Shown: positions 1-64,000 of the stretch, piece after piece | Numbering within the stretch: position 1 is the stretch's first letter | How the letters are laid out: each line of letters begins with the position of its first letter | Assembly (NCBI RefSeq): GCF_009695915.1 | Contig: NZ_VUMZ01000003.1 | Location: 62,001 to 126,000, forward strand | Length of the DNA: 64,000 nucleotides | Source of the DNA: Hornefia butyriciproducens | Lineage (GTDB): Bacteria > Bacillota > Clostridia > Peptostreptococcales > Anaerovoracaceae | Direction: 5' to 3' | Made by a program: the position numbers and the translations under genes | The notes under the pieces: generated by a model | Database searches by the model: none | Seen by the model: only the letters and a program-made list of their open reading frames with translations | Told to the model about the DNA's origin: nothing

Positions 1-1
1 G

Positions 2-943
2 GACAATTATCTGAACCGGGCCGGTATCGGGGACATTATGAAGGATGTTCCGGTTCCGATCCGCAGAGCCGAGCTGGACCAGGGTCTCTCGACACTGGCA
101 ATTGCCCGCAACATGGCGTATGTGATCGGATGCGATATCAACTTCCGTTACGCGGAAAATTACAAGGCGTATATTCTGAGAACATTCACGTCGGATTTTG
201 TGAAGCCCCTGATTAATGAAGGCGTGGATCTGGCGGCACATGACAGTTATGAAGAGGCGTGTATCCTGTTCAGGGCTGCGATCCTGCTGGATCCGGAAAA
301 CCGGGACGCGTTCTACTGCTACGGACGCGCGTGCAAAGACGCCTACGAGAACGGAGAAGGCGAGGAATATGTGGGACGGTTCAAGGCTGAATCTCTGGAA
401 GCCTTTGAAAAACTCACGCTGAAAGCCCCTGACTATGATATGGGCTTTTATTTTCTGGGATTCGGATATATCAATCTCGGGCTGTACATCAAAGCAAAGC
501 TGACATGGGATCGTTTCATGGAACTGTCGGAGGACGGCGAGCTTCGGGCGGAAATCCGGGGGCTTCTGGATAAGCTCACAGAACCCTGCAAAATTGAAGA
601 GGGCTATAACGCGGTGCTCAGCGGACGTTATGAGGAGGGCATTGCGATCCTGTCGGATTATGAAGACGACGAGCGATTTAATACCTGGTGGCCGCTGTGG
701 TATTATCTTGGCGTGGCGTATAAGGGCCTTGAACTGCAGGAAGAAGCGGAGCAGAGACTCCTGCGGGCTTTGCAGTATTCTCCCAGCAATACCGATGTGA
801 TGGGGGAACTCGTGGAAATCTACGATGCCTGCGGAAACGAGGAAAAGCGGCTTAAATACGAGAAGAAAATCCGTATTGTCCGGGAAAATGCAGAAAAGGA
901 CAGAGAAGAGAAAAGAGCGGCAGCCATGCCGGGGCTTTCCTGA
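2..943 (+). CDS. TPR-repeat protein, 5' end outside the window
   Basis: The reading frame is open to the first base of the window (DNYLNRAGIGD precedes the first in-frame ATG at 38), so the gene very probably starts upstream. About two thirds of the visible protein is helical repeat of the tetratricopeptide type, with recognisable units around AILLDPENRDAFYCYGRAC, the YDMGFYFLGFGYINLG region, and WYYLGVAYKGLELQEEAEQ. TPR proteins are scaffolds for protein-protein contacts. There is no signal peptide in the visible part. Nine bases separate it from the AEC transporter gene, so the two are probably cotranscribed. The specific role cannot be read from the sequence. Confidence 0.75.
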   Translation, partial: DNYLNRAGIGDIMKDVPVPIRRAELDQGLSTLAIARNMAYVIGCDINFRYAENYKAYILRTFTSDFVKPLINEGVDLAAHDSYEEACILFRAAILLDPENRDAFYCYGRACKDAYENGEGEEYVGRFKAESLEAFEKLTLKAPDYDMGFYFLGFGYINLGLYIKAKLTWDRFMELSEDGELRAEIRGLLDKLTEPCKIEEGYNAVLSGRYEEGIAILSDYEDDERFNTWWPLWYYLGVAYKGLELQEEAEQRLLRALQYSPSNTDVMGELVEIYDACGNEEKRLKYEKKIRIVRENAEKDREEKRAAAMPGLS

Positions 944-952
944 GGAGGGAAA

Positions 953-1894
953 ATGGCGACAGTTTTTCTGAAGGTTATAATGATTTTCTGCATCGTTGCT
1001 GTAGGATACGCCGCGAACAAAGCAGGCGTTCTTCCTGTGGAGTCGAACAAGTATCTGGTCAACCTGCTTTTGTATATTTCCATTCCGGCTATGATTATCG
1101 ATTCCATGTCGGAAAATCCCCTGACGCCGGAAATGAAACGGGCGACATTAGAGGTGTTCCTGGGAACGCTGATCTGGTTTTTCGCTGTATGGCTGCTGGG
1201 TCTTCTGGTACTGAAGATACTGCGGTATCAGCCGCCTGAGGATCAGGGGGTCCTTCTGGCTCTGATGTCCAGCGTAAACAGCGGATTTATGGGATTTCCC
1301 GTTACGGCGTCGATTTTCGGCAGCCAGGCGCTGTATTTCATGGTCATCGAAAACTGCACCTGTGTTTTCTATCTTTACTTCCTGCAGGTTCTGCAGTTGA
1401 ATTACGGTACAAAAAAACGGGCGGACATTCGCGCGGTGTTCCGCTCTCTCTGTAATATGTGCATGCTGGCGGCACTGATAGGACTGGTCCTTCTGATTAC
1501 AGGAATGCGGCTCCCGGAAATCGTCTCGGATTTTTTCGGAATTCTGGCGGACGCAACAGTGCCGGTCTCTATGATTGTGCTGGGAATTCAGCTGAGCAAC
1601 AGCAATCTGAAATCTGCCTTTACCGACCGGAAGCTTATTATTGTCTGCCTTGTCAACGTGGTGCTTGTGCCGGTGCTGACGTTCCTGGGCTGTAATTGGC
1701 TGCCTCTCACGAACTGGGCCAAGTTGACGCTGGTGTTTGCTTCGGCCTTTCCGGGCGCGGTGATTTCCGTTGCAATTGCCGCCAGGGAAAACAAAAATGC
1801 AGACCTGATGGCGAAGGGAATCGCAATGACGACGCTGATGTCGCTTGCAACTCTGCCGGTGGCCGCCATGGCGCTGATGGAGCTGTATATGTAG
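953..1894 (+). CDS. AEC (auxin efflux carrier) family transporter
   Basis: A 313-residue integral membrane protein with about ten hydrophobic segments arranged as two halves (roughly residues 1-125 and 165-313), as in the AEC/BASS-type permease family that includes malate and other carboxylate carriers. Family features include the N-terminal KAGVLP region and the NSGFMGFPV segment, with FPGAVISVAIA in the second half. The ATG at 953 has a good ribosome site (GAGGAGGG). Substrate cannot be assigned; bacterial members commonly move organic anions. It follows the TPR gene closely and is trailed by a degenerate short-repeat tract. Confidence 0.85.
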   Translation: MATVFLKVIMIFCIVAVGYAANKAGVLPVESNKYLVNLLLYISIPAMIIDSMSENPLTPEMKRATLEVFLGTLIWFFAVWLLGLLVLKILRYQPPEDQGVLLALMSSVNSGFMGFPVTASIFGSQALYFMVIENCTCVFYLYFLQVLQLNYGTKKRADIRAVFRSLCNMCMLAALIGLVLLITGMRLPEIVSDFFGILADATVPVSMIVLGIQLSNSNLKSAFTDRKLIIVCLVNVVLVPVLTFLGCNWLPLTNWAKLTLVFASAFPGAVISVAIAARENKNADLMAKGIAMTTLMSLATLPVAAMALMELYM

Positions 1895-1907
1895 GCGGCC
1901 GGAACCG

Positions 1908-1982
1908 CAGCATGGGACACGCATGGAACACGTATGGAACGCATACAGGACGCGCATGAAAGGCATACAGAATGCGCATGGA
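1908..1982. repeat. degenerate short tandem repeats behind the AEC gene
   Basis: The spacer just after the AEC stop codon consists of 10-13-bp variants of GCATGGAACACG and GCATACAGGACGCG (for example around 1920, 1931, 1941, 1953 and 1963). It has no reading frame of its own worth annotating; apparent ORFs on both strands are produced by the repeats. Confidence 0.6.
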
Positions 1983-2011
1983 GACACAGAAGGAAAGGAA
2001 ACGGTGCTGCT

Positions 2012-2308
2012 ATGATGCAGAACGAGAAAAGAGAACAGATACAGGCGCTTATCGATGAGAAGATAAATCCGGTGCTGGAGAGCCATATGGGCGGCATGGA
2101 AATGCGGGATTACCAAGACGGCGTTCTTACGGTGCGGTTTACCGGTACATGCGGCGGCTGCTATGCGGCAGAGGATACGCTGGAGAACGTCGTAAAAGAA
2201 GTTTTCCGCCGTGAGATGCCGGAAATCCGGGAGGTTTTGCTGGACAACTCCGTGGATGAAGACATGATGGCATTTGCCCGCTCGCTGATGAGGGGAGGCG
2301 GGCGATGA
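2012..2308 (+). CDS. NifU-like C-terminal domain protein (Fe-S scaffold type)
   Basis: A 98-residue protein, essentially the C-terminal domain of NifU, which carries or transfers Fe-S clusters. The family fold is visible from IDEKINPVLESHMGGMEM, through a G-rich CGGCYAAEDTL segment with the CxxC pair that binds the cluster, to a helical C-terminus. The usual domain is about 75-100 residues, so it is complete. ATG at 2012 is chosen because the frame upstream is repeat-derived; an AAGGAAA site lies about 12 bases before it. Its stop overlaps the ATG of the next gene (ATGA), so the two small proteins are translationally coupled. What client it serves is unknown. Confidence 0.75.
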   Translation: MMQNEKREQIQALIDEKINPVLESHMGGMEMRDYQDGVLTVRFTGTCGGCYAAEDTLENVVKEVFRREMPEIREVLLDNSVDEDMMAFARSLMRGGGR

Positions 2309-2688
2309 CTGCGCCGGATGCGAAGCGGAAGGCAGATATGGCGACGGACACGGAGCCGATGACAGATGCGAAACCGATGGATATGACGACAGCACGGGAA
2401 CCGGTGACAGACGCGAAACCTGTGGCGATCGGCGTCAAATTCTGCGGAGGATGCAATCCTCGATACGACAGAGGCGCGCTTCTGCGGAAGATCCGGGATG
2501 CGCAGCCTGACTGGTCGATTGATATCGCTGAACCGGGTACTGTCTACAAACATCTTCTGGTCATCTGCGGATGCACCAGCGCTTGCGCGGATATTTCAGA
2601 TCTGACTGCGGAACGGATCTGTATGATTACTGCACCGGAGGATGCCGCGGCAATCATCAGATCAGAGTGCGGCGAAACCGCCGAATAA
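2305..2688 (+). CDS. hypothetical protein with FCGGCNPRYDR motif
   Basis: A 127-residue protein with two parts. The first 45 residues are low-complexity and built from a 45-bp tandem duplication giving EPMTDAKP and EPVTDAKP units. The remaining 80 residues begin GVKFCGGCNPRYDR and later hold VICGCTSACAD. The CGGC motif and the second pair of cysteines suggest a metal or Fe-S site. Small proteins with an FCGGCNPR start are known from Clostridia but I know no function for them. Coupling to the NifU-like gene by a 4-base overlap supports a metallocluster-related role; this is inference. Confidence 0.6.
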   Translation: MTAPDAKRKADMATDTEPMTDAKPMDMTTAREPVTDAKPVAIGVKFCGGCNPRYDRGALLRKIRDAQPDWSIDIAEPGTVYKHLLVICGCTSACADISDLTAERICMITAPEDAAAIIRSECGETAE

Positions 2689-2815
2689 CACTGTGCTGAA
2701 CATCGAAACATAGAGTTACGGAAGCGGATGACGATACGAAAACGGCCGAAATCTGCCATTTCTGCTGAACGCGGAATAACGGTGGAAGAATACCCAAAAA
2801 TATTAAATTTACCTG

Positions 2816-2845
2816 TTGACAAACCTACCGTTTATGCTATATAAT
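2816..2845 (+). promoter_or_regulatory. sigma-A type promoter of the tRNA operon
   Basis: TTGACA at 2816-2821 and TATAAT at 2840-2845 with an 18-base spacer, 30 bases before the first tRNA. Transcription should begin near 2852 and run through all three tRNAs to the hairpin at 3170-3210. Confidence 0.75.
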
Positions 2846-2874
2846 ACTAACTGTTGCGGACAAAGTAACGTTAT

Positions 2875-2949
2875 TCCGAGGTAGCTCAATGGTGGAGCAA
2901 CCGGCTGTTAACCGGTAGGCTGTGGGTTCGAGCCCCACCCTCGGAGCCA
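2875..2949 (+). tRNA. tRNA-Asn (GTT)
   Basis: Cloverleaf with acceptor TCCGAGG paired to CCTCGGA, discriminator G, encoded CCA at 2947-2949. The anticodon loop CTGTTAAC gives GTT for asparagine; the T-arm contains GGTTCGAGC. First tRNA of a three-gene operon. Confidence 0.95.
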
Positions 2950-2959
2950 ATTTTTTTCT

Positions 2960-3048
2960 GCCGGCGTGGCGGAATTGGCAGACGCCTGGGACTTAAAATC
3001 CCATGGGTAGTAATACCCGTACCGGTTCGACCCCGGTCGCCGGCACCA
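2960..3048 (+). tRNA. tRNA-Leu (TAA)
   Basis: Type II tRNA with a long variable arm (TGGGTAGTAATACCCGT). Acceptor GCCGGCG pairs with CGCCGGC, CCA encoded at 3046-3048. Anticodon loop ACTTAAAAT gives TAA, reading UUA/UUG leucine codons. Ten bases after tRNA-Asn. Confidence 0.95.
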
Positions 3049-3092
3049 TTACTATCACACAGAATGGGCGTCACAGCAACACAATATGATAT

Positions 3093-3168
<76 letters not shown>

Positions 3169-3169
3169 T

Positions 3170-3210
3170 GTAATAAAAGACGGTGGCACAAGGCCACCGT
3201 CTTTTATTAC
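3170..3210 (+). terminator. Rho-independent terminator of the tRNA operon
   Basis: A nearly perfect 18-bp hairpin: GTAATAAAAGACGGTGGC, a short loop, then the complement ending in TCTTTTATTAC. The AT-rich ends make it usable from both directions. It starts two bases after the tRNA-fMet CCA. Confidence 0.85.
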
Positions 3211-3383
3211 ATCGATTAATCAAAAGGACTTGAACCTGAAAAGGCCACGGCGTGAAGCCCGAACGCCCGGTGGACGTTCGGGCAGTCGTGTGTCCAAGGC
3301 CGCTGCAGAGAGCGGCCGCAGGGCGGCGGATGCGTAAGCATACGCGCCAGTCCTTTCCTCGCCCGGCCTGAGCATCCCCGGCT
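3211..3383. other. gene-free stretch with an inverted tRNA T-arm copy and three GC hairpins
   Basis: No reading frame. Bases 3223-3237 are an exact inverted copy of 15 bases of the tRNA-fMet T-arm (3143-3157). Then three hairpins follow in a row: 3258-3282 (CCCGAACG/CGTTCGGG), 3298-3317 (GGCCGCT/AGCGGCC) and about 3325-3348 (GCGT/ACGC with flanking GGCG and GCC). A second imperfect match to the tRNA 3' end (AGTCCTTTCCTCGC) lies at 3349-3362. It could be a structured RNA tail, or debris of integration events at the tRNA. Confidence 0.5.
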
Positions 3384-3941
3384 CTATAGTTTCGCGATAT
3401 ACAAGAGGAAAAATATACAGAATATAATTCCTACAACAAGTGCGATTGATATAAAGCTGATCCCTACCAGGGCGCCAACCGCGGAGTATTTAACGATCTT
3501 GTAGGCGCGCGGGTGCTTTTTTAGTTTGATCCAGGGCAGCAGCGGAATATCAAGGATAGCAAACATGTTGTAACGTCTTACCGGGTATGTTCCTTTTTCC
3601 TTCAGATCAATTAATCCGTTTTTGGAGAAAGGGCCGCCAAAATCACGTAGATGGTATTTTTCTTTTATTTCATCAATGGTTAGATGCTTTGCTTCCGCCT
3701 TGCCGGCTTTGTATGCATTCCAGCACCGCACCGGAGACAAGGAACAGGTACCACCAGGTTCTATTTCGCGCGGTTTGGGAGGCACCGGAGTGTAATAATT
3801 GATTTTTTCCGGTACGCCTTTAACGGCGGATTTACCGCATTTTTTCCGCGGCTCCGGTTTATGCTTTGTATCGCATACGGGTAGAATGTTTATTTTTTCA
3901 GGCACGCCGCGCGGCGTGCCCTTGTTTTTCTGTGTATTCAT
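3384..3941 (-). CDS. hypothetical C-terminally membrane-anchored protein
   Basis: A 185-residue protein read from an ATG at 3941 with an AGAGGGAA ribosome site; a longer start at 4016 is possible but lacks one. The N-terminal third is basic and Pro/Lys rich and contains the unit GVPEKIN twice, about 30 residues apart. The middle holds a LTIDEIKEKYHLRDFGGPF segment. The last 40 residues form two closely spaced hydrophobic stretches (VGALVGISFISIALVVGIIF), so it is probably tail-anchored. It is richer in A+T than the neighbouring genes. I do not recognise a family. Position behind a tRNA operon suggests acquired DNA. Confidence 0.55.
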   Translation of the reverse strand: MNTQKNKGTPRGVPEKINILPVCDTKHKPEPRKKCGKSAVKGVPEKINYYTPVPPKPREIEPGGTCSLSPVRCWNAYKAGKAEAKHLTIDEIKEKYHLRDFGGPFSKNGLIDLKEKGTYPVRRYNMFAILDIPLLPWIKLKKHPRAYKIVKYSAVGALVGISFISIALVVGIIFCIFFLLYIAKL

Positions 3942-4098
3942 TTTTTTCGTTCCCTCTATTTGACACTGAATGCATGATATTAAGCAGACGGTTTTGTGAT
4001 GTGTTTTTTTCTTCATCGCAGGCGCGCTTCGGTGTGTCTGACTGCACCTTAATTTCGTAAGCTTTGTGAATGCGTGCGGATAAAGCTCTGCTACACAT
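3898..4098 (-). CDS. possible small protein overlapping the next gene
   Basis: A 66-residue frame starting ATG at 4098 (MCSRALSARIHKAYEIKVQ) behind a textbook ribosome site, CGGAGGTTATAATC. It is highly charged, has no membrane segment, and its last 44 bases overlap the start of the 3384-3941 frame. The strong ribosome site is the only evidence; it may be a leader peptide coupled to the downstream gene, or the original start of one gene now split by a frameshift. No family recognised. Confidence 0.4.
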   Translation of the reverse strand: MCSRALSARIHKAYEIKVQSDTPKRACDEEKNTSQNRLLNIMHSVSNRGNEKNEYTEKQGHAARRA

Positions 4099-4260
4099 GA
4101 TTATAACCTCCGTTTTAATGATTTTCAATAGTTTTCAAATATTTACACTACTTGTGCCGCTTCACGCGCGACCCGGTAATCACGATCGCAGTCCCGTTCA
4201 TCGCTGCGGAGCCGGGCAAAACATTGTCGATTTTTGTTACCGCTGAATCCATCATCTCGG

Positions 4261-4289
4261 TTGTAGTCTGACAAAGATGCAGATATAAT
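4261..4289 (+). promoter_or_regulatory. promoter of the MerR-family regulator gene
   Basis: TTGTAG at 4261-4266, a 17-base spacer and TATAAT at 4284-4289, 150 bases before the ATG at 4439. The rest of the 4099-4438 gap holds no convincing gene. Confidence 0.55.
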
Positions 4290-4438
4290 GAAAGTACAGG
4301 GCAAATCTTCAGAAATGTACGGAAGTGCGGGAACCTGCGCAGAGACGGGGCGCCCGCCGTATTTCAGAGATTTTTCGGGCAGGAAACATACGCAAACCGA
4401 ATGGTACGGTCTCCGTTCCGGGAAGAAAGGAAAATGAT

Positions 4439-5284
4439 ATGAAAGAGGGACTTCTCAGTATCGGTGAAATGGCGAGGCTGAATCACATCACTATTGCCAC
4501 GCTCCGGCTTTATGACAGAGAGGGACTGCTGAAGCCGGCCTTTGTTGATCCGGATTCGGGATATCGCTACTACGATATTTATCAGAACGCCCGTCTGGAC
4601 ATGATTGCGTATATGAAGGAACTGGGGATGCGTCTTCAGGAAATTCAGACTGTACTCAGCACAGAAGACATTACCAGGATTGAGGCGATCCTGGCGGAGA
4701 AATATGAACAGATTCACAAAGAAATACGGGCGCTCGAGATCCGGCGCAACGCGGTGGAGCGCGCCATTCGCGCGATGGAACGTTACCGGAAGTCTCCGGT
4801 CAAGGGCACCATTTCGCTGGAATACAACGACCGGCGGTACCTGTGGTCGATTCCCGCGCAGAATAATTTCTATGAGGGCGATCTTTCAGACTTCGAGACC
4901 TGTCTGACGGAGCTTCGCTTCGCGCTGATCGAGAACGGCTTCCCCGGAATTCACACATACAGCATCGGAACGTCGATTGCCAGAGCCGATTATGAACGGC
5001 GGAACTTCGTCGCGGACAAAGTATTCATCTTCGGGGATCATACTCTCAATAAACTCCGGAAAGATATGACCATTGTAGAGAGCGGTATGTACGCCTGTAT
5101 CTATACCGACCGGTATGAGGATGAACTCTCTTATGCGGATAGACTTTTATCCTATTGTGAGGAGAATCATTTTTCTGTTTCCGGGGATTATATCTGTGAG
5201 ATTCTTTCTGAATTCAACGTCTTCGACGAGAAGCGCAGAAATATGTTCATCAGGCTTCAGGTACCGGTGAAGTTCCCGGAATGA
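4439..5284 (+). CDS. MerR-family transcriptional regulator with effector-binding domain
   Basis: A 281-residue regulator. Residues 1-70 are a MerR winged helix (LSIGEMARLNHITIATLRLY, then YRYYDIYQNARLDMI), residues about 75-115 a dimerisation helix, and the rest a GyrI/BmrR-like ligand domain with FEGDLS-type and YACIYTDRYED segments, as in BmrR/BltR multidrug-sensing members. ATG at 4439 has GAAGAAAGG before it; the longer upstream frame lacks family similarity. MerR proteins twist promoters with 19-20-bp spacers, and exactly such a promoter lies downstream at 5400-5430. That makes the dehydrogenase at 5475 the likely target; this is inference. Confidence 0.85.
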   Translation: MKEGLLSIGEMARLNHITIATLRLYDREGLLKPAFVDPDSGYRYYDIYQNARLDMIAYMKELGMRLQEIQTVLSTEDITRIEAILAEKYEQIHKEIRALEIRRNAVERAIRAMERYRKSPVKGTISLEYNDRRYLWSIPAQNNFYEGDLSDFETCLTELRFALIENGFPGIHTYSIGTSIARADYERRNFVADKVFIFGDHTLNKLRKDMTIVESGMYACIYTDRYEDELSYADRLLSYCEENHFSVSGDYICEILSEFNVFDEKRRNMFIRLQVPVKFPE

Positions 5285-5399
5285 GAGGGGTGCAGCCCGC
5301 CGTTTTTTTCTTTGTTCTATTGATATTCCGGGGGATATTCGATGCCTGAGCACGTATTAAACAGCCGCGAATGGTTGACAAAAAAATAACACTTTCCCC

Positions 5400-5430
5400 T
5401 TGACTCTCATCCGGGATCAGACTTTAAACT
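5400..5430 (+). promoter_or_regulatory. MerR-type promoter with 19-bp spacer
   Basis: TTGACT (5400-5405) and TAAACT (5425-5430) separated by 19 bases, with a partial dyad in the spacer (ACTCT toward AGACT). Overlong spacers are the hallmark of MerR-activated promoters, and a MerR gene ends 115 bases upstream. Confidence 0.55.
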
Positions 5431-5474
5431 TAAGGTAAGAAAATCATACATTTATAGAAGATGGGAGGTAAAAC

Positions 5475-6506
5475 ATGGAAAAGATCAAAGTTGTGCAATA
5501 TGGCTGCGGTAAGATGAGTAAGTATATTCTGCGGTATGCTCATGAACACGGGGCGGAAATTGTCGGCGCAATCGATGTGAATCCGGACATTATCGGAATG
5601 GATGTCGGCGACTGGGCGGAATTGGGAATCAAGACCGGGGTTTCCATTTCTGACGATGCGGATAAGGTTCTGGATGAATGTGACGCGGATGTGGCGATCG
5701 TGACATTGTTCAGCTTTATCAGAGACATTTATCCGATGGTGGAAAAGTGCGTTGCCCGGGGAATCAATGTTATCACGACCTGTGAGGAGGCGATTTACCC
5801 GTGGACGACGGCGGCAGCGGAAATCAACCGTCTGGACGCGTTGGCAAAGGAAACCGGATGTACAATTACCGGCGCAGGAATGCAGGACATATTCTGGATT
5901 AACATGGTGGCGATGGCGGCTGCGGGCTGCAACAGAGTGACAAAGATTAAAGGAGCTTACAGCTACAATGTGGATGAGTACGGAATGGCGCTTGCCAACG
6001 CGCACGGATGCGATCTCACCCCGGAGGAATTTGAGAAGAATATCGCCCATCCTAAGGAATTTGAAGCCTCCTATGCATGGAACTCTGTAGAGGCCATCTG
6101 TAACAAGCTGCACCTCACCATCAGAAGTATCGACCAGAAGCATGTGCCGATCACGCTGGAAGAGAATATTTACAGTGACACTCTGGGAAAAGACATTCAG
6201 GCGGGACGCTGCATCGGAATGTCCGCGGTGGTAACGGCGGAAACCATGCAGGGGATTACCGTGGAGGAGGAGACCATCGGAAAGGTTTACCGTCCTGAGG
6301 ACGGGGATATGTGTGACTGGTGGATAAGCGGGGAGCCGGATGTGGAGTACCACGTTGTAAAGCCGGCAACGGTGGAACACACCTGCGCCACCATCGTAAA
6401 CCGGATTCCGACGCTGATCAACGCCCCGGCAGGATATGTTACAGTGGACCAGATGGATCCGATCGCGTATCTTCCCTATCCGATGGAGTTTTATGTGGAG
6501 GAATAA
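5475..6506 (+). CDS. DapB-like NAD(P)-dependent dehydrogenase, resembles 2,4-diaminopentanoate dehydrogenase
   Basis: A 343-residue protein with an N-terminal Rossmann fold ([19 protein letters not shown], then [16 protein letters not shown]), and a DapB-like order of [13 protein letters not shown] and [14 protein letters not shown] segments. Length and layout fit the 2,4-diaminopentanoate dehydrogenase (Ord) group used in ornithine fermentation better than true DapB (about 270 residues). None of the other ornithine pathway genes (ortAB, oraSE, orr) is nearby, so the substrate stays open. It stands alone behind a MerR-type promoter. The start has a GGGAGG ribosome site. Confidence 0.65.
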
Positions 6507-6617
6507 GTCTTCTGAAAAGACGCTTTCTGAAGTGTAAAAAAGAACCGGGGCGGGTATAGCCGGATTTGCGCCTTCGATTCGATGGCGGTCGGCGGCTCCC
6601 GTCCGGGGCTTTTTTGT

Positions 6618-6761
6618 CGGCCTTTGCAGAGCCTGACCGATGGCTCCTGCTGCCGGTGCTTGCAGGGTCTGATCGATGGTCCTTTCTGCCAGCGTTTGCA
6701 GAGTCTGACCGACGGATCTTTCTGCCGGCGTTTACAGATATTGACTGATGGTTTCTGCGGT
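6618..6761. repeat. 36-bp tandem repeat, four copies, covering the 3' end of the SIR2-like gene
   Basis: Four units of 36 bases: 6618-6653, 6654-6689, 6690-6725 and 6726-6761, each with a core like TTTGCAGAGTCTGACCGA and TTCTGC. The last unit contains the stop codon and final codons of the minus-strand SIR2-like gene; in the other copies the stop has become a sense codon. The array therefore looks like a duplicated gene end that has drifted. Confidence 0.75.
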
Positions 6762-7667
6762 TCTGCGGTAATAGTCCGCGTAATCACTGCTTTCCAGGGA
6801 CTCCGGGATGTATTCCACGGCGTAGGCTTCGCAGAGGAGCTGCTTGGCCAGGCATTTTCGCATATAGGAGATGCGCTCCACCGGTCGTTTCAATTTCTCA
6901 TCCGTGGCGTAGTAGAGGCGGATGGAGCCATGTCCGAAGATCTTCTTGCAGTTCACCAGCCACCACAGGTCGGACTCTGAATAATCCATGCCCAGGCCGA
7001 CGATGTATACGTCGCCAAGCAGGAAATAGTCTACCCAGGAGAGGGGGACAAAGGCTGATCCGGCTTTTTCGCGCCGCGCGATTTCCTTTGTGAAGACACG
7101 GGAGTAGTTGTGCAGACGGCTGATGGCGTTTCCGTAGTAGTAATGCCCCAGGATCATGGAGTCCGGCTGCGTCAAATCTCCGTGAATGTGCCAGATCGGT
7201 GCCGCATCCTCCATTTTGTAATATTGATAGAGGGCATAGGCATCCTCTTCTGACGCATCATCGACCGTTCTCATCTGAAAAGGCAGATAAGCCTTTGTAC
7301 GGCAATTGAAAGAGGGGTCGATGGCCTTTTCGATTTCAAAGGTGTAATTGGTGGTCAGCACCGCGTCCCAGGGCAGATCGGTGAAGCACTGAAACAGCGC
7401 CTGCTGTGCCGGCAGAAGATCCGTGTCGTATTTCTGTGCGTTCTCCATCAGCCTGGTGTCGATCCGGTCTCCGGTGGCGATCACCGTCTGCAGCGGATAG
7501 GGCAGACTGGCGATGGCCCGGCGCTCCCGCAGCGAAAATTCCCGATAGCCCAGACCGGCGATCATGTCAGACCAGGAGAAACCTTCATATGCGCGATTCA
7601 GTCCGTTTCCCAGGAGGAGGACCCTGGGGGAAGTGTTCAGGTCGATTTCTGTCAGTGTCTGATGCAT
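6732..7667 (-). CDS. SIR2-like domain protein
   Basis: A 311-residue soluble protein with the SIR2-like NAD-binding signatures: VLLLGNGLNRAYEGFSW at the N-terminus, DAVLTTNYTFEIEKA around residue 105, a WHIHGDLTQPDSMILGHYYYG segment (only partly quoted residues matter: HGD and GHYYYG), and DVYIVGLGMDYSESDLWWL near residue 235. Such stand-alone domains hydrolyse NAD in several antiphage systems; others are uncharacterised. ATG at 7667 has CAGGG before it; a GTG at 7676 overlapping the upstream stop is the alternative. It directly follows a GntR regulator gene, so it is part of a two-gene operon. Its biological role is not established. Confidence 0.75.
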   Translation of the reverse strand: MHQTLTEIDLNTSPRVLLLGNGLNRAYEGFSWSDMIAGLGYREFSLRERRAIASLPYPLQTVIATGDRIDTRLMENAQKYDTDLLPAQQALFQCFTDLPWDAVLTTNYTFEIEKAIDPSFNCRTKAYLPFQMRTVDDASEEDAYALYQYYKMEDAAPIWHIHGDLTQPDSMILGHYYYGNAISRLHNYSRVFTKEIARREKAGSAFVPLSWVDYFLLGDVYIVGLGMDYSESDLWWLVNCKKIFGHGSIRLYYATDEKLKRPVERISYMRKCLAKQLLCEAYAVEYIPESLESSDYADYYRRTAETISQYL

Positions 7668-7672
7668 AGAAG

Positions 7673-8332
7673 TCACCCTGCCTGTTCCCCGTCCGGTGCG
7701 GAACCGCCGTCCATTCTGCCGTAATGTTTCATGATCAGCTGTCTTGCCTCCTCGTATTTATCGCCTTCGATGGCGCGGAGAATTCTTCTGTGCTCATCAA
7801 TGATAATCAGACGTTCCTCATCCCGGATGGACTGGTCGTACAGTGCGACCAGGTAGAAGATGTCCATAACCTCCAGATACATCTTCAGCAGATAATCGTT
7901 TTCTGTGCAGCGGATGAAACAGCCGTCGAACTTCAAGGAAGTCCGGGTGTATTCGTGGAGAGGTGCTGTTTTGTGAGTTTCCAGCTGATGAGCCAGAGCC
8001 TCCCGCAGCATATCGCAGAGAGCGGCCTTTTTCCCGGTATGGATAATCAGCTCCAGGGCGCCCAGCATCAGCGCCTCCACGGCTTTTTCCACGGAGGCGA
8101 AAAGCTCAGGGGAATATTCGATGACCCGTGGCCCGGCGTTCGGCGTGACCTTGATGAGCCCGTCGCGTTCCAGCATGGAGAGAGCCTCCCGCACCGGCGT
8201 GTTGCTGACATTCAGTTCGGCGGACAGTGCCATGATGTTGATTTTTTCGCCCAGTCCAAGTTCCCCGGAAAGAATGCGCTGACGGACGATCGTGTAGATC
8301 TGTTCTCTGATTGTTGTTTTCTGGATGGTCAT
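7673..8332 (-). CDS. GntR-family regulator, FCD type
   Basis: A 219-residue repressor-type protein. Residues 5-70 are a GntR winged helix (REQIYTIVRQRILSGEL, then LNVSNTPVREALSMLERDGLI), and residues 85-205 an all-helical FCD ligand domain. ATG at 8332 is chosen because AGAAGGA precedes it; seven extra codons upstream lack a ribosome site. It ends at the start of the SIR2-like gene and is divergent from ptb-buk. A perfect palindrome TTTGTGCACAAA (8343-8354) next to its start and three repeats at 8404-8460 are possible operators. FCD ligands are usually organic acids. Confidence 0.88.
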   Translation of the reverse strand: MTIQKTTIREQIYTIVRQRILSGELGLGEKINIMALSAELNVSNTPVREALSMLERDGLIKVTPNAGPRVIEYSPELFASVEKAVEALMLGALELIIHTGKKAALCDMLREALAHQLETHKTAPLHEYTRTSLKFDGCFIRCTENDYLLKMYLEVMDIFYLVALYDQSIRDEERLIIIDEHRRILRAIEGDKYEEARQLIMKHYGRMDGGSAPDGEQAG

Positions 8333-8342
8333 AGAATCCTTC

Positions 8343-8526
8343 TTTGTGCACAAAACATTATTTTAGTACAGTATACGGACGTGCGGATGGGATGTCAAGG
8401 GATGAAACGGTGTACAGATGATGGCATAAGCGGTGCACTGACGTCGGAAACGGTGTACAGTTCAATGGATGAGCCAATGGCAGCGCACGTATTGAATATT
8501 GACAGACGGGGGAGATGCGATATAAT
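8343..8526. promoter_or_regulatory. divergent GntR/ptb control region with repeats and ptb promoter
   Basis: The palindrome TTTGTGCACAAA lies at 8343-8354. GAAACGGTGTACAG occurs exactly at 8404-8417 and 8447-8460 with a related TAAGCGGTGCACTG at 8427-8440, about two helical turns apart. A promoter for ptb-buk follows: TTGACA at 8499-8504, 16-base spacer, TATAAT at 8521-8526. The repeats sit upstream of that promoter, where an activator or a looping repressor would bind. Confidence 0.55.
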
Positions 8527-8579
8527 AAAAAATAGATTACGCATTATGCACGATGCGCGGAAGGCGGGTGATATGGAAG

Positions 8580-9497
8580 ATGAAATACAGCAGTTTTTCT
8601 CAGATCGTAGAGCAGTGTCAGGCACATGAACGGCCCCGTCGGGTCGCGGTGGCGGGTGCTGCTGAGGAGCATGTTATACGGGCTGTGATCAGTGCGGCGC
8701 AGGAAGGTATCGCTGTTCCTGTTCTTGTGGGAGATGCGGCGCGGATCCGTGAACTTCTGGAACAGTTCGGCGAGGACCCGGAGCAGTACGAGATCGTGTA
8801 CGGCAGGGATTCTAAAGACTGCGGTGAAAAGGCCGTGGGGCTTGTTCGCGACGGGTGCGCGGAATTTATCATGAAAGGCATGGCGGAAACGCGCGATGTG
8901 CTGAAGCCTCTTGTGAACAGGGAGAATGGAATGAACACGGGCAGGACGATGAATATTTTTTCCTACAATGAGGTTCCGCAGATGTCGCGGCTGCTGGCGA
9001 TCTCCGACGGGGGCATGATTTTGTATCCCACTCTGGAGCAGAAACGGGATATCATTCTGAACGCAGTGGATATCTTCCACAGACTGGGCGTTGAAAATCC
9101 AAGCATCGCCGTGCTCGCCGGGGTCGAAAAGGTCAATCCGAAGATGCCGGAGACGGTGGATGCCGCAGCTCTGGAGGAGATGAACCGGAACGGGGAGATT
9201 CCGGGATGCGAGGTTGTGGGACCGGTCTCATTCGATATCGCTTTCAGCCGGGAAATCGCTGAGCGAAAGGGATTTCAGTGTCCCTACTGCGGCGATTTCG
9301 ATATGGTGCTGGTACCGAATATGTCCGCAGGAAATCTGATGCATAAGGCGATGATTTTGCACGGAGGAACAAAGATGGCCGGAATCGTCACAGGTGCGAA
9401 GGTTCCAGTGGTGCTGACCTCAAGAGGGGCATCCGCAGAAGAGAAGTTCGTATCGATGGCGCTGGCGTCGCTGGTCGCAGGAAGGGGAGCATTATGA
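8580..9497 (+). CDS. ptb: phosphate butyryltransferase
   Basis: Converts butyryl-CoA and phosphate to butyryl phosphate, the first half of butyrate production with ATP gain. The 305-residue protein shows the Pta/Ptb fold: AVAGAAEEHVIRAVISAA, LVGDAARIRELLEQFG, a FIMKGMAETRDVLKPL segment, NIFSYNEVPQMSRLLAISDGG (partly quoted) and a C-terminal MHKAMILHGGTKMAGIVTGA. Length matches Ptb (about 300) rather than the 330+ residues of Pta. It overlaps buk by four bases, the standard ptb-buk arrangement. The start at 8580 is supported by AGGCGGGTG upstream; longer starts are possible. Confidence 0.9.
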   Translation: MKYSSFSQIVEQCQAHERPRRVAVAGAAEEHVIRAVISAAQEGIAVPVLVGDAARIRELLEQFGEDPEQYEIVYGRDSKDCGEKAVGLVRDGCAEFIMKGMAETRDVLKPLVNRENGMNTGRTMNIFSYNEVPQMSRLLAISDGGMILYPTLEQKRDIILNAVDIFHRLGVENPSIAVLAGVEKVNPKMPETVDAAALEEMNRNGEIPGCEVVGPVSFDIAFSREIAERKGFQCPYCGDFDMVLVPNMSAGNLMHKAMILHGGTKMAGIVTGAKVPVVLTSRGASAEEKFVSMALASLVAGRGAL

Positions 9498-10606
9498 GTA
9501 TCCGTCAGCTGATTATCAATCCCGGATCCACCAGTACGAAACTGGCGGTGTATGAGGATGAAAAGGAAACTGCAGGGGAATCTGTTTCTCATTCCCCGGA
9601 AGAACTCGCCGCCTGCGGCGGTCTGTACGAACAGATACCCCTCAGGCTGGAGGCGATTCGCCGGTTCCTTGACAGACAGAATCTGTCCGTTTCCGATTTT
9701 GATGATATAATGTGCCGCGGCGGCATGGTATGGGGAATAGGAACAGGCGGATACCGGGTGAACGATGAACTGGTTACCGCGCTGTCTCATGAGGAGTACG
9801 CATCGCCTCATGCCTCCGACCTGGGAGGCATTCTCGGTAAAATGCTGGGGGATGAAGCCGGTATCGACGCATATATTTATGATGCGGTTACGGGCGCATC
9901 ACTGCCGAAGGTGGCTCAGATCACGGGTTTTCCGGAGATTATACGGAGATCCAGCTGCCATGTACTGAATATGCACGCGATGGCGGAGCGCTTTGCGCAG
10001 GATCAAGGCGTGACATATGATTCCCTCAGACTCATCATCGCCCATATGGGCGGAGGGGTATCTCTTTGTGCTATCGAGAACGGGCAGATTGTAGATTCTA
10101 TCGGCGACGATGACGGCCCTTTTTCCCCGGAACGCTCCGGGTTCACGCAGATCCTTCCCATCGTTAAACTTTGTTACAGCGGAAATTACACCTATGAGGA
10201 AATGAAATCCATGATTCGCGGAAACGGCGGACTGAAGGCGTATCTGGGAACCTCTGACGCTAGGGAAATCGAGAAAATGATTGCGGACGGGAACAAAGAG
10301 GCTGCATTGCTGTACCGGGCACAGGCCTACCAGATTTCCAAGGGAATCGGGGAACTTTCTATCGTGCACAAAGGAAAATGTGACGGAGTGATCCTGACCG
10401 GAGGTCTCGCGTATTCCGGGATGCTGACGGCGATGATTGAGGAATACGCAGGTTTTATCGCGCCGGTGCATATTTATCCCGGAGAACATGAAATGCAGGC
10501 GCTGGCTCTTGGCGGACTCAGGATCATGACCGGAAAAGAGGAGAGCAGAGAATTTCATCTTGACGATATCAGAGCCTCCGGTCAACTGACTTTTGACGCG
10601 CCGTAA
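9494..10606 (+). CDS. buk: butyrate kinase
   Basis: Transfers phosphate from butyryl phosphate to ADP. The 370-residue protein has the ASKHA acyl-kinase layout: IINPGSTSTKLAVYEDE at the N-terminus, CRGGMVWGIGTGGYRVN, SCHVLNMHAMAERFA, the HMGGGVSLCAIENGQIVD phosphate loop and GVILTGGLAYSGMLTAMIE. The GGMVWGIGTG and MHAMA segments separate Buk from acetate kinase. Start ATG overlaps the ptb stop (ATGA). Together with the CoA-transferase at 60843 the organism has two possible terminal butyrate steps. Confidence 0.93.
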   Translation: MSIRQLIINPGSTSTKLAVYEDEKETAGESVSHSPEELAACGGLYEQIPLRLEAIRRFLDRQNLSVSDFDDIMCRGGMVWGIGTGGYRVNDELVTALSHEEYASPHASDLGGILGKMLGDEAGIDAYIYDAVTGASLPKVAQITGFPEIIRRSSCHVLNMHAMAERFAQDQGVTYDSLRLIIAHMGGGVSLCAIENGQIVDSIGDDDGPFSPERSGFTQILPIVKLCYSGNYTYEEMKSMIRGNGGLKAYLGTSDAREIEKMIADGNKEAALLYRAQAYQISKGIGELSIVHKGKCDGVILTGGLAYSGMLTAMIEEYAGFIAPVHIYPGEHEMQALALGGLRIMTGKEESREFHLDDIRASGQLTFDAP

Positions 10607-10834
10607 GCTTCTGAGCAGGGCGATTGACAGACAGTCCCGCATCGGATAACAGGACATATCGGATTTTATATTGGAATTTCAAGCATCTTCTGCTTGTAAG
10701 CTGCCGCTGAACGTGACGAAAAAAAGAAAACACTTGACAGGTATTGCGAATTATAAGAAAATTATATGGAAGGGTGAAGCGAATGGATCTTCATCCGGAG
10801 GTTAATTTTCACGGCTATTGGGAAAGGAGACGAA

Positions 10835-13276
10835 GTGAAAGGAAGTAAGATTATCGTTACCCTGTCGCTTTCCGCAGCACTGATCATCAGTCAGGGTTGT
10901 GGCGTTTTCGGGTTGGAAAAACCAGAGACATCCGGCCCGGAAAGTAATGTGGCGGCCAGACAGCAGACCGCATCGGAGCTGCTCAAGGGAAGAAAGTATG
11001 CGAAGCAGGAACTGATTGTCACATATGACGACAGCACCTCGAACAAAAGTATTCGGAAGAATGTGGAGAATCACGACGCAACCGCGGAGAAAATCATCAC
11101 GGCCAATGAGGATGAAAAGGCCGTCAGAGTCAAACTCGATCAGGGTGATTCCATGAAGGAAGCGATTCAGGAATTTCAGAATGACCGGAAAGTTGTGGAT
11201 GTACAGCCGAACTACCGGTACAGAGTCAGGAACGACGACCCGTATCTGAACCCCTCCCGCGCGGCCAAGTATCAGTACCAGATCAGTCTTCTGGACGCCA
11301 GGGGCGCATGGGATATTCTTTCGGGGTCTCATGCGGTTACAAAGGTTGCCGCGGTGGATACCGGAATGGATGCGAAGCATCAGGATCTGCAGGCGAATAT
11401 GACATCTTCCGCCTATGTCAGGACATTGAACGGACAGAAAATCACCTCGAGGGACGACACCTCTGACCACGGAACACATGTGGCCGGAATCATCGCTGCC
11501 GACTATGGGAACGGATACGGAGGAGCAGGTGTTGCCTCCGGATATAAAAACGATCTGGTTAAATTCATGATGGTGGGAGGCAGTCAGGATGGTGAATACT
11601 TCTACAGCTTTGACATCGTCAACGCCATCAATTATGCTGTCGACAACGGCGCCAGAGTCATCAATATGAGTTTCGGAGGCGAGTCGAGAGACCGTCTGCA
11701 GGAAAAAGCGATTCTGGACGGAGTCAACAACAGACAGGTTGTTTTTGTCGCGGCAGCGGGAAATGACGCAAACGATGCATACAACGATCCCGGGAGCATG
11801 GGCGAGGTCATCGATGTTGCGGCGGCAGATGAGAAGGGCGTGTTCGCCAATTCCTACAGCAACTACGGAACCTATGTTGACGTGATGGCGCCGGGAAGCT
11901 CGGTGCTGAGCACCACGCCGGGCGATTCTTATGAAATGATGAGCGGAACATCCATGGCTTCGCCGATGGTGGCTGCCATTGCGGCCATGATGCTGGACGC
12001 AAACCCGAATCTGACGGCAATGCAGGTTCAGAACATCATCAAGGGATCGACCGTGAAGCCTGACGGATTCAGCAAAGACCGCGGCGGATACGGGATGGTG
12101 AGCGCGAAAAAGTGCGTGGAGAATGCCAAAAACGCCAATGCTTCGGTGGAGGCAGAGTCGATAACACAGAAACTGAAGGAGGCAACTGTTACCGCCGGAG
12201 ATGATATCTGTCTGGAATACAGAGTTCTGCCTGCGACGTCTTTGTCCAGGGTGACCTGGTCCAGCAGCGATGCATCGGTGGCTTCCGTGGATCAGAACGG
12301 CAGAGTCACCGGAAATACGGCGGGAACGGTGACCGTTACAGCGAAGACGGATAACGGGAAGACGGCGGCCTGTGAGGTTACAGTGAATAAAGCCGTACCG
12401 GTCGAGTCTGTGACAGTCAGCAGCAAGGAACTGCCGTCCAGCCATGAGCTTGCGGTGGGAGACAGCGTGTATCTGAAGGCGAGGATTATGCCGGGAAACG
12501 CCAGCAATAAAGAAATTTACTGGAAATCTGACAACGAATCTGTCGCGACTGTAGACGAAAGCGGAACTGTGGAAGGCGTCGGAATCGGAACCGCCACCAT
12601 CACCGGATACGCGTTTGCGGCTCCGGCGGCGGCACTGTCCGAGAGCAGTCCGAAGATGATAAAAGGAAGTATCAGCGTCACGGTGAAAAACAAGGCGGAG
12701 AAAATTGTCTTCACAAAGTCCGCCAAATGGATTCCGATGGGAAAGACATTTGAATTCGGAGCTGTTCTGCAGGATGAAAACGGAAAAAGCGGCTCAGACA
12801 TCATTGCAAACGATCAGATAATCTGGTCCGTCAATGATCGCACGGTAGCTGCCGTCGATTCTGAGACGGGCGCGGTCACACCGAAGAAACCGGGAGTGTT
12901 CTATCTGACCGCATCCTACAGCAGCCTGCCGGGTGAGGATGCGGATGTTACCGTATACAAAAAAGTGATCGTCGCGAAGAAGACGTACAAAGGAAAGAGC
13001 GACTATAATCTCCGGCAGTACGGAAAGAAGAAGAAAACATCAGTGAAACTGAAGTGGAAAAAGAATCCGGTCGCCGCTGGGTATATCGTCAGTCGTTCTG
13101 ATTCCAGAAACGGAAAATTCAAAACGGTGAAAACGATTTCGTCCGGAAGTCGCGTGACATGCAGCATCAAGACGAAGAAAAACGGATATTACAAGGTAAG
13201 AGCGTTCTATAAAGATGGCGGAAAAACCTGTTATTACGGGTATTCCAATGTCGTAAAGGCGGTAGTTAAGAAATAG
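10835..13276 (+). CDS. secreted subtilisin-like serine protease with Ig-like domains
   Basis: An 813-residue exported protein starting at GTG 10835 after AAAGGAGA. Residues 1-25 are a signal peptide; a cysteine at the end (SQGC) is a weak lipobox. An I9-like propeptide follows (about 55-130), then the S8 peptidase (about 145-430) with the catalytic triad Asp175 (AAVDTGMD), His212 (DHGTHVAGI) and Ser373 (SGTSMASP). Two BIG2-type Ig domains (about 440-600, each with VTWSSSD or IYWKSDN and a TVT stretch), a third Ig-like region, and a Lys/Tyr-rich FnIII-like tail complete it. The tail may bind the cell surface. Substrates are unknown. A second secreted protein is encoded 18 bases later. Confidence 0.9.
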   Translation: MKGSKIIVTLSLSAALIISQGCGVFGLEKPETSGPESNVAARQQTASELLKGRKYAKQELIVTYDDSTSNKSIRKNVENHDATAEKIITANEDEKAVRVKLDQGDSMKEAIQEFQNDRKVVDVQPNYRYRVRNDDPYLNPSRAAKYQYQISLLDARGAWDILSGSHAVTKVAAVDTGMDAKHQDLQANMTSSAYVRTLNGQKITSRDDTSDHGTHVAGIIAADYGNGYGGAGVASGYKNDLVKFMMVGGSQDGEYFYSFDIVNAINYAVDNGARVINMSFGGESRDRLQEKAILDGVNNRQVVFVAAAGNDANDAYNDPGSMGEVIDVAAADEKGVFANSYSNYGTYVDVMAPGSSVLSTTPGDSYEMMSGTSMASPMVAAIAAMMLDANPNLTAMQVQNIIKGSTVKPDGFSKDRGGYGMVSAKKCVENAKNANASVEAESITQKLKEATVTAGDDICLEYRVLPATSLSRVTWSSSDASVASVDQNGRVTGNTAGTVTVTAKTDNGKTAACEVTVNKAVPVESVTVSSKELPSSHELAVGDSVYLKARIMPGNASNKEIYWKSDNESVATVDESGTVEGVGIGTATITGYAFAAPAAALSESSPKMIKGSISVTVKNKAEKIVFTKSAKWIPMGKTFEFGAVLQDENGKSGSDIIANDQIIWSVNDRTVAAVDSETGAVTPKKPGVFYLTASYSSLPGEDADVTVYKKVIVAKKTYKGKSDYNLRQYGKKKKTSVKLKWKKNPVAAGYIVSRSDSRNGKFKTVKTISSGSRVTCSIKTKKNGYYKVRAFYKDGGKTCYYGYSNVVKAVVKK

Positions 13277-13294
13277 CAGAGAGGCGGTAGAAAG

Positions 13295-14899
13295 ATGTTA
13301 AAAAAGACGATGATCGCGCTGCTGATCGTAGTGATGACGGTTACATTCATGCCGTCTCTGGCCTTTGCGGCTGACAGCGGTTCTGCGAAAACGAACACGA
13401 AAACAACCGGTAAGGTGAGCATCGGTAAACAGAAACTCAGCAAGAAGAAAATCGGTGCGATAATTCGCAACGATGAGGAAGACGTTTCTCTGACGAATAT
13501 CAAGGAAATGCTCAGGGACGCCATCAAATCCACCTGGAACGAGTCTGTGGAAGAGGAAGAGGATTATTGTCCCGAGGTATGGAATGAGATGCAGACCGCT
13601 TACGACACGGTCATGAAGAAGGTGAATGACGCAACTTCGGCCGATGAGATAATCGAAGGATATTTCTTCTTTTTCATCATCGTTCCCGATGAGATCCTGG
13701 AGCCGATTCAGACCATAGAAGCTCTGGGAAGCCAGACCAAGCAGTATGTAACCGGGGCGTCCGACCTCAGGGATATGAAAACGGAACTGAAGAAGGATGC
13801 GAAAAAAGCCCTTTCCGGCTACAAGGCTTCAGATTATAACTCCTATTACCGGGGGCTGATCAATGACAGGAGGGCTGAACTCGCAGAGAAAATCGATAAG
13901 GTCAGCACCTTCAGAGAATACGCCCTTGTCGCGGCTGAGGTTGAAGAAATCGAAGAGAACGAGGAAGACTCATACATCGAGATCGACGAAGATTCTGAGG
14001 ATGAAGAGGAAGGAATCTCCGTCGGAAACTGGGTCTATACGAACCAAGAGATGTCTGCTGCCCGGAAGCTGCTGGTAAAATGGGCGAAGGAATACATCCG
14101 TCAGGATCTGCCTGATATGGGCTACAAAGGAAAGAAGGACGCGTTCGACGGACAGCTGAAGACCTTTAAGGCGCAGATTAAAAAAGACGAGATTATGACC
14201 GTCATGCTGAAACGGTACGATCACTTCCTTCAGGATGTGACAAAGGCTGCGGGAATCGATGAGTCCCAGATGGAGGAAGCGTCCGGCGGAGACATTGTCC
14301 GGCTCAAGAAAAAGATGAAACAGATCTTCTATCAGTACAAGAAGCGGGATTACAGCAGTGATAACTGGGATAAGCTGGGGACCATCTATGAGAAGTATAT
14401 CGACAGGGCCGACATGATGTATCTGCAGGTGCAGGTACGCGACAGTGTTGTCGATGAGATGAAGGCCGAGATGGACAAGGTTCCGGATAAAAAGAAGGAA
14501 CTGAAGAAACTGAAGGGGAAATACCGGAAGAATCTGAAGAAATACCTGAACGGGAAAAAATATAATCAGAAGAAGGCAAAGCCGATTGTCCGCAAGGCGC
14601 TGAAGGCGGTCAGCGACAGCCAGGATCCGGAGGAGCTGCGTAATCTGTACAAGTCATATACGCGTGCTCTGAAGAAGACTCTGCGCAGTTTCCGGATTAA
14701 AACCGGCAAGAGCGGAGCAGGTACAGTGAGCAAATCTAAAACAGTCAAATACGGCAAGAAATACGTCGTGAAAGTGACGCCGCGCGCCGGTCACCGGACG
14801 GTTTCGGTGAAAATCGACGGGAAATACAGGAAACTGAAGAACAAGTACACGTTTAAATCAGTAAAGAAATCCCATACTGTCTATGCTGTGTTCCAGTAA
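13295..14899 (+). CDS. secreted helical protein with FIVAR-like modules
   Basis: A 534-residue exported protein with a clear signal peptide (MLKKTMIALLIVVMTVTFM, cut after AFA). The body is Lys/Glu rich and helical, with at least two modules of the pattern Y-x4-W-x6-Y-x5-I/V-x2-A (around YCPEVWNEMQTAYDTVMKK and YSSDNWDKLGTIYEKYIDRA), resembling the FIVAR repeats of Gram-positive surface proteins. A very acidic stretch sits near residues 210-245. The last 65 residues (KTVKYGKKYVVKVTPRAGH onward) look like a beta-rich surface repeat. No LPXTG is present. It probably forms an operon with the subtilisin and may be its partner or substrate; that is inference. Confidence 0.65.
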   Translation: MLKKTMIALLIVVMTVTFMPSLAFAADSGSAKTNTKTTGKVSIGKQKLSKKKIGAIIRNDEEDVSLTNIKEMLRDAIKSTWNESVEEEEDYCPEVWNEMQTAYDTVMKKVNDATSADEIIEGYFFFFIIVPDEILEPIQTIEALGSQTKQYVTGASDLRDMKTELKKDAKKALSGYKASDYNSYYRGLINDRRAELAEKIDKVSTFREYALVAAEVEEIEENEEDSYIEIDEDSEDEEEGISVGNWVYTNQEMSAARKLLVKWAKEYIRQDLPDMGYKGKKDAFDGQLKTFKAQIKKDEIMTVMLKRYDHFLQDVTKAAGIDESQMEEASGGDIVRLKKKMKQIFYQYKKRDYSSDNWDKLGTIYEKYIDRADMMYLQVQVRDSVVDEMKAEMDKVPDKKKELKKLKGKYRKNLKKYLNGKKYNQKKAKPIVRKALKAVSDSQDPEELRNLYKSYTRALKKTLRSFRIKTGKSGAGTVSKSKTVKYGKKYVVKVTPRAGHRTVSVKIDGKYRKLKNKYTFKSVKKSHTVYAVFQ

Positions 14900-14961
14900 C
14901 CCGGGAATTATGGCATGACAGCGGGAGACCAGGCTTATCGCTGAATGAACAATGAACGGTG

Positions 14962-15000
14962 CGGCCGTGGGAAACCTTTTCCGCGGCCGTTCTGTTTTCC
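14962..15000 (+). terminator. terminator after the secreted-protein operon
   Basis: CGGCCGTGGGAAA at 14962-14974 pairs with TTTTCCGCGGCCG at 14977-14989, followed by TTCTGTTTT. It is 60 bases past the stop codon. Confidence 0.7.
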
Positions 15001-15052
15001 GCGGCCGTTCAGCTTGTGGAGGAAATAATACATTGAAAATTCTGTTTTTGGC

Positions 15053-15080
15053 TTGACATTTCTTTCGATTGTGCTAAAAT
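15053..15080 (+). promoter_or_regulatory. promoter of the noncoding RNA candidate
   Basis: TTGACA at 15053-15058 and TAAAAT at 15075-15080 (16-base spacer). Transcription would start near 15087. No reading frame follows it before the U-run at 15354. Confidence 0.65.
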
Positions 15081-15086
15081 AAAAAC

Positions 15087-15362
15087 AAGAAAAGCGAGAA
15101 GCAAGGAAGCGTAAAGCGACGAAGCAGGTTCGCTTGAGATCAAGTCATATCTTGGCTGATATGGCGTATGAAGGAGGGTGAGTCCACCAGAAGTGTTTGA
15201 GCAACAGAATAATTGAGCCGGTTACATCATTGGAGCCAGGGTTATCCGGAAAGGAGATCAAGGTTCTGGGCTGAAGAGGAAAGTTTCGGGAACTGCGGAC
15301 GGGCAGGGACGAAAGACGGAACCTTCGGAGTGAAATAAGATGTAACCGGTCAATTTTTTTGT
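15087..15362 (+). ncRNA. candidate structured noncoding RNA, about 275 nt
   Basis: A gene-free segment with its own promoter and a terminator-like end. A 17-bp helix joins 15211-15228 (AATTG, then CCGGTTACATC) to 15339-15355 (GATGTAACCGG, then CAATT) and encloses about 110 nt; T7 follows directly. The 5' half has local hairpins: AGCGA/TCGCT at 15114-15135, GTCATATC/GATATGGC at 15144-15165 and GGTG/CACC at 15177-15188. An AAGC/GAAGC motif recurs at 15091-15125. It lacks the T-box core and is separate from the thrS leader that follows. I cannot match it to a known family by eye; 6S, raiA-type and SRP RNAs were considered without a convincing fit. Confidence 0.55.
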
Positions 15363-15380
15363 ATTACTTTTTTTTTTCTG

Positions 15381-15409
15381 TTGCTTTTTTTCTTTTCGCG
15401 TAGTATTAT
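15381..15409 (+). promoter_or_regulatory. promoter of the thrS leader
   Basis: TTGCTT at 15381-15386, 17-base spacer, TATTAT at 15404-15409, immediately before the T-box leader. Confidence 0.5.
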
Positions 15410-15414
15410 GTTTG

Positions 15415-15730
15415 CATCACGATGACGAGAAGAGTAAGTTCGCATCCCGGTTCGCAGAGAGGAGTGGACGGTGGGAGCATTCCAGCCGGAGCGTACTGAA
15501 GACCCCCTCTGAGTGGCACCAATCATGCCCGCGTGGCTGCGTGAAAAGCCGAAAAGAGCGTCGGACGGCACAGAACTGGCGAGACGCGGCGGAAACGCTG
15601 CGGTTTAATCCATCGCCTGAGAACAGCCCGCGTCGTCCGGAAGATGGGTGGAACCGCGGATACGATCAGTATGCGTCCCTTCTGACAGAGATAATGTCGG
15701 CAGGGACGTTGTTTGTTTTTGCCGGCATGC
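15415..15730 (+). promoter_or_regulatory. T-box leader of thrS
   Basis: The T-box core GGGTGGAACCGCGG is at 15646-15659. A terminator follows: CGTCCCT (15674-15680) pairs with AGGGACG (15702-15708), trailed by TTGTTTGTTTTT. A long 5' stem region starts near 15420, with a plausible specifier ACC (threonine) in GAGTGGCACCAATC near 15510-15523. Uncharged tRNA-Thr should bind and favour the antiterminator, turning on thrS when threonine charging falls. Confidence 0.88.
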
Positions 15731-15751
15731 AGCGAGAAGGAGGTAATACTT

Positions 15752-17782
15752 ATGAAAATCACACTGAAGGACGGAAGCGTTAAGGAATACAGTCATCCCC
15801 TTTCCGTCTATGAAATCGCCCAAGACATCAGTGAAGGGCTTGCCCGGGTCGCCTGCGTCGGCGAGGTGAACGGCGAGGTCGTCGATCTGAGAACTGTTGT
15901 GGACAAAGACAGCGAGGTCAGCATTCTGACTTTCGATTCTGATGCCGGAAAGAAGGCCTATCGCCACACCTGCGCCCATGTGCTGGCGGAGGCTGTACAG
16001 CAGGTTTTCCCGGAGGCGAAGCTTGCCATCGGTCCGGCCATCGACAACGGGTTTTACTACGATTTTGATCTGAAACCGCTGGATCGCTCCGACCTGGATC
16101 GGATAGAAGCGGCGATGAAGAAAATCATAAAAAAGGGAGACCGGCTGGAATATTACACCCTGAGCCGGGAGGAAGCGCTGAAGCTGATGGAGGAGAGGCA
16201 GGAGCCGTACAAGGTTGAGCTGATCAATGATCTGCCGGAGGATGCGACCATCTCCTTCTATCAGCAGGGAGATTTCATCGAGCTCTGTGCGGGACCGCAC
16301 CTGATGAGCACAAAGCAGATCAAGGCGTTCAAGCTGACATCCACATCCGGAGCATACTGGAGGGGAGACGAGCATAACAAAATGCTGACCAGAATCTACG
16401 GCACAGCGTTCACGAAGAAAGCGGATCTGGAAGAGTATCTGGAATATCTTGCGGATATCAAGAACCGCGACCACAACCGCCTGGGCCGCGAGATGGAACT
16501 GTTCACAACAGCTGATGTCATTGGTCAGGGTCTTCCGCTGATCATGCCGAAGGGCGCCAAAATCATCCAGAAACTTCAGAGATGGATTGAAGACACTGAG
16601 GACTACGAATGGGGCTATGTCCGCACCAAAACGCCGCTGATGGCGAAGTCCGCACTGTATAAGATCTCTGATCACTGGTACCACTATAAGGACGGCATGT
16701 TCGTCTTCGGCTATGAAGACAAAGAGCAGCTGAACAGTGCCGCGGAGGCAGAACGACAGATCCACGGTGTAGAAGATCTTTCGCTGATCGAAAATGATGC
16801 GGACAGCAATGTCTATGCGCTTCGCCCGATGACCTGCCCGTTCCAGTACTATGTGTACAAAGCGACACAGAAGAGCTATCGTGATCTGCCGTACCGCATG
16901 GGTGAAACCTCAACGCTTTTCCGTAACGAGGATTCCGGAGAAATGCACGGCCTCACGAGAGTCCGTCAGTTCACTATTTCAGAAGGTCATCTGGTATGCA
17001 CGCCGGAGCAGATCGACCAGGAATTCAAAAACTGCGTCGCGCTGGCGAAATACTGTCTGACCACGCTGGGTCTGGAGGAGGATGTGACATACCGGTTCTC
17101 CAAATGGGACCCGGACAATGCGGATAAATATCTGGGAACCGCGGAGGAATGGGACAAGGTCGAGAACGCGATGAAGGTGATTCTGGATGAGATCGGACTC
17201 GAGTATACGGAAGAGAAGGGTGAAGCCGCCTTCTACGGACCTAAGCTGGACATTCAGGCGAAGAACGTGTACGGCAAGGAAGACACCATGATCACCATTC
17301 AGTTGGATATGTTCCTGGCAGAACGTTACGATATGTATTATATCGACAAAGACGGCAGCAAGAAGCGTCCGTACATCATCCACAGAACATCGATCGGATG
17401 CTATGAGCGCACACTGGCGTGGCTGATTGAGAAGTATGCCGGAAAATTCCCGACATGGCTTTGCCCTGAGCAGGTCCGCGTCCTTCCTGTATCGGAGAAA
17501 TACGAGGCCTATGCGCAGGAGGTCTTCCGCGAGCTGCGCAGAAACGGTGTTGACGTTACTGTGGATAACAGCGCGGAACGTCTCGGATATAAGCTCCGCC
17601 AGGCGCAGATGGACCGGCTCCCGTATATGCTGGTGGTTGGCGCCAAGGAGGAGGAGGACCGGACGGTATCTGTCCGCAGCAGATTTGCGGGAGACGAGGG
17701 AGTCAAGCCTCTCGGCGAATTCGTGAATCAGATCTGCGAGGAGATTCGTACAAAAGAAATCCGTAAAGAAATCCGCAAATAA
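15752..17782 (+). CDS. thrS: threonyl-tRNA synthetase
   Basis: Charges tRNA-Thr with threonine. The 676-residue enzyme has the family order: TGS domain (1-60), second additional domain with the editing site (about 65-225, HTCAHVLAEAV and a CAGPHL segment), class II catalytic core (about 240-540, motif RTKTPLM, MTCPFQYYVYK, RMGETSTLFRNE, and the final GCYERTLAWLIE), and an anticodon-binding domain (LCPEQVRVLPV to the end). ATG at 15752 follows GAAGGAGG; an upstream TTG would add 13 residues without family similarity. It is monocistronic under T-box control. Confidence 0.98.
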   Translation: MKITLKDGSVKEYSHPLSVYEIAQDISEGLARVACVGEVNGEVVDLRTVVDKDSEVSILTFDSDAGKKAYRHTCAHVLAEAVQQVFPEAKLAIGPAIDNGFYYDFDLKPLDRSDLDRIEAAMKKIIKKGDRLEYYTLSREEALKLMEERQEPYKVELINDLPEDATISFYQQGDFIELCAGPHLMSTKQIKAFKLTSTSGAYWRGDEHNKMLTRIYGTAFTKKADLEEYLEYLADIKNRDHNRLGREMELFTTADVIGQGLPLIMPKGAKIIQKLQRWIEDTEDYEWGYVRTKTPLMAKSALYKISDHWYHYKDGMFVFGYEDKEQLNSAAEAERQIHGVEDLSLIENDADSNVYALRPMTCPFQYYVYKATQKSYRDLPYRMGETSTLFRNEDSGEMHGLTRVRQFTISEGHLVCTPEQIDQEFKNCVALAKYCLTTLGLEEDVTYRFSKWDPDNADKYLGTAEEWDKVENAMKVILDEIGLEYTEEKGEAAFYGPKLDIQAKNVYGKEDTMITIQLDMFLAERYDMYYIDKDGSKKRPYIIHRTSIGCYERTLAWLIEKYAGKFPTWLCPEQVRVLPVSEKYEAYAQEVFRELRRNGVDVTVDNSAERLGYKLRQAQMDRLPYMLVVGAKEEEDRTVSVRSRFAGDEGVKPLGEFVNQICEEIRTKEIRKEIRK

Positions 17783-17852
17783 AAAATGAAAAACGCGCCG
17801 GGTCACTTTTGTTCCCGACGCTGAAAGACAAAAGAACACAGTATGAATGCAC

Positions 17853-17915
17853 AGAGGCCGCTGCCCCGACATCTGATACGCCGATCGTTCAGACGCCGGA
17901 CAGCGGTCTCTTTTT
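17853..17915 (+). terminator. probable terminator behind thrS
   Basis: AGAGGCCGCTG (17853-17863) pairs with CAGCGGTCTCT (17901-17911), followed by a T-run. The 37-nt loop is unusually long and may fold further. A smaller hairpin without T-run lies at 17796-17824. The remaining spacer up to 18058 is purine-rich (GCGGGAAA-like units) and shows no gene. Confidence 0.55.
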
Positions 17916-18058
17916 GCGGGGAGCGGGAAAACCGGAAAATCAGGAGAAGCGGGAAGCGGGGAAAGTGCAAAGCCGGGAAACGAAGGAATAGGGGGAATCG
18001 TGGAACGCAAATGCCGGATCGTACCGGTACATCCCGGTATACAGCCATGCCGGGAAAC

Positions 18059-18124
18059 TTGACATTTGGCGCGTTTAAGCATATACTTGTATACATGCAT
18101 AGTGAAACAGTTTAACGTGTTAAA
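18059..18124 (+). promoter_or_regulatory. promoter and candidate operators of the citrate synthase operon
   Basis: TTGACA at 18059-18064, 17-base spacer, TATACT at 18082-18087. Two symmetric elements sit at the start site: TGTATACA (18088-18095, perfect palindrome) and TTTAAC-GT-GTTAAA (18111-18124). Their location suits repression by the GntR protein encoded inside the operon. Confidence 0.6.
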
Positions 18125-18141
18125 GGGGGAGGCATTTCAAT

Positions 18142-19512
18142 ATGTTGGAGATATCCAGAAAAACCAATCTGCTGGAGCAGGCCAGTTACAAATATTCCCT
18201 GCAGGATGTAAAGGAGCCCAATCTCTACCGTGATATGTACAATTATGAGGAGGCTCCGAAAATCGCGTTCAACCAGCGGCGCGTGCCGATGAACATGCCG
18301 GAGGATATCTGGATCACAGATACATCGTTCCGCGACGGTCAGCAGGCCATGGCGCCCTACACCGTCAAGCAGATCGTGGATCTTTTCAAACTGATGTCCC
18401 GGCTGGGCGGACCCTATGGGCTGATTCGCCAGTCGGAGTTCTTTATCTACTCGGAAAAGGACCGTCAGGCGGTGCAGGAGTGTATGGATCTCGGCCTGAA
18501 GTTTCCGGAGATCACCACATGGATCCGTGCCAACAAAAAAGACTTCAAGCTTGTGCGTGACCTGGGAATCAAGGAGACCGGCATCCTGGTTTCCTGCAGC
18601 GACTACCACATTTTCAAGAAGATGAACATGACCAGAAAGCAGGCAGTGGAATACTATCTGGAAACTATACGTTCCGCATTCGACGCCGGCGTGGTTCCCC
18701 GGTGCCACCTAGAGGATATCACCAGAGCGGACTTTTACGGGTTCGTTGTTCCTTTCGTTAACGAGATCATGAAACTTTCGGAGGAGGCGGGAGTTCCGGT
18801 GAAAATCCGCGCCTGCGACACAATGGGATACGGTGTGCCGTATACCGGAGCCGCGCTGCCCCGGAGCGTTTCCGGAATCATTTACGGACTGCAGCACTAC
18901 TCCGGCGTGCCCAGCGAAATGCTGGAGTGGCACGGTCACAACGACTTTTATCATGCGGTATCAAACGCTTCCACTGCCTGGCTCTACGGCTGCTGCGCGG
19001 TAAACTGTTCACTTCTCGGCATCGGAGAGCGGACAGGAAACATTCCTCTGGAGGCGATGGTATTTGAATATGCCGGGCTCCGGGGTTCTCTGGACGGGAT
19101 GGACACAACGGCGATTACAGATATCGGCAAATACTTCGAGGAGGAAATCGGTTACGAAATTCCTCCGAGGACACCCTTTGTCGGAGAAGACTTCAATGTC
19201 ACCAAGGCGGGAATCCACGCTGACGGACTGCTGAAGGATGAGGAGGTCTATAATATCTTCAATACGGAGAAACTGCTGAAGAGGAAACCGGGAGTGACGG
19301 TGAGCAAGACGAGCGGACTTGCCGGAATCGCATACTGGATCAACGATCATTACAATCTGACGGGAGAGAATGAGATCCGGAAGGAAGATCCGATCGTGGC
19401 CGAACTGAAGGAATGGGTCGACAGGCAGTATGATGAGGGCAGAACAACAAATATATCTAATCGTGAGCTTCGCGAGAAACTGAAGGAGATGAAACAAAAT
19501 GATCGAATATAA
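18142..19512 (+). CDS. Re-citrate synthase (HMGL-like)
   Basis: Condenses acetyl-CoA with oxaloacetate to citrate with Re-face stereochemistry, the enzyme several Clostridia use instead of ordinary citrate synthase. The 456-residue protein has the homocitrate/isopropylmalate synthase barrel: WITDTSFRDGQQAM (metal and substrate Asp/Arg), CHLEDITRADFYGF, ACDTMGYGVPY, HGHNDFYHAVSN and LGIGERTGNIPLEAM. Length and the N-terminal 40-residue extension fit the Re-citrate synthase group (about 450 residues) better than isopropylmalate synthase. Aconitase and isocitrate dehydrogenase follow in the same operon, which strongly supports this call. Homocitrate synthase is the alternative. Confidence 0.85.
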   Translation: MLEISRKTNLLEQASYKYSLQDVKEPNLYRDMYNYEEAPKIAFNQRRVPMNMPEDIWITDTSFRDGQQAMAPYTVKQIVDLFKLMSRLGGPYGLIRQSEFFIYSEKDRQAVQECMDLGLKFPEITTWIRANKKDFKLVRDLGIKETGILVSCSDYHIFKKMNMTRKQAVEYYLETIRSAFDAGVVPRCHLEDITRADFYGFVVPFVNEIMKLSEEAGVPVKIRACDTMGYGVPYTGAALPRSVSGIIYGLQHYSGVPSEMLEWHGHNDFYHAVSNASTAWLYGCCAVNCSLLGIGERTGNIPLEAMVFEYAGLRGSLDGMDTTAITDIGKYFEEEIGYEIPPRTPFVGEDFNVTKAGIHADGLLKDEEVYNIFNTEKLLKRKPGVTVSKTSGLAGIAYWINDHYNLTGENEIRKEDPIVAELKEWVDRQYDEGRTTNISNRELREKLKEMKQNDRI

Positions 19513-20203
19513 AAGTGTATCCCTGGCGAATCAGGTTTTTGAACGTATCGAATATAACATTTTGAGCGGTGAATATGCTATCGGTGAGATCATCAGCGAA
19601 AAACGTCTCGCAGCGGAGCTTGGCGTGAGCAGGACGCCGATCCGGGAGGCGCTGAGCCGGCTGCTGGAGGAACGGCTTGTTGCAGACTCCCCCAGCGGGA
19701 CGGTCGTTCTCGGCATCACCGATAAGGACGTGGATGACGCATATGAGGTGAAGAGGCGCATTGAGGTGCTGGCGACCCGGTGGGCTTCCCAGCTCATCGA
19801 CGGCGAGGGCATTCGCAGGCTTTCTGACATCATCGACCAGCAGGAATTCTATGCACAGAAAAATGATACGGTCAAGGTCAGAGATCTGGATACGGATTTC
19901 CACGATACAATCTATGAGTATTGCGGAAGCACGGTGCTTCAGGGAATTCTTTCCCCTCTGCACCACAAGATTATGAAGTTCCGTAACGCATCGCTGCAGA
20001 GTAATGAAAAGCGTGTACCGGAATCCATTGCGGAGCACCGGGCGATTCTGGACGCACTGGCGGAGCACGAGGACACCAAGGTGGAGACGCTGATGCTCGT
20101 TCATGTGGAACACGCATATAAGGGCGTCGTGAGGGAGAGAGAGAGCCGAAAAAACAGAAAGACAGCAGAGAACGAGAACGCAGCAAAGAAAGAGGAGGCA
20201 TAA
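19499..20203 (+). CDS. GntR-family regulator, FCD type
   Basis: A 234-residue regulator: winged helix at residues 8-72 (VFERIEYNILSGEYAIGE, LGVSRTPIREALSRLLEE) and an FCD domain after residue 80 with metal-site residues (DTDFHDTIYEY, EHRAILDALAEHED, and a final histidine MLVHVEHAYKG). FCD domains of this kind often bind carboxylates, so citrate or a related acid is a reasonable ligand. It starts inside the end of the citrate synthase gene and ends two bases before aconitase, so it reports on its own operon. It is distinct from the GntR at 7673. Confidence 0.88.
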   Translation: MIEYKSVSLANQVFERIEYNILSGEYAIGEIISEKRLAAELGVSRTPIREALSRLLEERLVADSPSGTVVLGITDKDVDDAYEVKRRIEVLATRWASQLIDGEGIRRLSDIIDQQEFYAQKNDTVKVRDLDTDFHDTIYEYCGSTVLQGILSPLHHKIMKFRNASLQSNEKRVPESIAEHRAILDALAEHEDTKVETLMLVHVEHAYKGVVRERESRKNRKTAENENAAKKEEA

Positions 20204-20205
20204 GA

Positions 20206-22137
20206 ATGGGAGAGACCATTGCACAGAAGATCATCAGAGAGCATCTTGTCAGCGGCCGGATGGAGCCGGGAGAGGAAATCGCACTCCGCATCGACCAGAC
20301 GCTGACGCAGGATGCGACTGGAACCATGGCGTATCTGGAATTCGAAACCATGGGTATTCCCCGGGTACGTACAGAACTCTCCGTAGCATATATTGATCAC
20401 AATACGCTTCAGTCCGGATTCATGAACGCCGATGATCACAGATTCATTCAGTCGATGGCAAAGAAATACGGACTCCGTTTTTCCCGTCCGGGAAACGGAA
20501 TATGCCATCAGGTCCATCTGGAGCGGTTCGGCCGCCCCGGAAAAACGCTGATCGGATCGGACAGCCATACGCCTACCGGCGGAGGTATCGGAATGCTGGC
20601 GATGGGCGCCGGCGGTCTGGATGTTGCGGTGGCCATGGGAGGCGGAGCGTATTATATTAATATGCCGAAGATGTACAAAGTGAATCTTACGGGCCGGCTG
20701 CGGCCCTTTGTCACGGCGAAGGATATCAGTCTGGAGATTCTGCGCATTCTGTCTGTCAAGGGCGGTGTAGGAGCGATTATCGAATGGGGAGGTCCCGGGA
20801 TCAGAGAACTTTCCGTACCGGAAAGGGCAACGATCACTAACATGGGAACAGAACTGGGAGCGACCACATCCATCTTCCCTTCTGATGAGGTGACAAAGGC
20901 GTTTCTGGAAGCCGAAGGCCGCGGAGAGGACTTTGTTCCCCTGGCAAGCGACCCGGATGCGGTCTACGATCGGATAATCGACATCGACCTTGATACTCTT
21001 ACGCCGAAGATCGCATGTCCCCACAGCCCGGACGCGGTGGTGGATGTGGCCTCCGTCGAGGGAACCAAGGTGGATCAGGTCTGTATCGGCTCCTGTACCA
21101 ATTCTTCTCTGTACGATATGCTGAAAGTTGCGGCACTGCTGAAGGGCAGAGTGATCAGCCCGGACGTCAGCCTGTCCGTCTCGCCGGGATCCCGGCAGGT
21201 TCTGACCATGCTGGCAGACTGCGGCGCGCTGTCGGATATTCTGTCCAGCGGAGCCCGGGTGCTGGAATGTGCCTGCGGGCCGTGTATCGGCATGGGATTT
21301 TCGCCGAACAGCGGAGGCGTGTCGCTGCGGACGTTTAACCGCAACTTTGAGGGACGCAGCGGAACAAAGGACGGAAAGGTGTATCTTGTTTCCCCGGAGA
21401 CTGCAGTGGCAGCAGCGATTTTCGGTGAGATTACCGATCCTGCGAAACTGGGTGAGATTCCTCCGATTCATATGCCGGAGGCGTTCAGGATTGACGACAG
21501 TGCGATTCTTCAGCCTGCACCGGTTGAGGAAGCGGCAGAGGTCGAGATTCTGCGTGGCCCCAATATCCGGGAATGCCCGGCGGGCGAGCCGGTGGAGGAT
21601 GAACTTTCAGCTCCGCTGGCGCTGAAGGTCGGCGACAATATTACCACAGACCATATCATGCCGGCGGGTTCCAGGATTCTGCCGTATCGTTCCAATATCC
21701 CGTATCTGTCGCAGTTCTGCTTTGAGGTCTGCGATCCCGGTTTTCCGGAGCGGGCGAAGAAAGCAGGAAGAAGCATGATTGTCGGCGGAGAGAATTACGG
21801 GCAGGGTTCGTCCCGGGAACACGCGGCGCTGGTTCCGCTGTATCTCGGCGTGAGGGCGGTTATCGCCAAGAGCTTCGCGCGGATCCACGCGGCGAATCTG
21901 ATCAATGCCGGAATCATGCCCCTGACCTTTGAAAATCCGGATGATTACGAGCAGCTCCAGCAGGGAGACGAGCTGAAACTGTCCGGTATCGAGAGGGGCA
22001 TGGAAAACGGAACAATTACGCTGCTGGATGAAACGAGCGGGAAGAGTTTCCCGCTGCGCTGTGCGTACACGGAACGCCAGAGGGCGATCCTGCGTGCGGG
22101 AGGTCTGCTGAAATACGTGGCGAAGGAGGCACAGTAG
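20206..22137 (+). CDS. aconitate hydratase
   Basis: Isomerises citrate to isocitrate through aconitate, using a [4Fe-4S] cluster. The 643-residue protein has the cluster cysteines in CIGSCTNSSLYDML and CACGPCIGMGFSPNSGG, the GSDSHTPTGGGIGMLAMGAG substrate region (a shorter core, SDSHTPTGG, is diagnostic) and a C-terminal swivel domain with DNITTDHIMPAG and NYGQGSSREHAAL. It is shorter than AcnA/AcnB (about 850-900) and matches the compact type found in many anaerobes. ATG at 20206 follows GAGGAGGCATAAG. It sits between the GntR and isocitrate dehydrogenase genes. Confidence 0.93.
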   Translation: MGETIAQKIIREHLVSGRMEPGEEIALRIDQTLTQDATGTMAYLEFETMGIPRVRTELSVAYIDHNTLQSGFMNADDHRFIQSMAKKYGLRFSRPGNGICHQVHLERFGRPGKTLIGSDSHTPTGGGIGMLAMGAGGLDVAVAMGGGAYYINMPKMYKVNLTGRLRPFVTAKDISLEILRILSVKGGVGAIIEWGGPGIRELSVPERATITNMGTELGATTSIFPSDEVTKAFLEAEGRGEDFVPLASDPDAVYDRIIDIDLDTLTPKIACPHSPDAVVDVASVEGTKVDQVCIGSCTNSSLYDMLKVAALLKGRVISPDVSLSVSPGSRQVLTMLADCGALSDILSSGARVLECACGPCIGMGFSPNSGGVSLRTFNRNFEGRSGTKDGKVYLVSPETAVAAAIFGEITDPAKLGEIPPIHMPEAFRIDDSAILQPAPVEEAAEVEILRGPNIRECPAGEPVEDELSAPLALKVGDNITTDHIMPAGSRILPYRSNIPYLSQFCFEVCDPGFPERAKKAGRSMIVGGENYGQGSSREHAALVPLYLGVRAVIAKSFARIHAANLINAGIMPLTFENPDDYEQLQQGDELKLSGIERGMENGTITLLDETSGKSFPLRCAYTERQRAILRAGGLLKYVAKEAQ

Positions 22138-22139
22138 AC

Positions 22140-23435
22140 ATGTTTGGCCGGAAACGACTCAATATGAAAAACGCGGCACGCAACAGACAGTGGAATATCA
22201 GAATAACCAACAGAAAGGAGAGAAGAAGAGCCAGAGCGAAGACTTCCTTCGTCTCGGATCTTGTAGATATGAGCATCAAGGAAATGAATGAAATGGCGGT
22301 GATTGCTGATCTGACCGGACAGTTCCGGAATCTTCTGATGGATCAGCTCAGCCGTGTGATGGAGATGGAAGAAGGCAGCAAACCGCCGAAAAATTTCAGG
22401 GAACTCAGCAAAATCACCATCGGAATCTGCCCCGGCGACGGAATCGGACCGATCATCATGGAACAGGCAGAACGTCTCCTGCGGGTCGTTCTGCGTGATG
22501 AGATCTCCTCCGGCCGTATTGTGCTGAAGCCTATTGAAGGACTGACTATAGAAAACCGCCTTCAGAAAATGGAGGCAGTTCCGGAGGACGTTCTGGAGGA
22601 GATCCGCAAATGCGATGTTCTCCTGAAGGGTCCCACCACCACGCCTAAGGGCGGAAGTCTGGAAAGTGCTAATGTTACGCTTCGGCGGGAGCTGGATCTG
22701 TATGCCAATGTCCGTCCGGTCAGTGTGCCGGAGAAGGGAATCGACTGGATATTTTTCCGTGAGAACACTGAGGGTGAATATGTTCTGGGCAGCAAAGGTG
22801 TTGAGGTTCCGGGAAAGCTTTCCTTTGATTTCAAGGTAACCACAGAACCGGGAACGCGGAGAATCGCCAGGAAGGCGTTCGACTATGCCAGGGACAACGG
22901 CAAGAATAAAGTGGCGATTGTCACAAAGGCGAATATCATGAAGAAGACGGACGGGAATTTCTCCCGGATCTGTCATGAGGTCGGGCTTCATTATCCGGGA
23001 ATTGAGATGGAAGACTGGTATATCGACATCATGACGGCGAATCTGGTCAATCCGGAAATCCGCAGTCAGTTCCAGGTCTTTGTGCTTCCGAATCTTTACG
23101 GCGACATTATCACTGACGAGGCGGCGGAAATTCAGGGCGGCGTCGGTACAGCAGGGAGCGCCAATATCGGAGATCAGTACGCGATGTTCGAGGCTATTCA
23201 CGGAAGCGCACCCCGGATGATCGAGGACGGACTGGGGGATTATGCCAACCCGGCCAGTCTGTTCAAAGCTGTGGTGATGATGCTCCGGCATATCGGATTC
23301 ACGGCCAAGGCAAACGGGCTGGAAAAGATTCTGGAGGAGTGTCTGGAAATCGAGAAGAGCGTGGTAGTTACCGGCTTCCCGGAGGGAGCAACCTGCAGGG
23401 AGTTTGCGGATTATGTAATCGGGAAACTCGATTAA
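22140..23435 (+). CDS. isocitrate/isopropylmalate-type dehydrogenase, probably NAD-isocitrate dehydrogenase
   Basis: Oxidatively decarboxylates isocitrate to 2-oxoglutarate in this context. The core shows ITIGICPGDGIGPIIMEQAE, PTTTPKGGSLESANVTLR (substrate Ser/Asn/Arg), FFRENTEGEYVLGSKG, the metal Asp run DIMTANLVNPE and GDIITDEAAEIQGG, and EAIHGSAPRMIEDG for the cofactor. The first ATG (22140) has GGAGG ten bases upstream but would add a very basic 50-residue leader (RKERRRARAKTS). The conserved protein begins near MNEMAVIADL (about 22284), so the true start may be there. The C-terminus is normal. Confidence 0.85.
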   Translation: MFGRKRLNMKNAARNRQWNIRITNRKERRRARAKTSFVSDLVDMSIKEMNEMAVIADLTGQFRNLLMDQLSRVMEMEEGSKPPKNFRELSKITIGICPGDGIGPIIMEQAERLLRVVLRDEISSGRIVLKPIEGLTIENRLQKMEAVPEDVLEEIRKCDVLLKGPTTTPKGGSLESANVTLRRELDLYANVRPVSVPEKGIDWIFFRENTEGEYVLGSKGVEVPGKLSFDFKVTTEPGTRRIARKAFDYARDNGKNKVAIVTKANIMKKTDGNFSRICHEVGLHYPGIEMEDWYIDIMTANLVNPEIRSQFQVFVLPNLYGDIITDEAAEIQGGVGTAGSANIGDQYAMFEAIHGSAPRMIEDGLGDYANPASLFKAVVMMLRHIGFTAKANGLEKILEECLEIEKSVVVTGFPEGATCREFADYVIGKLD

Positions 23436-23534
23436 GGCGCATAGCGGAGCAGTCTCCATTCAGCTGTGAGGTCTTCGCTGTGAGGGCCGGCGGAAAAACG
23501 AGATTAAAATAAAGTAAAATCCCGCACCGGAATA

Positions 23535-23650
23535 TTGACAACGGCGGGCAGTGTGATAAAATGCATTTGTCAGGCACGAATATACATTCTGCAGCGGAGA
23601 GAGAATATCAGAGAGACCGTGAGGAACATCGTTCTTCACGTCTCTTTTTT
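23535..23650 (+). promoter_or_regulatory. promoter and terminator-containing leader of the YitT-family gene
   Basis: Promoter TTGACA (23535-23540), 16-base spacer, TAAAAT (23557-23562). In the leader, GGAGAGAGAATATCAGAGAG (23596-23615) runs into a strong hairpin: AGAGA-C-CGTGAGGAAC (23612-23627), loop ATC, GTTCTTCACG-TCTCT (23631-23645), then T6. The terminator stands before the gene, so expression must depend on read-through or antitermination. The motif matches the leaders at 31154 and 31291. Confidence 0.7.
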
Positions 23651-23697
23651 TGTGACAGCCGGCAGAAAACTATTGACAGACGAAAGGGAAAGGACTA

Positions 23698-24552
23698 ATG
23701 AAAAGTATCAGGACAGCGGGTGTGAATATTTCTATGATTCTGCTGGGAATCGCATTGAACGCATTTGCGGTGGAGGCGTTTTGCCTTCCCTATGGTATTC
23801 TGGTGGGAGGCGCTACCGGGATCGGGCGGCTGCTGAATTATTTTACGGATATGCCAGTATCCATGGGCGTCATGTGTGTCAATGCGGCCCTGCTCGTGCT
23901 GGCTTTTTTCTGTATGGGGAAGCGGTACTCGGCCTCCATCGTTCTGGGAACTTTCCTCTATCCTGTGCTGATGGCTTTCTTTGAAGGAATTCCGCAGATT
24001 CGGCATATGGTACAGGACCCGCTGCTGGCGGCATTATGCGGAGGCGGTCTGATGGGTGTCGGAATCGGCCTGGTGATTCGGAACGGTGGAAGTCTGGGCG
24101 GTTCTGATGTTGTTCCTGTGATTCTTCATAAAAAAGCAAAGCTTCCCATCGCACCTGTCATGTACGGTCTGGATGTGGCGATTCTGGTGCTTCAGGGATT
24201 TCTGGCATCGCCGAATGAGATTATTCTTGGTATTCTTATGACGCTGACGTACACTGTCGTAGCCAACAAAACACTGCTGGCCGGCGGCGGTCACGTGCAG
24301 TTCATGATTTTCAGCCCGCAGAATGAGAAAATAAAAAAGCTCCTTGTGGAAAGGGGCTTCGGCGCCACGCTCCTGCATGGGAAGACGGCGTATTTCTCCC
24401 ATGAGACGGACGTTCTGATTACGATTCTTTCAGTGAGATACATGAATTATGTGAAGGATCGGATTCTGGAGATCGACGACAAGGCGTTCATGACAATCAG
24501 CAGTGTGAGAGAGGTGGACGGCCGCGGCTTTACCATCAGCATGGATTCCTAA
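23698..24552 (+). CDS. YitT-family membrane protein (DUF161/DUF2179)
   Basis: A 284-residue protein with five hydrophobic segments in the first 190 residues (SMILLGIALNAFAVEAF, LPYGILVGGATGIGRL, VLGTFLYPVLMAFFEG and others) and a C-terminal soluble DUF2179 domain (GHVQFMIFSPQNEKIKKLL, then VDVLITILSVRY-like strands). The family is widespread in Firmicutes and its substrate is not known. ATG at 23698 has AAAGGA before it. Its leader shares the antitermination-like motif with the ygc operons, which is a clue to its regulation. It converges with the next gene, the stops overlapping by four bases. Confidence 0.88.
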   Translation: MKSIRTAGVNISMILLGIALNAFAVEAFCLPYGILVGGATGIGRLLNYFTDMPVSMGVMCVNAALLVLAFFCMGKRYSASIVLGTFLYPVLMAFFEGIPQIRHMVQDPLLAALCGGGLMGVGIGLVIRNGGSLGGSDVVPVILHKKAKLPIAPVMYGLDVAILVLQGFLASPNEIILGILMTLTYTVVANKTLLAGGGHVQFMIFSPQNEKIKKLLVERGFGATLLHGKTAYFSHETDVLITILSVRYMNYVKDRILEIDDKAFMTISSVREVDGRGFTISMDS

Positions 24553-25103
24553 ACCATGCTGATGTATTTTATATGACCGGAGATAATCGCTCTCACATCT
24601 TTTATTTCTGTGGATTTCATAATGCGCTTGGGCAGACAGAAAGTGCTTGCGCTGTCCGGGCGGATGACAAAGATATCGTCGGTTTCAATAGCACGGGCGT
24701 CTTTGTCTCCCTCAAGTTCCTGCGGCTCCTGCCCGGGAATGCCGATAGTGCCCTCCGGACTGAGAACGATCCGGAATGTGCCGCTGGATCGAGCCACTGA
24801 CCGTGCACCGCGGCGCGCCTTCACAATGGGCATATAGACCAGATAAAACAAAAGAAGAACACACAGAATCACAATAAAGAAATAGTGGATCTTCCGGTTA
24901 TCCATGGCAAACAGCACCATCAGCACGATCGCGATGACGGACAGCCCCAAACCGGCGAAGAGGCGGAACCTTCTGTCCCATTTGAAAGACAGAAGGTAAA
25001 ACGCCTCATACGCTTCATCATAACTGAGCCGGTAGTCAAACCGACAGGCCGTGGAGGGCATCTCTGAAATCGGTGTTTTCGGCTGCTGTTTTCGTATGTT
25101 CAT
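24549..25103 (-). CDS. YcxB-like membrane protein
   Basis: A 184-residue protein with an N-terminal soluble part (FDYRLSYDEAYEAFYLLSF), two adjacent membrane helices at about residues 48-85 (FAGLGLSVIAIVLMVLF and YFFIVILCVLLLFYLVYMP) and a beta-rich C-terminal domain ending VRAIISGHIKYISMV. This layout is that of YcxB-like proteins, a poorly characterised Firmicute group. It is transcribed alone, convergent with the YitT gene. Function unknown. Confidence 0.7.
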   Translation of the reverse strand: MNIRKQQPKTPISEMPSTACRFDYRLSYDEAYEAFYLLSFKWDRRFRLFAGLGLSVIAIVLMVLFAMDNRKIHYFFIVILCVLLLFYLVYMPIVKARRGARSVARSSGTFRIVLSPEGTIGIPGQEPQELEGDKDARAIETDDIFVIRPDSASTFCLPKRIMKSTEIKDVRAIISGHIKYISMV

Positions 25104-25177
25104 AAATGCTCCTTAGCTCTTTTTTTTCGCCAAGCGATTTCCGTTTAGCTGCTTCCGGCGGAATTTTGTCAGCGTCG

Positions 25178-25279
25178 GCTGCGTGAGTTTCTCTGCGCTG
25201 TTGCGGGGTGAGTTCTCTCTACGCCGATGCTGCGTGAGTTTCCCTGGGCGATAGCTGGGTGAGTTCTCCCTACGCCGTT
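25178..25279. repeat. 51-bp tandem duplication spanning the stop codon of the BCCT gene
   Basis: Two units, 25178-25228 and 25229-25279, both starting GCTGCGTGAGTTT and ending CTACGCCG. Each unit has an internal half-repeat (GGGTGAGTTCTC). The BCCT stop (read on the minus strand) lies in the second unit and a copy of it lies in the first. Confidence 0.7.
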
Positions 25280-26904
25280 GTACTCTTTCCGGCTCCGGCA
25301 TTTTTCTTTTCCTGCCGTGCTTCCTCCTGCTCGGATATCAGGCGCTGAGAGGGCAGCGGCTGACCGTATTCATCGTAGTCTTCGCTGAATGTGTCGTATT
25401 TCGCCGGATTGACCATGACCTTCACAAAGGATACCGCGATCAGAATCAGAAGGAATACCACCGGGAATCCGCCCAGATTGGACAGGTACTTCAGCGCATC
25501 GGTGCTCTTGAAGGCAGTGATAAAGATCACGCACATCACCCCGATCGTAACACCCCAGACGATTTTCAGCCAGGTCGGAGATTCGGTATCTTCAGCGCTC
25601 AGACCGGTGGTGCAGAGACCTGACATAGCGTTTGTGTTAGAGTCTGATGCGGTAACGAAGGATACAAATACGATCAGCAGGAAGACCAGAATCGTGACGA
25701 TCGGAATCGGCATCTGATGCAGCACCGCATAGGTTGCCGAGGCGGTGCCGCCGTCTGTCATGGCTTTGTTGATTCCTTTCCCCGCCAGCTCATAGTAAAT
25801 GGAGGAGGAGGAGAAGAGCCCCAGCCAGGCGACTGAGAACAGCGCCGGATAGACGACGATGGTTCTGATCGCTTCACGCACGGAGAAACCGCGGGAGATC
25901 CTGCCGAGGAATACAGATGTAACCGGCATCCACGCCATCCAGTTGCACCAGTAGAAGATCGGCCACCAGTCTGCCCATTTGTCCCCGTCAGCAGCAGAGA
26001 GGAACAGGGACTGCTTGCAGAAGTCTGTCAGATATGCGCCGAATCCTTCGATGGTCAGGTTCAGAATGTAGAAGGTGGGGCCGAACAGGAAGACAAACAG
26101 GCCGAGCACCATATAGATCCTGGAGTTGATCGTGGACAGAATACGGATGCCGTTCATCACGCCGGAGGATGCCGAGGCGACAAAGGCGGCTACGATGATT
26201 GCAGCCACGATGGTCCATGTTGCAGCGTTGGATTTGAAGGAGTCGAAAATACTCGCGAGTCCGTCAGAGCAGAGGAATACTGCAGAGCCCATGCTTGCCG
26301 CCATTCCGCAGACCAGAGCCAGCAGGCAGATGACATCGACGACCGGCGAGGCTTTTTCTGCCGCAGGATACGGGAGCGCTGGATAGAGCATGCTGCCGAT
26401 GGAGTATTTTTTCTTCGCGTTATAAAACAGGAATGCGAAAAGAATCGCCGGAACGCCGTATATGCACATCGGAGTAAACGTCCATTCCAGGAAGATATCC
26501 TTCATGATGAAGGTAATCGCTTCCGGAGACTGGGCCTTTACTGATGCGGGAGGATTGTAGTAATGATACATCGGCTCCGCACAGGCCCAAAGCAGTATCC
26601 CTGCGGCCATGATCGTACAAAGGACGATCCAGACATAGTTCGCCATGTTCATAATCGGCTTCGCCTTCCGTCCGCCTATCCGGACCCGGCCGAAGGGCGA
26701 GATGTACGCAACGAGGATCAGGACCACACATGCGAATGCCATCAGTGCGAAGAGCCAGGAGAATTTATCCAGAATGAAATTCGTGATGGTCATGATGGTC
26801 GCATTAAATGCCTTGCCGCTGATGAAGTTCAGGGCGATCGTCGCAATGGCCAGCAGCCATGGGATCAGGAAGACGCCCCAGCGTATCTGCTTATTATTAC
26901 TCAT
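25270..26904 (-). CDS. BCCT-family betaine/carnitine/choline transporter
   Basis: A 544-residue permease with 12 membrane segments. The family signature is WWPIFYWCNWMAWMPVTSVF near residue 315, and the aromatic substrate box residues are in WACAEPMYHYYNPP (about 110) and this segment. BCCT proteins carry trimethylammonium compounds (betaine, carnitine, choline, butyrobetaine), either with Na+ or by exchange. The C-terminal tail is hydrophilic and Glu-rich. It is encoded 27 bases after the YgcP antiterminator, so it is likely cotranscribed with it. Feeding choline to the CutC compartment at 44-59 kb is an attractive possibility but not shown. Confidence 0.93.
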   Translation of the reverse strand: MSNNKQIRWGVFLIPWLLAIATIALNFISGKAFNATIMTITNFILDKFSWLFALMAFACVVLILVAYISPFGRVRIGGRKAKPIMNMANYVWIVLCTIMAAGILLWACAEPMYHYYNPPASVKAQSPEAITFIMKDIFLEWTFTPMCIYGVPAILFAFLFYNAKKKYSIGSMLYPALPYPAAEKASPVVDVICLLALVCGMAASMGSAVFLCSDGLASIFDSFKSNAATWTIVAAIIVAAFVASASSGVMNGIRILSTINSRIYMVLGLFVFLFGPTFYILNLTIEGFGAYLTDFCKQSLFLSAADGDKWADWWPIFYWCNWMAWMPVTSVFLGRISRGFSVREAIRTIVVYPALFSVAWLGLFSSSSIYYELAGKGINKAMTDGGTASATYAVLHQMPIPIVTILVFLLIVFVSFVTASDSNTNAMSGLCTTGLSAEDTESPTWLKIVWGVTIGVMCVIFITAFKSTDALKYLSNLGGFPVVFLLILIAVSFVKVMVNPAKYDTFSEDYDEYGQPLPSQRLISEQEEARQEKKNAGAGKSTTA

Positions 26905-26931
26905 ATAATACCTCCAGTTGTGATAATTTCT

Positions 26932-27585
26932 CTATTCTACGGATTTCCACACTTCGAGATTCGTGGTGGAAACTGCAATAGCGCCGGCGGAGAGTGCGCC
27001 CATGACGTCATCGGAATCCAGTACGAGTCCGCTGGCGACCAGTGGCTTCCCGTCCACCTCCTCCAGAGCGTAGCGGATCATTTTCCCGAGACCTGCGGGC
27101 ATCATCTCCACCACGTCCGGCCGGGTGTCGCGCACATGTTTTTTGATGTTATTGAAGGTGATGGTATCCAGCATGAAGAATCTCTGGATGGTGAAGAGCC
27201 CCAGTTCGTTGGCGCGTTTGATCAGATGGGGCTTGGTGCTGATGATGCCGTCAGCCTCGGTGAATTTCCGGATGAAATCCACACTGATCTCCTTGCTGGC
27301 CAGACCTGATATCAGATCAATATGCACCACGGCCATTTTTCCGGCTTTTTTTATTTCGTGCACGATATCCCGGATGGTGCAGATGTTTCCGTACAATACG
27401 TAGACAATTTCGCAGACGGATGAGCTGCTCTTCTCCAGCCATTCATCATTTTTGACGGCGGCGATGACCGGGCAACGCTCGGTGCTGTCATAAAAGAATT
27501 CCAGCAGTTCTTTCTTTCTCCGGGCCAGCTCGGCCTGTGTCCGCATATCGCCGACTTCCAGATTCAGTTTTTCAGAGTAGGACAT
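26932..27585 (-). CDS. ygcP: GlpP-family antiterminator (YgcP-like)
   Basis: A 217-residue TIM-barrel-like protein of the glycerol-3-phosphate responsive antiterminator family: CPVIAAVKNDEWLEKS, MAVVHIDLISGL, GIISTKPHLIKRANELGL, QRFFMLDTITF and VEMMPAGLGKMI, ending VASGLVLDSDDVMGAL. GlpP proteins bind leader mRNA when their phosphorylated ligand is present and prevent termination. Its place among ygcQ, R, U, W, yqcE and ygcE homologues identifies it as the YgcP type. Suitable terminator leaders occur at 31108 and 31249 and before 23698. ATG at 27585 has AAGGAG before it. Confidence 0.88.
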   Translation of the reverse strand: MSYSEKLNLEVGDMRTQAELARRKKELLEFFYDSTERCPVIAAVKNDEWLEKSSSSVCEIVYVLYGNICTIRDIVHEIKKAGKMAVVHIDLISGLASKEISVDFIRKFTEADGIISTKPHLIKRANELGLFTIQRFFMLDTITFNNIKKHVRDTRPDVVEMMPAGLGKMIRYALEEVDGKPLVASGLVLDSDDVMGALSAGAIAVSTTNLEVWKSVE

Positions 27586-27611
27586 TGTTTTCTCCTTGTA
27601 AATCGTATCTG

Positions 27612-27640
27612 CTCGTTAAGTCCACGTCGGACTTAACGAG
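27612..27640. promoter_or_regulatory. 12-bp perfect inverted repeat upstream of ygcP
   Basis: CTCGTTAAGTCC at 27612-27623 and GGACTTAACGAG at 27629-27640. No T-run follows on either strand, so it is either an operator, a processing hairpin between ygcQ and ygcP transcripts, or a weak terminator. Confidence 0.5.
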
Positions 27641-27752
27641 TGCTGACAATAGTTTGCTTGCAGTGTTGCAGCGCACAATCTGACGGTAATCGGTAATGTA
27701 CGCCGCAGTTCTGCATATGCGACAAATAAACACACTGAATCTGTATATTTTA

Positions 27753-28700
27753 TCATGGACTGCAATACTTTACCATAGCGCGGAGAAAATCTTTCCAGTC
27801 TCCGCAGATGCAGATGTCGGATTTCTTCATGATCGGCGCGTCCGGATCCCGATTCACAGCGATAATGGTTCCGCTGCCGGAGATGCCGGCGCAGAAGGCG
27901 GGAGATCCGCTGGCGCCCAATACGATGCAGAGCTTAGGATGGATCATGCTGCCGCTGACGCCCAGAAGCTCCTCCATCGGACGCCATGCGTTCATGACCA
28001 CAGGTCTGGACACCCCGAAGGCTGCGCCGAGCTGTTCTGCCAGTGCTGCAGCCTCATCTGCGCCGGCGCGGCTGCCCAGTCCGCGGCCGGCGGCAATGAC
28101 CAGACGGCTCTCTGTCAGGGAGGAGGACATGTGCTGCGGAACGAGATTCTGATTTGTCGGATTCAGAGGATCTGCAGGGAGGGTAACAGTTTCCGGGGCA
28201 TCTTCTCCCGACGCATCGCCCGGAGAAAGTCCGGCCGGCGCCGAAGCATTTTCGCCAGAAAGAGCAGACGGCTTTGAAATGTCCTCAACCGGCGCACCGC
28301 CTGCCGGGCAGCTTTTGTTAATCACGATACAAAAAGGCTTCCGGCGGAGCACAAAGTCGCCCCGGATATGTTCCGTGCACAGAGAGCGCACTACATGAAG
28401 ACCGTCATCGCAGAATCTCATTTCAGTCACGTCGACGGCAGCGGTGCCTCCGAGCCTCGCCGCCAGCCGCACCGCAAGCTCCCGCCCGGCGATGGATGCA
28501 GGGAACAGGATAATATCGTCTTCGGCACATAAGGAGACAAGGGAAATCAGCGCGGCTTCCGCCCGGCAGAAGGTGTCTCCGTTCAGGGAGATTTTTCGGA
28601 GATTCCGTGAACTGTCTGTGCAGTTTTGCAGGAATCCGGACAGTCTGCCCGAATCTTCTTCGGCGGATCCGGGATTCGGCAGGATAAGTGTGTAATTCAT
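27753..28700 (-). CDS. ygcQ: electron transfer flavoprotein alpha-type subunit (YgcQ-like)
   Basis: The FAD-binding Etf subunit of an Etf-linked dehydrogenase. The 315-residue protein has the C-terminal FAD domain: LVIAAGRGLGSRAGADEAA, FGVSRPVVMNAW, HPKLCIVLGASGSPAFCAG and AVNRDPDAPIMKKSD. Between the N-terminal and FAD domains (about residues 150-200) it carries a Gly/Ala/Ser/Glu-rich low-complexity insert (PSALSGENASAPAGLSPGD), which makes it longer than E. coli YgcQ (about 286). Start and stop overlap the neighbours by four bases (ygcR upstream). Electrons would come from YgcU. Confidence 0.88.
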   Translation of the reverse strand: MNYTLILPNPGSAEEDSGRLSGFLQNCTDSSRNLRKISLNGDTFCRAEAALISLVSLCAEDDIILFPASIAGRELAVRLAARLGGTAAVDVTEMRFCDDGLHVVRSLCTEHIRGDFVLRRKPFCIVINKSCPAGGAPVEDISKPSALSGENASAPAGLSPGDASGEDAPETVTLPADPLNPTNQNLVPQHMSSSLTESRLVIAAGRGLGSRAGADEAAALAEQLGAAFGVSRPVVMNAWRPMEELLGVSGSMIHPKLCIVLGASGSPAFCAGISGSGTIIAVNRDPDAPIMKKSDICICGDWKDFLRAMVKYCSP

Positions 28701-29566
28701 CGTGTTCCCTCCCTGATATATTCCTGAACAATCTGTTTCGCGATATCGTCGGTATCTCCCTCCATCTGCCGCGCGGCACGGCTCTGATCGATGGCGGAGA
28801 CGGACTGAAGTCGGATCCCGTTCTCCTTGAGTTCTTCAGAAAATTCGGAGGCAGAAATCACGGAAGGAGGATTGCTTCCGGAGGCCTTCCTCTGGCGAAG
28901 AGTCGGTATTCGCAGACAGGTGTCCGGTACATCGCCGATTGTGAGAAGGAGAGGGGTAGGCAGGTCTTCAGACAGAATTCCTGTATCTGTCTGGTGTTCT
29001 ATTCGGATGCGTCCCTCCGCACCGGCGGAAAATCCCGTGACCTCGGTGATGCAGGGAAACTGAAGAGCTTCTGCCAGGAGCAGAGGAAGCTGGCTGAAAC
29101 CGCTTACGCTACTCTGCGTACCCGCCAGAATCAGGTCAAAGGGTCCTCTCTTTCTGCAGTATTCTGCCAGAAGGGCGGCGTGCGATTCCTCGTTGTCCGG
29201 TCCGGGCCGATCGGTATCGATCCGGTCGGCGGACTGATATCCGAGTGCCGTCAGAGTGCGCAGAGCTTTGTCGGCCACAGCGTTTCCGAACGTGACGGCA
29301 GTCAGCCGAACTTCGCTGTCAATCGCCGCAGCCGCAGCGGAGGCGTGAGAACCGGCCGACGCAGCCGCAACGGAATCAGCAGAAGCGGCCGCTGCGGCGT
29401 CCCGGAAGCGCAGCGCCAGTTCTGCCGCGCTTTCGTCCTGAGCCTCCGGAACAGTTTTCACACCTGGGAAATTCAGGCGCGTATCGACAATATCGGAAGC
29501 CCATTCGGCTTCCGATATCAGATCCAGGTCAGGTATTATGTTGAAAACGGTCAGTATATTCATCAT
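28697..29566 (-). CDS. ygcR: electron transfer flavoprotein beta-type subunit (YgcR-like)
   Basis: Beta subunit paired with YgcQ. The 289-residue protein shows EtfB features: MNILTVFNIIPDLDLI, VTFGNAVADKALRTLTALG (AMP-loop region), FDLILAGTQSSVSGFSQLP and the recognition-loop segment DVPDTCLRIPTLRQRKAS. An Ala/Ser-rich insert (AAAAASADSVAAASAGSH) near residue 60-85 lengthens it compared with about 260 residues in E. coli. It begins on the last base of the ygcU stop codon, so translation is coupled. Confidence 0.88.
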   Translation of the reverse strand: MMNILTVFNIIPDLDLISEAEWASDIVDTRLNFPGVKTVPEAQDESAAELALRFRDAAAAASADSVAAASAGSHASAAAAAIDSEVRLTAVTFGNAVADKALRTLTALGYQSADRIDTDRPGPDNEESHAALLAEYCRKRGPFDLILAGTQSSVSGFSQLPLLLAEALQFPCITEVTGFSAGAEGRIRIEHQTDTGILSEDLPTPLLLTIGDVPDTCLRIPTLRQRKASGSNPPSVISASEFSEELKENGIRLQSVSAIDQSRAARQMEGDTDDIAKQIVQEYIREGTR

Positions 29567-31032
29567 TAAAAGTTCCAGGGATGTTCTTTGTCGTGTTTTA
29601 CCGGAATCAGGGTGCCCATATTCATGACGCCGTTGGGATCGAAGGCGTACTTCAGCGTTTCCAGCATATAGAAGGAAGAACCGTATTCCTCCCAGACATA
29701 ATGTGCTCTGGCTTTTCCGAGTCCGTGGTGATGGGCGATGGAGCCGCCGAACCGTACGGTTTCCTCGCAGATGATCCGGTTGATCAGATTGTGATATTTG
29801 TTGATTTCGTCTTCCGGTCTGCAGTCCACGACATTGTAGTAATAGACAAAGTACATGTTGGTTCCGTTGATGTAGCTGTGGGAGGAGTGTCCGCCGATCA
29901 TGGTCAGATCCGGAACTTCGTTGGTGATCCGCTCTACGACGGAGGCATAGATTTTGTAAATGCAGTCCCAGCAGCCGGAGATCTCAGTGGTGATTCCGAT
30001 GTTGTCGGTTGCCAGGATCTCCTTCTTTTCCTGAGCGATCTGCTCAGCACCCCAGTTGAGGTGGTTGAACCAGGTTTCAATCAGCGAAGCGTCCACAGGA
30101 GTGACGCCTTCGATCTTCCTCACGATTTCATCGATTCCTTCCGCAGTTGCCTTTGTAATAGAAGCAGGCCCCTCTGCCATGAATAGAAGCACGTTTTCGC
30201 CGTCCGCCCAGTCGAAGTTCATCTCGGCATCCTGCAGATCGTACAGGCGTGCGACAGAAGGTCTGTAACCCTCTACCATGACCTGACGCAGAGCCTGGAA
30301 TCCCTTTTCCATATCCTTGATCCGGTAGCCCAGGAAGCGGTTGTTTTCGGGCTGATATTTGAAGATCTTGACGGTAACCTCAGTAATGAAGCAGAGCGCG
30401 CCCTCGTTGCCCAGGACGATGTGACGGATGTCCGGTCCGACGGAACGCCGCGGCACATTCTTGATGCGGCAGACCTGCCCGCCCGGGAACACCACTTCGC
30501 ATCCCACCAGCATGTCTTCGATTCCGCCGTACAGGGTGGAAAACTGACCGATGCTGCGGGTCGCCACAAGCCCGCCCATCTGCGCGAGTGGCTTGGACTG
30601 CGGGGAATGACCTGTCGTCAGGCCCTGTTCCCGCAGGCTGTCCTCCAGCGACTGGAGGGGCACACCGCACTGGCAGGTGACCTGCATGCTCTCCTTGTTG
30701 ACCTCGAGAACCTGATTCATTTCCGAACCGTCGATGACGACGGAATTCTCCAGCGCTGTTTCCAGGCCGCCCTCGATGGCGGAATGACCGGTGCGGGGAA
30801 CAACGTTGACGCCGTTTTCATTGGCGAACATCAGAACGTTTCTGACCTCTTCGGTGTTCTTTACATATACGACGGCGGCAGGGATGGGCTGCGTGTAAAC
30901 CTCGTGGCACTGCTCAAACTTTCTGTAGCGGTCGATGCTGCTTTCCTTCAGTACGGTTTCATCGGTGATTACCCGGTCTTCTCCGAGAATGTTCACCAGA
31001 CCTTTTACGATTTCTTCCCTTGCGAGTGACAT
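29566..31032 (-). CDS. ygcU: FAD-linked dehydrogenase of the GlcD/LctD type (YgcU-like)
   Basis: A 488-residue flavoprotein. The PCMH-type FAD domain (about 35-215) includes VVPRTGHSAIEGGLE, CQCGVPLQSLEDSL, TTGHSPQSKPLAQMGGL and GNEGALCFITEVTVKI; the C-terminal FAD-oxidase domain has SHSYINGTNMYFVYY and GGSIAHHHGLGKARA with the HHH cluster of 2-hydroxyacid and alkyl-glycerol type enzymes. Its operon partners are Etf subunits, as in Etf-linked lactate dehydrogenase of acetogens. The neighbours, however, are those of E. coli YgcU (484 residues), whose substrate is unknown. First gene of the minus operon behind the leader at 31108-31214. Confidence 0.88.
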   Translation of the reverse strand: MSLAREEIVKGLVNILGEDRVITDETVLKESSIDRYRKFEQCHEVYTQPIPAAVVYVKNTEEVRNVLMFANENGVNVVPRTGHSAIEGGLETALENSVVIDGSEMNQVLEVNKESMQVTCQCGVPLQSLEDSLREQGLTTGHSPQSKPLAQMGGLVATRSIGQFSTLYGGIEDMLVGCEVVFPGGQVCRIKNVPRRSVGPDIRHIVLGNEGALCFITEVTVKIFKYQPENNRFLGYRIKDMEKGFQALRQVMVEGYRPSVARLYDLQDAEMNFDWADGENVLLFMAEGPASITKATAEGIDEIVRKIEGVTPVDASLIETWFNHLNWGAEQIAQEKKEILATDNIGITTEISGCWDCIYKIYASVVERITNEVPDLTMIGGHSSHSYINGTNMYFVYYYNVVDCRPEDEINKYHNLINRIICEETVRFGGSIAHHHGLGKARAHYVWEEYGSSFYMLETLKYAFDPNGVMNMGTLIPVKHDKEHPWNF

Positions 31033-31107
31033 AACGAATCTCCTTTCGATATTTCTGTATGGTCGAATGTTTCATCGTTCCGCCGGCTGTCTTCTGTCAG
31101 AGCAATA

Positions 31108-31214
31108 GAAAAATAACTCGTCGGACACAGAACAAACACTGTGGAACGAGTTACCGTCTCTGAATCTCTTAACGTAACTGAAGTAATCTTATCAGTCCCG
31201 GACGGATTTGTCAA
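31108..31214 (-). promoter_or_regulatory. promoter and antitermination-type leader of ygcURQ(P)
   Basis: On the minus strand: -35 TTGACA (31214-31209), 17-base spacer, -10 TAAGAT (31091 region; plus-strand 31186-31191). In the leader, AAGAGATTCAGAGACGG (31170-31154) runs into a terminator: TAACTCGT (31153-31146) pairs with ACGAGTTA (31121-31114), with an inner CACAG/CTGTG helix, followed by five T. The arrangement copies that of the divergent leader at 31249. Confidence 0.72.
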
Positions 31215-31248
31215 CAGGATAATGAGAAAGTTTCTGAAAATTTGCGGA

Positions 31249-31357
31249 TTGACAAAGTTTCGGCTTTGTGCTATTATCGCATTAATTACCGGGAGAGACA
31301 GATCAGAGAGCGGTAGTTCAGGTACATTGCTGTACGCTGAATTGCCGCTCTCTTTTT
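31249..31357 (+). promoter_or_regulatory. promoter and antitermination-type leader of yqcE-ygcW-ygcE
   Basis: Promoter TTGACA (31249-31254), 17-base spacer, TATTAT (31272-31277). The leader has GGGAGAGACAGATCAGAGAG (31291-31310), whose last bases form the foot of a long hairpin: AGAGAGCGG (31305-31313) pairs with CCGCTCTCT (31345-31353), the inner part TTCAG/CTGAA and GTACA/TGTAC, then T5. A terminator ahead of the gene plus a GlpP-family protein in the cluster points to antitermination. Confidence 0.75.
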
Positions 31358-31441
31358 GTTTACAAAGGGCGATGACGCGCGTTAAGTCGCAGATTCTGTC
31401 CTCCTGCATGGAAATCAGAGACATTTGGAGGAAATATTATT

Positions 31442-32701
31442 ATGAACAGAGAATTTGTAAAAAAGTGGGGAACACTGCTGCTCCTCGCTGCCGGCGCAGG
31501 GATTATTTTCCAGCTGCCGTACATCAGAGAGACATTTTATCCGCAGATTCAGAAAGCAATGAATCTGACGAACAGCCAGATGGGACTGCTGTCCTCGGGA
31601 TATGCGACGATGGCGACCCTGTCCTATTTCATCGGGGGAGCGGTCGCAGATAAGTTCTCGGCTCGGAAACTGCTGACCTTTTCCTTTATCGCGACGGGAG
31701 CCCTCGGACTTTGGTTCTCCACATTCCCGAGCTTTACCACGGCACGTATCATCTTTGTACTGATGGGAATCTCCAGCATCATCACATACTGGTCCGCATG
31801 CATCAAAGCGACGAGAATGCTGGGAACAGAGGACGAGCAGGGACGCCTGTTCGGATGGCAGGAGGGCCTGAGAGGCATCATGAACGCACTGCTTGTATTC
31901 GGAATGACTGCGGCGTATGCACATATTTCCAGAACGGCAGGGGAAGTCGCGGGAGCATCTGCCGCAATCAAGGTATGCGCCGTCGTTGTGATCATCATCG
32001 GCGTTCTGAACTTCATATTCATCGAGGATACCGAGAAGAATGAGGAAGGCGAGAGCGTTCTCGAGCTTACAAAGGGATTGTTCAAGGCACTGACAATTCC
32101 GCGTGTATGGCTGCTGGTGGGCATTATCTTCGCGGCATATAGTGTTTACGGCCTGATCGGATATGTCAACACGTATGCGGTCACCTATTACGGCCTTTCC
32201 GAGACGATGGGCTCGACGCTTGGCGGAATCCGCTATCTGCTCCAGGGCGTCGGCGGAATTGTCGGAGGATTCCTGGCCGACCGGTACCATTCAAGGATTA
32301 AAGTCATCGTGGGCGGATGTGTGCTGCTGATGATCTCCTTCGGCCTTTACATTGTTCTGCCGGTGCAGGCCGGACTCGTGGGTGCGGTGATCGGAAACTT
32401 CTTCTTCGGACTTGTCTTCATCTATGCGGTGAGAAGTCAGTACTTTGCGGTTCATCAGGACGCCGGAATTCCGGTGGAGATGAGCGGAAGAGTCTCAGGT
32501 ATTGCTTCTGCACTGGGCTACACGCCGGATCTGTTCATGTATACTCTGGTCGGATCCTGGATGGACCAGTATGGTGCGGCCGGATTCAAGATGACATGGG
32601 GCTATGCGGTGGCAGCTGCAGGCGTCTGCATCGTGCTTTCACTGGTGCTCAGCAGAGTGATCCGCAGCAAAGCGAATGCGGCAGAAAACGGAGCGGCGTA
32701 A
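31442..32701 (+). CDS. yqcE: MFS permease (YqcE/YihN-like)
   Basis: A 419-residue major facilitator with 12 membrane segments, FVKKWGTLLLLAAGAGIIFQ at the start, the loop-2 motif GGAVADKFSARKLL, and the second-half repeat GGFLADRYHSRIK. It most resembles the YihN/YqcE subgroup of sugar-acid-like permeases. In E. coli yqcE lies within the ygc cluster together with ygcW and ygcE, exactly as here. It is first in the plus-strand operon and presumably imports the pathway substrate. The AGGAAATATTATT site precedes ATG 31442. Confidence 0.85.
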   Translation: MNREFVKKWGTLLLLAAGAGIIFQLPYIRETFYPQIQKAMNLTNSQMGLLSSGYATMATLSYFIGGAVADKFSARKLLTFSFIATGALGLWFSTFPSFTTARIIFVLMGISSIITYWSACIKATRMLGTEDEQGRLFGWQEGLRGIMNALLVFGMTAAYAHISRTAGEVAGASAAIKVCAVVVIIIGVLNFIFIEDTEKNEEGESVLELTKGLFKALTIPRVWLLVGIIFAAYSVYGLIGYVNTYAVTYYGLSETMGSTLGGIRYLLQGVGGIVGGFLADRYHSRIKVIVGGCVLLMISFGLYIVLPVQAGLVGAVIGNFFFGLVFIYAVRSQYFAVHQDAGIPVEMSGRVSGIASALGYTPDLFMYTLVGSWMDQYGAAGFKMTWGYAVAAAGVCIVLSLVLSRVIRSKANAAENGAA

Positions 32702-32712
32702 TTCAGCGCTCT

Positions 32713-32755
32713 TTATGTCCTACGGCGACATAATGATCAGAGATTATGGTATAAT
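32713..32755 (+). promoter_or_regulatory. inverted repeat and possible internal promoter before ygcW
   Basis: TTATGTC (32713-32719) and GACATAA (32727-32733) form a 7-bp inverted repeat, and TATAAT lies at 32750-32755. There is no good -35 box, so an activated or weak internal promoter is possible. Confidence 0.35.
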
Positions 32756-32777
32756 AAAATAAACGGAGGTATCGAAA

Positions 32778-33566
32778 ATGCGTAATATTAATGATTTTTC
32801 AATGGATTTCTTTTCGCTGAAGGGAAAAAACGCTATTGTGACAGGCGGCTGCAGCGGCCTGGGACAGGGTTTCTCTCTGGCACTGGCCAAGGCAGGTGCG
32901 AACATCTTCTGCTTCGCGGCGGTGAATGACGACGGAACCACACAGAAGCTGATTGAAGACTGCGGCGTAAAATATCATTTCATGCAGGGCGATATCATGG
33001 AGGACGGAATCTGTGACAAGGTCGCGGAGGAATGTGTCCGCGTGTTCGGAAGCGTCGATATTCTGGTGAACTGCGCCGGAATCTGCAAGATTGCTGACGT
33101 CCTGGACTTCGGCAGAGAGGAATGGGATCCCATGATCGGCATCAACCTGACCGGCGCATTTGATATGAGTCACGCAGTCGCGAAATACATGATTCCGCAG
33201 AAGAGCGGTCGCATCATCAATATCTGCTCGCTGTTCAGTTTCCTGGGCGGACTGGGTTCGCCGGCCTATGCGGCCATGAAAGCCGGACTGATGGGCCTGA
33301 CCAAGGCTTATGCGGATGAGCTGGGACAGTACGGAATCACGGTGAACGGAATTGCGCCGGGATATTTCCAGACAGCGATGACTGCCGGCACCGGAAGCGG
33401 GAACGAGGATGACCCGAAATACATCAAAATCAAGGAGCATATTCCAATGGATCGCTGGGGCGAGCGTCAGGATCTGATGGGAGCGATGGTATTCCTGGCC
33501 AGCAAGGCGGCGGATTATGTGAACGGAACCGTTCTGGTAGTGGACGGCGGATATCTGGTGCGGTAA
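32778..33566 (+). CDS. ygcW: short-chain dehydrogenase (YgcW-like)
   Basis: A 262-residue classical SDR. The cofactor loop is TGGCSGLGQGFSLALA, the NAG motif is NCAGI, catalytic Ser lies in INICSLFSFLGG and the YxxxK pair is YAAMKAGLMGL; the C-terminus GTVLVVDGGYLVR is typical. The N-terminal FSMDFFSLKGKNAIVTGG resembles KduD/2-deoxygluconate dehydrogenases. It oxidises or reduces a sugar-like alcohol in the ygc pathway; the substrate is unknown. Its gene is followed after 19 bases by ygcE. Confidence 0.88.
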   Translation: MRNINDFSMDFFSLKGKNAIVTGGCSGLGQGFSLALAKAGANIFCFAAVNDDGTTQKLIEDCGVKYHFMQGDIMEDGICDKVAEECVRVFGSVDILVNCAGICKIADVLDFGREEWDPMIGINLTGAFDMSHAVAKYMIPQKSGRIINICSLFSFLGGLGSPAYAAMKAGLMGLTKAYADELGQYGITVNGIAPGYFQTAMTAGTGSGNEDDPKYIKIKEHIPMDRWGERQDLMGAMVFLASKAADYVNGTVLVVDGGYLVR

Positions 33567-33585
33567 TTGAGAGAAGGCGAAGCAA

Positions 33586-35016
33586 ATGAGTGAGAAATAC
33601 ATTATTGGAATTGACGAGGGATCCCAGAGCGCAAAGATCTTAATCTTCGACACAAAGGGACATATTGTCTGCGAGGGCAGACATCCTCTTAAACCGTATA
33701 ATCTACCGGAACCGGGGCATGTGGAGCATCCGGATGATGACTGGTGGGACGCCATCTGCGAGGCCGGAAAAAAATGCATGGCCGCCTTCCGGGGAGATCC
33801 GAAGGATATCGTCGGAATCGGTCTTTGTACCATACGCTACTGCCGCGCCTATCTGGACGAGAACTGCATGCTTGCACAGCCGGCGCTGTCCTGGATGGAT
33901 GTCCGGGTTTCTGCACCTTACGTACATGAAAACCCAAAGGTGAAGTACATCGTCGCATCTTCCGGATATATCACGTTCCGGCTGACCGGCGAGAAGAAGG
34001 ATTCTGTCGCCAACTATGAAGGCGGATGGCCGGTGGATGTGGATACCTGGACCTGGTCGGAGGATCCGCAGGCGTATAAGGACTGCGGCATGCCCCGGGA
34101 AATGCTGTTCGAACTTGTGAAACCGGGAGATGTCCTGGGATGCGTGACCGCGGAGGCGGCTGCCGCAACGGGATTTCCGGAGGGCGTTCCCGTGGTTGCG
34201 ACAGCGAACGACAAGGCGGTTGAAGGCCTGGGAACCGGCTGTATGGGAGACGACACCGTGTGCCTGTCGCTGGGGACATATACCGCAGCGATGATGGAGG
34301 GTAAGGAATTTCTGCGGGATACAAAGAATACCTGGCCGAAGTTCTCCTGTGTTCCGGATAAGTATCTTTACGACACCTGGGGAATCCGGCGCGGCATGTG
34401 GACCGTCAGCTGGTTCCGGGATGTTCTGGGCAACGGCTACGCGAAGGAAGCGGCTGCGAAAGGAATGTCCGCAGAAGAGATGCTCAGCATGGAAGCGGAA
34501 GGCGTTCCCGTGGGCAGCGACGGCCTGATGACCGTGCTGGACTGGCTGCCCTGGGTAGATGCCCAGTATAAGAAGGGAATCATGATCGGATTCGACGGAC
34601 GGCACACCCGGGCGCATATTTACCGCTCGATTCTGGAGGCGGTCGCCCTGACGATGAAGAAATATATCTTCGATATGACAGATGAGGTTGGAGTAGACAT
34701 AAAAAAGATTATAGTAACCGGAGGAGGCTCAGGGAGCGATCTGTTCATGCAGATCATCGCGGACGTCATGAACATCCCGACTGTGCGGAACGAGGTGACC
34801 GGTGCGGCCGGACTGGGAGCGGCCGTCTGTGCAGCTGTCGCCGCAGGCGTTTATCCTTCCTTCGAGGATGCTGTCGCGAATATGGTGCGCTTCTCTGACC
34901 GGTTCCGGCCGATCCCGGAGAACACAGAGGTCTATGACAAAATGTACCCGATTTACTGGGATATCACGAATCATACCGATGCGATTCTGAAAAAAACATA
35001 TGAAATCTTTAAATGA
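33586..35016 (+). CDS. ygcE: FGGY-family carbohydrate kinase (YgcE-like)
   Basis: A 476-residue sugar kinase of the ASKHA fold: YIIGIDEGSQSAKILIFD (phosphate 1), PEPGHVEHPDDDWWDA, a YLDENCMLAQPALSWMDVR substrate segment, VATANDKAVEGLGTG with DDTVCLSLGTYTA, and the adenosine motif KIIVTGGGSGSDLFMQIIAD. Length is normal for FGGY (about 480-500). Its product, a phosphorylated polyol or sugar, is a plausible ligand for the GlpP-type protein encoded by ygcP, which in the parent family senses glycerol 3-phosphate; this is inference. Confidence 0.88.
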   Translation: MSEKYIIGIDEGSQSAKILIFDTKGHIVCEGRHPLKPYNLPEPGHVEHPDDDWWDAICEAGKKCMAAFRGDPKDIVGIGLCTIRYCRAYLDENCMLAQPALSWMDVRVSAPYVHENPKVKYIVASSGYITFRLTGEKKDSVANYEGGWPVDVDTWTWSEDPQAYKDCGMPREMLFELVKPGDVLGCVTAEAAAATGFPEGVPVVATANDKAVEGLGTGCMGDDTVCLSLGTYTAAMMEGKEFLRDTKNTWPKFSCVPDKYLYDTWGIRRGMWTVSWFRDVLGNGYAKEAAAKGMSAEEMLSMEAEGVPVGSDGLMTVLDWLPWVDAQYKKGIMIGFDGRHTRAHIYRSILEAVALTMKKYIFDMTDEVGVDIKKIIVTGGGSGSDLFMQIIADVMNIPTVRNEVTGAAGLGAAVCAAVAAGVYPSFEDAVANMVRFSDRFRPIPENTEVYDKMYPIYWDITNHTDAILKKTYEIFK

Positions 35017-35140
35017 TAAAAACAGCGCAGTCTGTCAGATCAGAGTCAGACCGGACGGGGCGCGCTGAACCACAGCGTATCCCTGCGGTGCCGGATGCTC
35101 CGGCTTCGCGGGGTCGCTTTCTTTCAGGGAGGTGTTTTTA

Positions 35141-35947
35141 TTGACCAAAGTCCAATCAGAGATGTTTGATGCGAACCGTCTGATCCTCGTCGTGAATGAT
35201 GACGGAGTGCGTTCCCCCGGAATCGCTGCGGCCGCGGAAGCCGCCGCAGCGTTCGGAGAGGTGATGATTACAGCTCCGGTGAGTCAGCAGACTTCAATGG
35301 GACGGGCATATCCGCGGTATCCGGACCTCGGTGTCATCGAACGGATTCCGGTGCGGGTCGGAGAACGGGAGATTTCTGCTTACGGAATTCACAGCTCTCC
35401 CGCACACGCGGCGGCATACGGTATAATAGAAATTGCGGACAGAAAACCGGATCTGGTGGTCAGCGGGATCAATCTGGGTGCCAATCTGGCGCGGTCGATT
35501 ACCTGCAGCGGAACACTCGGCGCCTGTTTTGAAGCGGTCAGTGAAGGCGTCCCGTCCCTGGCGATTTCGCTGGAAACCCCTGTGGAAGCGATCATGAAGC
35601 ACGATTTCAGTGAGGACGATACCGAATTCGGCAGCGCTCGCGGTGTTACGGCATTTTGGATCGAAAAAATTCTGAGGGAAGGGATGCCGCGGGGTGCGGA
35701 GATCCTGAACGTGAATGTTCCGTACAGGCGTATCGGACCGGAGGAATTCAGGATGACACGTCTGGACAGTCAGAATTATTATGTCCTGGAGAAACTGCCT
35801 GAGAGAGACTGGAGCAGGCCGTATACCATGGATTTTAAAATCCGGTTCGAGGAGGCGGATCTGCTTCCGGAGGGAGATATCCGGGCGGTATGCGTGGATC
35901 GTATCACATCGGTGACGCCACTGGGATGGGATCTGACTAAAGATTGA
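35141..35947 (+). CDS. surE: SurE-type 5'/3'-nucleotidase
   Basis: Dephosphorylates nucleoside monophosphates. The 268-residue protein has the family metal site in LVVNDDGVRSPG (DD), APVSQQTSMGRAYP, the HSSPAHAAAYGI stretch, VVSGINLGANLARSITCSGTLGA (core SGINLGAN) and the closing NVNVP and ITSVTPLGWD segments. TTG at 35141 is the best start: AGGGAGG lies eight bases upstream, whereas the ATG at 35162 has none. It may continue the ygcE operon (125-base gap) and is followed by the acyl-CoA dehydrogenase. Confidence 0.85.
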   Translation: MTKVQSEMFDANRLILVVNDDGVRSPGIAAAAEAAAAFGEVMITAPVSQQTSMGRAYPRYPDLGVIERIPVRVGEREISAYGIHSSPAHAAAYGIIEIADRKPDLVVSGINLGANLARSITCSGTLGACFEAVSEGVPSLAISLETPVEAIMKHDFSEDDTEFGSARGVTAFWIEKILREGMPRGAEILNVNVPYRRIGPEEFRMTRLDSQNYYVLEKLPERDWSRPYTMDFKIRFEEADLLPEGDIRAVCVDRITSVTPLGWDLTKD

Positions 35948-35983
35948 ACGTGTATTTTGTTAGGAAAACGGCAGGAGACAGAG

Positions 35984-37126
35984 ATGGGATATCAGATTAC
36001 AGAATTTGGACAGGACATACTGGACGATGTGAAGAGACTGTGTGACAGGATGCTGGATGATCAGCTGCGGGATGCGGACCGGAGCGGAGAGTGGCCGGCG
36101 GAGGCTTATCAGGCCGCATCGGAAATGGGGATCGGAGCGGCGTTCATAAAAGAGGAATACGGCGGCGCAGGTCTGGAACTTCAGGAGCAGGCGGCTGTGT
36201 TGGAGGAACTTGCGGCATGCGATGCCGGATTCGCAGTATCATATATGGCAAATCGCCTCGCTCAGTCTCCGGTGGAAATCGCGGGCAGTGCGTTTCAGAA
36301 GAAACTGGTGTACGATGTGCTCCTCAACGGAGGATTCGCCGGATTCTGTCTGACGGAGGATCAGGCGGGAAGCGACCTCTCCGGCTGCCGCACCAGAGCT
36401 GTCAGGCAGGGAGACCACTACGTCCTGGACGGCAGCAAGCTGTTTGTGACCAACGGGCCCAATGCGGAGATCTTCGTGGTGTTCGCTGTGACTGATCCGG
36501 ATGGGGGAACAAAGGAAAATCTGAGCGCATTTCTGGTTCCCGGTGATGCGGAAGGACTGACCCGCGGCGTCCGGGAGCATAAGTTGGGGATCCGGAATTC
36601 CGGAACCTGTGAGATCAGTTTCAATCGCGTACCAGTTCCGGCAGGATACAGGATCGGCGAAGAGGGCGAGGGTTTTTCCCTTGCGGTCCGTTCCCTGGAG
36701 CAGGCGCGGATCTGGTGCGGTGTAACGGCACTGGGAGTGGCCCGGCGCGCTATAAGTGAGTCGGTGACGTATGCGAAGGAGCGCAGGCAGTTCGGTAAAC
36801 CGCTGAGTGAGAATGAGGTGATTCTGTTCAAACTGGCGGATATGGAAATGAAGACAGAGGCGGCGCGTCTCTGCTGCAGTGCCGCGCTGGAAAGACTTGA
36901 GAAGGGTCTGCCGGTAACAAAGGAATCTGCGATCGCGAAATGCCTGGCGGCGGATGCCGCTATGGAGTGCGCAGTGGAGGCGGTACAGATTTTCGGCGGA
37001 TACGGATACTGCGAGGAGTATCCGGTGGAAAAGCTGCTGCGGGATGCGAAGATTTTCCAGATCTTTGAGGGAACCAACGAGATTCAGAGACTGATCGTCG
37101 GACGGTCGCTGATGAGGGAGCGGTAA
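35984..37126 (+). CDS. acyl-CoA dehydrogenase
   Basis: A 380-residue flavoprotein that desaturates an acyl-CoA between C2 and C3. N-terminal helices are followed by FCLTEDQAGSDLSGCRTRA (FAD/substrate loop), a beta domain (VTNGPNAEIFVVFAVTD) and the C-terminal helical domain with ERRQFGKPL, QIFGGYGYCEEYPVEKLLRD and the catalytic glutamate in FEGTNEIQRLIVGR. ATG at 35984 with CAGGAGA is preferred over the earlier TTG. No hydratase, thiolase or Etf gene is adjacent; the nearest Etf is YgcQR. Substrate length is unknown. Confidence 0.9.
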   Translation: MGYQITEFGQDILDDVKRLCDRMLDDQLRDADRSGEWPAEAYQAASEMGIGAAFIKEEYGGAGLELQEQAAVLEELAACDAGFAVSYMANRLAQSPVEIAGSAFQKKLVYDVLLNGGFAGFCLTEDQAGSDLSGCRTRAVRQGDHYVLDGSKLFVTNGPNAEIFVVFAVTDPDGGTKENLSAFLVPGDAEGLTRGVREHKLGIRNSGTCEISFNRVPVPAGYRIGEEGEGFSLAVRSLEQARIWCGVTALGVARRAISESVTYAKERRQFGKPLSENEVILFKLADMEMKTEAARLCCSAALERLEKGLPVTKESAIAKCLAADAAMECAVEAVQIFGGYGYCEEYPVEKLLRDAKIFQIFEGTNEIQRLIVGRSLMRER

Positions 37127-37152
37127 TCGCTGTTCATCTGATTCTCACAGAT

Positions 37153-37695
37153 TTATTCAGGTTCAGACTGCTGCACCGATGTGCCGCCGCTCTGATCCCA
37201 GTCCTTCAGACCTTTCTCCTGGTTCTCCATGACCCGGTCGAGATCGAGGGGGACAGGTTCTTCCATCAGATAATCCCTCAGGGCATCGACGCCTTCCCCG
37301 GTCACGTTGTTTACCGGGAAAATCCGCTCGCAGCCGGCGTCCTCCAGCCACTGGCGAACCATGGGGATGTTTGCCAGCGGGGAATCGATCTTGGTGATGA
37401 TGCCGATCATGGGCCGCGTGCTCACGCCGATAATCGCGGGATCAAACAGATTATAGGGCTCGTCGGCGGCGCAGAGCAGACCGATCACATCAGAATCAAA
37501 AGAAAAACAGCCGAGGGCCAGCGCGAGGGTTTTGGTTTCGGCGTATTCTCCCGGCGTATCGATGGTAATATCCCAGGTTTTAACATATTGAGTTTTATGA
37601 TAATGGACGTTTTCGCCCTTCAGCGCCTGAGTGAGCGAGGTTTTGCCCGCTTCGCTCCGGCCGGCCAGGAAGAGCTTCTTCTTCATTTTTTTCAT
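37153..37695 (-). CDS. EutP/PduV-like GTPase, satellite copy
   Basis: A 180-residue small GTPase-like protein: P-loop LFLAGRSEAGKTSLTQALKG, DTPGEY (switch II, G3) and GIITKIDSPL (NKxD-like, TKID), with a C-terminal Gln/Glu/Pro tail absent from the copy at 50241. EutP/PduV proteins associate with microcompartments and are thought to act in their placement or as kinases in some cases. It is the last gene of a three-gene minus-strand set with two EutS-like shell proteins. Confidence 0.82.
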   Translation of the reverse strand: MKKMKKKLFLAGRSEAGKTSLTQALKGENVHYHKTQYVKTWDITIDTPGEYAETKTLALALGCFSFDSDVIGLLCAADEPYNLFDPAIIGVSTRPMIGIITKIDSPLANIPMVRQWLEDAGCERIFPVNNVTGEGVDALRDYLMEEPVPLDLDRVMENQEKGLKDWDQSGGTSVQQSEPE

Positions 37696-37801
37696 TGTTT
37701 GCAGGTCATTTCCTTTTTCGATTCAGTAAGCCGGCATGATCAACGGACTTGTCCAATGTGTGCCCATCCGTCGAATATGTTTGAATTGTTAATACTCCAG
37801 T

Positions 37802-38233
37802 TCACCGGTCTGAAATCGGACAGACGGTGTAACGCAGTTCTTCCCTGAAATAACGGACGCACTCCTCGATGGCCACTGTGACATCTGCGCGCGGTCCGGT
37901 AATAATCAGGGCTCCGCTGAACCGGTCCATAAAACTGAGGTCGATTTCCCCCATCTTGGTGGAGATGTCCGCGGCAATGACCACCGTTTCCGGCGGGGTC
38001 ATATGAAGAATTCCGATTGAATTTCCCCGTGGGTCGTTTCCCTCATGAAATCCGATGTCGAGTCCCAGGTTGTGGTAGACTGCGGGGTCTGAGATCCCGA
38101 TGATATGAGCAAGTGTGATTTCCCTGGCGGGAACGGAGGAATGCGTGACCCGGGCCTGTCCGTTTCTGGAATGTGAACGGATGTAACGGATAAGTCTTTC
38201 CCGGTCTGTGTTTTTTCCGATGTATTCCTGCAT
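37802..38233 (-). CDS. EutS/PduU-like BMC shell protein, satellite copy 2
   Basis: A 143-residue circularly permuted BMC-domain protein. The C-terminal 100 residues carry the EutS pattern: REITLAHIIGISDPAVY, IGILHMTPPETVVIAADISTK, DLSFMDRFSGALIITGPRADV, ending VRYFREELRYTVCPI. The N-terminal 40 residues (QEYIGKNTDRERLIRYIRS) are an extra basic segment not seen in the other two EutS-like proteins here. Hexamers of this type form facets, often with a beta-barrel over the pore. Seventeen bases separate it from the preceding gene. Confidence 0.85.
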   Translation of the reverse strand: MQEYIGKNTDRERLIRYIRSHSRNGQARVTHSSVPAREITLAHIIGISDPAVYHNLGLDIGFHEGNDPRGNSIGILHMTPPETVVIAADISTKMGEIDLSFMDRFSGALIITGPRADVTVAIEECVRYFREELRYTVCPISDR

Positions 38234-38249
38234 GGCGGATCACCTCGCT

Positions 38250-38636
38250 TCAGCGCTTTGTGATGGGGCAGCAGACATAGCCGAGAGTTTCACGAAAATA
38301 TTCGACGATTTCCGTGATCGCCGTCGTAACCTCTGCGATTTCTCCGGTGATGATCAGCGTTCCGCTGAAACGGTCAGCAAAGCCGAGGTAGACGTTTCCG
38401 CTCTTGACGGCAATGTCGGAGGCGATTACCGCAGACTCCGGCGGCGTCATATTCATGATGCCGATGGCAGAAGTGCGATAATCGATTTCCGGGTTCAGTC
38501 CCAATTTCTGATATACGATAGGCAGCGGGCCGCCGATAATATGAGCAAGGGTGATTTCCTTTCCGGCTACCAGTTCCTGCACGATGCGGAGCTGTTCCGG
38601 GGAATCCTTTGTGTTTTGATTAAACTGGTCGTTCAT
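38250..38636 (-). CDS. EutS/PduU-like BMC shell protein, satellite copy 1
   Basis: A 128-residue permuted BMC protein: QELVAGKEITLAHIIGG, SAIGIMNMTPPESAVIASDI, GFADRFSGTLIITGEIAEV and EYFRETLGYVCCPITKR. Start ATG at 38636 follows GGGGGGATT. It is the first gene of the satellite set (this gene, a second EutS-like gene, a EutP-like GTPase), 160 bases from the divergent TPR operon. Sequence is clearly related to the EutS-like protein at 49882 of the main operon but not identical. Confidence 0.87.
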   Translation of the reverse strand: MNDQFNQNTKDSPEQLRIVQELVAGKEITLAHIIGGPLPIVYQKLGLNPEIDYRTSAIGIMNMTPPESAVIASDIAVKSGNVYLGFADRFSGTLIITGEIAEVTTAITEIVEYFRETLGYVCCPITKR

Positions 38637-38682
38637 GGTAAAATCCCCCCGTTTTGCAATATCATTTGTTATAATCTGATTT

Positions 38683-38750
38683 AGGATAACGCGAAAACAC
38701 GGTTTTGTCAATAATTGCGGATTGAATTAAACCGCGTTATGCGATAAAAT
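38683..38750. promoter_or_regulatory. divergent promoters between the shell satellite and the TPR operon
   Basis: Minus strand: TTGACA (plus 38706-38711), 17-base spacer, TATCCT (plus 38683-38688). Plus strand: TTGAAT (38722-38727), 17-base spacer, TAAAAT (38745-38750). The two -35 boxes are only ten bases apart, so one regulator could control both directions. Confidence 0.6.
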
Positions 38751-38797
38751 TTATGTAAAGACTGATTTCAGAAATATAAAAAACCGGAGATGAGAAT

Positions 38798-39610
38798 ATG
38801 GCACAGACTATAGATATAAAAAGCTTTTACGAAGGGCTTGACCGGATGTACGGACAGCACGATTACGGTGAGACAGAGAAGTACCTTCTCGGAAGTCTGA
38901 AGACGGCGCAAGAGGAGATGAATATCTCTCTGATTATCGCGGTCAGTAATGAACTGGGAGGATTTTATCGCGCAGCAGGAAAGGTGGATGAGGCGAAACT
39001 GTTGAACGACAGTGTTCTGAAGGCCCTGGAGTCGATCGGTCAGGATCGGAACGAGAATTATGCGACCGCGCTGATGAATGCGGCGAATTCCCATAATTCT
39101 GCGCATGAATATGACGTGGCGCTGGGCATGTATAAGAAGGCTGAGGATCTCCTGGAGCAGCTTGGACTGGGCAGAGACTACCGCATGGCAGCGCTGTGCA
39201 ATAATATCAGTTCACTGTACCGGGAGAACGGAGATCTGGAGGAAGCGGAAAAGATGGCGCGCAAGTCCATCCTGATCATTTCCGAGATTCCGGACGCGCG
39301 TCTGGATATGGCCACAAGTCTGATCAACCTGGGAGAGGTGCAGACCCGTCTCGGAAAATACCGGGAGGCGGAGGAAAGCCTGAAGACAGCTGCGGCAATC
39401 TATGAGCATGATGCAGGCGGGATGGACATTCATTATGCATCCGCCGTCGCGGCGATGGGCGCGCTGGAATACTACAGGGGAAACTTTGAGGCGTCTGCGG
39501 AGCAGTACAGAAAGGCGCTGGAACTGATCCGGCGTGATTTCGGAAAGTCCGCATATTACACGATGATTGAAAACAACCTGAAAATGGTGGAAGCGGAGAT
39601 GAGAAAATGA
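38798..39610 (+). CDS. tetratricopeptide repeat protein
   Basis: A 270-residue all-helical protein of five to six 40-residue TPR units of the Kinesin-light-chain-like pattern (YGETEKYLLGSLKTAQEEM, YDVALGMYKKAEDLLEQ, LEEAEKMARKSILI, YREAEESLKTAAAIYEHD, FEASAEQYRKALELIRRD). No membrane segment or signal peptide. TPR units bind partner proteins. Its stop overlaps the next gene by four bases, so it works with the nucleotidyltransferase-like protein downstream. Not obviously related to the TPR protein at the left edge. Confidence 0.85.
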   Translation: MAQTIDIKSFYEGLDRMYGQHDYGETEKYLLGSLKTAQEEMNISLIIAVSNELGGFYRAAGKVDEAKLLNDSVLKALESIGQDRNENYATALMNAANSHNSAHEYDVALGMYKKAEDLLEQLGLGRDYRMAALCNNISSLYRENGDLEEAEKMARKSILIISEIPDARLDMATSLINLGEVQTRLGKYREAEESLKTAAAIYEHDAGGMDIHYASAVAAMGALEYYRGNFEASAEQYRKALELIRRDFGKSAYYTMIENNLKMVEAEMRK

Positions 39611-40542
39611 AGGGCATGGAACTGGCTCGCGCGTATTATACGCAACTGGGCGCGCCGCTGATTCGTCAGGCTCTGCCGGAATATCAGGGCCGTATCGCGG
39701 CAGGACTGGTAGGCGAGGGATCTGAATGCTACGGATACGATGACGCATATTCACAGGATCATGATTTCGGTCCGGGTTTCTGCCTCTGGGTCACATCAGA
39801 TACGGCAGTCAGAGTGGGAAAAGAAATTCAGGCTCTGTATGACAGTCTTCCGAAAGAATTCATGGGATATACCCGGAACGAAACCCCGGAAGGGAAGGGA
39901 CGGGTAGGCCTTTTTCGAATAGATTACTTTTATCAGCGGTATACGAACTGTCCGGGAGCACCGGAGACCAATATGCAGTGGATGAATGTTCCGGAGAGGT
40001 TCCTTTCTGTTGCGACAAACGGTGAGGTCTTCTCGGATCCTGAGGGGGAATTTACTGCTGTCCGACGGAAACTGCTTGCCTTCTACCCGACCGATGTGCT
40101 TCGCAAGAAGCTGGCCGCCAGAGCCGCAGTGATGGCACAGGCGGGGCAATATAATTATCCGCGCTGTGTTCAGCGGGGAGACAGAGGCGCGGCTTTTTTC
40201 GCGATGAATGAATTTGTACAGGCGGCTCTTTCCGCGGTGTTTCTGTTGAACCGTAAATACATGCCATTTTATAAATGGGCGTTCAGGGCTGCGGGAGAAC
40301 TTACGATTCTGCAGGATTCAGTCCGGCGTCTGCGTCGTCTGGCTGATCTGGAGCAGGTTGTTCCTCCGGCAGAAGCGCAGAGCCTCATTGAGGGAATATG
40401 CGCGGAAGTGGCAGAAGAACTGAGACGGCAGGACTTTTCCTCATCGGAGGATTCCTTCCTGGCCCCACACAGCGGCGAGATTATGGCGGGAATACAGGAT
40501 CCTGAGATCCGCAGGCTGCATGTGATGGCGGACTGTGGCTGA
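39607..40542 (+). CDS. DUF4037 protein with nucleotidyltransferase-like motif
   Basis: A 311-residue soluble protein. Near residue 35 it reads GLVGEGSECYGYDDAYSQDHDFG: a Gly-Ser pair followed after ten residues by Asp-His-Asp, which is the GS...DxD arrangement of minimal nucleotidyltransferases. A later GLFRIDYFY could supply the third acidic residue. The C-terminal half is helical (LAARAAVMAQAGQYNYPR, FFAMNEFVQAALSAVFLLN), like the substrate domains of that superfamily. This matches DUF4037. Substrate is unknown. Overlaps the TPR gene start and is followed by DUF4125. Confidence 0.75.
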   Translation: MKGMELARAYYTQLGAPLIRQALPEYQGRIAAGLVGEGSECYGYDDAYSQDHDFGPGFCLWVTSDTAVRVGKEIQALYDSLPKEFMGYTRNETPEGKGRVGLFRIDYFYQRYTNCPGAPETNMQWMNVPERFLSVATNGEVFSDPEGEFTAVRRKLLAFYPTDVLRKKLAARAAVMAQAGQYNYPRCVQRGDRGAAFFAMNEFVQAALSAVFLLNRKYMPFYKWAFRAAGELTILQDSVRRLRRLADLEQVVPPAEAQSLIEGICAEVAEELRRQDFSSSEDSFLAPHSGEIMAGIQDPEIRRLHVMADCG

Positions 40543-40564
40543 GGATCGGAGAAAGGAACAGATT

Positions 40565-41209
40565 ATGGAGCATGTACAAAGAAACCGCAGCGAGAAAGAC
40601 AGACTGATCAGTGAGATTGTCTCGCTGGAATGGAATATGTTTCAGAAAGTGGAGAACATCGGGGGCCGGGCGGGCTGTCAGGATGACTGGAACACATTTT
40701 ACATCATGCGGTACAGCCAGGATGCGACATGGAGCGAGGACACTCTGCGCAGTTACCTGAACGATCTGAGGCAGGCTGCGGCGTCAGGACGGAACCTTCT
40801 GACGGAAAAATACGCGTATATGATGGAATTCACTGATCCGGAATATTACCGGGAACATCTGCAGGCATCGCTGCCGGCTCTTTCGGAGCAGAAGGGACGT
40901 CTGATTGCGGAGATTGTCAGTCTTCAGCTGATCTCTCACCGGAGATTCGCCGGTCTGTTTCCTCGGATTGCGGGGGCGGGCCGGCCGGTCGGCGATGAAC
41001 GAGGTGAAACATCGGTGAAATCCTATTCCATCGGCGAACTGAAAACCTATTCGGAGGAAACGCTGCGGCTGCTGCTGCGGGATGTAAAGCAGAATCCGGA
41101 TATGGTGCTGGATATTCAGCGGGGCATCGCGGAGTTCTACGGGTACTCCGGACTGGAGGCTGCGGAACAGGCGCTGGCCGGCAGAGATGGTGAACGGCAG
41201 TCACAGTAG
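40565..41209 (+). CDS. DUF4125 family protein
   Basis: A 214-residue soluble protein with two similar halves: RLISEIVSLEWNMFQKVEN near the N-terminus and RLIAEIVSLQLISHRRFAG near residue 115, each followed by a Y-S-x-x-T-L-R segment (WSEDTLRSYLNDLR and YSEETLRLLLRDVK). This internal duplication is typical of the DUF4125 family, whose function is unknown. The ATG at 40565 after GAAAGGAACA is preferred to an upstream GTG. It is the third gene of the TPR/DUF4037/DUF4125/MerR operon. Confidence 0.8.
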   Translation: MEHVQRNRSEKDRLISEIVSLEWNMFQKVENIGGRAGCQDDWNTFYIMRYSQDATWSEDTLRSYLNDLRQAAASGRNLLTEKYAYMMEFTDPEYYREHLQASLPALSEQKGRLIAEIVSLQLISHRRFAGLFPRIAGAGRPVGDERGETSVKSYSIGELKTYSEETLRLLLRDVKQNPDMVLDIQRGIAEFYGYSGLEAAEQALAGRDGERQSQ

Positions 41210-41250
41210 AGCATCAGAACATCAGGACAAGTTTCTCCGGAGGAGACAAA

Positions 41251-42078
41251 ATGGAAACGATCAAGGAATTTTACTCAATCGGCGAGGTCAGCAGGTTATG
41301 TAACGTATCCCGCAAAGCGATGCGTTTTTATGATGAGATCGGACTGATCCACCCGGACAAGGTCGGCAGCAACAACTACCGGTTTTATTCCCGGGAGGCT
41401 CTTCTGAACCTGACGATTCTGAAATATTACAAACAGATGGGGTTCAAGCTGGAAGAGATGAGAAATCTGATGGATACAGAGGAGTATCAGGAGATTGAAC
41501 ATGGATTCCTGCGGAAAATCAGCGAGCTGGAAGACGAGCAGGTCAGCATCGAGAACCAGCTGACTTCAGTGCGTGACTGGTATTCGCTGCTGCTGGAGGC
41601 GCAGACCGTTATTCTGAACGATGCGCGGGAGGTTTCCGTTAAATATATTGAACCGGATGAGTTCGGATTTATGGATCAGGAGTACATCGGCGATCCCAAG
41701 GAAGCTGTGATTAATCTGGAGTGGACGGAGTTCCTCGATCAGCTTGCGGTTGAGATTACAGGGCCGGTCATGATTGAATTTCCATCGTATAAAGACCGTA
41801 TTGACAACCGATGCACCAGGATGCGGCTGCTGCAGAAGATGATCCGACCCAGACATAAGGAATATCTGACGCAGATGGGTGGCTGTATGATGCTGTCATG
41901 CTATCATATCGGCCCTCACAATACAATTGCGGACACTTACCATAAGATGGAGAACTGGGCCCGGAGCCATGGCTACCTTCTGGGAGATTCCTCCTGGGAA
42001 AGGTATGTGACCGATTATTGGACCACAAAGAATACAGAGATGTTTGTTACGGAGATCCGGTTGGATGTGCATCGCTGA
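41251..42078 (+). CDS. MerR-family regulator, candidate activator of the cut operon
   Basis: A 275-residue regulator: MerR winged helix at 5-75 (YSIGEVSRLCNVSRKAMRFY, NNYRFYSREALLNLTILKYY), dimerisation helix to about 120, and a GyrI-like effector domain (MMLSCYHIGPHNTIADTYHK, EMFVTEIRLDVHR). It closes the TPR operon and is followed by a terminator. The cut promoter at 43989-44019 has a 19-base spacer with a TTTCC/GGAAA dyad, the signature of MerR control, and this is the nearest MerR gene. A choline-related ligand is a guess. Confidence 0.87.
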   Translation: METIKEFYSIGEVSRLCNVSRKAMRFYDEIGLIHPDKVGSNNYRFYSREALLNLTILKYYKQMGFKLEEMRNLMDTEEYQEIEHGFLRKISELEDEQVSIENQLTSVRDWYSLLLEAQTVILNDAREVSVKYIEPDEFGFMDQEYIGDPKEAVINLEWTEFLDQLAVEITGPVMIEFPSYKDRIDNRCTRMRLLQKMIRPRHKEYLTQMGGCMMLSCYHIGPHNTIADTYHKMENWARSHGYLLGDSSWERYVTDYWTTKNTEMFVTEIRLDVHR

Positions 42079-42136
42079 CAGCCGGTGTGAATGTCCGTGT
42101 CCCGAGGCGCGACGCTTCTGAAACAGCGTACAGAAA

Positions 42137-42176
42137 AGAGCTGCCGCACTAATCAGTTTAGTGCAGCAGCTCTTTT
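42137..42176 (+). terminator. terminator of the TPR-MerR operon
   Basis: AGAGCTGC (42137-42144) pairs with GCAGCTCT (42166-42173), with the inner GCACTAA/TTAGTGC helix, followed by T5. A hairpin with the same AGAGCTG foot ends the flavoprotein gene at 59577. Confidence 0.85.
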
Positions 42177-42208
42177 TGTTTGCGGTCAATCTGCTGTGAA
42201 ATGATGAA

Positions 42209-42472
42209 TCAGTCGACGTATTTTCTGATGGTGTCGATCATTTCCTGGTCGGATTTGTAGTAGATGATCAGGTTTCCGCTGCTGTCCATCTCCAGCCTGT
42301 TCTCGGCGATCAGACCGTTGGAGCAGGCAGTCTGGAGAGCCTCGTCCATCTGCTTGTCGCTGAAGGCCCGGAAAGTGCCGTATTGGGCTCTCAGCGCATC
42401 CTGCACGTCAGCACGGCAGGCCTCCTTGCCGCTTGTAAAGAATTTCAGAATTGCCATATTCAGTGGTAGCAT
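42209..42472 (-). CDS. small hypothetical protein, winged-helix-like
   Basis: An 87-residue soluble protein: MAILKFFTSGKEACRADVQD, FSDKQMDEALQTACSNGLIAE, then two short strands (RLEMDSSGNLIIYYKS). Helix-helix-helix-wing order suggests a small winged helix, but no family is recognised. Its ribosome site GGAGGCG overlaps the end of the DMT permease gene, three bases upstream, so the two are cotranscribed. Confidence 0.6.
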   Translation of the reverse strand: MLPLNMAILKFFTSGKEACRADVQDALRAQYGTFRAFSDKQMDEALQTACSNGLIAENRLEMDSSGNLIIYYKSDQEMIDTIRKYVD

Positions 42473-42475
42473 AGT

Positions 42476-43567
42476 TTACGCCTCCTTTGTAGCCTTGTCC
42501 TGAGAAATAGCGAGGATGACGATACCAACGACCATGATGAGGGCGCCGACCCATCCCTGCCAGGGAATGGCGTAACCGTCAACACCGAAGACCAGTCCGA
42601 TGACAATGAAGCACCAGAAGGGACCCCAGAACGCATATGTGCCGTTGCAGCCCATGCCCAGCGCCGCGCCGCACATCGATGCTCCCTTGTACCAGAACTT
42701 GAAGGAGAAGGATGCGAACATACCGGCGATGAAGAACATCCAGATGGAAGGACCGTCTGTCAGAGCCGCGCCCAGAAGCCGGAAGCCGGTTCCGATTCTG
42801 TCTCCGCCCATAATGGAAAGGATGGAGACAAGGATAACCGCGTTCACGATTCCGGAAGTGCACTGACGGATGACAATCGCAACCTCATAGTCTACGATGC
42901 AGCACGCATAGCCTCCGACTGCGCCTTCGATACCCCAGCCGAGAGCTGCCAGGAACGCCGCGGCCATACCCAGAACAGCCTTGCCGTCGAAGGACAGTCC
43001 GGTCATGCCGGTGCTCCCGATGAGCACCGCTGCGCAGAAGCAGATCACGATACCGAGAATCATTCCTGCGGACAACTTCTGCTTATAAAGAAATCTTCCG
43101 ATAATCGCGCCGATTGCCGCGTTCAAAGCCGCGATCGGAACGATGATGGAACCCGCCATCTGCAGTCCGATTACATAACAGGTGGACGCGAAAGGTCCGC
43201 CGATGATCGCTGCGATGATCAGGATTCTTCCGGGTTTGGTTCTCAGGGACCGTTTGAAGTCTCCCAGACGACCGATGATCGCTGCGTAGATCAGAGACCA
43301 GACTGCGGAGCAGAGGTCGTTGACCGCAGCACCCAGTGCACTCAGCGTGTAGATCAGCGCGAACGCGGACAGACCCTTGGCGATGCCGGTTGCACCGTAG
43401 AAGTCAATCCAGACGCCGGACTCCATTCCATGCGTCATGAACGCGGTGTATCCACCGTAGAGGAAACCGGATAAAAGTGCGATCAGAATTCCTTTCTTGC
43501 GAAAAGACTTGTCGCGCGCTTCCTTTGCTGCCAGAGCATTTGCGGGAGCGTTTGCTAAGTTGCTCAT
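42476..43567 (-). CDS. DMT/EamA-type permease
   Basis: A 363-residue membrane protein with about ten helices in two EamA-like halves (KGILIALLSGFLYGGYTAF, PIAALNAAIGAIIGRFLY, GMILGIVICFCAAVLIGS, and GWVGALIMVVGIVILAIS at the end). The TIAKGLS-type segment and the IDFYGATGIAKGL stretch do not point to a known substrate. Its promoter faces away from the cut operon and holds a TTCCCC half-site like those near the cut promoter, so choline import or trimethylamine export is possible but unproven. Confidence 0.85.
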   Translation of the reverse strand: MSNLANAPANALAAKEARDKSFRKKGILIALLSGFLYGGYTAFMTHGMESGVWIDFYGATGIAKGLSAFALIYTLSALGAAVNDLCSAVWSLIYAAIIGRLGDFKRSLRTKPGRILIIAAIIGGPFASTCYVIGLQMAGSIIVPIAALNAAIGAIIGRFLYKQKLSAGMILGIVICFCAAVLIGSTGMTGLSFDGKAVLGMAAAFLAALGWGIEGAVGGYACCIVDYEVAIVIRQCTSGIVNAVILVSILSIMGGDRIGTGFRLLGAALTDGPSIWMFFIAGMFASFSFKFWYKGASMCGAALGMGCNGTYAFWGPFWCFIVIGLVFGVDGYAIPWQGWVGALIMVVGIVILAISQDKATKEA

Positions 43568-43643
43568 AATTTCACCTCACAAATAAAAATCAAAGAACTA
43601 ATACTTAGAATCGTTGGTTTCGATTCTTCACAATGTTGCGTTG

Positions 43644-43673
43644 ATTATACTCTAGGGGAAGTGGGGCGGTCAA
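43644..43673 (-). promoter_or_regulatory. promoter of the DMT permease gene with TTCCCC half-site
   Basis: Minus strand: TTGACC (plus 43668-43673), 18-base spacer, TATAAT (plus 43644-43649). The spacer contains ACTTCCCCTAGAG, one half of the dyad found at 43817 and 43995. Confidence 0.6.
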
Positions 43674-43816
43674 TGCTTTTTTCGGGGAATTCATCCGGAT
43701 CAAAGGAGAAACCGTACCGTCCGAAATGGCAGAATAAAGGAAACACAGCGGTTTCGTCAATTTCTTAACAAGAAGAAAAATTTTTGAGTCGCAATTTCCA
43801 GAATATGGCAATACTA

Positions 43817-43831
43817 TTCCCCAAGGGGGAA
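43817..43831. promoter_or_regulatory. TTCCCC-AAG-GGGGAA palindrome
   Basis: A perfect 6-bp inverted repeat with a 3-bp centre in the otherwise gene-free, AT-rich 43568-44085 interval. It resembles the dyad in the cut promoter and is probably a second site for the same regulator. The rest of the interval (43832-43988) shows poly-A/T runs and no gene. Confidence 0.6.
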
Positions 43832-43988
43832 GGTTTTTGTTTCATTTATGTAAAAATATTCCATAATAATTTTTTTTGTTCTGCCGCGGAATGCAAAAAA
43901 AAGCCCTGAAAACCCCAAAAAAATCAATAATTTTCAGAAAATTGAGCACCAAAAAGGGACCTCGTTCAGGTCGGGAGCATTTCCGTCA

Positions 43989-44019
43989 TTGACATTTCCG
44001 TAGGGGGAAACTGTAGAAT
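43989..44019 (+). promoter_or_regulatory. MerR-type promoter of the cut microcompartment operon
   Basis: TTGACA (43989-43994) and TAGAAT (44014-44019) with a 19-base spacer. In the spacer TTTCC (43995-43999) and GGAAA (44006-44010) form a dyad. The 9-mer CATTTCCGT occurs directly at 43979 and 43993. This is the only convincing promoter before the 18-gene operon. Confidence 0.75.
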
Positions 44020-44085
44020 CAAAGTAACTGAAATCAGATTAAAGAAGTGTAATCACATGGACTTTGCAGAAAGGAGCGATTACGT

Positions 44086-44388
44086 ATGAGCAGATATTAC
44101 GGCGAACAGGCAATCGGACTTGTCGAAACCATCGGCATGGTTCCTGCGCTGGATGCCTGTGACAAGATGCTGAAGGCTGCGGATGTGGAACTGATTTCCT
44201 ATGAAAATATCGGATCCACGCTGGTTACGATTATTGTCAAGGGCGATGTTGCGGCATGTAAAGCTTCCGTAGAGGCGGGCGCCAGAGCGGCGGCGGCGAT
44301 CGGAACGCTGACGGCGCAGAATGTAATGCCGCGGCCGATTCCGGATATCGGCGATATCGTATCTTGCCACGATGTCGATTGTTATTGA
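44086..44388 (+). CDS. BMC-H shell protein
   Basis: A 100-residue hexamer-forming shell protein of the PduA/EutM type: AIGLVETIGMVPALDACDKMLKAADVEL, a strand pair ISYENIGSTLVTIIVKGDVAACKAS and VMPRPIP before a short acidic C-terminus ending DVDCY. Core identifiers are VETIGMVPALDAC and GDVAACKASVEAG. BMC-H hexamers tile the facets and their central pores pass small metabolites. ATG at 44086 follows AAAGGAGCG. First gene of the cut operon. Confidence 0.93.
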   Translation: MSRYYGEQAIGLVETIGMVPALDACDKMLKAADVELISYENIGSTLVTIIVKGDVAACKASVEAGARAAAAIGTLTAQNVMPRPIPDIGDIVSCHDVDCY

Positions 44389-44417
44389 TTTCGATACAGT
44401 ACAGGAAGGATTTAAAC

Positions 44418-44732
44418 ATGAGTAATAAAGGTCAGGGACAGGCATTGGGTATGATTGAGACCTTCGGACTGGTATTCATGCTTCAGGCGGCGGATGCGAT
44501 GGTGAAAGCCGCAGAGGTGGAAGTCGTCGGTTATGAAAATACCGCGTCCGGCTACATCTCAATTCTTACGAGAGGCGACGTTGCGGCCTGCAAGTCGGCG
44601 GTCGAAGCCGGAATCAAGGCCGTTGAAGAGATGGGCGCGGAGGTGTACAGTTCCTGCGTTATCGCGACGCCCCATCCGGGACTGGAAAAGATCATTGAGA
44701 GATATACACTGGATAAGCTGTTGCCGTATTAG
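44418..44732 (+). CDS. BMC-H shell protein
   Basis: A 104-residue BMC-H protein: ALGMIETFGLVFMLQAADAM, VEVVGYENTASGYISILTRGD and VYSSCVIATPHPGLEKII, with a short C-terminal extension (ERYTLDKLLPY). ATG at 44418 follows AGGAAGGA; an earlier in-frame start overlaps the preceding gene and adds non-family residues. The loop around NTASGYIS differs from the other three BMC-H proteins, so its pore lining should differ. Confidence 0.92.
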   Translation: MSNKGQGQALGMIETFGLVFMLQAADAMVKAAEVEVVGYENTASGYISILTRGDVAACKSAVEAGIKAVEEMGAEVYSSCVIATPHPGLEKIIERYTLDKLLPY

Positions 44733-44755
44733 AGATGTGACTGGAGGGAGTGACG

Positions 44756-46252
44756 ATGATGAATATCATAGACAATGATTTGCTCTCCATCCAGGAAGCG
44801 CGTATTCTGGCGGAAAACGCGGGCGGCGTGCAGGCGGAACTTGCTTTGTTCACGCAGGAACAGCTTGACCGGATCGTGGAAGCCATGGCGGACGCAGTCG
44901 AGCCCCACGTCGAGGAACTCGCAGTGCTGTCCAGCGAAGAGACTGATTACGGCAACTGGAAAGACAAGTATGCGAAGGATCGCTTTGTCTGCGGCTATCT
45001 GCGTGAGCAGCTGCGGGGAATGCGGTGTGTCGGCGTGATCGGCGAGAACCCCGAGAAGGGGCTGATGGACGTCGGTGTTCCCGTGGGCGTGATCGTGGCG
45101 CTCTGTCCGGCAACGAGCCCGGTATCGACGACGATTTACAAAGCGCTGATTGCAGTGAAGGCCGGAAATCCGATCATCTTTTCGCCGCATCCCAGAGCGA
45201 GAGACACAATCGGAAGAGCGCTGGATATCATGATTGAGGCCGCGGAGGCCAGCGGGCTTCCGGAGGGAGCACTCAGTTATCTGCATACCGTGACCAAAAG
45301 CGGTACTGTGGAGCTGATGCATCATCCTTCCACATCGCTTCTCCTGATTACTGGTGTACCGGGAATGCTCGATGAAGCGTACGAAGCGAGAAAACCGCTG
45401 ATTTACGGCGGAGCCGGAAACGGTCCGGCATTTATCGAAAGAACCGCAGACGTGCGTCAGGCGGTTCGGGACATCATCAGCAGCAAGACCTTTGATAACG
45501 GCCTTCTGCCGGCGGCGGAGCAGTCCGTCGTAGTCGATGCTCCCGTCGCGGAACAGGTCAGAGCAGAGTTCATGGCGAATCATGCGTACTTCATGACTGA
45601 ATGTGAATCCGAGCAGCTGGCGAAGCTGATCTTCAATTCTGACGGCTCGGCCAACACCACGCTGGTGGGAGTTACGGCGGAGACGCTGGCGAAGAGAGCC
45701 GGGTTCAGCATTCCTCCGGAAACGGTGCTCCTGGTTTCGGAGCAGAAGTATGCGTCGCAGGAGAATCCATATGCGAGGGAGAAACTGGCGCCGGTAGTGG
45801 CGTTCTTCATCGAAGATGACTGGGAACACGCCTGTGAGAAGTGCATCGAGCTGCTGCTGAAGGACAGACGCGGACACACGCTGGTCATCCATTCAACGGA
45901 CGGCGATGTGATCCGGCAGTTCATGCTTCGCAAACCGGTCGGAAGGATACTTGTCAATACGCCTGCAACCTTCGGGAGCATGGGAGCATCCACTAATATG
46001 TTTCCGGCGATGACTCTCGGCAGCGGCTCGTCCGGACTGGGGATCACCTCAGACAATGTGTCTCCGAGAAATCTGATTTATGTCAGGAAGGTGGGATTCG
46101 GCGTCCGGAGCGTGGAGACGGCGGATCGTGAATTCTTCGGAAGAGACCGGCTCCCGGATAAACCGAGAATAAAGACGCAGGATATTGAAACTGCGGAACA
46201 GGTCAGGGTAATACAGGGACTTCTCAGGGAGGCTGTGGAACAGAAGAACTGA
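44756..46252 (+). CDS. aldehyde dehydrogenase-like protein lacking the catalytic cysteine
   Basis: A 498-residue member of the EutE/PduP CoA-acylating aldehyde dehydrogenase family. NAD and structural segments are kept (CPATSPVSTTIYKALIAVK, GGAGNGPAFIERTADV, GSMGASTNMFPAMTLGSGS). At the active site, however, it reads FDNGLLPAAEQS where the family has FDxGTxCASEQ: Pro252 replaces the nucleophilic cysteine. The second paralogue (56123) has Cys251 at the same point. The reading frame is intact, so it is not a decaying gene. It probably has a structural, regulatory or binding role in the compartment. ATG 44756 follows GGAGGG. Confidence 0.88.
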   Translation: MMNIIDNDLLSIQEARILAENAGGVQAELALFTQEQLDRIVEAMADAVEPHVEELAVLSSEETDYGNWKDKYAKDRFVCGYLREQLRGMRCVGVIGENPEKGLMDVGVPVGVIVALCPATSPVSTTIYKALIAVKAGNPIIFSPHPRARDTIGRALDIMIEAAEASGLPEGALSYLHTVTKSGTVELMHHPSTSLLLITGVPGMLDEAYEARKPLIYGGAGNGPAFIERTADVRQAVRDIISSKTFDNGLLPAAEQSVVVDAPVAEQVRAEFMANHAYFMTECESEQLAKLIFNSDGSANTTLVGVTAETLAKRAGFSIPPETVLLVSEQKYASQENPYAREKLAPVVAFFIEDDWEHACEKCIELLLKDRRGHTLVIHSTDGDVIRQFMLRKPVGRILVNTPATFGSMGASTNMFPAMTLGSGSSGLGITSDNVSPRNLIYVRKVGFGVRSVETADREFFGRDRLPDKPRIKTQDIETAEQVRVIQGLLREAVEQKN

Positions 46253-46311
46253 GGAGAGTAAATAACATATAAGAACAAGGTGGAAACCTGAAACGAAAGA
46301 GAGGTAACCCA

Positions 46312-48882
46312 TTGGACATTCGTGATTTTTCAAACAAACTGGCGGAAGCTACGAAAGACATGTCGGCGGAAGAGCGCAACGCACTGAAGTCCATGTTTGA
46401 GAATGTTACTAAAGAAATGGAACGTAAGGAAGCGGCAGCTCCGGCGCAGGCGGCAGCGCAGCCAGCCGCGGCAGCTCCGGCTCCGTCTTCTCCGGACTGG
46501 CAGCCGGACGGACCTACGCCAAGAATCAAAGCGCTGAAGGATAACTACAGAAAGCAGGTTCCGTCGATTTCCACATACCGCGCGAGAGCGGTCACAGAAA
46601 TCACAAAGGCGAATCCCGGAATGCCGAAGATCATTCTGAGAGCCAAGGCGTTCCGCCACTGCTGCGAGACTGCTCCACTGATCATTCAGGATAATGAGCT
46701 GATCGTCGGAAATCCGACGGGCGGTCCCCGTGTCGGCGCGTTTGCTCCGGACATCGCATGGAAATGGATGAGAGACGAGCTGGATACCATCGGAACCAGA
46801 GACCAGGATCCGTTCTACATTTCTGATGAAGATAAGAAATACATGAAAGAGGAACTGTTCCCCTTCTGGGAAGGAAAATCCGTTGACGAGTACTGTGAAG
46901 ACCAGTACAAGGAATGCGGCGGCTGGGAACTTTCCGGCGAATCCTTTGTTTCAGACTGTTCCTATCACGCGCAGAACGGAGGCGGCGATTCCAACCCCGG
47001 ATACGACGTGATCCTGATGAAGAAGGGCATGAAGGACATCCAGCAGGAGGCGAGAGAGCATCTGAAGGAACTGGATTACGCCAACCCGACGGATATTGAT
47101 AAAATCTACTTCTATAAAGGCGTGATCGACACGACTGAAGGCGTCATGATCTACGCGAAAAGACTGTCTGATTATGCTGCGCAGCTGGCGGGACAGTGCA
47201 CCGATCCGACGAGGAAAGCAGAACTCCTGAAGATCTCAGAGATCAACGCCAAGGTTCCCGCTAACAAGCCGGAAACCTTCTGGGAAGCTATTCAGGCAGT
47301 CTGGACCGTCGAGTCCCTGCTTCCGGTAGAGGAAAATCAGACCGGCATGTCCATCGGACGTGTGGACCAGTATATGTATCCGTTCTACAAGGCGGATATG
47401 GAGTCCGGCAGAATGAATCAGTTTCAGGCGTTTGAACTGGCGAGCTGCATGCTGATCAAGATGTCCGAGATGATGTGGGTAACCAGTGAAGGCGCATCCA
47501 AGTTCTTCGCCGGATATCAGCCCTTTGTTAACATGTGCGTAGGCGGCGTTACCCGTGAGGGTGTCGACGCGACCAACGATCTGACCTACCTGCTGATGGA
47601 CGCGGTGAGATTCACGAAGATTTATCAGCCGTCGCTGGCCTGCCGGATTCACAACAAATCGCCTCAGAAGTACATGGAGAAGATAGTAGACGTCGTAAGA
47701 GCGGGAATGGGATTCCCGGCCTGCCATTTCGACGATACTCATATTAAGATGATGCTTGCCAAGGGAGTGTCGATTGAGGACGCGAGAGATTACTGCCTGA
47801 TGGGCTGTGTAGAACCGCAGAAGTCCGGAAGACTGTATCAGTGGACCTCCACCTCCTATACCCAGTGGCCGATCTGCATCGAGCTGGTGCTGAATCACGG
47901 TGTACCTCTCTGGTACGGTAAGCAGGTCACACCTGATCTTGGTCCTCTCACGCAGTATAAGACTTATGAGGACTTTGACAAAGCGGTCAAGGCGCAGATC
48001 CAGTATATCACCAAGTGGACTGCCGTTATGACGGTAATCTCCCAGAGAGTACAGAGAGATCTGGCGCCGAAGCCGCTGATGTCCATCATGTTCGAAGGCT
48101 GCATGGAGAAGGGCAGAGGCGTTGAGGCCGGCGGCGCGATGTACAATTACGGACCGGGCGTCGTCTGGAGCGGACTCGCGACCTATGCGGATTCAATGGC
48201 GGCGATTAAGAAACTGGTATTCGATGACAAAAAATATACGCTGGAGCAGTTGAACGAGGGCCTGAAGGCAGATTTCGTCGGCTACGAGCAGATGAGAGCG
48301 GACTGCCTGGCAGCGCCGAAATACGGAAATGATGACGATTATGCAGATCTCATCTGCACGGATCTGATCAACTTCACCGAGATGGAACACCGCAAGTACA
48401 AGACTCTGTTCGCGCAGATGTCCCACGGAACGCTGTCCATCTCCAACAATACGCCGTTCGGACAGATGACCGGCGCCTCCGCTAACGGACGGAAAGCGTG
48501 GACGCCGCTGTCGGATGGAATTTCTCCGACACAGGGCGCAGACAAGAAGGGACCGACGGCCATCATCAAGTCCGTCTCGAAGATGTCTAACGACAACATG
48601 AACATCGGCCTGGTGCACAACTTCAAGCTGATGCCGGGAATCCTGGATACACCGGAGGGCGAACAGGGTCTGATCACTCTGCTGAGAACCGCCTGCCTGT
48701 TCGGGAACGGCGAGATGCAGTTCAACTACGTGAACAATGAAGACATGATTGCTGCACAGAAGGATCCGGACAGCTACAGAGATCTGGTTGTTCGTGTCGC
48801 CGGTTACAGTGCATTCTTCACGGAACTGTGCAAGGACGTGCAGGATGAGATTATCAGCAGAACCATGCTGACACATTTTTAA
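46312..48882 (+). CDS. cutC: choline trimethylamine-lyase, glycyl radical enzyme
   Basis: Splits choline into trimethylamine and acetaldehyde. The 856-residue protein has the residues known from Desulfovibrio CutC, all shifted by ten: Tyr218 and Asp226 (YHAQNGGGD), Phe399 and Phe405 (FAGYQPF), catalytic Cys499 and Glu501 ([10 protein letters not shown]), Thr512 and Tyr516 (WTSTSY), and radical Gly831 in [10 protein letters not shown]. That set marks choline lyase rather than glycerol or propanediol dehydratase. Residues 1-40 form an amphipathic helix ([19 protein letters not shown]) and an Ala/Pro linker follows, a cargo-targeting extension. Start is TTG at 46312 after AGAGAGG. The activase gene follows. 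Confidence 0.97.
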
Positions 48883-48913
48883 ACAACAGTAATATAAGCA
48901 GGAGTTCAGCATA

Positions 48914-49858
48914 ATGAGCGGCAACGGAGAAGCGCTGGAGCGTAAAGCTACTATATTCAACATACAAAAATATAATATGCACGACGGTCCGGGGGTAAGG
49001 ACGCTGGTATTTTTCAAAGGCTGTCCGCTTCGCTGTAAATGGTGTGCCAATCCGGAGGGACTGGAACGAAAGTTCCAGGTCATGTTCAAGAAAGACGCCT
49101 GTGTAAGCTGCGGGGCATGCGTTCCGGTGTGCCCCAAAGGCATTCACAGCATTACGGCGCAGGGACATACTGTGAATCGGGAAATCGACTGCATCGGATG
49201 CCGGAAGTGCATGGATGCCTGTTTGTATAACGCGCTGGACATTGCCGGAGAGGTTCAGACCATTTCGAAAATCATGGATGTGGTACTGGAGGATCGGATG
49301 TTCTACGATATGTCCGGCGGAGGTATGACCCTGGGCGGCGGCGAATGCACGGCGCAGCCTGAGGCATGTCTCAGTCTCCTGCAGACAGCAAAACAGAACG
49401 GCGTTAATACTGCGATCGAGACCTGCGGCTATACGCCCCACGACAAACTGATGAAAATCGCGGAATATGTGGATCTGTTCCTGTTTGACATCAAGCATTT
49501 CAATTCGGACAGGCACAGTGAACTGACAGGCGTCAGAAACGAAATCATCCTGAAAAATCTTACGGAGCTTCTGAATACAAAGCATAATGTAAAGATCAGG
49601 ATGCCGATGCTGAAGGGTGTGAACGACAGTCGTGAAGAGATCGAGAATACAATGAAATTCCTGCTTCCTTTCAAGGATATGAAGAATTTCAAGGGAATCG
49701 ATCTGTTGCCGTATCACAAGATGGGAGTAAACAAGTACGGACAGCTTGATATGGAATACCAGATCAAGGAGGATCCGAGTCTTTCACAGGAGGACCTGGA
49801 TCGCATTGAAGGTTATATCAAACCGTTCGATCTGCCGGTTTCAGTGATCCGGCACTAG
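48914..49858 (+). CDS. cutD: CutC-activating enzyme, radical SAM
   Basis: Installs the glycyl radical on CutC. The 314-residue protein has the GRE-activase pattern: [16 protein letters not shown], the radical SAM cluster motif CPLRCKWC (CxxxCxxC), and an inserted ferredoxin-like domain with two sets, [14 protein letters not shown] and [11 protein letters not shown]. The SAM-binding stretch [15 protein letters not shown] follows, then [16 protein letters not shown]. The two extra clusters are normal for CutD-type activases. It lies 31 bases after cutC and is followed by a EutS-like shell gene. Confidence 0.96.
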
Positions 49859-49881
49859 ACAGTTATTTTTCTGAGGTAGCT

Positions 49882-50241
49882 ATGGGTGTAATCAAGGAAA
49901 CAAATGATGAACTGCAGCGTGTCATAGAGGAATCGGTTCCCGGCAAACAGGTGACCATTGCTCATGTCATCGCCGCGCCCATGACGGACATCTACGAACG
50001 TCTTGGGATTGACGAGGCGGGAGCCATCGGCATCCTGACTTTGTCTCCCTATGAGACGGCGATCATTGCGGCTGATATCGCGACGAAAGCTGCGGATGTC
50101 CAGATCGGCTTCCTCGACAGATTTACAGGCTCTGTCGTCATTTCCGGAGACGTGCAGAGCGTGGAGACGGCGCTGCAGGCGGTAACGGACACCTTGTGCA
50201 ATCTGCTGGGATTCAGTACAGTGGAGGTTACAAAGACCTGA
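49882..50241 (+). CDS. EutS/PduU-like BMC shell protein
   Basis: A 119-residue permuted BMC-domain protein: [59 protein letters not shown] and [15 protein letters not shown]. Third EutS-like protein of the window; the other two are in the satellite at 37802-38636. The stop codon overlaps the ATG of the EutP-like GTPase gene, the same pairing of EutS-like and EutP-like genes as in the satellite. Confidence 0.92.
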
Positions 50242-50717
50242 TGCGCAAAATAATGGTGATCGGTACCGGAAAGTCCGGAAAGACGGCATTGGTGGATGCC
50301 ATCAACGGAGAAAAACGACCGCCGAGAAAAACGCAGGATATGATATTCGGAAAATACACCATAGACGTTCCGGGTGCATACCTGGAAAATCCCTGGATGT
50401 ACAAGCATCTCATATCCGCGGCACAGAACAATGCGGGACATATTCTGATTCTTGTGGATCAGAGCAATCCCGTCGACAAATATTCTCATGGATTCGCGAA
50501 GGTTTTCCGCTACCCGGTTACGGGAGTGATTACCAAATGTGATCTTCATCCGGAGAATGAGGAGACATGCCGGAAACAGCTGAAATACATCGGCGTTGAG
50601 GAGCCTTATTTCCGGGTCAGTGTGAAAACGGGCGAAGGCATAGAGGAACTGAAGGAATACGTGCTGAAAGACATCATTGAAAGGTCGAAGAAACATGAAA
50701 TTCATAACGGAAGATGA
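50241..50717 (+). CDS. EutP/PduV-like GTPase
   Basis: A 158-residue Ras-like protein: P-loop IMVIGTGKSGKTALVDAI, a short switch region, DVPGAYLENPWMYKHL and GVITKCDLHPENEE (TKxD). EutP/PduV proteins are thought to help position or assemble microcompartments. ATG at 50241 overlaps the stop of the shell gene; the longer frame upstream lacks family similarity. Its last 23 bases overlap the EutT-like gene. Confidence 0.88.
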   Translation: MRKIMVIGTGKSGKTALVDAINGEKRPPRKTQDMIFGKYTIDVPGAYLENPWMYKHLISAAQNNAGHILILVDQSNPVDKYSHGFAKVFRYPVTGVITKCDLHPENEETCRKQLKYIGVEEPYFRVSVKTGEGIEELKEYVLKDIIERSKKHEIHNGR

Positions 50718-51354
50718 TCTGAGAGACATCTACAGAAAAGATCCTTTTACAAGCTATGAAATCCAGCCGGGCGCCAGACTGACTCCGGGCGCCAGACAGT
50801 TCCTGCAGGACAGACAGATCAATGTATTCGCAGACGGAACAGCGATGCACGTCGGCGATGGAGTCGTGGCAGGCAGAGAGCCGGGTGTCGGCACTCCGGA
50901 TCTTCTGAAGGACAGAAGGCTGGGAGCGTGTCTGAAATCCGCAGAGGCCCTGTTTCTTCTGACCGCATCGGAGCTGATGGAACTCGACGTGGTTCTGGCG
51001 CAGGAGGTTCTGCAGCTTGGCAGAAAGTTCGAGGAAATCAAGTACATGGCGAAGGAGGGGAAGACCTTCGAGCCGGTTCCGTTCAGAACATGCGGAGGAA
51101 TGACGGCGGAGACATTCTGCTGTGACATAGGCGACTGCTTTGATATCACAGAATTCCATATGCAGACAGAGAAGGGGCGGCAGATTCTGCTGCTGCACCG
51201 GCTGCGCTGCGAGCTTTATGAGGTGCAGGTCACCGTTATGGAAGTCCGTTGTACCAACAAGGCAGTGACAGAAAGACTGAATCAGATCATCAACTGCATT
51301 TCGCAGCTGATATGCAAGGCCTTTGGAGGGGGAGAATGTCTGAGAAACGAGTAA
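50695..51354 (+). CDS. EutT-like protein without the cysteine metal site
   Basis: A 219-residue homologue of the corrinoid adenosyltransferase EutT: KFITEDDLRDIYRKDP and ARLTPGARQFLQDRQINVF at the N-terminus, and a C-terminal helical part with KGRQILLLHRLRCELYEVQV. Salmonella EutT has a metal-binding H-x11-CCxxC motif between these; here the region (VAGREPGVGTPDLLKDRRLG) has no cysteine, although a CCDIGDC group appears later near residue 145. CutC needs no cobalamin, so classical EutT activity is not expected. It may have a structural or other nucleotide-binding role. Confidence 0.7.
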   Translation: MKFITEDDLRDIYRKDPFTSYEIQPGARLTPGARQFLQDRQINVFADGTAMHVGDGVVAGREPGVGTPDLLKDRRLGACLKSAEALFLLTASELMELDVVLAQEVLQLGRKFEEIKYMAKEGKTFEPVPFRTCGGMTAETFCCDIGDCFDITEFHMQTEKGRQILLLHRLRCELYEVQVTVMEVRCTNKAVTERLNQIINCISQLICKAFGGGECLRNE

Positions 51355-52190
51355 ACTTTGAGTATTGCGATCAACTGGTGGAGAAGTTCGAGCAGGTCTG
51401 CGAAAAGCCGGAACTTCACAAATCGTCTGTGTATTATACCGGCGTCGACCTCGGAACCGCCTGCGTGGTTGTGGCGGTGCTGGATGAGAACTACGAGCCG
51501 GTGGCAGGATGTTACAAATATGCCGACGTCGTCAGAGACGGCATGGTCGTGGACTACATCGGAGCTGTTCAGATCGTCCGTGAAATGAAGCAGGAATTGG
51601 AGGAGAAACTGGATACAGAACTGGTTTATGCGGCAGCCGCAATCCCGCCGGGAACGGAAACTGTCGATTCCGGTGCCGTGGAGAACGTCGTGCGGGGAGC
51701 AGGATTCACTCTGAGCAACCTGCTGGATGAACCTACAGCTGCGAACGAGGTGCTGAAGATCCAGAACGGAGCGGTTGTCGACATCGGCGGCGGAACGACC
51801 GGAATCTCTATTTTCAAGGACGGAAAGGTTGTTTATATCGCCGACGAACCTACAGGGGGAACACACTTTTCACTGGTTTTGTCCGGCGCTTACAAAATGC
51901 CCTTCGAGGATGCAGAGGTGTTCAAACGGGATCCGGACAATCACAAAGAAATCTTTCCGGTGCTCAAGCCGGTGATCGAAAAGGTCGCGGCCATCATCAA
52001 CGAGCATATCGAGGGACATCAGGTTGAGGAGATCTCCCTTGTTGGAGGAACCTGCTGTCTGACCGGGATCGAAGGTACCATCGAGAAGAAAACAGGAATC
52101 TACACGCATAAACCCAGGAATCCGATGTTCGTCACGCCGCTGGGAATCGCACTCAGCTGCAGGCAGGAGGAATACGAAGGAAAATGGTAG
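51336..52190 (+). CDS. eutJ: EutJ-like chaperone (ASKHA fold)
   Basis: A 284-residue Hsp70-like ATPase fold: YYTGVDLGTACVVVAVLD, YAAAAIPPGTETVDSGA, LLDEPTAANEVLKIQNGAVVD with the phosphate loop VVDIGGGTTGISIF, and the adenosine stretch EISLVGGTCCLTGIEG. EutJ proteins are encoded in many microcompartment operons and are presumed to help fold or load enzymes. ATG at 51336 follows GGAGGGGGAG and overlaps the end of the EutT-like gene. Confidence 0.92.
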   Translation: MSEKRVNFEYCDQLVEKFEQVCEKPELHKSSVYYTGVDLGTACVVVAVLDENYEPVAGCYKYADVVRDGMVVDYIGAVQIVREMKQELEEKLDTELVYAAAAIPPGTETVDSGAVENVVRGAGFTLSNLLDEPTAANEVLKIQNGAVVDIGGGTTGISIFKDGKVVYIADEPTGGTHFSLVLSGAYKMPFEDAEVFKRDPDNHKEIFPVLKPVIEKVAAIINEHIEGHQVEEISLVGGTCCLTGIEGTIEKKTGIYTHKPRNPMFVTPLGIALSCRQEEYEGKW

Positions 52191-52208
52191 ACACGGGAAG
52201 AGGCAGAG

Positions 52209-52520
52209 ATGGAATTCAGAATCATTAAGACCCCCTCGCAGGGGACGATCGATATCCTGATGAGACGTAAGGGAACTCCCTCCTCTCAGAGGCCGGAAAG
52301 CATCGATGCCGTAGGTCTTGTGCAGGGCAGGCTGATTGAAATGGTGGTTGCCGCCGATATCGCAGAAAAAACCGTAGGCGTTACGGTGGAGGATATCAGA
52401 GGCAGCTGTCCGCAGAACATGATTATGCTGGCAATATTCGGAGACACAGCGTCTGTGGAATCAGCGCTCCGCGCGATTCAGGAAGACGCAGAGGGGAGTA
52501 AGTACAGTGCTGACGGCTAA
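52209..52520 (+). CDS. small BMC-domain-like protein
   Basis: A 103-residue protein with weak similarity to a BMC domain: IDAVGLVQGRLIEMVVAADIA, VGVTVEDIRGSCPQNMIML and FGDTASVESALRAI. The final strand-helix (AIFGDTASVESALRAIQED) is the clearest match. It lacks the usual glycine-rich pore loop. Its position between EutJ and the pentamer protein is typical of accessory shell genes. It may be a divergent shell subunit or an assembly factor. Confidence 0.6.
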   Translation: MEFRIIKTPSQGTIDILMRRKGTPSSQRPESIDAVGLVQGRLIEMVVAADIAEKTVGVTVEDIRGSCPQNMIMLAIFGDTASVESALRAIQEDAEGSKYSADG

Positions 52521-52770
52521 GCTGATTGATAATATCTGGGCGACCAGAAAGACGCCGCTTCTGAACGGATACAAGTTGATGCTTGTGGAAGTGATCGGCG
52601 GAGGGAAGAATGATGGACAGCGCCTTGTGGCGGTGGATACCATCAGTTCCGGAATCGGAGACAGAGTACTGGTAACGCTGGGATCGTCCGCCAGAAGAAT
52701 GGTGGAGGATGACAGCATACCGGTCGATGCCGCGATTGTCGGTATCATAGATGAAGACTGTGAATTTTAG
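52507..52770 (+). CDS. eutN: EutN/CcmL-type pentameric vertex protein
   Basis: An 87-residue BMV protein that caps the shell vertices as a pentamer: LIDNIWATRKTPLLNGYKLMLVEV, QRLVAVDTISSGIGDRVLV, LGSSARRMVEDDSIPVDAAIVGIID. The family motif is VDAAIVGIID at the C-terminus and GxGxxVL in the middle. Start is GTG at 52507 after GAGGGGAG, overlapping the previous gene by 14 bases. Only one pentamer gene is present in the window. Confidence 0.93.
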   Translation: MLTAKLIDNIWATRKTPLLNGYKLMLVEVIGGGKNDGQRLVAVDTISSGIGDRVLVTLGSSARRMVEDDSIPVDAAIVGIIDEDCEF

Positions 52771-52788
52771 GAGTCTGGGAGGTATAGT

Positions 52789-54117
52789 ATGGCGCTTCTG
52801 GATCAAATCAAAAGTGCGGGCGTGATCGGAGCCGGCGGAGCCGGATTTCCAACTCATGCTAAATTGACATCAAATGCAGATTACATTCTGATGAACGGAG
52901 CGGAGTGCGAGCCGCTGCTCCGCGTGGATCAGCAGCTGATGGCCATGTACCCGGAGGAAATCATCAGGGGATTTGAGATGGCCGGAAGGATGGTCGGCGC
53001 GAAACAGGCGATCATCGGAATCAAAGGAAAGCATGGCGACGTAATTCAGATTCTCAGAGACACGATTGACAGAATCGGTTTCACTGATTACGTTTCTGTA
53101 GGGATTCTGCCGGATATCTATCCTGCGGGAGACGAGCAGGTTCTGGTCTATCAGCTGACCGGAAGAGTGGTTCCGGAGGCGGGGATCCCTATCATGTGCG
53201 GCTGTGTCGTCATGAATTCTGAGACGGCGCTGAACGTTTACAACGCATCAAAGGGACTTCCGGTCACGGAGACCTACGTCACGGTGGCGGGCGACATTCC
53301 CAACCGGCTGACACTGAAGGTCCCTGTGGGAACACCGGTGCTGGATGTGCTGAAGCTGTCGGGAATCACGGATTTCTCTGAATACAAAGTTATCGACGGC
53401 GGACCGATGATGGGACCGCTGCTGGCAGATATCCATGGTTTTGTCGTCAAGAAGAACAAAGGATATGTCATCCTGAGGAAGGATCATCCGCTTATCAGAA
53501 AGAAGGAAGTCACCGATCCGCAGGCGCGGAAAATCAATCACGCCACCTGTGAGCAGTGTCGTATGTGCACGGATATGTGCCCCAGAGCGCTGATCGGACA
53601 CGATACGGCACCGCATAAAGCGATGCGGTTCATGCTCTACGGCGGAGACGACATGCAGGGAAAGACCATCGGACAGCTCTGCTGCCAGTGTAATCTTTGT
53701 GAATACTTCGCATGTCCGATAGGACTCCATCCCAAGATGGCCAACATGGCCCTGAAGGATGAGACGATGAAGGCGGGCGTCCGGTTCCAGAGAGACGAGA
53801 ACCGGGAATACAAGCCGAACAAGAACAGAGACTGGCGTCTGGTTCCGAGCCATCGCCTGATCGCCAGGATCGGGCTCACCGGGTTTGACGCTCCCGCGCC
53901 GATGTCTGACATCCGGTTGGAGCCTCAGGAAGTGCATATCATGCTGTCTCAGCATGTAGGCGCACCTGCGCAGCCGATTGTCCGCGCGGGCGATAGAGTA
54001 ACCGTCGGTCAGATGATCGGCAGAATTCCGGAGGATGCTTTAGGCGCGGCTGTACACGCCAGCATCGGTGGAGAAGTAACCGAAGTCACAGACAAGTACA
54101 TCGCGATTAGGAGGTAG
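52789..54117 (+). CDS. pduS: PduS-like Fe-S flavoprotein (RnfC family)
   Basis: A 442-residue redox protein: Gly-rich NADH/FMN domain at the start (GVIGAGGAGFPTHAKL, MNGAECEPLLRVD), SLBB-type central domain, then two [4Fe-4S] motifs, CEQCRMCTDMCPRAL and CCQCNLCEYFACPIG, and a barrel-like C-terminus. PduS oxidises NADH and can pass electrons through the shell to PduT. In this operon it may be the main outlet for NADH, because no alcohol dehydrogenase gene is present. The pduT-like gene follows after four bases. Confidence 0.93.
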   Translation: MALLDQIKSAGVIGAGGAGFPTHAKLTSNADYILMNGAECEPLLRVDQQLMAMYPEEIIRGFEMAGRMVGAKQAIIGIKGKHGDVIQILRDTIDRIGFTDYVSVGILPDIYPAGDEQVLVYQLTGRVVPEAGIPIMCGCVVMNSETALNVYNASKGLPVTETYVTVAGDIPNRLTLKVPVGTPVLDVLKLSGITDFSEYKVIDGGPMMGPLLADIHGFVVKKNKGYVILRKDHPLIRKKEVTDPQARKINHATCEQCRMCTDMCPRALIGHDTAPHKAMRFMLYGGDDMQGKTIGQLCCQCNLCEYFACPIGLHPKMANMALKDETMKAGVRFQRDENREYKPNKNRDWRLVPSHRLIARIGLTGFDAPAPMSDIRLEPQEVHIMLSQHVGAPAQPIVRAGDRVTVGQMIGRIPEDALGAAVHASIGGEVTEVTDKYIAIRR

Positions 54118-54121
54118 CAGG

Positions 54122-54670
54122 ATGCAGAGAGCGATAGGAATGGTCGAATTTACGAGCATTGCGCGCGGCATATATGTAGCGGATCAGATGGTCAAGATCT
54201 CAGAGGTGGAGATTGTCACGTCGGTCAGCACCTGCCCGGGCAAGTACATCACTATTGTGACCGGCGATGTTGCGGCGGTTCAGTCCTCCGTAGCATTAGG
54301 AGAACAGCTGGCCGAAGAATTCTTTGTGGATTCGATTGTCGTGCCGAATGTAACAGAATCCGTATTCCCGGCGATTACCGGCGCAACGATGCCGGAGAAG
54401 CTGGATGCCGTCGGAATTATGGAATCCTTCTCACTGGCGACGATGATCATCGCGGCAGATGAGATTCTCAAGTCAGCGGAGCTGGAGCCCATTGAACTGA
54501 GACTCGGCAATGGATTGGGCGGCAAATCATACTTCACCTTTACCGGAGAGGTTGCGGCAGTTCAGACCGGTGTCGATACCGGTATGGCAATTGCGAAGGA
54601 AAAGGGACTTCTGGTCAACGCGGAAGTTATTCCATCACCTTCCGATCGATTGATAGAATCACTACTATAA
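54122..54670 (+). CDS. pduT: PduT-like two-domain BMC-T shell protein
   Basis: A 182-residue trimer-forming shell protein with two BMC domains (1-90, AIGMVEFTSIARGIYVADQM, and 95-182, AVGIMESFSLATMIIAADEI). Cys38 in VSTCPGKYIT is at the position where Salmonella PduT binds a central [4Fe-4S] cluster. It would carry electrons across the shell from PduS. The two genes are adjacent, which supports this pairing. Confidence 0.93.
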   Translation: MQRAIGMVEFTSIARGIYVADQMVKISEVEIVTSVSTCPGKYITIVTGDVAAVQSSVALGEQLAEEFFVDSIVVPNVTESVFPAITGATMPEKLDAVGIMESFSLATMIIAADEILKSAELEPIELRLGNGLGGKSYFTFTGEVAAVQTGVDTGMAIAKEKGLLVNAEVIPSPSDRLIESLL

Positions 54671-54688
54671 TGAAAGGAGTGAAACTAA

Positions 54689-55372
54689 ATGAAAACGTTG
54701 ATAACTGAGAAGTGTGTCAGAGAATTCATCGAGAAGGGACAGAAGAGCATCTGCATTGACGATAACACTCTGATCACACCGGCCGCTCGGGACATGATAC
54801 GCGCGAACGGAATCGAGCTTACGGAAGGCTGCGCGCCGGCCGCCGGCTGCTGTACACCGGCTGCGCCCGCGGCACAGACGACATCCGCTGCACAGCCCGC
54901 GTGTGAAGGAGACAGCCTGAGCAGCGACATGATCTATCAGGTGCTGAAGAAACTGGCGGATCAGGGACTGCTGGACGGATTCGTCAACAGCCTGAATGCG
55001 GCGTCCGGAAATGCTCCCTACACCGCGGAATGTGAGAACGGTCTGAAACTGGTCCGGGGACAGGGCATCAAAATGGAGGTTCTGGATACCGGAGTGCCTG
55101 CTGATTACGGCAAAGTCATGTACCAGGAGATCGTCGGGGCGGATGACGGCGCTTCAGTGGCATCCGGCTTCATGACGGTGGATCACTGCACATTCGACTA
55201 TCCGGTGGAAATCCAGGAAACGCATTATGTTGTCGAGGGACAGATGACGATCACAATCGACGGAAAAGAGCATACGGCTTATCCAGGCGATACGTTCTTC
55301 ATCCAGAAGGGACAGCAGGTCCGCTTCAGCAGCGGCGACACATTTGCCAAGACGTTCTACGCAACGTATTAA
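54689..55372 (+). CDS. eutQ: EutQ-like cupin protein
   Basis: A 227-residue protein with an N-terminal 45-residue module (ITEKCVREFIEKGQKSICI, LITPAARDMIRANGIEL), an Ala/Cys/Pro linker (APAAGCCTPAAPAAQTT), and a C-terminal cupin (HCTFDYPVEIQETHYVVEG, YPGDTFFIQKGQQVRF). EutQ proteins have been reported to work as acetate kinases, which would turn PduL-made acetyl phosphate into acetate plus ATP. The N-terminal module resembles that of the EutT-like protein at 50695. AAAGGAGTG precedes ATG 54689. Confidence 0.9.
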   Translation: MKTLITEKCVREFIEKGQKSICIDDNTLITPAARDMIRANGIELTEGCAPAAGCCTPAAPAAQTTSAAQPACEGDSLSSDMIYQVLKKLADQGLLDGFVNSLNAASGNAPYTAECENGLKLVRGQGIKMEVLDTGVPADYGKVMYQEIVGADDGASVASGFMTVDHCTFDYPVEIQETHYVVEGQMTITIDGKEHTAYPGDTFFIQKGQQVRFSSGDTFAKTFYATY

Positions 55373-55419
55373 TAGATGAAAGCAGTTAACGACGAGTAAT
55401 CTGAAAAGGAGCAATTACT

Positions 55420-56088
55420 ATGAAAGCAATTGGTATGATTGAAACAAAGGGTCTGGTTCCCGCAATCGAAAGTGCCGATGCGATGCTGAAGGCAGCGGAG
55501 GTTACGCTGATCGAAAGAAGATTCGTAAAGGGCGGACTTGTGACGATCGTGATTGCCGGTGATGTAGCGGCCTGCAAGGCTTCCGTCGATGCGGCGGCGT
55601 CAGCGGTTCAGAGAATGGGCGGTGAGATTGTTTCAACTCACGTCATTCCGAGACCGCATTCGACACTCAGCGGTCTGATCGTGAACAGGATTCCCGGGGA
55701 TGATGAAGAAATCTCCGATCCTGACGATGAGGAGTCTCACATAAGTAGCCGGAACAAAGAAAATGAAGGCGGAGGAACTCCGTCGGAGACGGTAGAAGAG
55801 GCAGAGGAACACGCGGAGAATACAACGGAAGAACCCGCGGAAATCGAAGAGACCGGGGAGAGCAGAACGGTCGAAATCCCTGAAAATCTCCATAAGGCAG
55901 AGCTCGACGAGATTGTTGAGGCCAAAGGCGCCGACGCAGTCCGGGAGATCCTTTCCGGGAAGAAGGTAGTTGAGCTGAGGACACTGGCTCGTGAATATAA
56001 CGGACAGTTCGGCATCTCAGGCAGAGAAATTACCCACTCGAACAAATCAGCGCTCATTGATCAGTTCGAGGAATACTACAAGAAATAA
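55420..56088 (+). CDS. BMC-H shell protein with SAP/HeH-like C-terminal domain
   Basis: A 222-residue protein. Residues 1-90 are a PduA-like BMC domain ([50 protein letters not shown]). A long acidic, probably unstructured linker follows (about 95-155, rich in Glu and Asp). The last 65 residues (KAELDEIVEAKGADAVREIL, VVELRTLAREYNG, THSNKSALIDQFEEYYKK) fold as a helix-extended-helix of the SAP/HeH type, which often binds nucleic acid. EutK and PduK are other shell proteins with extra C-terminal domains. Tethering to the nucleoid or to other cargo is possible. Confidence 0.85.
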   Translation: MKAIGMIETKGLVPAIESADAMLKAAEVTLIERRFVKGGLVTIVIAGDVAACKASVDAAASAVQRMGGEIVSTHVIPRPHSTLSGLIVNRIPGDDEEISDPDDEESHISSRNKENEGGGTPSETVEEAEEHAENTTEEPAEIEETGESRTVEIPENLHKAELDEIVEAKGADAVREILSGKKVVELRTLAREYNGQFGISGREITHSNKSALIDQFEEYYKK

Positions 56089-56122
56089 CAAGTTTTAGCA
56101 ATTTAAAAGGAGGTGCTGCATA

Positions 56123-57799
56123 ATGGAGAATATGGATTTTGATCTGCGCTCCGTACAGGAGGCCAGAGATCTTGCCAGAGCCGGTCAGATCGCGACAGAG
56201 CAGATCGCTACATACACAGATGAGCAAATCGATAAGATCCTGCAGAACATGGTACGCGTAGCGGAAGAGCACGCATATGAGCTGGCGCAGATGGCTGTTG
56301 AGGAAACGGGTTTCGGAAAGGTTCCGGACAAGACCTACAAGAATCATTTCGCCTCAACCGTTCTCTACAATTATATTAAGGGAATGAAGACATCCGGCGT
56401 TCTCCGGGAGGATCCGGTCAACAAAACAATCGAGATCGCAGAGCCGGTCGGGCTCCTGCTGGGAATTGTTCCCTCCACGAATCCGACATCGACCGCGATT
56501 TTCAAATCAATGATCGCGGTCAAGGCGAGAAATGCGATTGTTTTCGCTCCGCATCCATCTGCAAAGAAATGTACGCTCAGAGCAGCTACATTAATGAAGG
56601 AAGCGGCAGAAGCGGCGGGTGCACCGGCAAACACCATCGGATGCGTTTCGATGCCCAGCATGCCCGCAACTAACGAACTGATGCATCATCCGGACGTCAA
56701 GATGATCATTGCCACCGGCGGTCCGGGAATGGTCAAGGCTGCGTACAGCTCCGGTAAACCGGCTCTTGGCGTCGGCGCAGGGAACTCCCCGGCGTACATC
56801 GAGAGAACAGCGAATGTTGCAGAGGCTGTGAAGAACATTATTGCGAGCAAGAGCTTTGACTACGGCACAATCTGTGCGTCTGAGCAGTCAGTCATCGCAG
56901 AGGAATGCAACAAAGATCAGGTCATCGAGGAATTCCGGAAGCAGGGCGGATATTTCATGAGCCCCGAGGAAACTGAGAAGGTCTGCAAGATTCTGTTCCG
57001 GCCGGGAACGACTTCCATGAGCGCCAAGTTTGTCGGAAGATCTCCGCTGGTCATCGCGAACGCGGCGGGATTCAGTGTCCCTGACAACACAAAGGTACTG
57101 ATCGGACCGATGGGCGGCGTCGGAAAAGAGTATCCGCTGTCCTTCGAGAAGTTGACCTCCGTGCTGGCGTTCTACACAGTGAAGGACTGGCACGAAGCAT
57201 GTGAACTCAGCAAAAAACTCCTGCAGAACGGAATCGGCCATACGATGAGCATCCATACGCAGGACAGAAATATGGTTATGGAATTCTCCGCGAAACCGGC
57301 GTCCAGAATTCTGGTCAACACCGGCGGAAGCATGGGTGGCGTCGGTGCGAGCACCGGTTTGGCTCCATCCTTCACACTGGGATGCGGAACCTGGGGCGGA
57401 AGTTCTGTTTCGGAGAATGTATCGCCGCTGCACCTGATCAATGTCAAACGAGTCGCTTACGGCCTCGTGGACTGTGCGAACCTGGCGGCGAACGATCCGA
57501 CGTTCAATCATCCTGAGCTGAACGGCGGATATGCTCCGGCGCAGGTTGCTCCGCAGTGCACACCGGCTCCCGCAGCACCTGTACAGAGTTATATCGGATA
57601 CAGCCCCACCTGCGGAACCTGTGCTCCGTACAGCCCGGTAAATATCACAGGAGCACCGTCTCCTTCCGAGATCCAGAACGGAGCGGCGTCTGCGGCTCCC
57701 GCACCGCAGGCAGCGCCGGCGGCAGGGGATCAGGGAATCAACACTGCCCAGCTGAATGACATGATCAATTCCATGGTGAAGGCTCTGAAAGGAGAATGA
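56123..57799 (+). CDS. CoA-acylating acetaldehyde dehydrogenase with C-terminal targeting peptide
   Basis: Oxidises acetaldehyde to acetyl-CoA with NAD. The 558-residue enzyme has [55 protein letters not shown] and the catalytic Cys251 in [12 protein letters not shown]. After residue 460 comes an Ala/Pro/Gln-rich linker ([15 protein letters not shown]) and an amphipathic tail [17 protein letters not shown], the typical encapsulation peptide of glycyl-radical compartments. It is the only catalytically competent aldehyde dehydrogenase of the operon. GGAGG precedes ATG 56123. Confidence 0.94.
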
Positions 57800-57802
57800 T
57801 AA

Positions 57803-58471
57803 ATGGAGAATTATGAACAGCTGATCAGACAGCTTGTCGATGCGGCCATGGCCAGCGCAGGAAAAACTGCAGCCGGCTGCGGGGCAGAAACCTGTGCAGA
57901 CGGGTCGGATATTCCGGTAGGCGTATCCAATCGGCATCTGCATTTGTCCCAGCAGGATCTGAATGTACTGTTCGGCTCAGGATATGAACTGACTGCCATC
58001 AAGGATCTTGGCCAGCCGGGACAGTTCGCCTGTAAGGAGACGCTGACCGTCTGCGGTCCGAAAGGAGCGATTGAAAAGGTTCGTGTTCTCGGTCCGGTCA
58101 GAAGCAGGACACAGGTTGAAATCCTGGCCGGAGACGGCTTCAGGCTCGGCGTCAAAGCACCGGTTCGTCAGTCGGGTGATCTGACCGGTACGCCGGGTGT
58201 CACGCTGGTCGGCCCCAAAGGGAGCGTAGTGCTGACAGAGGGAACGATTGTCGCTCAGCGTCACATCCATATGACTCCTGCGGAGGCGGAGCGATATGGT
58301 GTTAAAGACGGCGATGTGGTCTCCATCGATTTTGATACGGAACGCGGCGGTGTTATGAGGAATGTGCTTATCAGAGCAACCGACACCAGCGCACTGGAAT
58401 GCCACGTAGATACGGAGGAAGCGAACGCTTTCGGCGTCAGCTCCAAATCGCATTTCAGGATCATAAAATAG
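57803..58471 (+). CDS. pduL: PduL-type phosphotransacylase
   Basis: Converts acetyl-CoA and phosphate to acetyl phosphate, recycling CoA inside the shell. The 222-residue protein has a helical N-terminal targeting peptide (NYEQLIRQLVDAAMASAG), then two PduL domains: VGVSNRHLHLSQQDLNVLF and KDLGQPGQFACKETLTV, GPVRSRTQVEIL, and AQRHIHMTPAEAERYGVKDG. The histidines of RHLHLS and QRHIHM bind the zinc ions. Starts three bases after the aldehyde dehydrogenase stop, matching its use of that product. Confidence 0.95.
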   Translation: MENYEQLIRQLVDAAMASAGKTAAGCGAETCADGSDIPVGVSNRHLHLSQQDLNVLFGSGYELTAIKDLGQPGQFACKETLTVCGPKGAIEKVRVLGPVRSRTQVEILAGDGFRLGVKAPVRQSGDLTGTPGVTLVGPKGSVVLTEGTIVAQRHIHMTPAEAERYGVKDGDVVSIDFDTERGGVMRNVLIRATDTSALECHVDTEEANAFGVSSKSHFRIIK

Positions 58472-58529
58472 TTGAAAAATGTTAAATAACAATATAAAAT
58501 CTAATTAGAAATATTAGGAGGATAAGAAA

Positions 58530-58817
58530 ATGGCTAAGTATGATGCATTGGGAATGATCGAAACTAAGGGACTGGTTGGATCCATCGAGGCTGCAGATGC
58601 TATGGTAAAAGCGGCGAATGTATATCTGATCGGCAGAGAGTTCGTAGGCGGAGGACTGGTAACCGTCATGGTCAGAGGCGATGTCGGTGCGGTCAAGGCT
58701 GCTACAGACGCTGGTGCCGCTGCCGCGCAGCGTGTCGGCGAACTGCTGTCCGTACACGTGATTCCTCGTCCGCACGTTGAGGTTGAGGGAATCCTGCCGT
58801 CGATTGAAGGAAAATAA
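58530..58817 (+). CDS. BMC-H shell protein (PduA/PduJ-like)
   Basis: A 95-residue canonical hexamer subunit: [46 protein letters not shown] and [16 protein letters not shown] (cores VETKGL-type and [10 protein letters not shown]). It is the most standard shell protein here and probably the major one. An AT-rich 58-base spacer with TTGAAA and TATAAA (15 bases apart) precedes it and may supply extra transcripts. Last gene of the cut operon. Confidence 0.94.
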
Positions 58818-58888
58818 GCTGTCGGGGATTTACGGAAGAAACAGACGTAAGATCGCTTAACAATTCAATCGAGCCATTCTGAAAATAT

Positions 58889-58930
58889 GACGTGCGGTGC
58901 GGAAGGAATTTCCCTGCCGCACGTCGTTTT
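58889..58930 (+). terminator. terminator of the cut operon
   Basis: GACGTGCGG (58889-58897) pairs with CCGCACGTC (58917-58925), with an inner GGAA/TTCC helix, followed by GTTTT. Confidence 0.75.
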
Positions 58931-59012
58931 AGATGTTTTGTGTCAACGTCTGCGGAATCTGATGCGATTTCGCGAGCGAACACTTGTTTCAAACGAATAA
59001 GGCAGGCAAAAA

Positions 59013-59558
59013 ATGAGTAAAACGATTTTAGTCCTTACAGGAAGTCCGCGTCAGGGAGGAAATTCCGACATCATGGCGGAGGCATTTATTCAGGGCGCAC
59101 AGAGCCGTGGACACCGGATCCTGCGTTTCGATGCGGGAAGAAAAAATGTGACCGGCTGTGTCGCATGCAAGACATGCTTCAGCACCGGACATCCATGTTC
59201 CTGGCAGGACGATTTTGAAGAATTCGCATCCTGTCTCCAACAGGCGGATACACTGGCGATTTTCACTCCTCTGTACTGGTTTTCTTTTCCGGCGCAGGTG
59301 AAGGCCACTATCGATAAGATGTATTCTTTCTTCTGCTCCGGAACCGAACTTCCGGTGAAGGAGAGTTTCATGGTTATCTGCTGCGAACTGCCTGATCCGT
59401 CGGCTTGTGACGGAGCGGTGACGACATATCGGAAAATCGCGGATATCATGAAATGGGAAGACCGCGGACACATTGTCGTTCCGGGAGTCGGTGAACCCGG
59501 AGATGTGCTCAGAACTCCGGCTGTCGACGGTATGAGACGTATCGGCGAAGCAATTTAA
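59013..59558 (+). CDS. NADPH-dependent FMN reductase/flavodoxin-like protein
   Basis: A 181-residue flavoprotein: the FMN phosphate loop VLTGSPRQGGNSDIMAEA, a CVACKTCFSTGHPC cysteine group (CxxCxxC-x5-C) and TPLYWFSFPAQVKATIDKM. This is the iron-sulfur flavoprotein-like NAD(P)H reductase family, which often accompanies redox or detoxification genes in Clostridia. It has its own terminator and lies 195 bases after the cut operon terminator, so it is probably separate from it. Substrate unknown. Confidence 0.82.
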   Translation: MSKTILVLTGSPRQGGNSDIMAEAFIQGAQSRGHRILRFDAGRKNVTGCVACKTCFSTGHPCSWQDDFEEFASCLQQADTLAIFTPLYWFSFPAQVKATIDKMYSFFCSGTELPVKESFMVICCELPDPSACDGAVTTYRKIADIMKWEDRGHIVVPGVGEPGDVLRTPAVDGMRRIGEAI

Positions 59559-59576
59559 CAAGCATGAGAAAATAAA

Positions 59577-59622
59577 CAGAGCTGCCGCACTGAATCAGGA
59601 ATCAGTGTGACAGCTCTGTTTT
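59577..59622 (+). terminator. terminator after the flavoprotein gene
   Basis: CAGAGCTG (59577-59584) pairs with CAGCTCTG (59611-59618), with inner CACTGA/TCAGTG, followed by TTTTG. The foot matches that of the hairpin at 42137. Confidence 0.8.
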
Positions 59623-59707
59623 GATAGTGAACTGAAGATGAGTACAAAGGATGTGAACAGGCAGCGGAAGCAGTGCGTTCGTTCGGTTCCCGCCACGCAG
59701 ACGTCCG

Positions 59708-60817
59708 TTATTTCAGGTTCTCGGGGTTCAGACTTTCCAGCTCCGGAAGAACGAACCGGCCGTCTTCCCGGATCAGAACGTCGTCGAACCAGACTTTGCC
59801 GCCGCCATATTCCGGCCTCTGGATCATGACCAGATCCCAGTGAACTGCGGATTTGTTTCCGTTGGGAGCATCTTCATAGCACATGCCGGGAGTCAGGTGA
59901 AAACTTCCGGAGATCTTCTCATCAAACAGAGTGTCTTTCATGGGCTCCAGGATGTACGGATTGAAACCGAAGGAGAACTCGCCGAAATATCTTGCTCCTT
60001 CATCCGTATCCAGCAGCTGGTTGATCCGTGTTGTATCGTTGGCTGCGGCTTTGATGATTTTCCCGTTTTCGATTTCAAACCGGATGTTTTCGAAGGTGAA
60101 CCCCTGCTCCTGGGAAGCCGTGTTGTAGCTGATGACGCCGTTCATCGATTCACGGACCGGTGCAGTGTAAAGCTCTCCGTCGGGGATATTGCATTCTCCG
60201 GCACATTTTACAGCCGGGATTCCCCGGATGGAGAATGTCAGGTCGGTTCCGGGACCCTGAATGCGGACCTTGTCCGTGCGTTCCATCAGAGCCTTCAGAG
60301 GATCCATGGCCCGGCTCATCTTTGCGTAATCCAGCGTGCATACATCATAGAAGAAATTCGCGAAGGACTCTTGGCTGGTATTGGCCAGCTGTGCCATGGA
60401 AGCGTTGGGATATCTGAGAACGACCCATTTGGTTCTGTCCACACGGTAGTCTGTCGCAGGAGTCAGCTTCTTGCTGTACAGATTCAGTTTTTCGGCCGGA
60501 ACGTCAGCCAGTTCCGCAGTATTGGCGCCGGCACGCACTGCGATATATGCGGCAACGTCCCTCAACTGATACAGTTTGTAATCGTTCATATAACTCAGCT
60601 GTTCTTCATCAGCCCCCAGGAGGAGCTCACGGGTGATGAGGCTGTCGCTGCAGTTTACAAAGGGTTTTCCGCCTGCCCGGTAAACGTCTCTTACAATCTG
60701 CTGAATCAGAGGAACGCATTCGGTTCCTTCATATTCGATTAAAACCTTTTCATCCTTCTGTACTTTACAGGAATAGTTCACCAGCAGGTCTGCCAGTTTT
60801 TTGTCTCTCGGATCCAT
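59708..60817 (-). CDS. M29-family aminopeptidase
   Basis: A 369-residue metallo-aminopeptidase of the thermophilic (AmpS/PepS) type. The N-terminal domain (DKKLADLLVNYSCKVQKDEK) and the C-terminal catalytic domain with metal ligands in KCAGECNIPDGELYTAP (Glu), FEIENGKI, and SAVHWDLVMI (His-Asp) are present. Such enzymes trim peptides in the cytoplasm. GAGGACAGAA precedes ATG 60817. It is 26 bases downstream of the CoA-transferase gene on the same strand, so the two may be cotranscribed. Confidence 0.9.
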   Translation of the reverse strand: MDPRDKKLADLLVNYSCKVQKDEKVLIEYEGTECVPLIQQIVRDVYRAGGKPFVNCSDSLITRELLLGADEEQLSYMNDYKLYQLRDVAAYIAVRAGANTAELADVPAEKLNLYSKKLTPATDYRVDRTKWVVLRYPNASMAQLANTSQESFANFFYDVCTLDYAKMSRAMDPLKALMERTDKVRIQGPGTDLTFSIRGIPAVKCAGECNIPDGELYTAPVRESMNGVISYNTASQEQGFTFENIRFEIENGKIIKAAANDTTRINQLLDTDEGARYFGEFSFGFNPYILEPMKDTLFDEKISGSFHLTPGMCYEDAPNGNKSAVHWDLVMIQRPEYGGGKVWFDDVLIREDGRFVLPELESLNPENLK

Positions 60818-60842
60818 TCTGTCCTCCTTTGTCTCAGATCAA

Positions 60843-62159
60843 TTAATATAACCCGGCTGCTCTGGCCGCTTCTGTCAGTTCATCGCGGAAATCAGGATGA
60901 GCGATGGAAATCAGCGCATGAGCACGTTCTTTTATGGTCAGCGGCTTCAGATTCACGCAGCCGTATTCCGTGACGACGTACTGCACATCAGAGCGAGGCG
61001 TGGTGACCGCTGCACCGGTCGGAAGTGAAGCAACGATGCGGCTGCTGACCTTTCCTGTGTGTTTGCTGATGTTTTCTGAGGTTGCGGCGATAAACGACTT
61101 GCCGCCTCTGGACATCTGGGCACCCCGTACAAAATCCAGCTGACCTCCGGTTCCGCTGAACTGTCTTCCGGCGATGTTGTCTGCTGCGACCTGTCCCATC
61201 AGATCAATACAGATGGCGCTGTTGACGGAGACTGCCCTGTCGTTCCTTGCAATGATTCTGGGGTCGTTGGCAATGGTGAATGGCATGTAATACATGTCTT
61301 TGTTGTGATCGACAAATTCATACAGCGCCTTTTCACCAAGAGTAAAGGCTGCCACAGATTTTCCCGGCAGAACCCGTTTGCCTCTGTTAGTGACGTTTCC
61401 GTTCTTCATCAGGAAAGCCAGAGAGTCGGTCATCAGCTCCGTATGGATTCCCAGATCGTTCCGGTTCCGAAGACCGAAGCCCACTGCGTTTCCGATTCCG
61501 CCGATTCCCAGTTGAACGCATGCGCCGTCCGGAATCTGATCGATGACATATTCAGAGATGGCTTTGACCTCAGGGGTGGGTTCCATATTGGGAACTTCGG
61601 CGATCTCCTCGTCGAAACGAACCGCCATGTCGCAGTCCCGGATATTGATAAGGTTGTCCTCTCCGTAAACATAGGGGGCATATTTGTTAATCTGCAGAAT
61701 AACAGTTTTCGCCTGCTCCTGAATGAATTTGTTCAGAGCAACGCCGGTCGCTCCGAAGCTCATGTATCCGTCCTCGTCAGGAAGGGAAACCTCCAGGAAG
61801 GCGACGTCCGGGGGACAGGTTTCGCGGCAGAAGATGTCGACAAGACTCAGGTGAATGCTGGTGTAATCCAGTGAACCTGCCTTTTGGGCCTGACGCTCCG
61901 TCGGTCCCATAAAATATGAAATGATACGGAATCGATCTGGATCAGTCATGATATCCAGCGGCTTAAACAGATTGGAGCATCCGATTGTAATATTTTCCAG
62001 TTCGTCCGATCTGCGGCCGAGGGCGCGCGCCAGCTCGTAGCAGGTGCTGGTGCAGGTGCCGATATAGACAGTCTGCCCGCTCCGGATGCATTGAACAGCT
62101 TCGTCCGGGGTGACGAGCTTTTCGTCAAATAGTTTCTTCAAAGAATCTTTCATGTTCAT
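60843..62159 (-). CDS. acetyl-CoA hydrolase/4-hydroxybutyrate or butyryl-CoA:acetate CoA-transferase
   Basis: A 438-residue family I-type CoA-transferase: AVQCIRSGQTVYIGTCTSTC, HLSLVDIFCRETCPPDVAFLEVS-type segment, QLGIGGIGNAVGFGLR (CoA loop), catalytic Glu in GIHTELMTDSLAFL, and GGQLDFVRGAQMSRGGKSF with TEYGCVNLKPLTIKERA. Both butyryl-CoA:acetate transferases (about 445 residues) and 4-hydroxybutyrate CoA-transferases fit, and the sequence alone does not decide. ATG at 62159 follows AAGGAACGTG. If it is the butyryl type, it is an alternative to Ptb-Buk at 8580. Confidence 0.85.
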   Translation of the reverse strand: MNMKDSLKKLFDEKLVTPDEAVQCIRSGQTVYIGTCTSTCYELARALGRRSDELENITIGCSNLFKPLDIMTDPDRFRIISYFMGPTERQAQKAGSLDYTSIHLSLVDIFCRETCPPDVAFLEVSLPDEDGYMSFGATGVALNKFIQEQAKTVILQINKYAPYVYGEDNLINIRDCDMAVRFDEEIAEVPNMEPTPEVKAISEYVIDQIPDGACVQLGIGGIGNAVGFGLRNRNDLGIHTELMTDSLAFLMKNGNVTNRGKRVLPGKSVAAFTLGEKALYEFVDHNKDMYYMPFTIANDPRIIARNDRAVSVNSAICIDLMGQVAADNIAGRQFSGTGGQLDFVRGAQMSRGGKSFIAATSENISKHTGKVSSRIVASLPTGAAVTTPRSDVQYVVTEYGCVNLKPLTIKERAHALISIAHPDFRDELTEAARAAGLY

Positions 62160-62325
62160 CACGTTCCTTACAGCATATTTTTTCGGTGGGCTTTGTTACA
62201 GAAATGCAGTCTGACCATTGGAATTTCAGTTATATTCCGATGTCGGGCATGCATCGGCAACAAAATAAAATCCACTTTTTCAGTATAGCATAAAAAAATA
62301 AAATGTCCATATTTCCCAAAAGGTG

Positions 62326-62368
62326 TTGACAAATGAAAATATCGGATATATAATTAGAACAATTCTAA
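62326..62368 (+). promoter_or_regulatory. consensus promoter with Per/Fur box
   Basis: TTGACA (62326-62331), 17-base spacer, TATAAT (62349-62354), both perfect. TTAGAACAATTCTAA (62354-62368) is a perfect inverted repeat of the Per/Fur box type lying on the transcription start and touching the ribosome site. Bound repressor would block the gene that encodes it. Confidence 0.85.
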
Positions 62369-62377
62369 GAGGAAGTG

Positions 62378-62767
62378 ATGAGATTGACAAAATACGCAAG
62401 GAAGATCGCACAGATCGTGGACGGCTCCAGCGAGCATCTGACTGCGGAACAGATATTTCTCCGAATGAAGGAGGAATATCCCGGGATTGTCCTGGCGTCT
62501 GTATATAACAATCTGAATATGCTTTGTGATACAGGACGGGTTCGCAGACTTCTGCTCGAAGGCTCTCCGGATCGCTTTGACAAGACGTTGCGTCATGACC
62601 ATGTGGTGTGCAATGTCTGCGGCAGGTTGTCGGATTTCAAGTTTCGGGATCTGACCGGAGAGATTGAGGAACAGCTCGGTAGAAGCATTGAGTCCTACGA
62701 TCTTAAAATCAGCTATACCTGCCCCGAGTGCAGGCGTGCGATGAAAAAAAACCAAAGCAACAGTTAA
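62378..62767 (+). CDS. Fur-family peroxide-type regulator (PerR-like)
   Basis: A 129-residue Fur-family protein: winged helix with LTAEQIFLRMKEEYPGIVLASVYNNLNML, and a metal domain with HDHVVCNVCGRLSDFK and YTCPECRRAM, the two CxxC pairs for structural zinc. The Per box overlapping its own start and rubrerythrin directly downstream suggest peroxide sensing. The start is ATG 62378; GTG 62375 and TTG 62384 are close alternatives. The protein is slightly shorter than typical PerR (about 140), the N-terminal helix being brief. Confidence 0.88.
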   Translation: MRLTKYARKIAQIVDGSSEHLTAEQIFLRMKEEYPGIVLASVYNNLNMLCDTGRVRRLLLEGSPDRFDKTLRHDHVVCNVCGRLSDFKFRDLTGEIEEQLGRSIESYDLKISYTCPECRRAMKKNQSNS

Positions 62768-62816
62768 CTCAAGTCTATTATTTTTTAATGAATATCTGAT
62801 ATAAGGAGGTAATTCG

Positions 62817-63353
62817 ATGAGTAAATACGCAGGAACACAGACCGAGAAGAATCTGGAAGCGGCTTTCGCCGGTGAATCCCAGGCGACAAACAAGTACACA
62901 TACTTTGCTTCCAAGGCGAAGAAGGAAGGGTTCGAGCAGATTGCCGATCTTTTCCTGAAGACCGCGAACAATGAAAGAGAACATGCCAAACTCTGGTTCA
63001 AGGAATTGGAAGGCATTGGAGATACCGCGGCGAATCTGGCGGCTGCAGCGGCTGGAGAGAACTATGAGTGGACCGATATGTATGATGGATTTGCGAAGAC
63101 CGCGGATGAGGAAGGATTCCCTGAACTGGCGGCGAAATTCCGTCTTGTCGCGCAGATTGAGAAGCGTCATGAGGAACGGTATCGTGCTCTGCTGAAAAAC
63201 GTAGAGACAAAGGCAGTGTTTGAGAAGAGCGAAGTCAAGGTATGGGAGTGCAGAAACTGCGGTCATATCGTTATCGGCGAGAAAGCGCCTGAGGTATGCC
63301 CGACATGCAATCATCCGCAGAGCTACTTCGAGATTCACGCGGAAAACTATTAA
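62817..63353 (+). CDS. rubrerythrin
   Basis: Reduces hydrogen peroxide at a diiron site. The 178-residue protein has the ferritin-like domain with [19 protein letters not shown] (Glu, Glu), [15 protein letters not shown] (ExxH) and [15 protein letters not shown] (ExxH), and a C-terminal rubredoxin domain [28 protein letters not shown] (CxxC twice). It follows the PerR-like gene by 49 bases and probably shares its promoter. A bidirectional terminator follows. Confidence 0.96.
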
Positions 63354-63376
63354 TCTCATAACAATAAACCGATCAG

Positions 63377-63407
63377 AAAACCCCGCGTCAGACGCAGGGT
63401 TTTCTTT
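63377..63407. terminator. terminator between rubrerythrin and tRNA-Ser (bidirectional)
   Basis: AAAACCC (63377-63383) pairs with GGGTTTT (63397-63403) with GCG/CGC inside; T-runs on the plus strand and, mirrored, on the minus strand. It can end both converging transcripts. Confidence 0.8.
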
Positions 63408-63410
63408 TAC

Positions 63411-63498
63411 TGGCGGAGAGTCAGGGATTCGAACCCTGGGTCCGGTTAAGGACACAGCATTTCGAGTGCTGCACGATCGACCACTCTGACAACTCTCC
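63411..63498 (-). tRNA. tRNA-Ser (CGA)
   Basis: Type II tRNA read on the minus strand, 88 nt with encoded CCA (plus 63411-63413). Acceptor GGAGAGT pairs with ACTCTCC, discriminator G. Anticodon stem-loop GCACTCGAAATGC gives CGA, reading UCG serine codons. The long variable arm is GTCCTTAACCGGAC. Confidence 0.93.
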
Positions 63499-63698
63499 GG
63501 ATATATTTGGATATATTACCGCCGGTGCATCCGCTCTGCGCAGAAACCGGCCGCATATTTGCGGCGCGCTTCTGAAGGACTCACCGACTGGATTATTATA
63601 TCACGGTTCAGAGCGCGATTCAAGAAAAACATATTTCTGCATGGTCTTAACATATTTCTCTGTGGACTGAATCATGCATGGAAGGGGAAGTGAGGATT

Positions 63699-64000
63699 AT
63701 GAATAAAAACCTCGGGAATGAAAATCAGAAAACAACTGAAAGCGGAGAACTCCGGAAGCTGGGCTTCGGCATGATGCGGCTTCCGCGCAGGGGCGTGAAC
63801 ATTGACCTGGAGAGAACCGGGAGAATGGTGGATCTCTTCATGGAGGCGGGCTTCACCTATTTCGATACGGCTTTTATCTATCCGGGTTCAGAGAATGCGG
63901 TCAGGCGTGCGCTGGTGGAGCGCTACCCGAGGGAGAGCTATCAGCTGGCAACCAAGCTTTACGCCGGCGTGATGCCGACAGCGGGAGCGGCGAAAAGAGA
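63699..64000 (+). CDS. aldo/keto reductase, 3' end outside the window
   Basis: The first 100 residues of an aldo/keto reductase: LRKLGFGMMRLPRRGVNIDL, MEAGFTYFDTAFIYPGSENAV (catalytic Asp and Tyr region: FDTAFIYPGSE) and LATKLYAGVMPT. This is the 2,5-diketogluconate-reductase/Fe-S AKR group that is common in Clostridia. ATG at 63699 follows TGAGGATT. The reading frame is open to the window's last base. Confidence 0.8.
   Translation, partial: MNKNLGNENQKTTESGELRKLGFGMMRLPRRGVNIDLERTGRMVDLFMEAGFTYFDTAFIYPGSENAVRRALVERYPRESYQLATKLYAGVMPTAGAAKR

Follow-up and report, generated by a model that had tools for sequence, protein, structure and literature searches.

A probable GlpP-type antitermination regulon of the YgcP branch in Hornefia butyriciproducens and its candidate family-wide RNA element

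The window analysed here is a stretch of 64,000 nucleotides from Hornefia butyriciproducens. It contains a gene for YgcP, a putative antiterminator protein of the GlpP family, and several genes that lie with it behind three similar leaders:

23698-24552, plus strand: YitT-family membrane protein (PF02588 and DUF2179), behind leader 1
25270-26904, minus strand: BCCT transporter, in the same operon as ygcP
26932-27585, minus strand: YgcP, GlpP-family (PF04309, E=1.4e-59) putative antiterminator protein
27753-28700, minus strand: ETF alpha-type subunit (PF00766)
28697-29566, minus strand: probable ETF beta-type subunit, named by position (an ETF gene takes the same place in loci L084 and L085)
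29566-31032, minus strand: YgcU-like FAD-linked oxidase (PF01565, PF02913), first gene of leader 2
31442-32701, plus strand: MFS transporter (YqcE-like), first gene of leader 3
32778-33566, plus strand: YgcW-like short-chain dehydrogenase (SDR)
33586-35016, plus strand: YgcE-like FGGY carbohydrate kinase

In YgcP the PF04309 domain is matched over its full length (positions 1-173 of 173; 200.9 bits, cut-off 27) and the protein is homologous to solved GlpP-type structures (3kts, E=5.4e-23; 1vkf, E=1.4e-13), sequence matches that settle its fold family; the initial annotation had correctly recognized a GlpP-family protein encoded between the leaders. On gene content YgcP does not qualify as a GlpP ortholog, as an oxidase/ETF/SDR/FGGY kinase/transporter module is found instead of glpF/glpK/glpD. 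The product of 28697-29566 has no Pfam match, and in L085 BCCT genes follow immediately behind leaders of the kind described below.

Three leaders are present in the window, starting at 23535 (plus), 31214 (minus) and 31249 (plus). In each of them a near-consensus promoter is followed by two boxes of the AGAGA type, which an intrinsic terminator overlaps:

23535-23562, plus strand: leader 1 promoter TTGACA-16-TAAAAT, 11/12 consensus matches
23598-23614, plus strand: motif copy 1, AGAGAGAATATCAGAGA
23610-23647, plus strand: intrinsic terminator 1, with the second GAGA box as its 5' foot (by itself -21.3 kcal/mol, z -5.5)
31214-31186, minus strand: leader 2 promoter TTGACA-17-TAAGAT, 10/12 consensus matches
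31169-31157, minus strand: motif copy 2, AGAGATTCAGAGA
31107-31161, minus strand: intrinsic terminator 2, core arm TAACTCGT/ACGAGTTA (3' part -18.4 kcal/mol, z -5.0)
31249-31277, plus strand: leader 3 promoter TTGACA-17-TATTAT, 11/12 consensus matches
31294-31309, plus strand: motif copy 3, AGAGACAGATCAGAGA
31305-31353, plus strand: intrinsic terminator 3 (-35.3 kcal/mol, z -8.0)

The claim that these leaders carry consensus promoters was borne out, since the top three sigma-70 matches between 23300 and 31700 coincide exactly with the three leader promoters, all of which carry TG 5' of the -10 element. The leader 1 promoter is identical at 28/28 positions in the relative G291, compared with 78% for the DNA upstream. 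For the terminators of leaders 1, 2 and 3, free folding gives -27.9 kcal/mol (z -3.6), -21.8 kcal/mol (z -2.3) and -35.3 kcal/mol (z -6.4), respectively. The shared AGAGA/TCAGAGA motif is present at all three sites, whose positions had initially been given 1-3 bases off. That the terminator foot includes the end of the motif is correct for leaders 1 and 3; in leader 2 the terminator core begins within the 3' arm of a second hairpin (see below) and the AGAGA box is included only via U-tract pairing.

The linear motif says little by itself. TCAGAGA is over-represented in the window regardless of context (30 matches, 12 expected) and, without a terminator, was discarded as evidence. The 2.44 Mb genome has 14 matches to AGAGA-N0-8-TCAGAGA, at 13 sites, and two to the reversed pattern; this motif was likewise discarded as sole evidence because it is found in coding DNA too. 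Among the 13 sites, judged by reading, only the three in the window precede a terminator. The refuting outcome named in the initial annotation, a chance-level presence of the motif in front of unrelated terminators, was tested with a negative result.

In all three leaders both boxes sit in the loop of a second hairpin, which competes with the terminator:

23594-23620, plus strand: antiterminator hairpin 1, GCGG / loop AGAGAGAATATCAGAGAGA / CCGT, weak, 4 bp
31149-31179, minus strand: antiterminator hairpin 2, AGTTAC / loop GTTAAGAGATTCAGAGACG / GTAACT
31284-31318, plus strand: antiterminator hairpin 3, AATTACCG / loop GGAGAGACAGATCAGAGAG / CGGTAGTT

This second hairpin is the antiterminator, and its fold is mutually exclusive with that of the terminator. 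The CGGT or CCGT noticed 3' of the motif is indeed there, but its role as the 3' arm of the antiterminator stem had been missed. Terminator 3 holds both the second GAGA box and this 3' arm in its foot. By folding, the terminators are more stable than the antiterminators by 8-20 kcal/mol, whereas nascent RNA reaching to the 3' arm folds as the antiterminator in leaders 2 and 3. In leader 1 the free nascent fold is without hairpin 1.

The same switch is found at other YgcP loci. Adjoining ygcP of E. coli, the leaders of ygcW and yqcE read AGTTACC-agagataatgagaaa-GGTAACT followed by a terminator, and about 20 other enterics have the same layout. Beyond these it occurs at YgcP loci of Serratia, Pantoea, Hafnia, Enterococcus, Streptomyces and Clostridia; in the last three it precedes module genes and the proteins there belong to the YgcP clade. 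A hairpin model built from ten ygc-type hairpins recovers the Serratia, Pantoea, Hafnia, Streptomyces, Enterococcus and clostridial YgcP loci, some of which are its own training rows. Across 297 whole genomes each of its six best matches has a YgcP-clade gene no farther away than about 7 kb, and in an E. coli-type genome the two best are the ygcW and yqcE leaders; weak genome-wide matches (E>1e-4) were taken as chance. The window hairpins, with loops of 19 nt compared with 14-15 in E. coli, are scored weakly by this model.

Covariation was assessed within the uniform set of ygc-type hairpins and by flank swapping; the variable loops are not alignable by MAFFT. Five of seven stem pairs changed on both sides, a value reached in 0/500 shuffles. 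For leaders picked without any stem rule, pairing was 6.22 compared with 3.74 for swapped flanks (0/5000). A count of inner pairs was set aside as evidence because those stems had been chosen by eye. These data bear on the possibility that YgcP binds the two GAGA boxes single-stranded and covers the 5' foot of the terminator, with a stem that merely presents the boxes and is no true antiterminator. Hairpin 1 is very weak, the second box lies within the terminator foot in most leaders, and unpaired NAG/GAG repeats are the targets of TRAP and HutP (PMC7430163); still, compensatory changes keep the stem paired across phyla and its 3' arm is repeatedly common to the terminator arm, and we regard single-stranded binding as improbable.

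YgcP of the window is 46% identical to E. coli YgcP and groups with it in the tree, apart from GlpP, in a clade of 21 rows (support 100/99) with a core of 15 rows that includes all linked modules (support 95/73). The genome encodes a second PF04309 protein (C1:43445-43960), and as the RNA element is common across the family this protein could be the true regulator of the switches, or both could act. We consider this quite improbable: ygcP is located within the controlled operon, leaders of the AGTTAC type elsewhere adjoin only YgcP-clade genes, including those of E. coli and Streptomyces, and the second protein is widespread in the family where such leaders were not seen.

An initial hairpin scan with loose rules had no discriminating power (89 matches, 100 for the reversed motif), and the next one gave 11 matches against 2-11; in the final scans stricter rules on terminator, spacing and intergenic position were applied. 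The strict clostridial form then gave 31 matches in 297 genomes and none for the reversed pattern, and 14/14 genomes with it carry a PF04309 gene (p 8e-6). A looser form (stem-GAGA-N2-8-GAGA-stem plus terminator) gave 48 matches in 33 of 68 PF04309 loci and a single one in 40 control loci. Permuted words gave 0-2 matches, except AGAG, which is a shifted reading of the same motif. This general form also precedes genes beside PF04309 genes other than ygcP. At the remaining 35 of 68 loci no such leader was found within the stretch searched, and there the element may vary or lie elsewhere. Since the same switch adjoins GlpP-family genes from Clostridia to E. coli and Streptomyces, the hairpin is very probably the RNA docking site of GlpP-family proteins. 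The initially proposed RNA target is supported as a switch shared by PF04309-linked leaders, in the form of a hairpin with two loop boxes and not of a linear motif.

Rfam 15 contains no family matching the element, a lax-threshold search of leaders 2 and 3 gave chance-level matches only, and no paper defining a family-wide GlpP target was found. Another RNA-binding regulator such as PyrR, whose site (ARUCCAGAGAGGYU) has the word CAGAGAG in common (PMC7430163), or a riboswitch sensing a metabolite directly, is extremely improbable: no cis-regulatory Rfam family reaches its curated cut-off (gathering score) anywhere in the window, none of the controlled genes is a pyrimidine gene, the element goes along with PF04309 genes and its loop is judged too small for a typical ligand aptamer.

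The YitT gene is the least certain member. Its leader has promoter, boxes and terminator, but also the weakest stem of the three and conservation in one close relative only (G291). There is some chance, though we think it rather unlikely, that only leaders 2 and 3 are YgcP switches and that this one is an ordinary attenuator in which a purine stretch happens to contain AGAGA twice; G145 and G196 contain no YitT homologue at E<=1e-15, and in G121, G096 and G048 the homologues are found apart from the YgcP locus. Against this, the three-part match of promoter, boxes and overlapping terminator stands 7.5 kb from the other two leaders, it is one of only three terminator-linked sites among 13 in the genome, and the changes in G291 spare boxes and stem, which are identical there. 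The link of YitT to the regulon is suggested by this genome and one close relative.

Taken together, the three leaders are most probably conditional transcription attenuators under YgcP control, forming a GlpP-type regulon of the YgcP branch, an interpretation strongly supported by comparison with the enteric, Streptomyces, Enterococcus and clostridial loci. RNA polymerase would start at a strong, constitutive-looking promoter, and the nascent RNA would first form the weak hairpin with both GAGA boxes exposed in its loop. Without help this hairpin would be outcompeted by the terminator that overlaps it and takes the second box and/or the hairpin's 3' arm as its own 5' arm; transcription would then stop. 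From sequence and from B. subtilis GlpP we infer that YgcP, once bound to a phosphorylated metabolite (probably a product of the regulon's FGGY kinase), attaches to the loop with the two GAGA boxes and holds the antiterminator. Read-through would then express the oxidase/ETF/ygcP/BCCT operon, and thereby ygcP itself, the MFS/SDR/kinase operon and the YitT gene.

Our verdict, as read from sequence, is that the regulon appears real and brings to light an RNA element that is probably family-wide. GlpP-family proteins as a whole, in several phyla and including that of E. coli, probably recognise the double-GAGA antiterminator hairpin, and YgcP would be a second functional branch that responds to a different phosphorylated metabolite and controls a separate, unassigned catabolic module. 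As defined here, the hairpin turns orphan PF04309 genes into predictable regulons and, if true, lets the regulons of uncharacterised PF04309 proteins be read from genome sequence. Protein-dependent antitermination is predicted at the uncharacterised ygcW and yqcE genes of E. coli, and the hairpin is a route to the YgcP ligand and the substrate of the ygc genes.

GlpP antitermination in B. subtilis has been known since the 1990s. There GlpP has three target promoters, and the 5' UTR combines a promoter and a GlpP site with an intrinsic terminator (PMC9604022); the antiterminator is bound by GlpP carrying glycerol-3-phosphate (PMC7430163, review). The protein family (PF04309) and the 5' UTR parts of the glpD, glpFK and glpTQ leaders are the same as here, and in a relative, Cytobacillus, double-GAGA hairpins precede glpF and glpD. 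In contrast, B. subtilis GlpP responds to glycerol-3-phosphate and controls glycerol genes, whereas YgcP forms a separate clade and would control an SDR/FAD oxidase/ETF/FGGY kinase/transporter module.

In the E. coli ygcP system the module genes are of the same kinds, and both of the divergent leaders (ygcW/yqcE) carry the hairpin-terminator switch seen here. It differs in that ygcN-ygcO-ygcP lie apart from the leaders, while ygcP of the window is within the leader 2 operon, and no BCCT or YitT gene is present in the stretch read. CRP is predicted to target the spacer between ygcW and yqcE (PMC3105977); no paper experimentally characterising E. coli ygcP and these leaders was found.

Among other systems, BglG/LicT proteins steady a weak RAT hairpin overlapping a terminator (PMC7430163), as is proposed here for YgcP, but protein family and RNA are unrelated, YgcP is without PTS phosphorylation domains, and LicT reads two stem bulges instead of two GAGA boxes in a loop. 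PyrR sites resemble the window element in their purine-rich CAGAGAG-like word within a protein-bound attenuator hairpin; PyrR, however, stabilises an anti-antiterminator and promotes pyr termination, unlike the antiterminator proposed here.

The three leaders proposed in the initial annotation are borne out, a promoter, a double motif and an intrinsic terminator being found in each. In a sigma-70 scan of the region the top three matches are the promoters of these leaders, and folding places an intrinsic terminator 3' of the double motif in three of three cases. A motif scan located the double motifs as follows:

23598-23614, plus strand: double motif of leader 1 (YitT gene)
31169-31157, minus strand: double motif of leader 2 (oxidase/ETF/ygcP/BCCT operon)
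31294-31309, plus strand: double motif of leader 3 (MFS/SDR/kinase operon)

The word TCAGAGA alone deserves little weight because it is over-represented in the whole window (1-64000), with 30 occurrences versus 12 expected, a 2.5-fold excess found mostly outside the leaders and probably caused by codon and purine bias. The double motif occurs 14 times at 13 separate sites in the 2.44 Mb genome (reversed control: 2), and the proposed genome scan for motif plus terminator, with sequences read by eye, left only the three window sites among these 13.

The flanks of the motif pair with each other, namely AATTACCG with CGGTAGTT in leader 3, AGTTAC with GTAACT in leader 2 and GCGG with CCGT in leader 1, an arrangement in which the loop of a second hairpin holds the GAGA boxes. 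The CGGT or CCGT following the motif had been noticed correctly but its role as 3' arm of this hairpin was missed. The same arm, in most leaders together with the second box, doubles as the terminator's 5' arm, making the two structures mutually exclusive. A nascent transcript that ends at the 3' arm adopts the second hairpin for leaders 2 and 3, though not for leader 1, and the completed terminator beats it by 8-20 kcal/mol in leaders 1-3. This is how a switch is built whose default state is off and which stays on only with assistance.

In the ygc-type alignment five of seven stem pairs show changes on both sides, and the covariation score was reached by none of 500 shuffles and lost on sliding the partners. 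Among 21 leaders chosen by motif and terminator alone, without a stem rule, the best flanking stem scored 6.22 versus 3.74 with 3' flanks swapped between leaders (0/5000 as high). A wider clostridial set gave 5.10 versus 4.07 (maximum of 2000 swaps 4.76), the smaller gain being due to the GGC/GCC that most members have in common.

Of the three leaders, confidence is lowest for that of the YitT gene. Its stem comprises only 4 bp, and a comparison with other genomes turned up a YitT gene with a leader of this kind only in the close relative G291. There, promoter, hairpin and terminator are kept at 93-100% identity versus 78% upstream, and base changes avoid boxes and stem. We consider the membership of this gene in the regulon likely.

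YgcP (26932-27585, minus strand) is a full-length PF04309 protein related to the solved GlpP-type structures 3kts and 1vkf. A tree of 84 relatives places it with E. coli YgcP (support 100/99), separate from GlpP. Residues common to both branches include K118, R135, E160, G186 and L187, and consistent differences occur at a few positions near the C-terminal phosphate-type loops (S116, V188, A204, T208); we infer that its ligand is phosphorylated, related to but different from that of GlpP. A second PF04309 protein of this genome (G000:C1:43445-43960; L018 11428-11991), 34% identical to YgcP, adjoins PHP and DJ-1/PfpI-like genes, not glycerol genes, and its close relatives are common in the family of the window organism.

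Escherichia coli K-12 contains ygcP plus the divergent pair ygcW/yqcE, in whose leaders a stem encloses a double-GAGA loop and is followed by a terminator (AGTTACC-agagataatgagaaa-GGTAACT and ATTACT-agagacctgagaaa-AGTAAT, respectively). The switch is widespread among 28 YgcP-containing GTDB loci, two of them from Bacillota and most of the others from enterics, and is present in Enterococcus gilvus and in Clostridia carrying the SDR, FAD oxidase, ETF and FGGY kinase module. In Streptomyces clavuligerus AGTTACT-agagaccagagaac-AGTAACT lies 5' of an SDR gene that is followed by genes for an FAD oxidase and an FGGY kinase, and in Serratia microhaemolytica ygcP and its switch leaders are on different contigs. 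When a covariance model from ten hairpins was searched against 297 whole genomes from the order of the window organism, each of the best six matches fell no more than about 7 kb from a gene of the YgcP clade. These matches come from three genomes, two of which had supplied two of the ten training rows and the third none. In an E. coli-type genome its two top matches are the ygcW and yqcE leaders.

BCCT transporters occur in YgcP-linked modules of the window (25270-26904, minus strand) and of a clostridial locus (L085 5772-7367 and 7915-9519), and an osmoprotectant-type ABC transporter in that of E. gilvus (L140 10474-13757), hinting that the module substrate may bear a quaternary amine or similar osmolyte group. 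A SurE-type 5'/3'-nucleotidase encoded after the kinase gene (35132-35947, plus strand) could act as a phosphatase within this module.

A general rule required an intergenic GAGA-N2-8-GAGA with an overlapping terminator and, no more than 400 nt away, a gene on the same strand. It gave 48 matches in 33 of 68 PF04309 loci (1.26 Mb) and one in 40 control stretches (0.8 Mb) of genomes from the same sample, and this single control match looks like a genuine unlinked leader. Permuted words gave 0-2 matches except AGAG, whose 21 matches reflect a shifted reading of the motif. The GlpP form of Clostridia reads GGC-N1-2-GAGA-N3-GGAGA-GCC; a strict version of it matched 31 times in 297 genomes (reversed pattern: 0), and all 14 genomes concerned fall among the 132 having a PF04309 gene (p 8e-6). 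Strict hairpins distant from any such gene (G035:C1:2012505, G101:C1:2405506, G011:C1:2519085, G078:C65:262409, G090:C18:77221) are candidate unlinked targets. In genome G170 double-GAGA leaders precede GlpA-like oxidase, DctP-type TRAP transporter and MgtC-family genes (L118 3227, 6874, 10482), leader positions that suggest a GlpP regulon wider than glycerol genes. Three related genomes (L080 6943, L081 12789, L083 6945) have in common GACTA-GAGAATAGAGA-taaAGTC with a terminator in the neighbourhood of a YgcP-side-branch gene; in L080 and L083 the regulator gene is itself preceded by a TGAGA-N3-TGAGA leader, which suggests autoregulation.

Promoters, exclusive folds, covariation, conservation and association with PF04309 genes are the observed part of the mechanism. 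Beyond it, YgcP holding a phosphorylated product of the FGGY kinase would bind the double-GAGA loop and permit read-through, and ygcP, as a member of an operon under this control, would then be subject to positive feedback.

Rfam contains no family matching the element, and no paper examining YgcP or defining a family-wide element was found in a literature set without most subscription papers, the 1990s GlpP studies among those missing; part of the RNA site may already be described in the latter for Bacillus subtilis. The mechanism class is already known. In B. subtilis the glpD antiterminator is bound by G3P-loaded GlpP (PMC7430163), and a GlpP site plus terminator is present in each of the three target promoters (PMC9604022). 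The Cytobacillus glpF and glpD leaders, the nearest stand-ins for those of B. subtilis among the loci compared, fit the element with GTGA-aagagattaagagac-TCAC and GGT(T)-agagaccacgaga-(G)ACC, respectively.

Follow-up and report, generated by a model that had tools for sequence, protein, structure and literature searches.

Gut anaerobes cleave choline to trimethylamine. The GRM1 (choline) microcompartment loci that carry two aldehyde dehydrogenases (AldDHs) all have one in which the catalytic cysteine is replaced by serine or proline (Axen et al. 2014, PMC4207490), and both GRM1A and GRM1B have been marked with a "putatively inactive second copy" (Sutter et al. 2021, PMC8217296). A dead second AldDH in GRM1 loci is an already published feature (2014). 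GRM2 loci, as in E. coli, Proteus and Klebsiella, have a single AldDH, CutF, which joins full-length CutC to form large assemblies, cross-linking and enlarging the core (Kalnins et al. 2020, PMC6971018). Recruitment of CutF needs an extension of ~350 aa in GRM2 CutC (PMC6971018), which type-I CutC lacks. AldDHs of this type bear a C-terminal encapsulation peptide (PMC8217296).

The gene described here fits the published account of a Cys-to-Ser or Cys-to-Pro change in the second AldDH (PMC4207490; PMC8217296), and nothing of substance sets it apart. We add an alanine variant, the loss of the oxyanion asparagine, a probable kinship with CutF, and two lineages from which the gene has been lost. 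The kinship, which may already be displayed in Figure 5 of Sutter et al. 2021 (PMC8217296), gives the protein described in 2014 a concrete and testable role.

The GRM1 locus and its two aldehyde dehydrogenases

The window, i.e. the whole stretch of 64,000 nucleotides that was analysed, contains the following genes:

44086–44388, + strand: BMC-H shell protein
44421–44732, + strand: BMC-H shell protein; the ORF is listed from a TTG at 44364, and the likely start is internal, near 44421
44756–46252, + strand: acylating AldDH of 498 aa, almost certainly catalytically dead (the "inactive second AldDH" of GRM1)
46312–48882, + strand: cutC, choline trimethylamine-lyase, short (type I), 856 aa
48914–49858, + strand: cutD, glycyl radical activating enzyme
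49882: a different BMC-H, without the GSCPQN motif
52209–52520, + strand: BMC-H with the pore motif GSCPQN, identified by this motif as GrpU, a GRM1 marker
52789–54117, + strand: PduS-like protein, from its Pfam domains
54122–54670, + strand: PduT-like BMC-T shell protein, from sequence and position
56123–57799, + strand: active-type acetylating AldDH, 558 aa, with Cys251 intact and a C-terminal tail
57803–58471, + strand: PduL phosphotransacylase

The 856-aa CutC contains PFL-like and Gly_radical domains and the motifs GCVE and RVAGY, cutD adjoins it, and shell genes lie nearby. The GrpU pore motif has been given as G-X-C-P-Q-N/H (PMC6325248). This is a GRM1 choline microcompartment locus, because a short CutC and its activase CutD stand beside shell genes together with PduS-like and PduT-like proteins and a BMC-H with the GrpU motif; it holds two AldDHs, one of them with Cys changed to Pro. 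The dead AldDH is therefore an already known feature met again. The gene order (BMC-H, BMC-H, dead AldDH, cutC, cutD) agrees with an earlier note made from the sequence, which had placed the gene between the first shell genes and cutC. The same note called the position operon-first; the gene does lie near the front of the operon, but as the third gene. We saw no iron alcohol dehydrogenase in the GRM1 operon (44086–58817), the six matches in the genome being on other contigs, and a scan for sigma-54 patterns gave matches not above chance expectation.

The gene in the EutT position (50677–51354) has no Pfam match and is poorly conserved across loci (30–57% in most), and its dN/dS is among the highest of the operon in two of five compared pairs. 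Two minus-strand genes near the locus are possibly satellite shell genes: 38250–38711, with a match to the Pfam BMC domain, and 37802–38233, BMC-like by sequence.

Active-site residues and selection

Positions 44756–46252 form a single intact open frame with the active-site text FDNGLLPAAEQS, in which Pro is residue 252. The true start may be at 44759, since relatives start with MNIIDND. The Cys-to-Pro change in a full-length frame on which the earlier note was built is thus real, Pro252 standing opposite Cys251 of the second copy. An identical Pro codon is present in two genomes of the same genus, in which the protein is 96% (G003) and 76% (G005) identical, so codon 252 is no sequencing error. 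The protein shares its fold and a full-length alignment with EutE-type acetylating aldehyde dehydrogenases (TIGR02518; PDB 3k9d, 5j78), but it scores 522.5 bits against the TIGR02518 equivalog cut-off of 620.1, compared to 749.2 for the partner copy, and it lacks both the catalytic Cys and the oxyanion Asn of that family (Pro252, Ser121). The features that matter for its function are:

45116–45118, + strand: codon 121, Ser replacing the oxyanion-hole Asn (N120 of the active copy, N138 of Cphy1178)
45404–45406, + strand: codon 217, Tyr, as in 64 of 64 dead copies, against Gly in 70 of 70 active relatives
45509–45511, + strand: codon 252, CCG (Pro), where the catalytic Cys is expected
46175–46249, + strand: C-terminal helix (residues 474–497 in the model), a likely encapsulation peptide

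The catalytic position is occupied by Ser in 54 of 64 dead copies, by Pro in eight and by Ala in two. Chance is not an issue, because none of these copies has Cys, which is kept in all 70 active-type relatives compared. Every Ser is encoded by TCN, Pro by CCN and Ala by GCN, as expected from one early change of TGY to TCY followed by Ser to Pro and Ser to Ala; on the tree, Pro arose from Ser at least twice and Ala twice. A single base change would turn TCY back into Cys, yet no dead copy has regained it. In Cphy1178, N138 has an oxyanion role and H387 and E357 have base roles (PMC4762007); our equivalences to these residues are by residue spacing, not superposition. The oxyanion Asn (N120 of the active copy, whose numbering is used below) is Ser in 62 of the 64 dead copies; all 64 have Val or Ile in place of Gly200 of the NAD loop and the invariant Tyr in place of Gly216. 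This residue, Tyr217 of the dead AldDH, would lie beside the cofactor pocket and its glycine-rich motif. Most copies retain the pocket residues His374 and Glu342, the latter in 57 of 64. At 63 positions conservation reaches at least 95% in both the dead and the active group.

The loss of Cys and of the oxyanion Asn predicts the absence of dehydrogenase activity, and judged by its residues the protein is almost certainly dead as a catalyst. It is nevertheless a maintained protein under purifying selection and is not decaying. Pairwise dN/dS values are 0.03–0.24 in five comparisons (rough where dS is high), similar to those of its active counterpart in these operons. The dead AldDH evolves somewhat faster than cutC, it is conserved from Clostridia to Desulfobacterota, and the complete copies that were read have full-length frames. 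The clade-wide loss of Cys, oxyanion Asn and cofactor-loop Gly under purifying selection lends support to the pseudoenzyme that the earlier note had suspected.

The AlphaFold model of the dead AldDH has the ALDH fold, with a TM score of 0.96 and 45% identity to 3k9d, and a pLDDT of 92.6, reached with active relatives added to the input (65 with dead copies alone). The C-terminal helix is amphipathic in most dead copies, whereas in the window's own copy amphipathicity is not significant against shuffles (p 0.11). In C. ljungdahlii the syntenic AldDH CLJU_RS19625, matched by synteny only, is choline-induced with a log2 of 7.2, compared to 7.9 for the lyase (PMC12016505).

Distribution, gene loss and kinship with CutF

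In two genome samples, 59 of 62 type-I cutC loci have a dead copy immediately before cutC: 41 of 41 among 200 genomes of one Clostridia family, and 18 of 21 among 247 genomes of the window's order. Two Desulfobacterota loci also carry it. A loss shared across choline-lyase loci is thus supported. The three exceptions (L174, L175 and L176, in genomes G629, G636 and G707) have an otherwise complete GRM1 operon from which the dead AldDH is absent without remnant, and ~30–50 bases separate the second BMC-H gene from cutC. In the cutC tree, where the row L180 is a second copy from a locus that does carry the dead AldDH, the three gene-less loci sit in two places within gene-carrying groups; the gene has therefore been cleanly lost twice, independently. 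As the operon is complete in these two lineages, the dead AldDH is not strictly essential. Their CutC, checked for compensating changes, had none that were clear or convincing. G629, G636 and G707 are natural knock-outs, comparison strains that make the role of the dead AldDH testable.

The dead copies fall in a single clade (support 100/100), which has a long stem. In mixture-model trees the sister of this clade is GRM2 CutF, with support of 100/99 when one CutF is included and 99/97 with two, and CutF is the nearest active relative of the dead AldDH. Eight residues that are rare elsewhere are shared by the dead clade and CutF. AU tests reject a grouping of the dead copies with the GRM1 operon partner (p 0.004), with the AldDHs of Firmicute long-cutC loci (p 1.5e-5) and with EUT-type AldDHs (p 0.006). 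The placement next to CutF is strong, though not final because of the long branch and because the trees contain two CutF sequences only, from E. coli and P. mirabilis. The dead AldDH and its operon partner share only ~42% identity and fall in separate clades. The word "paralogue" of the earlier note is loosely right in this light, but the AU test (p 0.004) rejects an origin by recent duplication of its partner in the operon. Kinship with AdhE has a much lower similarity behind it and is not needed. The genes for CutF and the dead AldDH both follow the first BMC-H genes and precede cutC; at the E. coli locus the single AldDH, with Cys intact, lies between them. Unlike the dead AldDH, CutF keeps the Cys, the Asn and the Gly motif, and it is the sole AldDH of its locus.

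Possible roles of the dead AldDH

We propose that the dead AldDH, descended from a CutF-like enzyme, probably has a non-catalytic part in the CutC core, as a subunit for its assembly or cross-linking. We favour this role on the ground that GRM2 CutF, its closest active relative, cross-links the CutC core (PMC6971018). The ancestor would have been a CutF-like acetaldehyde dehydrogenase encoded at the front of a choline-lyase operon. Catalysis would rest with the second, phylogenetically separate AldDH of the same operon (56123–57799). In the front copy the nucleophile has gone, by a change of Cys TGY to Ser TCN followed by Ser to Pro in this lineage and at least one other, and so has the oxyanion Asn. 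It has kept its fold, most invariant structural residues of the family and a C-terminal helix of the kind that encapsulation peptides form; loaded into the shell, it would cross-link or assemble the CutC core without catalysis. If cross-linking is older than the split between CutF and the dead AldDH, a CutF-lineage protein freed of catalysis by a second AldDH could keep the structural job only, and we lean slightly towards such an inheritance from a CutF-like ancestor. The predicted fold and C-terminal helix fit a structural role; the protein is presumably encapsulated, and its oligomeric state and structural role are likewise presumed. Of the functions offered in the earlier note, scaffolding of the core is favoured by the kinship, the core-organising role itself being drawn by analogy with CutF. 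More tentatively, an ancestral dual role may have been split: GRM2 CutF would be both enzyme and cross-linker, while the CutF-lineage protein of GRM1 would be a dedicated core organiser and a separate AldDH would do the chemistry. If so, the two lineages without the dead AldDH would be knock-outs made by nature for this division of labour. It counts against this proposal that cross-linking by CutF depends on the N-terminal extension of GRM2 CutC. Type-I CutC has no such extension, so the partner surface would have to be a different one.

Other observations also argue against an assembly subunit. The gene was lost in two lineages, the window's own helix is not significantly amphipathic, and a pure scaffold does not need His374 or Glu342. 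These residues, together with H145 and K135 of the cofactor and active-site region, would instead suit a pseudoenzyme that buffers or senses cofactors in the lumen by binding CoA, NAD(H) or acetyl-CoA. Binding of CoA persists in the C269A mutant of Cphy1178 (PMC4762007), and loss of the Cys alone therefore does not abolish it. However, the dead copies have also changed around the cofactor, with Val or Ile for Gly200, the invariant Tyr for Gly216 next to the glycine-rich motif, Asn120 nearly always lost and Glu342 not kept throughout. We regard a ligand holder as unlikely, and the earlier suggestions of NADH/CoA holding and acetaldehyde binding are weakened by the changes at Asn120, Gly200 and Gly216. 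A regulator that forms mixed tetramers with the active AldDH, tuning its activity or its dose in the shell, is a quite improbable alternative. Acylating AldDHs are tetramers (PMC4762007), both copies keep structural residues conserved in the family, N434, G427 and R397 among them, and almost every type-I locus has both genes, but the low identity of copies from separate clades, the differences close to the oligomerisation region at several C-terminal positions that are otherwise conserved (Y442, G447) and the two lineages that lack the dead AldDH all weigh against it.

Residual or altered catalysis, with the Ser/Pro/Ala protein running a different reaction or with Ser as a weak nucleophile, would agree with the restriction of the position to small residues and with the retained His and Glu. 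It is very unlikely, as Pro and Ala arose independently and cannot be nucleophiles and the oxyanion Asn is gone too. Two independent clean losses and an evolution somewhat faster than that of cutC might point to a pseudogene on its way to loss; this reading has next to no probability and is already contradicted by the observed purifying selection, with dN/dS far below 1, full-length frames in the complete copies that were read and conservation from Clostridia to Desulfobacterota.

Other glycyl radical enzymes in the compared genomes deserve mention. The cutC at L004:11543–14227 (MAG RUG13204) encodes a rubrerythrin-type rubredoxin-like domain (PF21349, E 8e-10, above cut-off) in the N-terminal linker that connects a putative encapsulation helix to the catalytic domain, and it is the sole one with PF21349 among the cutC genes scanned. 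Long type II.a CutC has been described from Gammaproteobacteria only (PMC5026066); GRM2-like long CutC of ~1140–1150 aa is found here in Firmicutes, at L153:2513–5935, L177:5011–8460 and L178:3721–7169, the last interrupted by one stop. Several genomes have, near or apart from their GRM1 loci, a second glycyl radical enzyme that is ~57% identical to CutC and lacks the N-terminal peptide; such CutC-like enzymes occur at L120 near 17800–19501, at L180:7154–9538, at L181:7491–9899 and in L183.
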